A stretch of DNA of 37,926 nucleotides, taken from a virus. The stretch is taken from positions 1 through 37,926 of IMG/VR virus record IMGVR_UViG_3300047277_000147; one strand, given 5' to 3'. The notes below the pieces were generated by a model, which made no database searches, was not told the origin of the DNA, and saw nothing but the letters and a program-made list of their open reading frames with translations. The position numbers and the translations under genes are program-made. This document shows positions 1 to 37,926 of the stretch, piece after piece; the stretch's first letter is position 1, and the number at the start of each line of letters is the position of its first letter.

Positions 1-2
1 GT

Positions 3-869
3 AATATAACAAATACAGCACCATCTGCAGGATATACACCCAGTCTTAGTGCGAAAAGTAAAATTGGTAATGCTGTGGGTACATTTTTAGATCCTAAACC
101 AACATCCATAACCAATCAAATAGGTGATTGGTTGACCAAAGGTGTTGCTATATCACCTAGATTATCTAAATTGACATCAGTAATATCATTATATATGCCG
201 GACACATTATATGCTGAATATAACTCTGATTATTCCGAATTTAGTTTAACCGATGATTTAGGTGGACCCATCGCCACTATAAAAGCAATAAATCAAATAG
301 CTGATAAAAATAATCTACAAGGTGTTGATTCTGTGCAATCAGCACTAAAAGCAATAGGTAATGCGATAGGCACACAACCAGAATCTGTATATTTAGCATC
401 TAAAGCATTTGGTATGGAAAATGTAGGTGCTGTATTAAATAAAGCACAAGGATATGCGGTTAATCCTCAAATTCAAATGATTTATAAAGGTATAGGATTA
501 AGAAGTTTCCAATTAACATTTACATTCACACCAAAGTCAGCAAAAGAAGCAAAAGAGGTTGATGATATCATACATCTATTTAAGTTTCATTACGCACCAC
601 GACTAGAATCAGGAACAGAAACATCTGTTAATAGTATGTTTTTCATTCCACCATCAATGTTCACAGTTCAATTTATGCATGATGGTAAAGAAAATACACA
701 TTTGCCAAAATATGGTGAATGTGTATTATCAAACATAACAGTAGATTATGCACCTAATGGATTTGCTGCTTATGAAGATGGCGCACCAGTACAATCAATG
801 CTGATGTTGCAATTCCAAGAAACCGAAATTATTGATCGTAATAAACTCGAAAAAGGATACTTACGTTAA
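3..869 (+). CDS. Tail-tube initiator/cap protein, T4 gp48/gp54-like (5' partial)
   Basis: The reading frame is open to the left edge, so the true start lies outside the window. The GTG at 75 is only an internal valine codon. The visible 288 residues end in a region typical of the T4 gp48/gp54 group, which caps the baseplate hub and starts tail-tube assembly: an NPQIQMIYKG segment, then RSFQLTFTFTPKSAKEA, a proline-rich stretch MFFIPPSMFTVQF, the VDYAPNGFAAYEDG turn and a final LQFQETEIIDR. In this family these elements form the tube-protein-like beta fold. The stop codon overlaps the start of the gp53 homologue by one base (TAATG), which implies translational coupling. I cannot tell gp48 from gp54; the gene before the window would help decide. 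Confidence 0.75.
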   Translation, partial: NITNTAPSAGYTPSLSAKSKIGNAVGTFLDPKPTSITNQIGDWLTKGVAISPRLSKLTSVISLYMPDTLYAEYNSDYSEFSLTDDLGGPIATIKAINQIADKNNLQGVDSVQSALKAIGNAIGTQPESVYLASKAFGMENVGAVLNKAQGYAVNPQIQMIYKGIGLRSFQLTFTFTPKSAKEAKEVDDIIHLFKFHYAPRLESGTETSVNSMFFIPPSMFTVQFMHDGKENTHLPKYGECVLSNITVDYAPNGFAAYEDGAPVQSMLMLQFQETEIIDRNKLEKGYLR

Positions 870-1492
870 TGTTGTATTTTAATTCTATACCAAAAATCTT
901 AACACCAGATGTTAATGGTGCGGGAATACTTCTAACCAACCTTATGGCTAGGTCGGAAATTATACCATCACTACTTAATAATCCTATGATGTTTTACAAA
1001 TATGATATACAAGAGGGTGATACTCCTGAAATTATTGCGGACAAGTATTATGGTGATTCATATCGATATTGGATAGTATTATATGCTAACCAAATTTTAG
1101 ACCCACAATGGAATTGGCCATTGACTAACACACAATTTGATGCATATATCACAAGTAAATATTCTGCAGTTGCTGGTGTTCAAAGTGTTTTAGCATATAC
1201 ACAATCAACCATTAAAGAATATAGAAAAACTATAAAATCCATAGATAGTATATCTTTAGTGGAAACTGTAGACACCTTTGTTATTGACACTAACACATAT
1301 AGCCAACCAATAACATCTTCAGCAACATACCAATTACCAAACAGTCATGTAACACAGAATATATCAAAATCATCAATAAGTATTTACGACTATGAATTGG
1401 AAAAAAATGAAGCCAAGAGAACTATCAACCTAATCAATAAAACATATGTTTCAGAATTAGAACAACAATTCAAATCATTGATGAGAAAATAA
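869..1492 (+). CDS. 53: Baseplate wedge subunit, gp53 family
   Basis: 207 residues, close to the length of T4 gp53. It opens with YFNSIPKI and has a LysM-like core near residues 45-85: YDIQEGDTPEIIADKYYGDS, then YRYWIVLYANQILDP and WNWPL. This is the most conserved part of gp53, which clamps neighbouring baseplate wedges together around the hub. The region after about residue 110 is less conserved and rich in Ser/Thr, ending in a charged helix. The ATG overlaps the preceding stop by one base and the next gene starts two bases after its stop, so it sits in one tight translational unit with the tube initiator and the hub. Confidence 0.88.
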   Translation: MLYFNSIPKILTPDVNGAGILLTNLMARSEIIPSLLNNPMMFYKYDIQEGDTPEIIADKYYGDSYRYWIVLYANQILDPQWNWPLTNTQFDAYITSKYSAVAGVQSVLAYTQSTIKEYRKTIKSIDSISLVETVDTFVIDTNTYSQPITSSATYQLPNSHVTQNISKSSISIYDYELEKNEAKRTINLINKTYVSELEQQFKSLMRK

Positions 1493-1493
1493 C

Positions 1494-2840
1494 ATGGCCG
1501 CATCTGGAATAATTTATCCTAAAGATTATGCACTAATAAATTTAATATTGTTATCCGCAAACGGCAGCATGGATTTAAAAAACCTAATGGTAGAGTTATC
1601 ATATCATGAGGATTTATTCGGCAACACAACATCAGGATATCTACTGATAACTGATGCGAATGGTTATATTGAAGCATTAAATCTAACAGGTAATGAATAT
1701 CTTAGAATGACGTTTGGTAAAACCGAAAATGACCCCCACCCCATAGATAAATTGTATCGAGTATTTTCAATATCAAGAAGAAAATTAGAAGAAAATATGG
1801 CCACAGAATCATATACATTCGAATTCTGTTCCGAAGAATTGGTAATATCGGAACAATATAAGATTTGTAAGTCATATAAAGGTGGTAAGATATCCGACAA
1901 TATTAGAAACATACTAGAAGAAAAATTGAAAGTGCCCGAAAAAAATATAATAGTAATTGAACCATCATATGGTGTTTATGATTTTGTTATACCAACAATG
2001 AAAGCGTTTGCGGCTATCAATTGGTTAGCTTCTTATGCCAGACCGGCACCCGATAAAAATGGTGCGGATATGTTTTTATATGAAGATAAATTTGGATATA
2101 ATTTTAGGTCATTGCAGTCACTAATTAGTAATCCGACATATAGAAAATACGCATACAACCCAAAAAATATTAATCCAAATGATTTGAATTCTGACGTTTT
2201 TAATGTTACAACATATGAAATATTAAATTCATATGACGCACTTTCAGCAATAAATTCTGGTGTGTTTGCGAATCAATTATTATCATTCAACGCGTTAACC
2301 CGCGAAAAAAAGACCACAAACTTTGATTATGGTGTATATCACCAAGATTCCAAAACGTTAAACAAATCACCAATAACTAATATGGCAACCAATAAATTTG
2401 GCCATAAGTTAAATGATACTCCAGCAGCAGTATTGAAGATGGTATATTCGAATTTTAACCAACAAACGGTTGATTACATAAAATCTAAACCTGTTGGCGC
2501 AACGTCCAATGATATATTTGCTGAAACATATATACCACACAGAACAGCACAAATACCACTGATAAACTACACCAGATTAAAGATATCGTTACCCGGAGAT
2601 TCAACATTGACCGTGGGTATGGTTATAGATTTTTCATTGTTGTCTGTTAATCCCAACACAAAAAAACCCGATGAGTTTTATTCTGGTCGATATTTAATAT
2701 CCGCTGTACGACACATGATAACAATTACAGAATTCAAAACAATATTGGAAATAGTAAAAGATAGTACACCAAACCAATACGCATCACCAGAAACTAATTC
2801 CGTTTTATGGAAAAATACAACCAAAGGAGTTGTTGACTAA
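1494..2840 (+). CDS. 27: Baseplate hub protein, gp27-like
   Basis: 448 residues, somewhat longer than T4 gp27. The N-terminal half has the tube-like hub fold pattern: an early beta-rich section with LSYHEDLFGNTTSGYLLITD, then LYRVFSISRRK and SYTFEFCSEEL, followed by a helical segment with VIPTMKAFAAINWLASYA that is typical of gp27-like hubs. It should form the trimeric ring between tail tube and spike. It is followed directly, with a one-base TAATG overlap, by the gp5 OB domain, its expected binding partner. The ribosome site of that partner (AAAGGAG, 2823-2829) lies inside this gene. The family call rests on pattern and neighbours, since gp27 is poorly conserved. Confidence 0.75.
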   Translation: MAASGIIYPKDYALINLILLSANGSMDLKNLMVELSYHEDLFGNTTSGYLLITDANGYIEALNLTGNEYLRMTFGKTENDPHPIDKLYRVFSISRRKLEENMATESYTFEFCSEELVISEQYKICKSYKGGKISDNIRNILEEKLKVPEKNIIVIEPSYGVYDFVIPTMKAFAAINWLASYARPAPDKNGADMFLYEDKFGYNFRSLQSLISNPTYRKYAYNPKNINPNDLNSDVFNVTTYEILNSYDALSAINSGVFANQLLSFNALTREKKTTNFDYGVYHQDSKTLNKSPITNMATNKFGHKLNDTPAAVLKMVYSNFNQQTVDYIKSKPVGATSNDIFAETYIPHRTAQIPLINYTRLKISLPGDSTLTVGMVIDFSLLSVNPNTKKPDEFYSGRYLISAVRHMITITEFKTILEIVKDSTPNQYASPETNSVLWKNTTKGVVD

Positions 2841-3136
2841 TGACTAAAAAAGTAAATAATTTCGCTGGTCTAAATGGATTTGTATGGTGGATGGGCGAAG
2901 TGGAAAACCGCATGGATCCATTAAATATGGGTAGATGTCAAGTGAGAATATTTGGGTGGTACGGAGTTGAAATACCAACAGCCGATTTACCTTGGGCTCA
3001 ACCTATGTATTCTTTAAATGGTGGTTCTACTAGTGGTGATATACGCATAGGTGACTGGGTTATGGGTTTCTTTTTAGATGGCGAAAATGCACAATCTCCT
3101 TTGATGATGGGTATTGTTCCTGGCATTAAACAATAG
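2840..3136 (+). CDS. Stand-alone gp5 N-terminal OB-fold domain (spike base)
   Basis: 98 residues that match the N-terminal OB fold of T4 gp5. Visible family features are FVWWMGEVENRMDPLNMGRC, QVRIFGWY, the IPTADLPWAQPM stretch, and the closing GDWVMGFFLDGENAQSPLMMG. In T4 this domain attaches the central spike to gp27 and is followed in the same chain by a lysozyme and a beta-helix. Here the chain stops after the OB fold, and a beta-helix spike is encoded separately about 1.1 kb downstream. A strong ribosome site, AAAGGAG at 2823-2829, precedes the start. No lysozyme domain is present in this gene or the next three. Confidence 0.85.
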   Translation: MTKKVNNFAGLNGFVWWMGEVENRMDPLNMGRCQVRIFGWYGVEIPTADLPWAQPMYSLNGGSTSGDIRIGDWVMGFFLDGENAQSPLMMGIVPGIKQ

Positions 3137-3145
3137 GCAATTAAT

Positions 3146-3367
3146 ATGAGTAAAAAATTACTTGAATTACACCAATTAGCAGCACAAGCAAAAATACACC
3201 AGGCACAATATAATGGTGGTATTATTTCTACGGAAGAATATAATGGTAGATTGTGTGCTTTAGATGATCACAACAACATTTCAACCAAAGAACACCATAA
3301 AGAACATGCCGATTGTTACCGTGACATGATTAATGATATCACGAAACATACTATTAAGGAAATATAA
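3146..3367 (+). CDS. Hypothetical protein, 73 aa
   Basis: I do not recognise this protein. It is small, rich in histidine, glutamine and lysine, and mostly helical by eye (LLELHQLAAQAKIHQAQY). A His/Cys-containing second half (residues about 35-60: CALDDHNN, KEHHKEHADCYRD) could bind a metal, but this is only an impression. It lies between the two halves of the split spike, nine bases after the OB domain. The ribosome site of the next gene (AAGGA, 3356-3360) overlaps its 3' end. It may be a small hub-associated or assembly protein. Confidence 0.6.
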   Translation: MSKKLLELHQLAAQAKIHQAQYNGGIISTEEYNGRLCALDDHNNISTKEHHKEHADCYRDMINDITKHTIKEI

Positions 3368-4243
3368 ATGGCCACATATACACAAGACCAATTAAACCAA
3401 CAGCTGCCTGCATTGTCAAATGGTGCTCAGATGATTCCACCATCACTAGAACTACCCGAAATGGCAATTACAACACCATTCCCAGCGGATGGTCAACAAA
3501 AAGGATTACCAACACATTCCAGTTTAGCTAGAGGTGTGGTTGAAGGAACAACTCTAGCTAATATGAATGATAGTTTAGATCATGCTTGTGATTTTGTATT
3601 AGATTTAAAATTGAGTATAGGATTTAAAAAATTCGTCAAATCTATTGCGAAAACTGTTAGGGAAGGCATCCGGTATATAATGAAAATGTTGGGTTTAACC
3701 GATTGGTCCGGCGACTTCTCATTCATAATAGGCAGAGCAAGAGCTTATGCACAAGAAATTCGTAGATTTATTGCAGAATACATCCAACCGGTATTGGATT
3801 TTGAAAAGTATGTATTAGCAGTTCTAGTAAAACTTAAAGAATATATCCAATGGATTTTAAGTTTACCCGCTAAGATAATGGGGCTATTGAAAGAATGTTT
3901 ACAAAAACTTTATAAAACTTTAGCTAATGCGTTTACCGATGCTTTGGCTGAAGCTGCAAATGAAACACCACTAGGTGTTGGTGATACTTCTGGCCCGAAT
4001 GGTTTGTCAACGTTAATTAATGAAGTTAAGACTACCATGAATGTTGCTAAAGATGCGTTAAGTGCAGCACAAAGCACATTAGTTTTGGGATCAGCTATTG
4101 TCGTATCGTCAACCGTAGGACTTTTAAATCCTGTTAGTGCTACCGAATTAGCAACAGCGACCGCAACAATTTCAAGTTATACATCACCAACGATAACATC
4201 CGCTGTTTCACAGGTGTCAACAATAACCAACAGTAGACCATAA
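3368..4243 (+). CDS. Hypothetical protein with helical core and hydrophobic segment, in the spike operon
   Basis: 291 residues, family not recognised. The first 50 residues are rich in proline and polar residues. Residues about 65-195 look like a series of amphipathic helices containing YIQPVLDFEKYVLAVLVKLK and WILSLPAKIMGLLKECL. Residues about 237-253 (LVLGSAIVVSSTVGLL) form a hydrophobic stretch that could cross or insert into a membrane. The C-terminus is a Ser/Thr/Ala-rich tail. It starts immediately after the preceding stop, with AAGGA at 3356-3360 as ribosome site, and ends two bases before the beta-helix spike gene. The place in the operon suggests a hub or spike-associated protein, possibly released during infection; that role is inferred. 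Confidence 0.65.
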   Translation: MATYTQDQLNQQLPALSNGAQMIPPSLELPEMAITTPFPADGQQKGLPTHSSLARGVVEGTTLANMNDSLDHACDFVLDLKLSIGFKKFVKSIAKTVREGIRYIMKMLGLTDWSGDFSFIIGRARAYAQEIRRFIAEYIQPVLDFEKYVLAVLVKLKEYIQWILSLPAKIMGLLKECLQKLYKTLANAFTDALAEAANETPLGVGDTSGPNGLSTLINEVKTTMNVAKDALSAAQSTLVLGSAIVVSSTVGLLNPVSATELATATATISSYTSPTITSAVSQVSTITNSRP

Positions 4244-4245
4244 TT

Positions 4246-5109
4246 ATGACCATACCTAAAGCACCAACATCCGGTAATTTATGGATTGAACCAGAATCCG
4301 CAGCAAGTGTTGAAACTCCACCAACATATCCATACAACCACATAACACAAACAGAATCGGGACATTCATTCGAATTAGATGATACTCCAAACAGAGAGCG
4401 TATTCGGATACAACACAGATCAAAAACATTTATCGAAATGCACCCGAATGGTGATGAGGTACACAAAATAGTTGGTGATGGTTATGAAATAATTGCCGGT
4501 GGTAAAAATGTATTAATTAAAGGTGTTTGCAACATCACAGTTAATGGTGATTGTAATATGCAAGTTAAGGGCGATCTTAATCAACAGATTAATGGTGACT
4601 ATAACTTAGGTGTTAAGGGTAAAATTGATATTAGAGCAGTTAAAGATATAAACATATCCGGCGATTCCGACATATCAATAGCCGCTAATGAGAATTTTGG
4701 CGGTGCCTTGAGATTATCAGCATCAGAAAGTATAAATTTGGGGTCAGATTTATATATAGAGGGTTCAATAACATGCGACACATTAAATGCTGAAAGTAGA
4801 GTTAGTGCCGGTATGGGTGTAAGTGCTGGACCTTTCGGATTTACATCAGCCCTAGGTGGTCTTTCTTTAGGATTTCCACCATTAGCACCTGTTGCTGTAC
4901 CTGGATGTATAACAACAATAGGTTATATAAATTCAATGTTAGCTGTTGTTTCTCCAAGCGTGTCATGTTTCAATATGAGTGCTGTATTGATGGGTGATAC
5001 TATAAATAGTATGATATATGATACCCACATACACATATCATCAGTACCAGGAGCACCAACAAGTCCTCCAGTGATGCCGTTTATGCCAGCTATACCATTT
5101 TTAATTTAG
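4246..5109 (+). CDS. Baseplate central spike, gp5 C-terminal/VgrG-type beta-helix with HxH tip
   Basis: 287 residues. The middle (about 45-75) carries the pattern found before gp5/VgrG beta-helices: RERIRIQHRSKTFIEMHPNG followed by KIVGDGYEII. Residues about 85-150 are short beta repeats with alternating Val/Ile and Gly-Asp turns (VNGDCNMQVKGDLNQQINGD), the triangular beta-helix of membrane-piercing spikes. Near the C-terminus, residues 259-276 read DTHIHISSVPGAPTSPP; an HxH next to a Pro-Gly turn is the iron-binding tip motif known from P2 gpV-type spikes. With the separate OB domain at 2840 this makes a complete but split, lysozyme-free spike. No clear Shine-Dalgarno precedes the ATG, which lies two bases after the previous stop. 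Confidence 0.82.
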   Translation: MTIPKAPTSGNLWIEPESAASVETPPTYPYNHITQTESGHSFELDDTPNRERIRIQHRSKTFIEMHPNGDEVHKIVGDGYEIIAGGKNVLIKGVCNITVNGDCNMQVKGDLNQQINGDYNLGVKGKIDIRAVKDINISGDSDISIAANENFGGALRLSASESINLGSDLYIEGSITCDTLNAESRVSAGMGVSAGPFGFTSALGGLSLGFPPLAPVAVPGCITTIGYINSMLAVVSPSVSCFNMSAVLMGDTINSMIYDTHIHISSVPGAPTSPPVMPFMPAIPFLI

Positions 5110-5114
5110 GAAAT

Positions 5115-5957
5115 ATGATGACAGGATTATACAACACTTTAGGTTACAACTTTGATGATCCTAACGATAATATAAAAACATTATCGGACAACACATTAAC
5201 ACATTTAAATTCCATGCCAGAAATGATAAAACCTTGGCAAGCAACGGACATATTAAATAATGATGTTGGTGGATATTTTGAAAATCCTGTGTTAAGTGCA
5301 ACAACATCTATAAGAGATACTGTTAATTTAATAATGGCCACATGTTTAACCGCTAATGGTGTGCAAGGAAGCACAAGTACGATAACAACATTATTCCATA
5401 ATATTGCAATCAACACATTACCAACAACATGTTCCAATTATATAGACCACACAAACCGACTCTCCGGTGTAACTCCATACGGTGAAAACCAAGCATTATC
5501 AGCAACAAAACCATATTACCAAACAGCTACAGCCACCGGTAGATTGATGATGTATTTAACACATCAAACTGATAACATAACAGATTCATCGCCGGTAATG
5601 GGCAATTTTACAAGCCTATTTGTTGAACCTCAATTGGTAACAAAATATAACACACTATTAACATACTATAATCAAATTGTAAACAGTATAACATATTCAC
5701 TGGACATAAATTTAGATAGTGTCGCAACATCAGATTTGACATTAGACCAAGTTAGTGTTATTGATGCTGAAATTTCAAGTACAATCACATTCTTGACAAC
5801 CAGACAAACACATGATGAAACATTTTTTACCAATTCTAGAAACTTAATATCAAAATACCAAAGTACAAACCAGTTCAGCCAAACTGGAGAAACACAAAAT
5901 TATCTAATTAATAATTTTATAGGTTCTTCTAAATTACTCTCAAGAATTAATACATAA
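5115..5957 (+). CDS. Putative virion protein between spike and gp25
   Basis: 280 residues of unknown family. It is low in charge and rich in Asn, Thr and Ser with scattered helical stretches (TDILNNDVGGYF, LMMYLTHQTDNI, YNQIVNSITYSLDINLD). There is no signal peptide or catalytic motif that I recognise. Two adjacent ATG codons occur at 5115 and 5118; the AGGAAA element just upstream (about 5108-5113) is better spaced for the second, so the protein may start at the second Met. It ends seven bases before gp25, and its stop codon is part of a CATAAATA element (5953-5960). The position suggests a baseplate or hub component. Confidence 0.6.
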   Translation: MMTGLYNTLGYNFDDPNDNIKTLSDNTLTHLNSMPEMIKPWQATDILNNDVGGYFENPVLSATTSIRDTVNLIMATCLTANGVQGSTSTITTLFHNIAINTLPTTCSNYIDHTNRLSGVTPYGENQALSATKPYYQTATATGRLMMYLTHQTDNITDSSPVMGNFTSLFVEPQLVTKYNTLLTYYNQIVNSITYSLDINLDSVATSDLTLDQVSVIDAEISSTITFLTTRQTHDETFFTNSRNLISKYQSTNQFSQTGETQNYLINNFIGSSKLLSRINT

Positions 5958-5964
5958 ATAGAAC

Positions 5965-6360
5965 ATGACAAATACACTAAAAAATATATACAGTGATTTA
6001 GATTTAACATTTTCTAGGATTCCTGGTAAAAATGATGTCGCTTTAAGTTATGATGAACAGTCAGTAATTAGATCAGTCCGAAATCTACTTTTAACCAATT
6101 TTTATGAAAGACCATTTCAACCCAATCTAGGTTCAAACTTAGATAAGTTGTTATTTGAACCTGTTAATAACCTAACAGCTAGTTTGTTAGAAAATGACAT
6201 TAGAAATACAATAACAAATTATGAACCAAGAGTATCGTTGGATTACATATTAATTAGTCCAAATGTCGATGAAAATGCTTATACGGTTACAATACAATTT
6301 TATGTGGGTAATAATACGTCACCCACTGCTGTAAATTTATTACTACAAAGGTCTAGATAA
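5965..6360 (+). CDS. 25: Baseplate wedge subunit, gp25 family
   Basis: 131 residues, essentially the length of T4 gp25. Family features visible are YSDLDLTF near the start, DVALSYDEQSVIRSVRNLL, the ERPFQPNLGSNLDKLLFEP block, and NYEPRV in the second half; the EPR motif is the hallmark of the gp25/TssE group. The protein belongs to the baseplate core bundle with gp6 and gp53, around which the sheath starts to assemble. The gp6 start follows directly after its stop codon, which fits the usual gp25-gp6 pairing. Confidence 0.92.
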   Translation: MTNTLKNIYSDLDLTFSRIPGKNDVALSYDEQSVIRSVRNLLLTNFYERPFQPNLGSNLDKLLFEPVNNLTASLLENDIRNTITNYEPRVSLDYILISPNVDENAYTVTIQFYVGNNTSPTAVNLLLQRSR

Positions 6361-8433
6361 ATGTCATCCAATACAAACATACAGATTACTGATTTGGATT
6401 TCAGTAGCATTAAAGATAACTTTAAAACATACCTAAAATCACAAGACACGTTTAAAGATTATAACTTTGAAGGTTCGGGTTTAAGTGTGCTGTTAGATGT
6501 TTTAGCATATAACACACAATATAATGCATACTATCTGAACATGGTTGGTAATGAAATGTTCTTAGATTCTGCACTCCAAAGAAGTTCGGTGGTCTCACAT
6601 GCAAAATTGTTGAACTATACTCCAAAATCCGCTTCTGCACCTTTAGCGTATATCAATGTGGCTTTCAATGGTGTTACAACACCATCATTTACTTTACCTA
6701 AATTCACAAACTTTATGTCTGAATCTATAGGTTATAATAATTTTAATTTTGTAACTGATAATTCACACACAGTAAATACCGAAAACGGTATAGCTACTTT
6801 CGAAAATGTTATCATAAAACAAGGTCGACCCACAACATTTACTTTTACGGTAAACAACACAACAAATCCTAAATGTACTTTTGAAATACCTGATGCAAAT
6901 ATAGACACATCAACAATTCAAGTATTGGTTAAACAGTCATCAACAAGTACATCATATGACATTTATACTTTAGCTGACAATTTCTTAGTATTGAATCCAG
7001 AATCTACTGTATATTTTATACAAGAATCTTTAACAGGTAATTATCAACTTTATTTTGGTGATGGTATACTTGGTAAAAAATTAGATGATAACAATCTTGT
7101 TATAGTTTCATACATATCAACAGAAGGTTTATCTTCAACTGGTGCCAACAACTTTACATTGATGGACAATTTAGGTGGTTATACAAGTAAAACAGTCACA
7201 CCTATAATTCCAGCAACCAGTGGCAATGCAAAAGAATCTATCGAATCTATCAAATATCAAGCACCAAAAGCATTTTCATCACAAAATCGTGCAGTAACCA
7301 AAGATGATTATATCACAGTAATCCAACAAAATAAAATAGGATTAACATTTGATGCTGTTAATGTTTGGGGTGGTGAAGAAAATGATGTTCCTGTTTTTGG
7401 TCAAGTATTCATTTGTTTGAAACCATCTGGTGCATATGATATTACGGCTACACAAAAACAAAGATTGATTCAAGATGTTATTAAACCTATTAGTGTAATG
7501 ACTGTTAATCCAACTATAGTAGATCCAGATTATACTTATTTGAAATTAAACATTACTGTTGTTTATGATCCTAATAAAACAACACAAACATCAGCTCAAA
7601 TAGAATCTGGTGTTAAATCTGCAATATACAGTTTTGCCAATTCAACATTAAACACATTCAATTCAACATTCAATTCTTATGAGCTGATGAAAACTGTCCA
7701 AGATTATAGTAACGCTATAATCACCAGTGAATATGATTTGAAATTACAGAAGAAATTCTTTCCAGATTTAGTTACTCCATCAACATATAATCTATATTAT
7801 AATACACCATTAGATAAAGGTATGTTCTTAAGTGGTGTTTCTAGTTCACCATCAGTGCAATTTAGAGACCCTGCAAACTTAGCTAATATTATCAATGGTA
7901 TATACATAGAAGAAGTTCCAGCATCTACAAATGGTGTCGAATCAATATCATTAATTAATCCAGGTTCTCAGTATCAATCATTACCAATCATTACAATTTT
8001 AGGTGATGGAACTGGTGCTAAGGCTCATGCTGTATTGTCTGGTGGCAGTATCAAAAATATTGTTATTGATGCTGCTGGTTCTGGATATACTGCCGGACTT
8101 GTTACAATAACACCACAATCAAGTGATACCACCGGTAAACTTGCATCTGGTATTGTGAACTTAGAAGGTAAATTTGGAACATTGAGAACATATTATAACA
8201 ACACTGAACAAGTCAAATCAATTTTCAATCCGGATATAGGAACAATTGATTATATGAATGGTATAGTAACGTTAAATTCATTTGGTCCTATTGGTGTTGA
8301 TAATGCATTAGGCCAATTTACAGTAACAGTTAAACCCACAACATCAATTGTTTCATCTAGTTATAACAGAATAATAACTATTGACCCATATGATGCTAAT
8401 GCAGTCACCGTTAATGTTATAGCAAAATCATGA
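6361..8433 (+). CDS. 6: Baseplate wedge subunit, gp6 family
   Basis: 690 residues, slightly longer than T4 gp6, which forms the continuous wedge ring of the baseplate. The start shows the family pattern: DFSSIKDNFKTYLKSQDTFK, DYNFEGSGLSVLLDVLAYNT, then YNAYYLNMVGNEMFLDSA. The middle contains the J-protein-like core: LYFGDGILGKKL, QAPKAFSSQNRAVTKDDY and AVNVWGGEENDVPVFGQV. Residues about 525-590 hold an inserted Gly-Tyr repeat module (LINPGSQYQSLPII to GSGYTAGLVTI) that is also found in three other proteins here. The gene follows gp25 without a gap and overlaps the next start by four bases (ATGA). Confidence 0.92.
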   Translation: MSSNTNIQITDLDFSSIKDNFKTYLKSQDTFKDYNFEGSGLSVLLDVLAYNTQYNAYYLNMVGNEMFLDSALQRSSVVSHAKLLNYTPKSASAPLAYINVAFNGVTTPSFTLPKFTNFMSESIGYNNFNFVTDNSHTVNTENGIATFENVIIKQGRPTTFTFTVNNTTNPKCTFEIPDANIDTSTIQVLVKQSSTSTSYDIYTLADNFLVLNPESTVYFIQESLTGNYQLYFGDGILGKKLDDNNLVIVSYISTEGLSSTGANNFTLMDNLGGYTSKTVTPIIPATSGNAKESIESIKYQAPKAFSSQNRAVTKDDYITVIQQNKIGLTFDAVNVWGGEENDVPVFGQVFICLKPSGAYDITATQKQRLIQDVIKPISVMTVNPTIVDPDYTYLKLNITVVYDPNKTTQTSAQIESGVKSAIYSFANSTLNTFNSTFNSYELMKTVQDYSNAIITSEYDLKLQKKFFPDLVTPSTYNLYYNTPLDKGMFLSGVSSSPSVQFRDPANLANIINGIYIEEVPASTNGVESISLINPGSQYQSLPIITILGDGTGAKAHAVLSGGSIKNIVIDAAGSGYTAGLVTITPQSSDTTGKLASGIVNLEGKFGTLRTYYNNTEQVKSIFNPDIGTIDYMNGIVTLNSFGPIGVDNALGQFTVTVKPTTSIVSSSYNRIITIDPYDANAVTVNVIAKS

Positions 8434-11400
8434 TAGAGAATCATAATTTAACAAGTTTACTTATACCATCTCAATTACCTGAACACATTCGAGATGATCC
8501 TTCTTATGCGAATTTTGTTGTGTTTCTCCAAGCATATTATGAATGGATGGAACAAGATGGAAATGTAATTGAGAGAACAAAAAATCTAACAAGTTATAAA
8601 GATATCGATTCTTCTACAAGCGACTTTTTATCTTATTTCTATAATGATTTTTTATCTTATTTTCCCGAAGAATTATTAGCTAATAAAAATGAAGTAGTTA
8701 AGTTAGCAAAAGAATTATATAAAGCTAAAGGCACACCTGCGTCTTACCAGTTGCTGTTTAGGATTTTATATAACATGGATGTTGACTTCTTCTATACCAA
8801 AGACGCTGTTTTAAAAGCATCTGATGGTAAATGGTATGTTGCCAAGAGTCTGAAATTATCAACAGACCTTATATATGTTTCCGACATATCATATTCCAAC
8901 AACACAATAACAGTATCAACCATCACACCAAATGATGTAAGTGTTGGAGACTCATTTACATTGTCAGGAACAATAGCGGAAACAAATGACCCAAATGGAA
9001 CTTGGATTGTTTCCGATGCAATTGATGATTATATATTCTCATTTCAAGCAACTAATATACCAGTTGGTGTAATTGATATATCAAATGCTAGTATTTACAT
9101 GCCTAAAGGTTTTGCAAATAAAAACTTCCTAAAAACTAATAACTTAAGAATATTTGGCGAAACAACAAAGTCAATTGCCACCATAGAAAATTCTGTTATT
9201 GCTGGTAAAAGAGTTGAAGTTTTTATATCTAATATTGAACGATTATTTGAATCTGGAGAATATGTTAGAATAGTAGACTCAAATAATCAAGATGTTTTGT
9301 TCGATGGTTATCCTTTACGAGCTAAGATTTTAGGCCAAATAAGTCAACTCAAAATTAATCCAACAAATCGTGGATTATTATACCAACCAAATGACCCAGT
9401 TATAGTTTATGGCGGGTTAAATACTCCAACAGGAATTGGAGCTGAAGTAACAGTTAAAGAAACTACAACAGGTTCTATTCAACGTATTAAAGTTGAAGAC
9501 GGTGGTTATGGTTATACAAAATTCATTAGTGATAAATTACCAGGTTCAGCTAACACCCGACTAAACATAAGTAATGCTCCTGGTGCTCAAGCACATGTTA
9601 CAGTTAATGATAATCCAGCAAACGCAAAAAGAGTTGATGTTTCATTTATACCCATAGATTTTATTGGTAAGAAATCACATCTTCCTATAGGAAACACAAC
9701 AATTACAATGCCGTATTATTTCGAACATAATGTGTCTGCAAATATAAAAACATCATTATCGAACACATTTAATTTCACTACGTTTTCAACATTTCCAATA
9801 TCATCTGTCATTGTTGACAATGGTGGTGGTGGAATTAAAACAACACCATTAGTGACAGCAGATTCATTATATGCTGTCGAAGATTCTACACCAGAATTAA
9901 CCAGCTTTGCAAATTTAAAAAGTCTTGGTATATTAGCACCTATTCAGATTATTGATGGTGGTCATGGTTACGTTAATAATGATCCTATTATCATTACTGG
10001 CGGAACTGGTTATAATGCTTATGCTAATGTAACTTCAGTTAGTGCTAATGGTCAGATATTAACTATAAATTTTGTCCAAAAATCTAATAATATAACTTTA
10101 GGCGGTATGGGTTATACTATAGGTGAAATAATACCTTCAGTTAATATAGCCAATACTGAAGTATTATCAACACTAAGACAAGTTGGTAATTATAAATTGG
10201 GTTCTGGATTACCATCATTAAGTATCAATTCAGCGAATACACAAGCAGCTAATGCTGTCTTAGTTGTTCCTGGATTATTAGGTGATGGTGCATTATTTAC
10301 ACCAACTTTAGATCGGGTAGGAAGTATAACATCATTTAACATATCAAATTATGGTGAAGATTATATTTCAGCTCCTAATGTTTCAATAAAAGTTCAAGAT
10401 ATTATAGTTAAAGGATTGACATTAGACAATCTACCATTCCGTGGAGATACTGTATATCAAGGAGTATTAAATTCTGGGTATGTAGCTATAGTAGATTCTA
10501 TACAATTACTGATACCCAGCGGCATACCAACAGATACAGTATACAGACTCAGAGTTTTTAATTATAATGCGAAACCCGACTATTATTTGCCATTAGAAAT
10601 TCACACAGAATATAAAGATGTTCTGATGACATTGACAAACCAATATAATATGGTCGAACCTATTGATGATAGACGAGATGTAAATGGTGTATTGACATAT
10701 GGTGATGGTACTGCAAAAGCAACAGCAAAATTCTTAAATGGATTAACTATTGCTGACGGTCAATATCTAGATACCACAGGACATCCAAGTTCTTTTGATG
10801 TAATTCAAAGTGTGGATTACAATAATTATACTTATAAAATTACAGTAGAAAAAGAAATTGATAAGTATAGAAAAACTTTGTTGGGTTTATTACATCCAAC
10901 AGGTATGAAAGTTATTGGTCGTTATGCATTAAAATCTGAAGCAAAAACAGAATTTGATGTTTTAGACACATTAAACAATGGTCAATTATTGTCATATTAT
11001 ACGGGCGATGAAATGTCTAATGTGGTCATATCTTTGGGATCATCAAACTTGTGGAGTAATAATATTGTTAAGTTTGCCGGTTTAGGATCAGCAAATCTTA
11101 ATGATTTTATAACTACAGATAGTGTTGTTTCTTTTACTACAACTCAAGGCGATGGTATACATTCAGAAGTTTTATCTGTTAATGCTGCAGCGAATACTAT
11201 CACATTGAAAGATGATGTTTGGTTAAATTTTGCCAATGTTGCATATGTTACAGCTAATTCCGGTAACAATGTTATACACATCACATCAATCACCAATTCA
11301 TATGACATTATAAATAATGGTAATTATAGTAACACCGCATACCCTTTGAAAGATATTGTAAGAACTGGTGATAACATAACAGTTGCCAATAATACAACTA

Positions 11401-11621
11401 AAACAGTGTCAGATGTTGATTACATAAACAATATCATATACTTGAGTGCAAATTTAACAAACAATGTTGTTTCATCTATCTCGGTTAGTAGAACATTAAT
11501 AGCAACAGCTGAATTTGTTAAGATTTTTACACCAGTAGGTCAACAATATAATCCAGTAATTTCTGATGGATTAGGAAACACACTTTTAACAGAAGATGGT
11601 TCATTATTAATATTAGGTTAA
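8430..11621 (+). CDS. Large baseplate wedge protein in the gp7 position
   Basis: 1063 residues. The N-terminal 120 residues are distinctive: FVVFLQAYYEWMEQDGNV, then DIDSSTSDFLSYF, and KELYKAKGTPASYQLLFRIL, a pattern common in large structural proteins next to gp6 in T4-like phages. The rest is beta-rich. It holds Gly-Tyr repeat modules near residues 300-365 (GGYGYTKF) and 500-570 (IDGGHGYVNNDPIIITGG, GGMGYTIGEIIP). T4 gp7 is of similar size and lies in the same place between gp6 and gp8, so a gp7-like wedge role is the best guess, but I see no decisive gp7 motif. The ATG overlaps the gp6 stop by four bases. Confidence 0.65.
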   Translation: MIENHNLTSLLIPSQLPEHIRDDPSYANFVVFLQAYYEWMEQDGNVIERTKNLTSYKDIDSSTSDFLSYFYNDFLSYFPEELLANKNEVVKLAKELYKAKGTPASYQLLFRILYNMDVDFFYTKDAVLKASDGKWYVAKSLKLSTDLIYVSDISYSNNTITVSTITPNDVSVGDSFTLSGTIAETNDPNGTWIVSDAIDDYIFSFQATNIPVGVIDISNASIYMPKGFANKNFLKTNNLRIFGETTKSIATIENSVIAGKRVEVFISNIERLFESGEYVRIVDSNNQDVLFDGYPLRAKILGQISQLKINPTNRGLLYQPNDPVIVYGGLNTPTGIGAEVTVKETTTGSIQRIKVEDGGYGYTKFISDKLPGSANTRLNISNAPGAQAHVTVNDNPANAKRVDVSFIPIDFIGKKSHLPIGNTTITMPYYFEHNVSANIKTSLSNTFNFTTFSTFPISSVIVDNGGGGIKTTPLVTADSLYAVEDSTPELTSFANLKSLGILAPIQIIDGGHGYVNNDPIIITGGTGYNAYANVTSVSANGQILTINFVQKSNNITLGGMGYTIGEIIPSVNIANTEVLSTLRQVGNYKLGSGLPSLSINSANTQAANAVLVVPGLLGDGALFTPTLDRVGSITSFNISNYGEDYISAPNVSIKVQDIIVKGLTLDNLPFRGDTVYQGVLNSGYVAIVDSIQLLIPSGIPTDTVYRLRVFNYNAKPDYYLPLEIHTEYKDVLMTLTNQYNMVEPIDDRRDVNGVLTYGDGTAKATAKFLNGLTIADGQYLDTTGHPSSFDVIQSVDYNNYTYKITVEKEIDKYRKTLLGLLHPTGMKVIGRYALKSEAKTEFDVLDTLNNGQLLSYYTGDEMSNVVISLGSSNLWSNNIVKFAGLGSANLNDFITTDSVVSFTTTQGDGIHSEVLSVNAAANTITLKDDVWLNFANVAYVTANSGNNVIHITSITNSYDIINNGNYSNTAYPLKDIVRTGDNITVANNTTKTVSDVDYINNIIYLSANLTNNVVSSISVSRTLIATAEFVKIFTPVGQQYNPVISDGLGNTLLTEDGSLLILG

Positions 11622-11628
11622 ATACAAA

Positions 11629-12768
11629 ATGGCAACAATTAAAATAACACAATTACCAACTGGCAGCTTAAGTGCCAATACATCAAACACAGTATTTGTT
11701 GTGGTTGATACCAATACAGGCATAACTTCAAAGGTAACAGAAACGCAAATTGCAAATAATCTATATGCAAATAATGTTTTAAATGTTGGAGGTAAACCAC
11801 AATTAATACCTAATGTAATAGCACAATTTGCTGGTACTGATCCATTGTGGTTAGATGTCATAAATCAAAATTTTCACGCAAATGCTTCAGCTGATTTTGT
11901 AGCTATATCAAACACATCAGAAAATAGTTTTGAAAATTACATTGATATGGGTATCAATAATTCTAACTACCATGATGAAACATATTCATCAATGAAAGCT
12001 ACTGATGGTTACTTATACACATCAGGAGTAACTAATAATGTATATAGTGGTAATTTAATCATTGGTACAGCCACTTCTGGTGCATTGATAAAATTGATAG
12101 CTGGAGGAACAACCACCAATAATATCGTTGGAACCATAAGTTCTTCAAAATTTAATATATTGCAATCTGTTGATGTTACTGGAAATGTGTCGGTTACAGG
12201 ATCATATAACTTCACAGATTCTACAACACAATCAACAGCCGCATCACCAATAGTATACACACAAGCATCGTTTGATAAAGTAAATAGTGCAAGCATCTAT
12301 GCCAATACAGCTATTAATAATGCAGCCAGTGCCAGTCTTTATGCTAACACCACTAATACTTGGATACAATCCAATTATATAGCAAACACTGCTGGTGTAA
12401 TGACCAAAGGCGATTTTAAAGTTAATGGCAATTTATACTTAACTAAAAATATAGTATATACCCAAAATAATATCACCGGCAATACAAATACAATTACTAT
12501 AGATATTGCAAACACATCCATATTACGATTCACTTCAAATGATACAACCACAATATCACTTACCAACTATCTTACAGGAAAAGTATCAGAAGTTTGGATA
12601 ACCAACGCTAATGTTGCCAGTCAATCAATTTCACACGGATGTTTATCAAATAATTCTACAACGGGCACTAGTTCATTTAACATATCTTCAGGTAAATGCG
12701 CATATTTAAAATATTTTTGCATTTTAGGTGACCCAGCAAATACTTTTGTATCTATTAATTATTCATAA
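11629..12768 (+). CDS. Fibre-like virion structural protein
   Basis: 379 residues. It begins MATIKITQLPTGSL, a type of N-terminus used for attachment in marine phage fibre-like proteins. Residues about 65-130 (FAGTDPLWLDVINQNFHANA, FVAISNTSENSFENYIDMGI, YSSMKATDGYLYTSG) and the following IGTATSGALIKLIAGGTT look like a virion module that I associate with cyanophage structural proteins, possibly carbohydrate-binding. The C-terminal part is Asn/Thr-rich beta structure. It lies between the gp7-position gene and gp8, so it probably decorates the baseplate. A GTTAAATA element (11617-11624) that includes the preceding stop lies four bases before the ATG. Confidence 0.65.
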   Translation: MATIKITQLPTGSLSANTSNTVFVVVDTNTGITSKVTETQIANNLYANNVLNVGGKPQLIPNVIAQFAGTDPLWLDVINQNFHANASADFVAISNTSENSFENYIDMGINNSNYHDETYSSMKATDGYLYTSGVTNNVYSGNLIIGTATSGALIKLIAGGTTTNNIVGTISSSKFNILQSVDVTGNVSVTGSYNFTDSTTQSTAASPIVYTQASFDKVNSASIYANTAINNAASASLYANTTNTWIQSNYIANTAGVMTKGDFKVNGNLYLTKNIVYTQNNITGNTNTITIDIANTSILRFTSNDTTTISLTNYLTGKVSEVWITNANVASQSISHGCLSNNSTTGTSSFNISSGKCAYLKYFCILGDPANTFVSINYS

Positions 12769-12776
12769 ATATCAAT

Positions 12777-14153
12777 ATGCCAAATAAAAATTTATTAACA
12801 CACAATTCTAAAGTTTCTTTAGTAGAACAATCTTACTTTTCACCAGTTTCTACTATATCAGGATCAACTAAAGTAATTAATACGATTTATTGCTTCTTAG
12901 CACAAATTGTTCCATGGACCACAGAAAATATTCCTGATGTTCCTGAGCAAAGCCAAAAATATATTAAAACTTTATTTAAGAATGTTTTTGTAGTAAAGAA
13001 GATAAAATCAAATGATATTAGTCCCGTGATTCAGAGGGTAGATTGGGAATCAGGAATTGTTTATGATGCATACACCGATGAAATTGATATATTATCTAAA
13101 GATGTTAATGGTTATAACAATTATAACTTCTACATTAAAAATAAATATGATCAAATATTTAAATGTCTTTGGAATAATAATGGTGGAGTATCAATAAACG
13201 AACCATTCTTTCAACCAGGAACATATGGCACCAATAAAATATTTAGCGACACTGATGGTTATAAATGGAAGTATATGTATAGTGTAGACATTGGTAATAA
13301 AACCAAATATATGGATAAAACTTGGTTGCCTATACCTGTTGGAGAATACACACCAAATCCATTAACATCTTCAGCTGGTTCTGGTTCAATAGATGTTATA
13401 AATGTAATTAATGGTGGTTCAGGTTTCGACCCAACAATTTCAGTAATTAATGTTGTCATTACTGGTGATGGTACAGGAGCGACAGCTGGTGCAATAGTTG
13501 TCAATGGTATTATAACAGATATACAAATTACAAACCCCGGAACAAATTATACTTATGCTGATGTAACAATATCTTCTTCAGTAGGTTCTGGTTGTATTGC
13601 TATAACACCAACATCACCCATAGGTGGTCATGGATTTGATCCTATATCAGAATTAGGATGTAACCATGTGATGTATACCGTAGAGTTTAATGGTAAAGAA
13701 ACATATGATGGCATTGATTATGTTCCAACGAACATCGATTATAGACAAATTGGATTAGTATCAAACCCAATATCTAAATCATCGTACCCAGACATAGCAG
13801 ACAAAGACATTTACAAAGTTTCAACAGATTTAATTGTGGCTGGAGGATTTGGATTATACACAGCTGATGAAATAATCTATCAAGGAACTAGTTTAGAAAC
13901 AGCAACATTTACAGCTAATATGTTAAGTTTCAATTCTGCATCTGATGTGGTGAGTTTAATAAATATAACAGGAACACCAACTCTAAATGCACCGGTGTTT
14001 GGAAATTCTTCCCAGTGTGTTAGAACCTTATTAAGTGTTAGTTATCCTGATTTTGTACCCCAATCTGGATATTTAACCTATATAGAAAACAGAGTTGCCA
14101 TTCAACGTAGTGTTGATGGTATTGAACAATTTAAATTTGTATTAGAATACTAA
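12777..14153 (+). CDS. 8: Baseplate wedge subunit, gp8 family
   Basis: 458 residues, longer than T4 gp8 (334 aa). The first 190 residues carry the gp8 pattern: YCFLAQIVPWTTENIPDVPE, then VIQRVDWESGIVYDAY, YNNYNFYIKNKYDQIFKCLW and IFSDTDGYKWKYMYSVD. Residues about 205-280 are an insertion of the Gly-Tyr repeat module (NVINGGSGFDPTISV, IVVNGIITDIQITNPG), which accounts for much of the extra length. The family fold then resumes (VMYTVEFNGKETYD, TNIDYRQIGLVSNP). The C-terminal end VDGIEQFKFVLEY is typical of the family. T4 gp8 is a dimeric wedge protein. A CATAAATA element (12764-12771) precedes the start. Confidence 0.88.
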   Translation: MPNKNLLTHNSKVSLVEQSYFSPVSTISGSTKVINTIYCFLAQIVPWTTENIPDVPEQSQKYIKTLFKNVFVVKKIKSNDISPVIQRVDWESGIVYDAYTDEIDILSKDVNGYNNYNFYIKNKYDQIFKCLWNNNGGVSINEPFFQPGTYGTNKIFSDTDGYKWKYMYSVDIGNKTKYMDKTWLPIPVGEYTPNPLTSSAGSGSIDVINVINGGSGFDPTISVINVVITGDGTGATAGAIVVNGIITDIQITNPGTNYTYADVTISSSVGSGCIAITPTSPIGGHGFDPISELGCNHVMYTVEFNGKETYDGIDYVPTNIDYRQIGLVSNPISKSSYPDIADKDIYKVSTDLIVAGGFGLYTADEIIYQGTSLETATFTANMLSFNSASDVVSLINITGTPTLNAPVFGNSSQCVRTLLSVSYPDFVPQSGYLTYIENRVAIQRSVDGIEQFKFVLEY

Positions 14154-14164
14154 AAGAGAAAAAT

Positions 14165-17100
14165 ATGCCAATTAATTTTAATGTCGCACCGTATTTTGAT
14201 GATTTTGATCCAAACGACAATTTTCATAGAATTTTATTTAAACCTGGATTTGCTATCCAAGCAAGAGAATTAACACAAGCACAAACCATACAACAAGACC
14301 AAATTACAAAGTTTGCAGATAATATCTTCAAACAAAACACTCCAGTTACAGGTGGTCAAGTAACTACAAATTTACATTGTCATTATGTTAAAATACAACC
14401 TACAATAGGTGGCGCTAATATTGACATATCGTTATTTGATAAAAAATTAATACAAGATGCTACTGGTACAATTGTAGCTAGAGTCATTACCGTATCAGAA
14501 TCTACCGGTGTTGACGGTTTAGGTGATCCGCACACATTGATAGTGTCTTATCTATCTGGCACACACTTCTCAGATAATGATATAATATATGACAGTTTTT
14601 CTAACGCATCAATACAAGCATTTGTTACAGATGCTACAGGCGTTAGTTCTGTTGTATCTATTTCTCAAGGTGTATTTTATATAGCCAGCACTTATGAAAG
14701 AACTGATGGTACAAACATTTCGAATGGTGTATTCGTTCAAGTAAATCCACAAACAATAATATTAAACAAATATTCCAACACACCATCCAATCGTATTGGT
14801 CTTAATATAATTGAAACTATACACGATTATATTGACGATTCTGCATTATTAGATCCAGCTATTGGAGCATCAAATTTCCAAGCTCCAGGTGCGGACAGAT
14901 ATAAGATTATATTATCTCTAGAAAGTCGTTCATTACAATTAGGTGATGATGATGGGTTCATTGAACTTGTTAGAATGGATGCTGGCCAAATAATCAAAAT
15001 GGTTGATGGTTCTGTGTATAATGTTATTGATGATTATATCGCTAAACGTACATATGAAACAAACGGTGATTATGTTGTTAATGATTTCAAACTAACAACA
15101 GCTGCAAATACTTCAAGTACATTATTTGACCTCAAGATTGGTAAAGGAACTGCATTTGTTCGTGGTTATAGAGTGGAAAATCAATCAGAAATTACAGTAA
15201 CAACAGATAGATCAAGAACCACCGATACTGTTAATAATAATGCGACATTTGTGGAATATGGAAATTACTTCTATATTAATAGTGCTGTTGGTGCATTTGA
15301 CGTTACTTCAATTGCTCCAATAGATTTACATTGTGTAAGTAAAGCAAATATAGCAGTAGCAAACACAACCACATATAATTCAACATTGGTTGGTAAAGCA
15401 TACATTCGTGGCATAGAATTTGACCATTACACAAGCATGACAGATACATCAACATATGTTTATAAAGCATATGTAACCGATACACAAAACAAAACTATAT
15501 CAGGATATTGTTCACAAAACGGCACAGCAACTACAATATATTTGCCAAACGATTCAAGTACATCTGCTGTTGCTAATGCTTATTATGGTGTTACAGTATC
15601 TATTGATTCTGGACCTTCTGCTGGAGATGTTAAACGAATTGTTTCTTATAGTGGCGCATCAAGAATTGCTACAGTGGACACACCATTCACAGTAACACCA
15701 ACAACAGCATCAGTTGTTACATTAAGATTTGACATTAAAGATGTAGAATCTATAGCAAATACCGCATATGGTACAACTACTATAAATGCTTGGGCATCAA
15801 TACCAACAGAAAACAGAAGTGATGGATTAACAACAGGTGACGCTATATTACAGAATATTGTTCCTTCTGAATTAATATATTCAATAGGTAATCCATATAT
15901 CAAAACAATTTCTGATGCTTCTTATGAATCAACTCAAATATTCAGATCAATTCCATTCTCCACTTATGCCGGAGGAACAAGAGCTATATTAAACTTTGAT
16001 TCTATCGACCCTGTTATTGGTGATATACAATTTTTAGGTACAGCTCATGATAACTATATTGTTATTAATAACACAACTGGTGCAATAGTATCGTTTGCAA
16101 ACACCGCTATTAGGCACATAACATTGACCAATAGTAGTAATACAGCAACATTAGCTTGTGATGATATTTCTACAGCATTTTACGCTACTGTTATTGTCAG
16201 ATCATCAATTTCAAATGCTTCGGCTACCAACATAAAAAGAATAAAGAATCTTAAAACAGCAAATACTGCAAATGTCTTTCTTTCAGGAACAGCAGTAGGT
16301 AGTTATGTAAATGTAGATTTGGCCAATGGCCAAACTTATATTAAAACACTTGGATTAGTTACTCCTGGTCAGGCACAATCATTATATGTTTGTGATGTTA
16401 AAAAGATAATCAAGATAATCGATACTGGTGTGTCAGCAACAGATCCTACTTTATCAATGTTGACTAATGCAGCATATGACGTAACTCGTAATTTTTCTTT
16501 CGATAATGGTCAACGAGATTCTTGGTATGAACATGCTAGCATTAAATTGATTCCTGGTAGATCAGCACCTAAAGGTCAGTTATTAGTAATCTTTGATTAT
16601 TATGAACATGTTGTTGGTGGTGGTTATTTCTCTATCGAATCATATTTAGCACCACATTCCGCATCACCAGAAACATATGGTGAAATTCCAGCATATACTG
16701 CCAAAAGCGGTATGACATATTCATTGAGAGATTCTTTAGATTTTAGACCATCATTGAAAAACGCACAAGCAGCATTCACATTTAATTATTCTGGGGATAA
16801 TGGCGGCACAATGATTCCGTCTGATAACTCTATCTTTAGAGAAGATTATGAATACTATCTTGCTAGAAAAGATAAACTTGTGTTGAGTAAAGATAAAACT
16901 TTTGAGATTATTTCTGGAACTCCATCAATAAATCCATTATTACCAACACATCCGGATGGTTCATTAGTTATAGCTACATTATCATTAGATCCATACACTA
17001 CTTATGTTCCTGGTGAATCTCCGGCAGGTATTATGCCAAGTCTTTCTGTTGAGAAAGTTTTACATAAAAGATGGACAATGAGTGATATTTCTGATCTACA

Positions 17101-20100
17101 AGGACGTATCAATAACATAGAGTATTATACAGCATTAAGCAACTTAGAAAAATCTGCACAAGGTATGCAAATACCTGATGTTAATGGTTTGAATAGATTT
17201 AAGAATGGTATATTAACCGACGATTTCTCTAGTTTCAGCACAGCGGACACTTATAATACAGAGTTTAATGTTTCTATCAATAGTAGAGAAAAGAAATTAA
17301 CAGCTTCACATACTGTTGATAACTTTCCATTGTCCTCGCCTTATTTGACAAAAACATTATCTAGATTGGATGCTGTTGCTGCGGAATCATTAGGATTTAA
17401 AGTAAATACTATTGCTCAAACCAATATGTTCACTTTGCCATACACTTCCATCGATGTAGCTACACAAACATTGGCAAGTAATACTATCAATGTAAATCCA
17501 TATGCTACACCAATATTTGAAGGTGTGATGTCGTTAAATCCACCAATGGATAACTGGGTAGATAATACTAAACAACCCGATTTGTTGATTGTTAATCCCG
17601 ACACAACTTTATACCAATCAAGTGACACATTAAACACATTATTTGTTGGTGATTGGAAAGTTATTCCAGGAACAGAATCATCAAGCACATCTGTTATATC
17701 ATCATCGTCTAGATCAAATCATGGTGCATTTAATGGTCCATTTGGTCGTAATGTTGGTTATACACAAACAACAACACAAACAATTAACAAATCAACGTCT
17801 AGTCAAACTACAATTACTGGGTATTATGATAACTTAGGTTCTAATTATTCACAACAAAATGGTTATATTACCGATATTAGTGTAATGCCATATATTAGAC
17901 CACAACAGTTGTTATTCAATGCTAATGGATTAGCAATCAATACACCAGTATCAGCCTGGTTTGATGGTGTTAATGTAAGTGATCATATCATAAAACCCGA
18001 TATTATTGAATTGACTGGTGTTACAGGAACATTCCAAAAAGATGATGTTATTGGTTATTATGCAAGTTCTGTATATTATCCTGTCGGAAAAATCATATCC
18101 ACATATTCTTATCCAAACACAACAAAAGTTAGATTATACATTATTGGTAATTTCCAAGAAAGTTATCCTGTAATAACCGAACTTACAAACGCTACATTCA
18201 ATTCATCCGGTGTTTATGTTACTTATACAGCAAAAGGAACACCGGTAAATAGTAGCAAAATAATCAGTGTACATAAATCTGGGTTTGTGTCTGTAACACC
18301 AACAGTTGGTGTAGGTGCAACATCATCAAGCATATCGGGTGGTGGAACATGGTATACAGGAATTACACAATTTAAATTAAGCAGTATAGCCAGCGATATA
18401 GCTAACTTCTATGTTGGTTCAAAAATAACAGTATATTCCCAAAACATATCTATTAATTCTAATGGTGTGTTGGTATCAAACCCAATAACAAATGTAGCAA
18501 ATATCATAGCATATAACAACTCAACAAAAGTTATAACATTAGACGCTGGAATAAATGTTTCATTTGGTAATAATTCAACGATAGGCAATATTACTTCATT
18601 TTATTCAATGGAAGGATTAACTTATACTAATTATAAACTTTCTGTTACAGCTAATAAATTAGAAAAGTTATCCACCGATGAATCTGGAAATTTTGTTGGA
18701 TTGTTTAATATACCTGGTGGAACATTTAAAACTGGTGATAGAATATTTAAAGTAGACAATAGAACAGTTGAATCTGATCCAGCATCAGCAACAACTTATG
18801 CAACAGCAACTTTTACGGCTTCTGGATTATCTACTAAATCACAATCTATTAGTTTTTCTCCATCTATTGATGCTGCTAAAAATACATTTTCGTCTACAGC
18901 AACAAAAGAAAATAAATCAATTTCAACAAATGTTACTTATGCTCCATATGACCCTGTTGCACAATCATTTATTATAGATACAGCTAATTATCCTAATGGT
19001 CTATTTCTTAAATCTATTAGAGTATTTTTCCAAAGTAAAGATTCTAATAATATTCCAATTAATTTATCTATTGTTGGTACCGAGAATGGATATCCTAATG
19101 GTTCAACTTTAGATAATTCTATAGTTACTAAATTCCCAAATCAAATAAATTCAAGTACAACACCACATTATTTGGATTCTAACACATATACCGATTTTGA
19201 ATTTTCAGCACCAGTCTATATCCAATCAGGTGTATTATACGCATTTATTTTGAAATCAGTATCAACAGAATATAATGTTTGGATTGCTTCTAAGGGCGGT
19301 TCTGCTGTTTCTTCATCAGTTAAAAACTTACCAACAGATCCAACACCAACAGTTATTACTAAGATTGGCAATGTTCCATATGTCGGTTCTATGTTCGAAT
19401 CTCAAAATGCAATGACTTGGACAGCTGATCAAGGTAAAGCATTGATGTTTGTATTAGAAAGATGTAAATTTGACACTACAAAAACACCAAAACTTCCATT
19501 TGTTGTTCCTACAAACACACCAATGAGAAAGTTACCAAACCAAGATATACAGTCATATTATAACGCTAATACGATTTCTAATATCTTTGGTTCATTTACT
19601 ACTACGGATGTTTTATCTGATGCGTATAATATCACAACTACTGATTTTGTTCCATCAAATTCAGCAATAAAATATACATACAAATCTACACTAAATGACG
19701 CTATTAAAACATTAACTAGTGAGGTTGGTGTATCTCCGGGTAAATTTGGATGTCCAACATATGACGATTTATATTTGAATGATGGTCGTGGCGAAAGAAT
19801 TTTGGTAGCTAATTCAAATTCTTCATTTACATTATATTCAACACTATCTTCATCCGATGACGCAGTTAGTCCAATACTTTCTGATGATGGTGTTTCTTTA
19901 TATAACATTAGATGGAACATTAATAATTTAGAATTATCAAACACAACCATAACAGTATCTAGTGGTGGTACTGGATATAGTAACACAACAACTGTATCTA
20001 TTTCAGCACCAGACGACATATACGGAACTCAAGCATATGCTGTTGCTAATATAACAAGTGGTATAATAACTTCTATTGATTTTATTAACACCGGTTCTGG

Positions 20101-20623
20101 ATATCAATCAAATCCTGTCGTAACTGTTGACAATTCAACAACCAGATCAGGTAACACCAACGCTTCTTTGGTTGTACATGGAGAAACAGCACAATCTGGA
20201 GGTAATGGTATAGCTAAATACTTCACTAAGAAAGTAGTATTATCTTCTGGTAACGATTCTGGTGATTTACGTGTATTCTATACTGCTTATAGACCATACG
20301 GCACAAATATTTCAGTATATTATAAAACATTAAATAGAAATGACACACAATCATTTGAAGATTCTTCTTGGCAATTAATGACAACAGTTGGTAATTCCAA
20401 CACATTCTCAAATACTAGAGATGATGTATATGAATTTGAAGCTGCTCCTGGTACTGGAAATGCAGCAGATAATGTAATTTCATATACTAGTGTTGCTGGT
20501 ATTAATTATACATCATTTAGTCAATTTGCTATTAAAATTGTATTGTCTACTAATGATAAAACAAATGTTCCATTCTTAACAGACATTAGAGCAATTGCAT
20601 TACCATCAGGCACAGGAATGTAA
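14165..20623 (+). CDS. Giant DUF4815-type tail/baseplate structural protein
   Basis: 2152 residues, the largest gene of the window. The N-terminal segment has the DUF4815 signature: FNVAPYFDDFDPNDNFHRIL, LFKPGFAIQARELTQAQTIQ and a following NTPVTGGQ. Further on are YEHVVGGGYFSIESYLAP, YSLRDSLDFRPS and a KVLHKRWTMSDISDLQGRI segment with coiled-coil character, as in peripheral baseplate proteins that carry fibres. Residues about 1925-1990 contain the shared Gly-Tyr repeat module (SSGGTGYSNTTTVSI, INTGSGYQSNPVVTVDN). DUF4815 proteins are common virion proteins in marine T4-like phages, but their exact role is not established; a link between baseplate and fibres is inferred. A purine-rich AAAGAGAAA lies before the ATG. 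Confidence 0.78.
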   Translation: MPINFNVAPYFDDFDPNDNFHRILFKPGFAIQARELTQAQTIQQDQITKFADNIFKQNTPVTGGQVTTNLHCHYVKIQPTIGGANIDISLFDKKLIQDATGTIVARVITVSESTGVDGLGDPHTLIVSYLSGTHFSDNDIIYDSFSNASIQAFVTDATGVSSVVSISQGVFYIASTYERTDGTNISNGVFVQVNPQTIILNKYSNTPSNRIGLNIIETIHDYIDDSALLDPAIGASNFQAPGADRYKIILSLESRSLQLGDDDGFIELVRMDAGQIIKMVDGSVYNVIDDYIAKRTYETNGDYVVNDFKLTTAANTSSTLFDLKIGKGTAFVRGYRVENQSEITVTTDRSRTTDTVNNNATFVEYGNYFYINSAVGAFDVTSIAPIDLHCVSKANIAVANTTTYNSTLVGKAYIRGIEFDHYTSMTDTSTYVYKAYVTDTQNKTISGYCSQNGTATTIYLPNDSSTSAVANAYYGVTVSIDSGPSAGDVKRIVSYSGASRIATVDTPFTVTPTTASVVTLRFDIKDVESIANTAYGTTTINAWASIPTENRSDGLTTGDAILQNIVPSELIYSIGNPYIKTISDASYESTQIFRSIPFSTYAGGTRAILNFDSIDPVIGDIQFLGTAHDNYIVINNTTGAIVSFANTAIRHITLTNSSNTATLACDDISTAFYATVIVRSSISNASATNIKRIKNLKTANTANVFLSGTAVGSYVNVDLANGQTYIKTLGLVTPGQAQSLYVCDVKKIIKIIDTGVSATDPTLSMLTNAAYDVTRNFSFDNGQRDSWYEHASIKLIPGRSAPKGQLLVIFDYYEHVVGGGYFSIESYLAPHSASPETYGEIPAYTAKSGMTYSLRDSLDFRPSLKNAQAAFTFNYSGDNGGTMIPSDNSIFREDYEYYLARKDKLVLSKDKTFEIISGTPSINPLLPTHPDGSLVIATLSLDPYTTYVPGESPAGIMPSLSVEKVLHKRWTMSDISDLQGRINNIEYYTALSNLEKSAQGMQIPDVNGLNRFKNGILTDDFSSFSTADTYNTEFNVSINSREKKLTASHTVDNFPLSSPYLTKTLSRLDAVAAESLGFKVNTIAQTNMFTLPYTSIDVATQTLASNTINVNPYATPIFEGVMSLNPPMDNWVDNTKQPDLLIVNPDTTLYQSSDTLNTLFVGDWKVIPGTESSSTSVISSSSRSNHGAFNGPFGRNVGYTQTTTQTINKSTSSQTTITGYYDNLGSNYSQQNGYITDISVMPYIRPQQLLFNANGLAINTPVSAWFDGVNVSDHIIKPDIIELTGVTGTFQKDDVIGYYASSVYYPVGKIISTYSYPNTTKVRLYIIGNFQESYPVITELTNATFNSSGVYVTYTAKGTPVNSSKIISVHKSGFVSVTPTVGVGATSSSISGGGTWYTGITQFKLSSIASDIANFYVGSKITVYSQNISINSNGVLVSNPITNVANIIAYNNSTKVITLDAGINVSFGNNSTIGNITSFYSMEGLTYTNYKLSVTANKLEKLSTDESGNFVGLFNIPGGTFKTGDRIFKVDNRTVESDPASATTYATATFTASGLSTKSQSISFSPSIDAAKNTFSSTATKENKSISTNVTYAPYDPVAQSFIIDTANYPNGLFLKSIRVFFQSKDSNNIPINLSIVGTENGYPNGSTLDNSIVTKFPNQINSSTTPHYLDSNTYTDFEFSAPVYIQSGVLYAFILKSVSTEYNVWIASKGGSAVSSSVKNLPTDPTPTVITKIGNVPYVGSMFESQNAMTWTADQGKALMFVLERCKFDTTKTPKLPFVVPTNTPMRKLPNQDIQSYYNANTISNIFGSFTTTDVLSDAYNITTTDFVPSNSAIKYTYKSTLNDAIKTLTSEVGVSPGKFGCPTYDDLYLNDGRGERILVANSNSSFTLYSTLSSSDDAVSPILSDDGVSLYNIRWNINNLELSNTTITVSSGGTGYSNTTTVSISAPDDIYGTQAYAVANITSGIITSIDFINTGSGYQSNPVVTVDNSTTRSGNTNASLVVHGETAQSGGNGIAKYFTKKVVLSSGNDSGDLRVFYTAYRPYGTNISVYYKTLNRNDTQSFEDSSWQLMTTVGNSNTFSNTRDDVYEFEAAPGTGNAADNVISYTSVAGINYTSFSQFAIKIVLSTNDKTNVPFLTDIRAIALPSGTGM

Positions 20624-20850
20624 TGTTAGTTAAAGTAAATGATTCTACATTTGTAAGAGATATTCAATCTGGGGCGTTAATCAATCAAGATTATTCGTCC
20701 CGTGATGAATATTATGCTAAAGTTAAAATGATAACCAACCAAAAACAAGAACTAAATACCGTAAGGTCAGAGATAGATGTTATCAAAAATGATATCTCGG
20801 AAATTAAACAGTTAATGTTCGCATTATTAAACAAGGGTTCAAATGGCTAA
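20623..20850 (+). CDS. Small coiled-coil virion-associated protein
   Basis: 75 residues. It starts MLVKVNDSTFVRDIQSGALI and ends in a heptad-like helix (EIDVIKNDISEIKQLMFALL) that predicts a short coiled coil. I recall similar small proteins next to the large DUF4815-type protein and the first fibre in T4-like cyanophages, where they may act as connectors or assembly helpers; the function is unproven. The ATG overlaps the preceding stop by one base (TAATG), and its last eight bases overlap the start of the 1033-aa fibre. The AAGGG ribosome site of the fibre lies inside it. Confidence 0.72.
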   Translation: MLVKVNDSTFVRDIQSGALINQDYSSRDEYYAKVKMITNQKQELNTVRSEIDVIKNDISEIKQLMFALLNKGSNG

Positions 20851-23800
20851 TACAACATCAATTTTAAGTTATGCCAACACATTTGGTGATTGGGTTGTTC
20901 AATCTAATTCATTATCTAAAGAAAATAATGATTTGGCTGCAAATAATTATATTAAACCAACCGGTACACTTTACTTAAATGGTTTACCATTAGGACTTCA
21001 AGTAGCTAATAATGCAGTTGTCGGTGGTCAATTACAGGTTCAAGGTATAGGATCTTCCGCATTTATACAAAATAACCTTACAGTCTCAACTGGTCAAGTA
21101 TATTTTTCAAATACTATATTGGGATTGACTAACGCAGGTCAAGCAAATATTGGAGGACCTCTATTAGCATTATCTTCAGGAAATGGTTTAATCGTTTCTA
21201 ATAATGCAATAGTTCAAGGTAACACTTCAGTTTGGGGTAATACTATAATCACCGGCAATACTTCAATTGCTAACAATCTGGTAGTTACAAAAAACACATC
21301 ATCAAATAACATAAACATCACATATAACTCAAATACTAACACATTAACAGTATTTAATAATGCTTATGTCAATAATGATTTAAATGTATCAAACAAAACA
21401 CTAACTTACACACTCCAAGCAAATTCTAGTGTTAATACCGAAACACTTGGTGTCACTGGTTCTAGTTTCTTAAACATTGTTCAAGCAAACACCAATGTTA
21501 ATACGGCAACTTTAAGTGTTGCTGGAAATAGTATTTTAAATATAGTTCAAGCCAATACCAATGTCAACACAGCAACCTTGAGTGTCACTGGTTCTGGTTT
21601 CTTAAACATCGTTCAAGCAAATACCAATGTTAATACAGCAACATTAAGTGTTACCGGCACATCATATATCAATACAGTTGTCGCTAATGGAACAACATCA
21701 CTATTAAGTGATGTTGTTGTTGGTAATCCGACAGGTACACCAGCAAATTTAACTGTTACTGGAAATTTTGTTATTAATGGACAAACATTATTAGACACCG
21801 ATAGATTAACATTAAAAGCTGTTTCACCACAGACGATTGGTGCTGGATATGATTATCTTGTTATTAATCGAGGAGAATCAACAAATGTTGTTAATGCAAA
21901 TTCACAAATAAGATGGAACGAACCTAGTAGATATTGGGATATTCGAGATATATCTTCACCAACAAATTATTATAGAATATTAACTAATCAACATCTAAGC
22001 GATTCAACAACTACAGCAAACTCTACTATTGTTGCAACAGCACAAGCAGTTAAATCTCTTAATGATAATTTGCAAAGTCAGATCACAGCTAATGTGTCAA
22101 TTTTAAGTGCTGCAGTTACTTCATCATATTCTAGAGCAAATACATCAGCAAATTCTTTCATATGTACAACCGGTTCTATAACTCCAGCATCTGGTGTTGT
22201 TTCATTAACTAGTGGTAATGGTATCACCGCTGTTGGTTCTGGTAGCACAATTACTATCAATACAGCACAAGACATAAGAACAACTGCAAGTCCAACATTC
22301 CAAGGATTAGCATTAACATCCGCACTACCATTGATTTATGGTGGTACAGGTGCAACATCATCAGCAGGCGCATTAGCTAATATGTTACCTGGAGGTGCTA
22401 CTTATGGTTATGTATTGACTACGGGTGGTGTTGGAAGTTATTCTTGGACACCACAAACAGGAACATCAGGTGTTCCACCAGGAACAACAATAAACTCGGC
22501 TAGATTAAGTTATACCGCTACTGCTGGACAAACACTTTTTACCACACCAACATATATTATTGGTTCTGGTCAATTAAGAGTTTATGTGGATGGTGTTAGA
22601 CAATACCTTTCTGATTATGTCGAAACAACCACCACATCAGTTACATTAAATGTCGGTTGTACGTTAAACGACACTGTATTGGTTGAAGTTGATGGTTATG
22701 TCATTAACCCATATTACGCAAACAATATAACATTTACATCACCACAGGGTGGTATAGTTGCTGCAGCAAACACTATACAAGCAGCTATTGCAGATTTGGA
22801 AACAAGAAAAGCAACATTAGCTTCACCACAATTAACAGGAACACCATTATCAGTAACAGCTGCAGTAGGAACTAATAATACACAAATAGCAACTACTGGT
22901 TTTGTTTATAATGTTTTAGGCACAACATCAGCAACATATGCACATAGCATCTCAGGTAATGCTGCAGGATTATCAGCAACATTAGCAGTAGCTTCTGGCG
23001 GTACTGGTGTTACTACAAGCACAGGAACTGGCAGTAATGTATTATCAACAAGTCCAACTTTGGTTACTCCAGCATTAGGCACACCAACAAGCGGAACATT
23101 AACCAACTGTACACTACCATACTCTGGATTAACAGGAACTGTTCCTACTTGGAACCAAAATACTACAGGACTAGCAGCAAAAGCATCTACACTATCTCAA
23201 AGTGGTGGAACTGGAGTTGCTATGACATTTAATTGGGCTGGTCAAGGTGGACAACCAACTTGGTTATGGGGCGGTAATGATGGTTCTAATCATTACGTTT
23301 ATAATCCATCCAATTTCAGTGTAAATTATGCTTCTTCTTCCGGAGCATGCTCCGGAACAGCAACTTACTCTAATGCAGCCAATGCCCAATGGCAATCAGC
23401 TGGGATTAATGGCCACACAACCTCCGGTGATGTGGCTAGTGCAAGAATTAATAATTCTGGTGGTACGGGTGACGCTGCTGTTGCTGCATTAGCGTTCCTA
23501 GCACAAGGTTATTATGGAATTCATCTACATGTGCGTGCTGACGGATATTTTGGGTTAGGTGGTTGGTCAAGGCCAGCTTGGTCTTGGTATTCTGATCCGT
23601 CCGGAAACATGGTAGCTGCTGGTAATGTTACTGCTTATTCCGACCCCAGACTTAAAGAAAACTTTGAAATTATTAAAAGTCCATTTGATATTATCGATAA
23701 AATTGATGGCGGCACATTTAATTGGAAATCTGGATTCACACACACCGAATGTAAATCGGGTAAAAGGGATTATGGTATTTTAGCTGATCAAGTAGAAAGT

Positions 23801-23944
23801 GTTATGCCTGAAATTGTGACAGAATCTATTGAAATTGATGGTGAATCGTATAAAACTGTTGCTTATGAAAAATTAGTTCCGGTATTAATTGAAGCAATTA
23901 AAGAATTGAAATTAGAGATTGACGTTCTAAAAGGAAACAAATAA
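20843..23944 (+). CDS. Tail fibre with C-terminal Peptidase_S74 self-cleaving chaperone
   Basis: 1033 residues. The N-terminal 100 residues (SYANTFGDWVVQSNSL, ANNYIKPTGTLYLNGL) look like a virion attachment region. Residues about 188-275 are four 22-residue repeats containing NTNVNTATLSVTG. Near residues 550-615 is a beta module (YTATAGQTLFTTPTYIIGSG, RVYVDGVRQYLSDY). A TPALGTPTSGTLTNC module at about 735-775 is shared with the next fibre. The C-terminal 100 residues are an intramolecular chaperone: YSDPRLKENFEII, then DYGILADQVESVMPEIVTE and a final helix ELKLEIDVLKG. Ser933 and Lys938 match the Ser/Lys catalytic pair of endosialidase-type chaperones (spacing of five), so self-release after trimer folding is expected. 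Confidence 0.88.
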   Translation: MANTTSILSYANTFGDWVVQSNSLSKENNDLAANNYIKPTGTLYLNGLPLGLQVANNAVVGGQLQVQGIGSSAFIQNNLTVSTGQVYFSNTILGLTNAGQANIGGPLLALSSGNGLIVSNNAIVQGNTSVWGNTIITGNTSIANNLVVTKNTSSNNINITYNSNTNTLTVFNNAYVNNDLNVSNKTLTYTLQANSSVNTETLGVTGSSFLNIVQANTNVNTATLSVAGNSILNIVQANTNVNTATLSVTGSGFLNIVQANTNVNTATLSVTGTSYINTVVANGTTSLLSDVVVGNPTGTPANLTVTGNFVINGQTLLDTDRLTLKAVSPQTIGAGYDYLVINRGESTNVVNANSQIRWNEPSRYWDIRDISSPTNYYRILTNQHLSDSTTTANSTIVATAQAVKSLNDNLQSQITANVSILSAAVTSSYSRANTSANSFICTTGSITPASGVVSLTSGNGITAVGSGSTITINTAQDIRTTASPTFQGLALTSALPLIYGGTGATSSAGALANMLPGGATYGYVLTTGGVGSYSWTPQTGTSGVPPGTTINSARLSYTATAGQTLFTTPTYIIGSGQLRVYVDGVRQYLSDYVETTTTSVTLNVGCTLNDTVLVEVDGYVINPYYANNITFTSPQGGIVAAANTIQAAIADLETRKATLASPQLTGTPLSVTAAVGTNNTQIATTGFVYNVLGTTSATYAHSISGNAAGLSATLAVASGGTGVTTSTGTGSNVLSTSPTLVTPALGTPTSGTLTNCTLPYSGLTGTVPTWNQNTTGLAAKASTLSQSGGTGVAMTFNWAGQGGQPTWLWGGNDGSNHYVYNPSNFSVNYASSSGACSGTATYSNAANAQWQSAGINGHTTSGDVASARINNSGGTGDAAVAALAFLAQGYYGIHLHVRADGYFGLGGWSRPAWSWYSDPSGNMVAAGNVTAYSDPRLKENFEIIKSPFDIIDKIDGGTFNWKSGFTHTECKSGKRDYGILADQVESVMPEIVTESIEIDGESYKTVAYEKLVPVLIEAIKELKLEIDVLKGNK
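21404..21667 (+). repeat. Four tandem 66-bp repeats in the S74 fibre
   Basis: Units begin at 21404, 21470, 21536 and 21602 and each code 22 residues with a QANTNVNTATLSVTG-like core. The DNA differs between units mainly at third positions while the protein stays nearly constant, so the units are older than those of the downstream adhesins and selected at protein level. Confidence 0.85.
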
Positions 23945-24754
23945 ATGACAACTAAGGTCAGATCATCGGTACTAGAAAACACCGCAGTTACAGCAGGCAC
24001 TTATGGTAGCACCACTACACATTCTACATTTACAGTAGATGCTCAAGGTAGACTTACCGCAGCTAGTTCTGCAACACCAAGTATAGCCAGTTCCCAGATA
24101 ACAGGAACAACAGGTTCTGGTAATGTAGTATTAGCAACAAGTGCAACGTTGGTTTCTCCAATATTAGGAACACCAACAAGTGGAACATTAACCAATTGTG
24201 CCGGTTTACCATATTCTGGATTGACAGGAACTGTACCAACATGGAATCAAAGCACCACAGGTAATGCTGCTACAGCATCATCATTGAATGGTACATGGAC
24301 ACAAATGCCCACAGGCACACGCGTTCCTTTTGCACAAGCAGCAGCTCCTACAGGGTGGACTCAAGACGTTACTGATAATGCCACTAACCGTATGCTTAGG
24401 GTGGTTAATACTACTGGTAACGGTATTGGTGGTACAGCATCACCTATTTTAAACAATACCGTACCATCACATACGCATGGGTTTTCTACTGGTGGGCAAA
24501 GCGCCAACCACGTGCATTATGATGCTGGGCATGCTCACACTATATCAAATAGGGCTAATAGTCACAATGGTGCGGGGAAAGTCACTGAAGGAGGGGATGC
24601 ACCAGAAGGCGCATACCCATATACCGATGTTGGATATGCAAGTTTAGGTGGATTCAGTGCTGACCATTACCACTCAGGTAGTACAGATAATGGTTCAAGC
24701 CAGACAAACTGGACTCCACGCTATATTGATATGATTATTTGTGCTAAAAATTAA
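23945..24754 (+). CDS. Tail fibre tip protein with four HxH motifs
   Basis: 269 residues. Residues 10-45 carry a TAGTYGSTTTHSTFTVDAQG pattern common in phage fibres. Residues 60-115 repeat the TPTSGTLTNC / LPYSGLTGTVPTWNQ module of the preceding fibre. Residues 120-160 (RVPFAQAAAPTGWTQDV, NRMLRVV) and the end PRYIDMIICAKN are typical of fibre collar/tip domains. Between them are HTH (176-178), HVH (189-191), HAH (196-198) and HYH (241-243). In T4 gp12 and gp37 such histidines bind metal along the fibre needle, so a metal-stabilised receptor-binding tip is likely. The tip-coding part is clearly richer in GC than its surroundings. AAGGAAA precedes the start. Confidence 0.85.
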   Translation: MTTKVRSSVLENTAVTAGTYGSTTTHSTFTVDAQGRLTAASSATPSIASSQITGTTGSGNVVLATSATLVSPILGTPTSGTLTNCAGLPYSGLTGTVPTWNQSTTGNAATASSLNGTWTQMPTGTRVPFAQAAAPTGWTQDVTDNATNRMLRVVNTTGNGIGGTASPILNNTVPSHTHGFSTGGQSANHVHYDAGHAHTISNRANSHNGAGKVTEGGDAPEGAYPYTDVGYASLGGFSADHYHSGSTDNGSSQTNWTPRYIDMIICAKN

Positions 24755-24763
24755 AGGATATTT

Positions 24764-24985
24764 ATGGAAACTATGATTAAAGGTTATCACTACAAAAGCA
24801 ATAAACGGTTTAGCGGAATATATGAGTTTCCAAATAACTTTGACAAAGAAGAAATTCATATGCCACCTAACACCACGTTAGTTGCGCCTCCTGTGATTCC
24901 TGAAGGTAAAGAAGCATTGTGGGATGGCACAAACTGGAGTTTAGTTGGTGAGGAGTTGCTGCAGTCTAACCCTAATGGAAATTAA
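24764..24985 (+). CDS. Small fibre-associated protein, possibly an assembly factor
   Basis: 73 residues with a good ribosome site (AAAGGAT) just before the ATG. The segment PPNTTLVAPPVIPEGKEA followed by LWDGTNWSLV resembles small proteins encoded straight after tail fibres in many phages, some of which are fibre assembly chaperones. The match is to a short pattern only. It lies ten bases after the fibre tip gene and shares its higher GC content, so the two were probably acquired together. Its last bases overlap a possible early start of the next gene. Confidence 0.65.
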   Translation: METMIKGYHYKSNKRFSGIYEFPNNFDKEEIHMPPNTTLVAPPVIPEGKEALWDGTNWSLVGEELLQSNPNGN

Positions 24986-25004
24986 AACAATGGAAATTAA
25001 AACA
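24975..25004 (+). repeat. Perfect 15-bp tandem duplication at a start codon
   Basis: ATGGAAATTAAAACA occurs twice without a gap, giving two in-frame start codons. The first copy overlaps the stop of the upstream gene; the second is clear of it. Confidence 0.9.
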
Positions 25005-25304
25005 GTATTGACATGCCCTTTAGGTAGTTCGTGTGAGACGATTAAAGACGGCGCTATACACCGTTGTGCGTGGTACACAAAACTTGCTGGCACTAATCCT
25101 AACACAGGTGAAACTGTAGATGAAATGGGTTGTGCCATGAGTTGGGTGCCCATGTTATTGATAGAAAACTCTATGCAACAACGTAGCACCAGTGCCGCAG
25201 TAGAAAGTTTTAGAAATGAAATGGTACAAAATAGTGAAGTTAACCAACAAATACTATTGACTGCAGCCAATAAGAATACTGAAAAGTTAATATTTAATGT
25301 TTGA
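24975..25304 (+). CDS. Conserved-looking small protein with CPLGSSC and GCAMSW cysteine motifs
   Basis: 109 residues from this start. The first 15 bases are directly repeated (ATGGAAATTAAAACA at 24975-24989 and 24990-25004), so MEIKT is encoded twice and translation could start at either ATG. The second lies four bases after the preceding stop and has a GGA about ten bases upstream, so it may be the real one. The protein has CPLGSSCETIKDGAIHRCAW and GCAMSWVPMLLIE; two CxnC pairs could bind zinc. The second half is helical (SAAVESFRNEMVQNSEVN). It resembles a small hypothetical protein that I associate with T4-like cyanophages. Function unknown. It is the last gene before the late promoter at 25310. 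Confidence 0.65.
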   Translation: MEIKTMEIKTVLTCPLGSSCETIKDGAIHRCAWYTKLAGTNPNTGETVDEMGCAMSWVPMLLIENSMQQRSTSAAVESFRNEMVQNSEVNQQILLTAANKNTEKLIFNV

Positions 25305-25309
25305 ATAGG

Positions 25310-25317
25310 TATAAATA
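25310..25317 (+). promoter_or_regulatory. T4-type late promoter (TATAAATA)
   Basis: An exact TATAAATA stands in the 50-base gap between two genes, 37 bases before the ATG at 25355. This is the T4 late promoter -10 consensus; late transcription would start a few bases downstream and leave a short leader with the AGGGA ribosome site. It is the only exact copy I found between genes. Confidence 0.6.
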
Positions 25318-25354
25318 CAGTAATAGTATAATTTAACATATCCAGGGATAAAAA

Positions 25355-25921
25355 ATGCCAATAGTTCTTAGACAGGTTAAAGGAACTCCATTATCAGTAG
25401 ACGAGGTTGATGGTAATTTTACCTATTTAAACGATAATGCAAATCTTACAGGTGAGGTAACAACTGTTGGTAAGGTAACAACGTTATCAACCACAGGAGT
25501 TACCGCTGGGTATTATACTTCTGCAAATATTACAGTTGACAACAAAGGCAGAATATCATTCGCAAACAATGGTATAGGGGGAACAGCAACCACCACCGTT
25601 ACTGGTAATGTGGGGAGTCCCACACTGGTGGATACATTTTCAACTTTAACATTTAGAAGTGCTAAATATGAAATGCAGATATCTGATTCTATTGGCAAAC
25701 ACCAAATAACGGAACTAAGAGTTTTTTGGGATTCTACATCAGAAGTACCATACATTACTGAATATGGAACAATGATAACGCTTGATGGCACTCCAATGGG
25801 CACTTTTAGTGTCGATTATGATGGAACAGCAGAAAAGGTGAGTTTGAATTTTACACCAATAACAACATATGCAAATGAAATTATATTCATACGAAATATA
25901 ATACCGAAAGGTAGTTATTAA
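25355..25921 (+). CDS. Fibre-related virion protein
   Basis: 188 residues. It begins MPIVLRQVKGTPLSVDEVDG and NFTYLND, an N-terminus often seen on marine phage fibre and virion proteins. Residues 30-75 (GKVTTLSTTGVTAGYYTSAN, TVDNKGRISFANNG) form the same beta pattern as the start of the 269-aa fibre tip. The second half is a beta-rich domain (ELRVFWDSTSEVPYIT, YGTMITLDGTPMGTFSVDYD) ending in IIFIRNIIPKGSY. It is preceded by a TATAAATA promoter and an AGGGA ribosome site, so it probably heads its own late transcript. It may be a short fibre or a decoration protein. Confidence 0.7.
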   Translation: MPIVLRQVKGTPLSVDEVDGNFTYLNDNANLTGEVTTVGKVTTLSTTGVTAGYYTSANITVDNKGRISFANNGIGGTATTTVTGNVGSPTLVDTFSTLTFRSAKYEMQISDSIGKHQITELRVFWDSTSEVPYITEYGTMITLDGTPMGTFSVDYDGTAEKVSLNFTPITTYANEIIFIRNIIPKGSY

Positions 25922-25942
25922 CTTTAACCAACAGGAAATAAA

Positions 25943-26200
25943 ATGAGAGAAACTTTGACACCCGAACAACAAGCAGAACAAGCAACTAATGATTTGCGTT
26001 CAGCTATGGATAGTGTAAACTTGATTAACAAATTAGTTTCAGAAGGTATACATTCTGAACAATTTGATAGTCGTGTACAATCAAACTATCAACATCTGGA
26101 AATAGTATTAGCCCGTGAAAATGTTATTGCAGATTCTTCCGATAAAACACCATATCTACAAGCAATAGAATCAGGTAAAGCGTTCGCACCAACAGTATAA
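25943..26200 (+). CDS. Small helical hypothetical protein
   Basis: 85 residues with a clear ribosome site (AGGAAA) ahead of the ATG. The sequence is mostly helical and acidic (EQQAEQATNDLRSAMDSVNL, NKLVSEGIHSEQFDSRV). I do not recognise a family. It ends just before the hairpin at 26205-26250, so it is probably the last gene of the transcript that starts near 25310. Confidence 0.65.
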   Translation: MRETLTPEQQAEQATNDLRSAMDSVNLINKLVSEGIHSEQFDSRVQSNYQHLEIVLARENVIADSSDKTPYLQAIESGKAFAPTV

Positions 26201-26204
26201 AATC

Positions 26205-26250
26205 AATAAATGGGAGACTACTATATAACATAGTCTCCCAACCATTTATT
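26205..26250 (+). terminator. Hairpin, putative terminator between fibre genes and enzyme cassette
   Basis: GGGAGACTA (26212-26220) and TAGTCTCCC (26231-26239) form a perfect nine-pair stem with a ten-base loop. AATAAATGG (26205-26213) and CCATTTATT (26242-26250) are also complementary and could extend or replace the stem base. There is no long run of T after it, so it may be a weak terminator or an RNA-processing or stability element. It lies in a 62-base gap, the largest in this part of the window. Confidence 0.55.
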
Positions 26251-26262
26251 ATGGAATAACAT

Positions 26263-27057
26263 ATGCAACACGAATTGGTTCTGTTATCAGGATTACCTAG
26301 ATCCGGATCAACAATATTAACATCATTACTGAATCAGCACACCCAAATTAAAGCAACAACAACATCACCAGTATTAAGTATGATACTCAATTTTTATACA
26401 AATTGGGAATCACACACAACAGCTCAAGAATCCGATAAGAACACACAACAAAGAAAAGATATGACCCGTGCAATGATAGAATCTGCACATAAACATTTCA
26501 ATTCACCGATAGTCGTGGATAAAAATAGAGGTTGGCCAAAAAGTTCAAAATTATTGACCGAGCTACTAGACAACCAACCAAAATACATATGCACCGTACG
26601 CAATATTCCCGACATATTAGCATCTTTCGTAACATTAGCTAACAAAGACCCAAATAATTTTATAGACAATGCGTTAAAAGAATCTGGATTTGCTGTTAAT
26701 AATACAAATAGATGTAGGTTATTATGGAATTCAGGTGTGGTTGGTGAATCTTGGCAATGTTTTAAAAGTGGATATCAATTCAACAAAAATAACATGTTGA
26801 TTTTAGAATATGAAGATATTGTTTCCAGGCCACTAATGGTTATGGAACAAATAGAAGAATACTTAGGAATAGACCATTTTTATTATGATATATATAATTT
26901 AAAACCCATGAAAGAAAAAGATGAAAATCATGGTATAAAAGGATTACATGATATTAGACCTAGTATTAGTAAAACATCCAAACCGGCCGAAGCGATTATT
27001 GGTGTAGGATTAACACAACATTATAATGATATGAAATTAGATTTTTGGCATAAATGA
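26263..27057 (+). CDS. PAPS-dependent sulfotransferase
   Basis: 264 residues, a normal length for a small sulfotransferase. The N-terminus has the 5'-phosphosulfate-binding loop LLSGLPRSGSTILTSLL (PRSGST at residues 12-17). The 3'-phosphate site is TVRNIPDILASF at about 111-122, where the family usually has a VRDPxDxxxS pattern. VDKNRGW at 85-91 and LEYEDIVSRPLMVMEQIEEY at about 183-202 also fit the fold. It should move sulfate from PAPS to a hydroxyl or amino group; the acceptor is unknown and could be a sugar or a protein. It is the first gene after the hairpin, and an APS-kinase-like gene that could supply PAPS lies three genes downstream. Confidence 0.82.
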   Translation: MQHELVLLSGLPRSGSTILTSLLNQHTQIKATTTSPVLSMILNFYTNWESHTTAQESDKNTQQRKDMTRAMIESAHKHFNSPIVVDKNRGWPKSSKLLTELLDNQPKYICTVRNIPDILASFVTLANKDPNNFIDNALKESGFAVNNTNRCRLLWNSGVVGESWQCFKSGYQFNKNNMLILEYEDIVSRPLMVMEQIEEYLGIDHFYYDIYNLKPMKEKDENHGIKGLHDIRPSISKTSKPAEAIIGVGLTQHYNDMKLDFWHK

Positions 27058-27065
27058 GGTTATAA

Positions 27066-28016
27066 ATGAAAAAAGTATTTTGGATTGATGGTGGTGCCGG
27101 TCGTATTATTGCAGCTATTCCTGCATTACTTAAATATAATAGATTGAATCCAAATGATGATTGGACAGTCATCGCTGCAGGATTTAACAATTTGTATTGG
27201 GGTATACCAGAACTACAAGATCGAACTTATGGATTAGACGACAAAGGAGTATTCGACAATATAATCAAATATGCTGATGTGGTTGTTACTCCAGAACCAT
27301 ATAGAAATCCTGCATATTTCAATCAAAAGATTTCTTTAGTAGAAGCATTTGATGTTGAAATTAATGGAACCCACGATCATTCGGATTTAGGTGTTCCAAA
27401 ATTAGTTTTTGATAAATCCGAAACTACAGTGTCAACAACAACATTAGGTGAACTTAAACAACGCCAAAAGAAACAAAAAACAATCATATTTCAGCCGTTT
27501 GGTCGTGGTGCTGCTGTTACATCACAACACACAGATGGTCAAGCCACAGACGTTGAAGATGTGGAATCCAGAAGTTTGTCGGCTGAATCATATCTATCAT
27601 TAGCTAAAAAATTGTCTTTAAAATATAATCTAGTATTTTTTGGCGAACCACAATTCCAACTTCAACAAGACAGTTTTGCTTCAAATTACACTTGCGATTT
27701 GCGTCAATGGGGATCACTAATAGAACAAGCTGATTATTTTGTTGGTGTAGATTCAGTTGGTCAACATATGGCCAGAGCTATGAATGTACCAGGAACAGTG
27801 ATATTCGGGTCAACATTCCCCATAAACACATCATATCCAGATTTCTTTCAAATATTAGAAAAAGAAGGTGTTAAAAAATATTCTCCTATAAGATTGATGG
27901 GGTTGGATGCTATATTATCAAACAGAATTAATGATAAACTTATGGATTTCGACGAAAAGGAAATCAATGAGATATTTAAGAAAATTGTTTCACATATAGA
28001 ATTGAAGGTGAAATAA
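27066..28016 (+). CDS. Glycosyltransferase, GT9 (heptosyltransferase)-like
   Basis: 316 residues with a two-Rossmann GT-B layout. The N-terminus KKVFWIDGGAGRIIAAIPAL contains the glycine-rich turn of the acceptor domain. The C-terminal domain starts near IIFQPFGRGA (140-149). The family's best motif lies at 225-250: FVGVDSVGQHMARAMNVP followed by TVIFGST, corresponding to the nucleotide-sugar site of GT9 enzymes (usual form DSGxxHxAxA). This suggests transfer of a sugar, heptose or another, to a surface glycan. The GAGG ribosome site is just before the ATG. Its stop overlaps the carbamoyltransferase start by one base (TAATG), so the two are made together. Donor and acceptor cannot be read from the sequence. 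Confidence 0.75.
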   Translation: MKKVFWIDGGAGRIIAAIPALLKYNRLNPNDDWTVIAAGFNNLYWGIPELQDRTYGLDDKGVFDNIIKYADVVVTPEPYRNPAYFNQKISLVEAFDVEINGTHDHSDLGVPKLVFDKSETTVSTTTLGELKQRQKKQKTIIFQPFGRGAAVTSQHTDGQATDVEDVESRSLSAESYLSLAKKLSLKYNLVFFGEPQFQLQQDSFASNYTCDLRQWGSLIEQADYFVGVDSVGQHMARAMNVPGTVIFGSTFPINTSYPDFFQILEKEGVKKYSPIRLMGLDAILSNRINDKLMDFDEKEINEIFKKIVSHIELKVK

Positions 28017-29716
28017 TGGCATATAATATATTAGCGATTAATCCAGGACATAATGGATCAGCAGCATTGGTATCTGATGGTGAAATAGTATTTTATGGTG
28101 AGGAAGAAAGATTTTCACGAATGAAATATGATGGTAATCCATTCAGAGCAATGCTCCAAGTATTAACAAGTTTTACAGTAGATGAATTTGTTATTGGCGG
28201 AACATCAAATGATTTAGCAGGATTACCATGGACAGGCGAAGATGCATATACAGCATTAGTTAGAAAATATAACCCAAATGTTAAAATAACCAAATTTGGC
28301 GAGAAACATCATTTTGGTCATGTAAGTAATGCATTTTATAATTCGGGATTTAAAACAGCAGCAGCTGTAATTGTCGATGGATCAGGTTCATTTCATGTCG
28401 AACGAATGGGTACAGAAGAATTCGCTCCAGTAACGGGAGGATATGAAACAGAATCAATATTCATGTGTTCTTATCCAGCAGAATTTACACCAGTTTATAA
28501 AAGATATGCTGACGGTAATAGCATATCATATGATAATGGACTTAAAGATTTTGATGATACCGTTACCATAACCAAAGCTTATGAAGCAGTTACAGATTAC
28601 TTAGGATTCCATGTTATTGAAGCTGGTAAAACTATGGGATTAGCGCCATACGGAAAATTTGATGAAAATATTCCTCCTATATTTGTACAAGGTAGAGGTA
28701 ATAAAAATCTATTAAGACCAAATTACCCAGCAATGGCGACCGTTGATGAATTTAGATTTCCATATCTAGTTAGACATGGCGACCATAAAGAATGGCAATA
28801 CAACGAAACTATGGTGGACGATAAACAAAAAAATATCGCATATCATGTACAACAAGAAACTCAACAATTGGTGGCCAAGTTAATACAAAAAGCACACGAT
28901 GATACCGGAGAAACAAACATCGTTATATCTGGAGGATATGGATTAAATTGTGTAGCAAATTACTTCTACAAAAAAGTATTTCCTAATCTAAATATCTATG
29001 TCGATCCACTATCTCATGATGGCGGAACATCTCTAGGATTAGCATTATATGCTTGGCATGTTAAATCACAAAACACCACACCCAATAAGTTACAAAATCT
29101 ATATTTATCCGGATATCCAACATATGAAAATGTCGATCTCATATTATCGAAATTTGACACATTGAAAATTAAAGATGTTACTGATGAAGTTGTTGCTGAG
29201 ATATTATCGGAAGAAAATATCGTATGTTTCTTCAATGGTCGTGCTGAAGGTGGACCTAGAGCACTAGGCAACAGATCAATATTGTTTGATCCCAGAGTAT
29301 TGGATGGTAAAGACGTTGTTAATAGAGTAAAAGGTCGAGAATGGTTTAGACCATTTGCCGGTTCCATTTTAAAGGAATATGCAACAGAATGGTTTGATTT
29401 GGCTGGAATGGACGAATCACCTTTTATGATGTATGCTGTAAATACATTGGAAGATAAGGTAGATTTGATACCATCAATAACACATGTTGATGGTACTTGC
29501 AGAATTCAAACAGTATCCAAAACAGACAACCAAAATTATCACAAGTTATTAACAGCGTTTTATGAAAAAACTGAGGTGCCGATATTATTCAACACTAGTT
29601 TTAATTTAGCTGGTGAACCTTTAGTGGAAACTGTATTTGATGCAATACAAACATTAAACAATTGCGATATCGAATATTTATATCTACCAGAAATCGGTAA
29701 ATTGATATACAAATGA
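28016..29716 (+). CDS. Carbamoyltransferase, NodU/CmcH/TobZ family
   Basis: 566 residues, the usual length for the family. The N-terminal Kae1-like domain opens ILAINPGHNGSAALVSDG and has KHHFGHVSNAFYNSGF (His98, His99 and His102), the likely metal/carbamoyl-adenylate site. KTMGLAPYG, SGGYGLNCVANYFYKK and PLSHDGGTSLGLAL follow. The C-terminal domain has GRAEGGPRALGNRS (408-421) and KGREWFRPF (439-447), both strongly conserved. These enzymes use carbamoyl phosphate and ATP to carbamoylate a hydroxyl, often on a sugar. Pairing with the glycosyltransferase by a one-base overlap suggests a sugar substrate. All key motifs look intact. It overlaps the next gene by four bases (ATGA). Confidence 0.93.
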   Translation: MAYNILAINPGHNGSAALVSDGEIVFYGEEERFSRMKYDGNPFRAMLQVLTSFTVDEFVIGGTSNDLAGLPWTGEDAYTALVRKYNPNVKITKFGEKHHFGHVSNAFYNSGFKTAAAVIVDGSGSFHVERMGTEEFAPVTGGYETESIFMCSYPAEFTPVYKRYADGNSISYDNGLKDFDDTVTITKAYEAVTDYLGFHVIEAGKTMGLAPYGKFDENIPPIFVQGRGNKNLLRPNYPAMATVDEFRFPYLVRHGDHKEWQYNETMVDDKQKNIAYHVQQETQQLVAKLIQKAHDDTGETNIVISGGYGLNCVANYFYKKVFPNLNIYVDPLSHDGGTSLGLALYAWHVKSQNTTPNKLQNLYLSGYPTYENVDLILSKFDTLKIKDVTDEVVAEILSEENIVCFFNGRAEGGPRALGNRSILFDPRVLDGKDVVNRVKGREWFRPFAGSILKEYATEWFDLAGMDESPFMMYAVNTLEDKVDLIPSITHVDGTCRIQTVSKTDNQNYHKLLTAFYEKTEVPILFNTSFNLAGEPLVETVFDAIQTLNNCDIEYLYLPEIGKLIYK

Positions 29717-30132
29717 AAATATTGATAATGGGTCTTCCTGGATCAGGCAAGACCTTTTTAACCAAAGAACTGAAGAAACAACTTGAACAATTGGGTAAAA
29801 GTGTTTCTTGGTTTAATGCGGATATTATTAGAGAGAAATTTGATGATTGGGATTTTACCACGGAAGGTAGAATTCGACAATCAGTTCGCATGAATCAATT
29901 ATCGGAAGAATCTGATTCCGATATTGTTTTATGCGATTTTGTTGCACCGTTAGAAGAAATGCGTAATAATTATAATGCAGATATTACTATTTGGGTAGAT
30001 ACGATATCGAAAAGTATATTTGAAGACACCAATAAATTGTTTGTTAACCCTATTAAATATGATTTTAGGGTGACCGAACAAGATTGTGAATATTGGGCTG
30101 GTGAAGTAATAAATAACATAAATATAGGTTAA
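29713..30132 (+). CDS. cysC: Short APS-kinase (CysC)-like P-loop kinase
   Basis: 139 residues, shorter than cellular APS kinases (about 200 aa). The P-loop GLPGSGKT is at 7-14. Next comes FNADIIREKFDDWDFTTEGR and IRQSVRMN (34-61), corresponding to the substrate-binding D(G/A)DxxR and GRxxNxxR region of CysC. DFVAPLEEMR (75-84) matches the family's F(I/V)xPxxxxR, and WVDTISKSIFEDTNKLFV (94-111) the following strand and lid. An APS kinase phosphorylates adenylylsulfate to PAPS, the donor for the sulfotransferase at 26263. The C-terminal part is cut short, so another small-molecule kinase role is possible. It overlaps the carbamoyltransferase stop by four bases. Confidence 0.72.
   Translation: MKILIMGLPGSGKTFLTKELKKQLEQLGKSVSWFNADIIREKFDDWDFTTEGRIRQSVRMNQLSEESDSDIVLCDFVAPLEEMRNNYNADITIWVDTISKSIFEDTNKLFVNPIKYDFRVTEQDCEYWAGEVINNINIG
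30117..30124 (+). promoter_or_regulatory. Possible late promoter (CATAAATA)
   Basis: CATAAATA lies at the 3' end of the kinase gene, 35 bases before the ATG at 30160, nearly the same spacing as the better promoter at 25310. A relaxed NATAAATA late motif is, as I recall, reported for T4-like cyanophages. In DNA this AT-rich a chance match is possible. Confidence 0.35.
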
Positions 30133-30159
30133 TAAAGTTCAATCAGGGGAAAATGAACC

Positions 30160-33100
30160 ATGGACATGTACTTCAAAGTAAAAAATGGATTATCGGTAAA
30201 TAACAAAAAGGTATTAGATTCGAGCGGTAATTTATTATTAGATTCATTGGGAAATTTAGTAATTGGTGGTGGAACAGCAGGCACAGGTTCTCATAATATT
30301 GCTACCGGTAATGGTGCATTATTTTATAACACCACAGGTAATTATAATATTGCAACTGGTAAATATGCATTAAGACTTAACACCACAGGCTGTAATAATA
30401 TTGCTACCGGTAATGGTGCATTATTTTATAACACCACAGGTAATTATAATATTGCAACTGGACAAAATGCATTAAGACGTAACACCACAGCTTCTAATAA
30501 TATCGCTACTGGAATAAATGCATTATATTGTAACACCACAGGTTCTAATAATATTGCTACTGGTCGTGATGCGTTAGCTAGTAACACCACAGGTTCTAAT
30601 AATATTGCTACCGGTTATGGTGTATTATATTGTAACACCACAGGCTGTAATAATATTGCAACAGGATACGATGCGTTACGAAATAACACCACAGGTTGGT
30701 CTAATGTTGCAACCGGTCATTATGCTTTAAGAAATAACACCACAGGTTCTTATAATATTGCTACTGGCCAATGTGCATTAAGAAATAATTATACAGGTTG
30801 GTCTAATATTGCTACCGGCTATGGTGCTTTAAAATGTAACACCACAGGTTCTTATAATATTGCTACTGGCCAATGTGCATTATTTTATAACACCACAGGT
30901 TGGTATAATATTGCTACCGGCAAGTGTGTATTATTTCGTAATACTACAGGTTCTTATAATATTGCAACCGGTGAAGGTGCATTATTTTATAACACCACAG
31001 GTTCTAATAATATCGCTACCGGTTGTGCTGCTTTAAAATGTAACACCACAGGTTCTAATAATATTGCTACCGGTGAAGGTGCATTATTTTATAACACCAC
31101 AGGTTCTGATAATATTGCTACTGGTCGTGAAGCATTAAAATGTAACTCCACAGGTTCTTATAATATTGCTACTGGTCGTGAAGCATTAAAATGTAACACC
31201 ACAGGTTATGGCAATATCGCTACTGGTGTTAGTGCATTAAGAAATAATACTACAGGTTCAAGTAATATCGGTATCGGTTACCGGGCTGGGATTGATGTGG
31301 CAACTGGAAGCAATAACACAATTATTGGTAATTTAACAGGCACAACAGCACTTTCAAGTACAGTTCTACTTGGTGCGGGCGATGTTGAGAGATTAAAGGT
31401 TAATTCAACTGGATTGTATATCAATGGTTCTTTGTTTACTAGCGGTGTAGCAGTTTATGGTGGGTTAGCTAATATTTTAACTTCAACCTTAGCTGGTGTT
31501 AATTTCATTGGAGAACATGGTTTAGTTTATAATTCTTTTACACCAGAAGCTACAGTTACTTCAATTTCAAACACACTTTTAGGCACAGGATTATTAAATC
31601 AAATTGCTTATGGTATTCATAATGACGAATATTTTAAATTCAATATACCTTGGAATATAGAATATTTTGGCAAATCTTACAATGCAGGATATATTTGTTC
31701 TAATAGTTTTCTTTCTTTTGCACACGGTTCTACATTAAATCAAAATTTTGCTGCAAATTCACCACTTTTACCTAAGATATTAATTGCCTCTGCTAATAAT
31801 TATACACAAGGGATATATTCGGGGGAATTAGGTACTACACCAGATAGAACTTTTGTAGTTAGATATGAGGGTTTAACATCTATTAGTGGTGGTGGGATGT
31901 TAAATGTTGCACCTATAGAAAATATAATATTAGGTCCATTAGCATTAGATTATTACACAACTCCAGATGTAGGCAGTACCGATGATGGTTATTATATTGC
32001 AGCTATTCCTTGGGATATATCTTATTTGGGCAGTCTTTATAATACAGTTTATATAGGAACCAATAGTTATCTTACATTTAGTGACGGTGCAGTTCAATTT
32101 TCGGGTTTTGCTGCAAATTCACCAGGTTTACCTAAGATATTAATAGAAGCGCAGGATAATTTTGCGGGTTCTGTGTATTATGGTGTAGAAGGTGTTGCGC
32201 CAGATAGAACCTTTAGAATCCGTTATGAAGCGGGTGCCCCTAATGAATCCAATGTTGATTGGGAAGCAACTTTCTACGAAAATGATATTTCTAGGATTGA
32301 TATTCAACTAGGGAGTTATAGTTATGTACCCCTTGGATTTTCTGGATTATATTCAGCAGACACTTGGGTGGCTGATTTGCTTGGATCATCTTATATCGGC
32401 ATGAGTATTACTGCAGTGATTCCAGTAGCCACAAATATGATATGGGAAGCAACTTTCTATGAAAATGATATTTCTAGGATTGATATTCAAATAGGGGAAA
32501 ATAATAGACTTGATGGTATCTCTGGTATCTATACTGAAAATGAATGGGTTGCTGGTTTACCTATTACTTCAAATACTGGTAATAGTATTGTAACAAGCAA
32601 AGTAATACAACCAGATAATATTACTGTTGATTCTACTATTCGATTTGACGAACTTAATTCTTTAGCTATTGGTGGAGGATTAAGTTTATCTGTTCCCACA
32701 TTAGGGGGTTCATACAATACTGATAATATTGCAATAGGATTTGGAGCTCAGAATCTAAATGTAACAGGTGGTAAAAATATCGCAATTGGGACAGAGGCCT
32801 TACATTGGTCTAATGATGGGTGGGGAAATGTTGCAATAGGGTGTCGTTCATTATTTTGTAACACCACAGGTTCTTATAATATTGCTACTGGATCATATGT
32901 ATTAATAAATAATACCACAGGTTCTAATAATATCGCTACCGGTTATGGTGTATTATATTGTAACACCACTGGACGTGATAATATTGCTATCGGTAATGGT
33001 GCTTTAAGATTTAACAGCACAGGTTCTTATAATATTGCAACTGGACTATATGCATTAAGATGTAACACCACAGGTTCTTATAATATTGCTACCGGTTATG

Positions 33101-35361
33101 GTGTATTATATTGTAACACCACAGGCTGTAATAATATTGCTACCGGTAAAGGTGCATTAAGACATAACACCACAGGTTCTAATAATATTGCTACCGGTTC
33201 ATGTGCATTAAGATGTAACACCACAGGTTATATGAATATTGCTACCGGTAATGCTGCTTTAAAATGTAACACCACAGGTCATAATAATATTGCTACCGGT
33301 TATAGTGCATTACTACGTAACACCACAGGTTCTGATAATGTTGCTACCGGTAAAGGTGCATTAAGATATAACAGCACAGGTTCTGATAATATTGCAACTG
33401 GTTCATGTGCATTAAGATTTAACACCACAGGTAATTCTAATGTTGCTACCGGTAAAGGTGCATTAAGATTTAACAGCACAGGTTCTTATAATGTTGCTAC
33501 CGGTGATGGTGCATTAAGATATAACACCACAGGTTATAATAATGTTGCTACCGGTAAAGGTGCATTATTTTGGAATCACACAGGTTGTAATAATGTTGCA
33601 ACTGGTAAATATGCATTAAGATATAACACCACAGGTTATAGTAATATCGCTACTGGACCAAGTGCTTTGTACAATAACACCACAGGTTCTTGTAATATTG
33701 CTACTGGTCGTGATGCATTATTTTATAACACCACAGGATCTCAGAATATTGCTACCGGTTATGGTGCATTAGCATTTAACACCACAGGTTCTAATAATAT
33801 TGCCACCGGTGTGAGTGCATTAAGAAGTAACTCCACTGGACGTGATAATATTGCTACCGGTCGGCGGGCATTATTTCATAACACCACAGGTTCTTATAAT
33901 ATAGCTACTGGTGCTTATGCATTAAGATATAACAGCACAGGTTCTAATAATATCGCAACAGGTTCATGTACATTAAGATATAACACCACCGGTAATTCTA
34001 ATATTGCAACAGGATACGAATCGTTAGGAAATAACAGCACAGGTTCTTATAATATTGCCACAGGCGGATTAACATTAAAATGCAATACTACAGGCAGTAA
34101 TAATATTGCTGTCGGTCAACAAGTGTTAAGATACAATACAACAGGTTATAATAATATTGCTACCGGTTCATGTGCATTAACACATAACACCACAGGCAGT
34201 AATAATATTGCAACCGGTGAAGGTGCATTATTTTATAACACCACAGGTTCTAATAATATCGCTACCGGTTGTGCTGCTTTAAGAAGTAACTCCACTGGAC
34301 GTGATAATATTGCTACCGGTGAAGGTGCATTAAGATATAACACAACAGGGTGTGATAATATTGCTACCGGTCAGTGGGTATTATATTGTAACACCACAGG
34401 TTATGGCAATATCGCTACTGGTGTTAGTGCATTATTTTATAACACCACAGGTTCTCATAATATTGCTGTTGGTTCTCAAGCTTTAAGATGTAACACAACA
34501 GGTTCTTATAATATATCTACCGGTAATGCTGCTTTAAAATGTAACACCACAGGTCATAATAATATTGCCACCGGTGATTGTGCATTATTTAGTAACACCA
34601 CAGGTTATAATAATGTTGCCGTAGGTGGATTAACATTAAAATGCAATACTACAGGTTATAATAATGTTGCCGTAGGTGGATTAACATTAAAATGCAATAC
34701 TACAGGCAGTAATAATATTGCTACCGGTAATGGTGCATTAAATAATAATACCGCAGGTCATCATAATATTGCTACTGGTAAATATGCATTAAATAATAAT
34801 ACCACCGGGTGTTGTAATATTGCTACCGGTGCTTATGCATTAAGATGTAACACCACAGGTAATTCTAATGTTGCTACTGGTGCTTATGCATTAAGATGTA
34901 GCACCACAGGTAATTCTAATGTTGCTACTGGACCAAGTGCATTAAGATTTAACACCACAGGCTTTGGTAATATAGCTACTGGACCATGTGCATTAATATG
35001 CAATACAACAGGTTATAATAATATTGCTACTGGTATGGGTGCTTTGTACAATAACACCACAGGACGTAATAATATTGCTTCCGGATTGATTGCATTAAAA
35101 AATAATACGACAGGTTGTAATAATATTGGTATTGGTAAAGGTGCTTTGTACAATAACACCACAGGTTCTAATAATACATTTATCGGTTCTTATTATTCAA
35201 CAACATTATCAGATACGGTCGCAATAAATGCAGGATTATGTAATCGTCTTAAAATCAATTCCGTTGGTCTTTATGTCAATGGTTCTCTATTTACTGGAAC
35301 CGCAGGTATATCCAGTCAAGTAATAAATACACCTAACGCATTCTTATTAATGGGAGCATAA
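30160..35361 (+). CDS. Giant repeat adhesin/fibre with two beta-roll arrays
   Basis: 1733 residues. After a short start (1-39) comes array 1 (40-396), 21 copies of a 17-residue repeat of the form NTTGxxNIATGxxALxx. A cap (397-429: ALSSTVLLGAGDVERLKVN, GLYINGSLF) follows. A non-repeat region (430-866) holds two related globular modules sharing PKILI and PDRTF motifs. Array 2 (867-1682) has 48 copies, ending in a related cap (1683-1716: RLKINSVGLYVNGSLF). The repeat resembles YadA-head-like beta-rolls of trimeric adhesins, so a long stiff trimeric fibre is likely. AGGGGA (30145-30150) sets this start. There is no S74 domain at the end. Receptor binding is inferred. Confidence 0.82.
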   Translation: MDMYFKVKNGLSVNNKKVLDSSGNLLLDSLGNLVIGGGTAGTGSHNIATGNGALFYNTTGNYNIATGKYALRLNTTGCNNIATGNGALFYNTTGNYNIATGQNALRRNTTASNNIATGINALYCNTTGSNNIATGRDALASNTTGSNNIATGYGVLYCNTTGCNNIATGYDALRNNTTGWSNVATGHYALRNNTTGSYNIATGQCALRNNYTGWSNIATGYGALKCNTTGSYNIATGQCALFYNTTGWYNIATGKCVLFRNTTGSYNIATGEGALFYNTTGSNNIATGCAALKCNTTGSNNIATGEGALFYNTTGSDNIATGREALKCNSTGSYNIATGREALKCNTTGYGNIATGVSALRNNTTGSSNIGIGYRAGIDVATGSNNTIIGNLTGTTALSSTVLLGAGDVERLKVNSTGLYINGSLFTSGVAVYGGLANILTSTLAGVNFIGEHGLVYNSFTPEATVTSISNTLLGTGLLNQIAYGIHNDEYFKFNIPWNIEYFGKSYNAGYICSNSFLSFAHGSTLNQNFAANSPLLPKILIASANNYTQGIYSGELGTTPDRTFVVRYEGLTSISGGGMLNVAPIENIILGPLALDYYTTPDVGSTDDGYYIAAIPWDISYLGSLYNTVYIGTNSYLTFSDGAVQFSGFAANSPGLPKILIEAQDNFAGSVYYGVEGVAPDRTFRIRYEAGAPNESNVDWEATFYENDISRIDIQLGSYSYVPLGFSGLYSADTWVADLLGSSYIGMSITAVIPVATNMIWEATFYENDISRIDIQIGENNRLDGISGIYTENEWVAGLPITSNTGNSIVTSKVIQPDNITVDSTIRFDELNSLAIGGGLSLSVPTLGGSYNTDNIAIGFGAQNLNVTGGKNIAIGTEALHWSNDGWGNVAIGCRSLFCNTTGSYNIATGSYVLINNTTGSNNIATGYGVLYCNTTGRDNIAIGNGALRFNSTGSYNIATGLYALRCNTTGSYNIATGYGVLYCNTTGCNNIATGKGALRHNTTGSNNIATGSCALRCNTTGYMNIATGNAALKCNTTGHNNIATGYSALLRNTTGSDNVATGKGALRYNSTGSDNIATGSCALRFNTTGNSNVATGKGALRFNSTGSYNVATGDGALRYNTTGYNNVATGKGALFWNHTGCNNVATGKYALRYNTTGYSNIATGPSALYNNTTGSCNIATGRDALFYNTTGSQNIATGYGALAFNTTGSNNIATGVSALRSNSTGRDNIATGRRALFHNTTGSYNIATGAYALRYNSTGSNNIATGSCTLRYNTTGNSNIATGYESLGNNSTGSYNIATGGLTLKCNTTGSNNIAVGQQVLRYNTTGYNNIATGSCALTHNTTGSNNIATGEGALFYNTTGSNNIATGCAALRSNSTGRDNIATGEGALRYNTTGCDNIATGQWVLYCNTTGYGNIATGVSALFYNTTGSHNIAVGSQALRCNTTGSYNISTGNAALKCNTTGHNNIATGDCALFSNTTGYNNVAVGGLTLKCNTTGYNNVAVGGLTLKCNTTGSNNIATGNGALNNNTAGHHNIATGKYALNNNTTGCCNIATGAYALRCNTTGNSNVATGAYALRCSTTGNSNVATGPSALRFNTTGFGNIATGPCALICNTTGYNNIATGMGALYNNTTGRNNIASGLIALKNNTTGCNNIGIGKGALYNNTTGSNNTFIGSYYSTTLSDTVAINAGLCNRLKINSVGLYVNGSLFTGTAGISSQVINTPNAFLLMGA
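30277..31347 (+). repeat. Array 1: 21 tandem 51-bp coding repeats
   Basis: Twenty-one uninterrupted 51-base units, each coding 17 residues (NTTGxxNIATGxxALxx). The first unit and the last two are diverged, as expected for array ends. No unit is out of frame. Many neighbouring units are nearly identical in DNA (for example the NTTGSNNIATG part), pointing to recent expansion. Confidence 0.9.
31575..32240 (+). repeat. Two related globular modules between the arrays
   Basis: Two homologous protein segments in tandem, roughly 31575-31870 and 31960-32240. Both contain IPW, YNxxYI, FAANSP, LPKILI and PDRTF in the same order. The pattern resembles nidogen-like extracellular modules, but that naming is tentative. 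Short stretches of DNA identity remain, such as the one coding FAANSP, near 31750 and 32107. Confidence 0.6.
32261..32490 (+). repeat. 47-bp direct repeat coding WEATFYENDISRIDIQ
   Basis: 32261-32307 and 32444-32490 are the same 47 bases apart from one synonymous change (TAC/TAT). They sit between the globular modules and array 2 and mark a recent duplication of a short beta element. Confidence 0.85.
32758..35205 (+). repeat. Array 2: 48 tandem 51-bp coding repeats
   Basis: Forty-eight consecutive units of exactly 51 bases (2448 in total) with no gap, coding the same 17-residue repeat as array 1. The first two units and the last two are diverged. Cysteine is frequent at repeat position 17 (LRC, LKC, LYC). 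Two adjacent units near 34618-34705 (VAVGGLTLKC) are almost identical, evidence of recent unit duplication. Confidence 0.92.
35322..35329 (+). promoter_or_regulatory. Possible late promoter (AATAAATA)
   Basis: AATAAATA lies inside the end of the 1733-aa gene, 33 bases before the ATG at 35363. The spacing is similar to the motifs at 25310 and 30117. It is weak evidence by itself because the motif lies in coding, AT-rich DNA. Confidence 0.25.
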
Positions 35362-35362
35362 T

Positions 35363-35692
35363 ATGGCTATAACATATAAAGTCTTAGGACAAGCAGCACC
35401 AACAGCAACAACACTAACAACACTTTATACCGTTCCAGCTGGAACATCAACAGTTTGTTCCACTCTGACAATATGTAATAGAGATGTGTCTACACCATTC
35501 AGGATAGCAGTTAGACCGGCAGGAGCAACATTAGAAACACAACATTATATCATATTTGACAATTATGTTAATCAGTATGACTCGGTATTCCTAACATTAG
35601 GACTATCATTAGGTGCAACAGATGTGGTATCTGTATATGCAGGTACAGCAAATGTTAGTTTTTCATTATTTGGATCAGAGTTGACTGCGTGA
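35363..35692 (+). CDS. Small virion protein between adhesin genes
   Basis: 109 residues. It starts ITYKVLGQAAPTATTLTTLY and continues TVPAGTSTVCSTLTICNRD, then QHYIIFDNYVNQYD, and ends VSFSLFGSELTA. This is a compact all-beta pattern that I associate with small structural proteins of marine T4-like phages; no enzymatic motif is present. It lies two bases after the giant repeat fibre. Its stop overlaps the GTG start of the leucine-rich-repeat protein (GTGA), so it is translationally coupled to that adhesin and may serve as its adaptor or decoration. Confidence 0.7.
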   Translation: MAITYKVLGQAAPTATTLTTLYTVPAGTSTVCSTLTICNRDVSTPFRIAVRPAGATLETQHYIIFDNYVNQYDSVFLTLGLSLGATDVVSVYAGTANVSFSLFGSELTA

Positions 35693-37650
35693 CAATTAAT
35701 AAAGTTCAAGATTATGGTTTGGGTAAAAAACATAGTGGAATTCCACCAATCACTTATCCCATAACAGACACAACAACCGCTTGGGTTAGACCTGCCGATT
35801 GGTTAGCATTACCAACACTAACTACCTCTGATCAGAAGTTTGTTGGATTACATATGGTTCTGGAGGATGGTTTCTATTGTGCTTTGGTTGCAACGGGTAA
35901 CTATACAGTTGATTGGGGTGATGGTAATATCATTAACTATGCTACAGGTGTAATAGCAGAACATCAATATGACTTCACAAATATTAATCTAGGAGCAGCT
36001 ACATCTGAAGGTTGGAAACAGGCGGTAGTAACTGTTACTCCTCAAGCTGGACAAAATCTAACCACTTTAAATCTACATAAGAAACATAGTGCAATGGCAA
36101 CAGGGGCAGCTGCTGTTATACCCAATAGTGGTTTTGTGGATATATCTATTGCAGGTTCTTTACTTACATCTTTGTTGGTTGGTACATCGGTTGTTGGGGC
36201 AGCAACACCCAGGACCATATCCTTCAGGAAACTAAAACAAGTTAATATTGTTAAATCGGCGGTTGCCAATACAAGCTATCTGTTTTATAATTGTTATTCA
36301 TTAGTTAGTGTAGTAGGTATAGATGCTGCTTGTACTTTTGCGGCATATATGTTCCAAAGTTGTTCTTCATTACAAACAGTTCCTTTATTTAATCTAGCTG
36401 CTTGTACTAATGCATCAAATATGTTCAATAGTTGTTCTTCATTACAAACAGTACCATTGTTTAATTTAGCTGCTTGTACTAATACAACAGGTATGTTCGC
36501 TAGTTGTTATTCATTACAAACAGTACCATTGTTTAATTTAGGTGTTTGTCTTAATGCAACACAGATGTTCTATGGTTGCTATTCATTACAAACAGTTCCA
36601 TTGTTTAATCTAGGTGTTTGTCTTAATACATCATATATGTTCCAAAGTTGTGCTTCATTACAAACAGTTCCTTTATTTAATTTAGCTGCTTGTAATACCG
36701 CACCATATATGTTCGCTAGTTGTTATTCATTACAAACAGTTCCTTTGTTTAATTTAGCTGCTTGTACTTTTGCGGCATATATGTTCAATGGTTGCTATTC
36801 ATTACAAACAGTACCATTGTTTAATCTAGCTGCTTGTACTAATGCACCAAGTATGTTCAATGGTTGCTATTCATTACAAACAGTACCATTGTTTAATTTA
36901 GCTGCTTGTACTGATGCATCATACATGTTCTATAATTGTTATTCATTACAAACAGTACCATTGATTAATTTAGCTGCTTGTACTAATGCATCATATATGT
37001 TCTATAATTGTTCATTACAAACAGTACCGTTGTTTAATCTAGCTGCTTGTACTAATGCATCATATATGTTCTATAATTGTGATGCATTACAAACAGTACC
37101 ATTGTTTAATCTAGGTGTTTGTCTTAATACATCATATATGTTCCAAAGTTGTGCTTCATTACAAACAGTTCCTTTATTTAATTTAGCTGCTTGTCTTAAT
37201 GCATCATACATGTTCTATAATTGTTATTCATTACAAACAGTACCATTGATTAATTTAGCTGCTTGTACTAATGCATCATATATGTTCTATAATTGTTCAT
37301 TACAAACAACAGTACCATTGTTTAATTTAGCTGCTTGTACTAATGCATCAAATATGTTCCAATATTGTTATTCATTACAAACAGTACCATTGTTTAATCT
37401 CACAAACGTTACTACTGGGCAGGCAGCAAATATGTTCAATAGTTGCTCCTCCCTTACTAAAGGAACGACCATTAATCTTAAGTTTTCTGTAGCTTATACC
37501 AACTGCAATCTTTCACCCACTGCTCTAAATGACATATATACTAACTTAGGTACAGCAACTACCCAAACAATTACAGTAACAGGAAACTGGGGTACTGCCT
37601 CAGATGACCCCGCTATTGCAATAATCAAAGGCTGGACGGTGACAGGATAA
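35689..37650 (+). CDS. BspA-type leucine-rich-repeat adhesin with PKD-like N-terminal domain
   Basis: 653 residues starting with GTG, which overlaps the preceding stop (GTGA). Residues 30-95 contain TTAWVRPADWLALPTLTTSD and NYTVDWGDGN; WGDG is typical of PKD-like beta-sandwich domains. Residues 204-587 are 16 repeats of about 24 residues, each with SLQTVPLFNL then MFxxC, the BspA/DUF285 type of leucine-rich repeat found in surface adhesins. The C-terminal 65 residues (KFSVAYTNCNLSPTALNDIY, TITVTGNWG) cap the array. A cell-binding or fibre-tip role is likely but unproven. The repeats are near-identical in DNA. The next gene begins one base before its stop ends and repeats its N-terminal domain. 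Confidence 0.82.
   Translation: MTINKVQDYGLGKKHSGIPPITYPITDTTTAWVRPADWLALPTLTTSDQKFVGLHMVLEDGFYCALVATGNYTVDWGDGNIINYATGVIAEHQYDFTNINLGAATSEGWKQAVVTVTPQAGQNLTTLNLHKKHSAMATGAAAVIPNSGFVDISIAGSLLTSLLVGTSVVGAATPRTISFRKLKQVNIVKSAVANTSYLFYNCYSLVSVVGIDAACTFAAYMFQSCSSLQTVPLFNLAACTNASNMFNSCSSLQTVPLFNLAACTNTTGMFASCYSLQTVPLFNLGVCLNATQMFYGCYSLQTVPLFNLGVCLNTSYMFQSCASLQTVPLFNLAACNTAPYMFASCYSLQTVPLFNLAACTFAAYMFNGCYSLQTVPLFNLAACTNAPSMFNGCYSLQTVPLFNLAACTDASYMFYNCYSLQTVPLINLAACTNASYMFYNCSLQTVPLFNLAACTNASYMFYNCDALQTVPLFNLGVCLNTSYMFQSCASLQTVPLFNLAACLNASYMFYNCYSLQTVPLINLAACTNASYMFYNCSLQTTVPLFNLAACTNASNMFQYCYSLQTVPLFNLTNVTTGQAANMFNSCSSLTKGTTINLKFSVAYTNCNLSPTALNDIYTNLGTATTQTITVTGNWGTASDDPAIAIIKGWTVTG
35767..35956 (+). 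repeat. Copy 1 of duplicated N-terminal domain DNA
   Basis: This 190-base stretch recurs at 37737-37926 with five mismatches, all in the first 63 bases; the last 127 bases are identical. The window ends inside the second copy, so the true length of the duplication is not known. Confidence 0.95.
36298..37449 (+). repeat. 16 tandem leucine-rich repeats (72-bp unit)
   Basis: Sixteen units span 1152 bases. Most are 72 bases; units 1, 10 and 14 lack one codon, unit 15 gains one (SLQTTVP), and unit 16 has two extra. Within the array, 36916-37023 equals 37201-37308 (108 bases), and 36601-36693 equals 37102-37194 (93 bases). The array has therefore been reshuffled by recent duplication. Confidence 0.9.
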
Positions 37651-37926
37651 TGAGTATAAATTATATTAAATCTTTAAGATTAAATAGTAAGCATATTGGG
37701 ATATTAGCACCAAAACTTTTCTCTCCAACAATCGTTGATACAACAACTGCTTGGGTTAGACCTGCCGATTGGTTAGCATTACCAACACTAACAACATCCG
37801 ATCAGAAGTTTGTTGGATTACATATGGTTCTGGAGGATGGTTTCTATTGTGCTTTGGTTGCAACGGGTAACTATACAGTTGATTGGGGTGATGGTAATAT
37901 CATTAACTATGCTACAGGTGTAATAG
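37650..37926 (+). CDS. Second PKD-like/leucine-rich-repeat adhesin paralogue (3' partial)
   Basis: An ATG at 37650-37652 overlaps the preceding TAA by one base (TAATG) and opens a frame that runs off the window end (92 codons visible). The first 29 residues (MSINYIKSLRLNSKHIGILA...) differ from the upstream paralogue. From DTTTAWVRPADWLAL onward the protein is identical to residues 28-90 of the 653-aa adhesin, including the NYTVDWGDGN motif. A leucine-rich repeat array is expected beyond the window but cannot be confirmed. It is a tandem copy of the adhesin gene, in the same operon. Confidence 0.85.
   Translation, partial: MSINYIKSLRLNSKHIGILAPKLFSPTIVDTTTAWVRPADWLALPTLTTSDQKFVGLHMVLEDGFYCALVATGNYTVDWGDGNIINYATGVI
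37737..37926 (+). repeat. Copy 2 of duplicated N-terminal domain DNA
   Basis: Near-identical to 35767-35956 at an offset of 1970 bases, continuing past the window edge. Confidence 0.95.

Follow-up and report, generated by a model that had tools for sequence, protein, structure and literature searches.

A compact four-gene cassette, repeated in related phages and lying in the baseplate and fibre region of a T4-like myovirus, encodes a sulfotransferase (ST), a GT9-like protein with the fold of heptosyltransferases, a carbamoyltransferase (CT) and a small P-loop kinase (KIN). Its central GT9–CT pair is essentially confined to phages, and genes for ADP-heptose synthesis join it in several relatives. 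We propose tentatively, at a little short of an even chance, that the cassette is a late-expressed, fibre-linked operon for glycan decoration with heptosyl, carbamoyl and sulfo steps.

The window—the whole stretch of viral DNA that was analysed, 37,926 bases—is a fragment, with T4-like baseplate proteins encoded on the left and large fibres in the middle and on the right; the nearest cultured baseplate relatives belong to Methylophilales phage Melnitz, Pelagibacter phages and cyanophages. An earlier note on this DNA had described four tightly coupled genes flanked by fibres, and the open reading frames (ORFs) in Table 1 bear this out: all four lie on the plus strand, spaced by +8, −1 and −4 bp from ST through the GT9-like gene and CT to KIN, and the repeat-fibre ORF starts +27 bp after KIN. 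Every motif quoted in that note was found in the ORFs, and ORF calls and family matches agree on fibre genes on both sides. A nucleotide search of the cassette region against phages gave no match.

Table 1 Features of the cassette and its surroundings in the window
Feature	Position	Strand	Basis
Large fibre/adhesin with C-terminal Peptidase_S74 chaperone, upstream	20843..23944	+	Pfam PF13884, 7.1e-10
Small fibre-like gene upstream of the cassette	25355..25921	+	Weak tail-collar match
Short conserved ORF (85 aa) located after the fibre gene and before ST	25943..26200	+	L008 homologue at the same place, 58%
Hairpin that parts ST from the upstream fibre unit; terminator or element of mRNA stability	26201..26250	.	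20-nt arms
ST, Sulfotransfer_3 PAPS-type sulfotransferase, 264 aa	26263..27057	+	Pfam PF13469, 2.6e-18
GT9-like, putative ADP-heptosyltransferase, 316 aa, phrog_8954	27066..28016	+	AF2 model, Foldseek and conserved residues
CT, NodU/TobZ-type O-carbamoyltransferase, 566 aa	28016..29716	+	Pfam Carbam_trans_N/C and PDB matches
KIN, small lidless P-loop kinase akin to APS kinase, 139 aa	29713..30132	+	Pfam APS_kinase, CysC alignment, profile and fold matches
Repeat fibre gene, 1,733 aa, candidate acceptor	30160..35361	+	PHROG tail spike and virion structural families

The hairpin ahead of ST is strong (−17.9 kcal/mol, z = −4.5). Standing between the upstream fibres and the cassette, it makes a grouping of the cassette with the downstream fibre more likely; as a boundary towards the upstream fibres it is also a contrary point for the fibre-linked reading. 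A T4-late-promoter-like octamer (TATAAATA) is located at 25310, near the small fibre-like gene, which is a weak signal if taken alone. Such octamers are not enriched in the window—three occur on the plus strand—so that the copy at 25310 is at most suggestive. Late expression of the cassette might rather be deduced from its location among virion genes.

ST, which had been recognised by its PRSG loop, can be securely predicted to be a PAPS-type sulfotransferase. In addition to the Pfam match, residues G10, P12, R13 and G15 of the 5′ PAPS-binding loop and R113 and S121 on the 3′ side are invariant or nearly so among 15 phage homologues. Sulfotransferases have already been recorded in phage genomes, where their function "remains unclear" (PMC10580990). 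Sequence comparison makes the prediction of CT as a NodU/TobZ-type carbamoyltransferase with all key motifs just as secure, in agreement with the earlier claim. The protein matches Carbam_trans_C (1.9e-58) and Carbam_trans_N (1.3e-21) as well as 7xb6 (2.6e-51), NovN, GdmN and TobZ in the PDB; in 13 homologues, H98, H99, H102 and D335—the Kae1-like HHxxH metal site plus an Asp—and the stretch G413–S421 (GPRALGNRS) of the YrdC-like C-domain are invariant.

Two known carbamoyltransferases offer parallels to CT. WapO (PA5005) of Pseudomonas is a putative heptose-7-O-carbamoyltransferase of the LPS core, and like CT would work beside heptose chemistry; unlike CT, it is chromosomally encoded in a bacterium, targets the LPS core and has a putative activity (PMC8005017). 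The second is a NodU/TobZ-type enzyme that MetaGPA retrieved from a modified-DNA contig and that carbamoylates 5hmC (PMC8670742). It shares with CT both the enzyme family and the occurrence on phage-like contigs, and with this one proven case it might be asked whether CT and the glycosyltransferase hypermodify bases of the phage DNA. We regard this as highly improbable. The published DNA-modifying carbamoyltransferases, whose substrate is hydroxymethylcytosine, adjoin thymidylate synthase and dCMP deaminase, whereas those of unmodified contigs adjoin glycosyltransferases (PMC8670742). Neither thymidylate synthase nor dCMP deaminase lies next to CT; its neighbours are ST, the GT9-like gene, KIN and fibres, and in relatives GmhB and HldE/HldD genes.

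The GT9-like protein is less readily placed by its sequence. It matches phrog_8954 at 2.4e-79, and Pfam Glyco_transf_9 at 1.4e-5 (25.0 bits, cut-off 22) over residues 211–255 only, around the nucleotide-binding motif; a profile of its homologue alignment found no match among PDB sequences. Its AlphaFold (AF2) model has a pLDDT of 91.3 and a pTM of 0.90. A Foldseek search of this model against the PDB returned WaaF as best match (5.2e-11, TM 0.64), followed by the Veillonella GT9 structure 3tov, TibC and WaaC, and the top 30 matches are all GT9-type heptosyltransferases, TibC included. D229, G232 and H234 are invariant across 21 homologues. The predicted fold is hence a GT-B fold of the WaaC/WaaF ADP-heptosyltransferase type. 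The previous assignment as a GT9-like glycosyltransferase holds, and is sharpened to the ADP-heptosyltransferase type by this fold and by the ADP-heptose genes that join the cassette in relatives.

A GmhB-like phosphatase directly follows and abuts CT in L100, L104 and L005 (4e-24 to 3e-37, PRK08942), and lies within the cassette in L095. L005 additionally carries rfaE_dom_I (7e-42) and rfaE_dom_II (6e-29), a split HldE kinase/adenylyltransferase, as well as heptose_epim (9e-61), an HldD epimerase; HldE-II-like genes occur in 7 of 12 related records. An isomerase of the SIS-type GmhA was not found in the related records with heptose genes, and its role may be taken by a cupin gene travelling with the set or be supplied by the host. 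Together, the modelled heptosyltransferase fold and the GmhB, HldE and HldD genes of relatives suggest ADP-heptose as the most likely donor of the predicted GT9-like enzyme. In the 38-kb fragment itself no heptose-synthesis genes (GmhB/HldE/HldD) were recognised, which is a contrary point for the fibre-decoration reading.

Within this fold class TibC deserves a closer comparison, since it heptosylates serines of β-helical adhesins, the autotransporters (PMC4358343). The phage protein shares the GT-B heptosyltransferase fold with TibC, the common feature with the TibC/AAH (BAHT) enzymes, and differs from them in being shorter, phage-encoded and partnered by a carbamoyltransferase. It also lacks the four-cysteine iron finger of the TibC type (PMC4358343): no cysteine is conserved in the alignment of GT9-like homologues, and hence the protein is not classed as a BAHT member. 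The missing iron finger counts among the contrary points to a TibC-style action on fibres.

The GT9-like and CT genes are directly adjacent on the same strand (−4 to +11 bp) in 27 of the 28 loci that hold both, at 34–100% identity. These pairs include the cyanophages P-SSM2, S-SSM7 and S-CAM1, where tail-fibre genes flank the pair and lie upstream of it. The clusters of these three phages (T4-GC 302–308) have been presented as LPS genes with no known role (PMC3037559). They share this arrangement with the window, but encode HldE/HldD-type enzymes themselves and lack sulfotransferase and KIN in the cassette. The full order ST–GT9–CT–KIN is found in the viral contigs L008 (75/73/73/55% identity) and L009 (72/72/74/61%), and is beyond chance. 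Sixteen loci chosen by the GT9-like gene alone, some on near-duplicate contigs, contain CT in every case, at least one ST in 13 and KIN in 11. The genes are thus linked and conserved beside fibres in related phages when their co-occurrence is looked up, instead of being scattered independently. Outside phages, the family is nearly absent: when 84,980 genomes of bacteria and archaea were scanned, four full-length GT9 relatives turned up, each of which has CT as its immediate neighbour or roughly 1 kb further on. Three of them (L189, L190 and L191) have phage-fibre genes alongside and thus resemble phage contigs that ended up in the bins of cellular genomes. With four relatives in so many genomes, all near CT, the GT9-like proteins form an essentially phage-specific family.

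ST is absent beside the pair in the cyanophages and in L099–L101, where heptose-synthesis genes stand in the place of ST and KIN; the missing ST, too, is a contrary point for the fibre-decoration reading. Such loci would fit a reading in which ST sulfates the fibre protein directly, on tyrosine or serine/threonine, and GT9–CT performs an independent modification. The solved structures nearest to ST, protein-tyrosine sulfotransferases (8.5e-8), would fit it as well. However, the whole Sulfotransfer_3 family resembles such enzymes, so that the match is not substrate-specific, and the closest relatives keep ST tightly linked to GT9–CT. We hence consider direct protein sulfation unlikely.

KIN was previously proposed to synthesise PAPS, such that a working APS kinase and a sulfotransferase in the same operon would both make and use the sulfate donor. 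APS kinases are indeed nearest to its kinase domain by profile and by fold—the latter searched with the predicted fold of the L008 homologue, 55% identical to KIN of the window. In addition, the P-loop and D37, R40, F48 and R53, which align with D, R, F and R of E. coli CysC, are conserved. However, the match to Pfam APS_kinase (1.6e-10) covers residues 3–89 only, the first part of the model, and the lid with FTGID (GLYKKARAGELRNFTGID in CysC), which closes over APS, is missing in KIN and in all homologues aligned. The APS-kinase reading was checked by alignment with E. coli CysC and by fold comparison; with the lid absent, we do not accept KIN as an APS kinase or PAPS maker.

The relatives and surroundings of KIN point in the same direction. 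An NMN-adenylyltransferase-like domain is fused to 41 of 98 KIN homologue matches (∼40%), the orthologues of L008 and L009 included, and is not present in KIN of the window. The fusion as a mini PAPS synthetase is disfavoured, as the domain added to the kinase resembles NMN adenylyltransferases (1.6e-5) and not ATP sulfurylase; moreover, 12 related records yielded no ATP sulfurylase of the PF01747 family. Among 27 distinct KIN loci whose upstream sequence spans 7 kb, 12 have an ST within that stretch; the records contain some redundancy and were selected by query. ST occurred in 0 of 11 large T4-like contigs picked by baseplate gp6. The KIN–ST link across loci is real but partial: over half of these loci have no ST close by, and KIN stands beside ThyX- and ribonucleotide-reductase-like genes (recognised by eye) in L064 and beside NADAR in L006. 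In L035, L074 and L088 it lies beside other carbamoyltransferases. The loss of the lid, the NMN-adenylyltransferase-like fusions, the loci without ST and the lack of PF01747 in the 12 related records thus leave PAPS synthesis by the cassette unsupported and, in our view, improbable; host PAPS is the simpler source of the sulfate donor.

For the fibre-decoration reading, we suggest the following sequence of reactions, whose order is likewise conjectural. The GT9-like enzyme would transfer heptose, or a close sugar, from its nucleotide-activated form, probably ADP-heptose; the host might provide this donor, as might, in relatives, GmhB, HldE and HldD of the phage itself. The TobZ-like CT would then O-carbamoylate the heptose, the reaction proposed for WapO on heptose II of Pseudomonas, and ST would add sulfate from host PAPS to sugar or protein. 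The acceptor would most likely be the repetitive fibre 27 bp downstream or a neighbouring fibre, modified in the style of TibC, and the phage might benefit by masking, adhesion or stability of its fibres.

The downstream fibre contains 60 copies of an NxTGxxNxAxG motif. Its N-X-S/T sequons are frequent (4.9 per 100 aa vs 1.3–2.8 in other large proteins), yet this richness stems from the NTTG repeat and is hence no evidence of N-glycosylation, a reading that was dropped. The repeat fibre is not beside GT9–CT in every relative (L002–L005, L099–L101), which is a contrary point for the fibre-decoration reading. Glycans on virion proteins themselves have a precedent in mycobacteriophages (Freeman et al. 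2023, cited in PMC12619734). According to the passage in PMC12619734, these glycans sit on capsid and tail tube and not on fibres, and that passage reports no carbamoyl, sulfate or heptose.

Alternatively, the same enzymes might build a heptose-containing, carbamoylated and sulfated unit on the LPS or capsule of the host late in infection. The receptor would thereby be masked, so that progeny does not stick to debris and rivals are barred from superinfection. This is conceivable, as bacterial GT9 heptosyltransferases and WapO-type carbamoyltransferases work on the LPS core (PMC8005017), and as GT4-, GT2- and FkbM-type companions in L047 and L090 resemble an oligosaccharide cluster. Related cyanophages also hold large LPS-type gene clusters (PMC3037559), and that such clusters could work on the host surface is a contrary point for the fibre reading. 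However, the pair lies in the midst of fibre genes, and hardly any bacterial genome carries it. Receptor alteration, moreover, is better known in temperate phages than in lytic T4-like ones. We judge modification of the host surface, together with its proposed benefit, to be rather unlikely. A fibre as the acceptor appears favoured by the position in the fibre block, the 27-bp spacing, the 60-repeat fibre, the phage exclusivity and the TibC parallel.

Phage glycan clusters, cyanophage carbamoyltransferases and phage sulfotransferases are each on record already. In the literature searched, no paper was found that joins them into a heptose–carbamoyl–sulfate cassette beside fibres, and a search for cyanophage, sulfotransferase and carbamoyltransferase together found nothing. 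More broadly, it is possible, if doubtful, that the heptosyltransferase–carbamoyltransferase pair, with or without ST, is a phage-exclusive protein-heptosylation system, which in many T4-like phages of aquatic habitats covers the tail-fibre repeats with heptose bearing carbamoyl and sulfate groups, so that the virions gain a modified sugar surface.

The set recurs in many aquatic phages, and its conserved, fibre-linked and phage-exclusive pair amounts to one testable idea—a sugar coat on the fibres or on the host surface—for which P-SSM2, S-CAM1 and S-SSM7 are cultured phages that carry GT9–CT and are usable as test cases. If true, a sugar coat on the fibres would add sulfate, carbamate and heptose to the known chemistry of virions, which would be of high interest.

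Two places in the fibre region of the window show apparent signs of duplication. Over 53 aa (23039-23194), the 1,033-aa fibre protein shares 81% identity with a segment of the gene that follows it (23945-24754), which suggests a module duplication. At the right end, the gene of a 653-aa protein (35689-37650) is followed by a stretch (37650-37925) that is 79% identical to part of this protein and ends, incomplete, at the contig end—an apparent tandem duplication of a gene in the fibre region. The T4-late-promoter-like octamer listed below is not enriched across the window as a whole.

Sequence features upstream of the sulfotransferase gene and members of the fusion family
Feature	Location	Remark
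Strong hairpin	window 26201-26250	z = -4.5; between upstream fibre unit and sulfotransferase gene
T4-late-promoter-like TATAAATA	window 25310-25317	~38 bp 5' of small fibre gene at 25355
Fusion	L008:13739-14599	
Fusion	L009:4332-5150	
Fusion	L076:10001-10804	
Fusion	L064:8808-9599	
Fusion	L006:9992-10732	

In the contigs L047, L090, L052, L095, and L097, which reach sizes of up to several hundred kb, larger glycan clusters come after fibre genes; these clusters carry GT4-, GT2-, and FkbM-methyltransferase-type genes and frequently a second sulfotransferase.

A widespread phage protein family combines an APS-kinase-like P-loop kinase with an NMN-adenylyltransferase-like domain in one chain. The motifs GRWQPWHxGH ... 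ISATKIR mark these fusions, whose gene neighbourhoods are of glycan and of nucleotide-metabolism type.

The phage ADP-heptose gene sets of the relatives L002, L003, L004, L005, and L100 lack the SIS-type GmhA isomerase. L005:7147-7497 is homologous to T4-GC 306, a cyanophage gene that carries the annotation 'phosphoheptose isomerase'; the L005 gene looks more like a capsule-type HAD phosphatase (EcbF-BcbF, 3e-9) than like such an isomerase. All five sets contain a cupin gene—with a weak match to D-lyxose isomerase for the L005 copy—which could stand in for GmhA.
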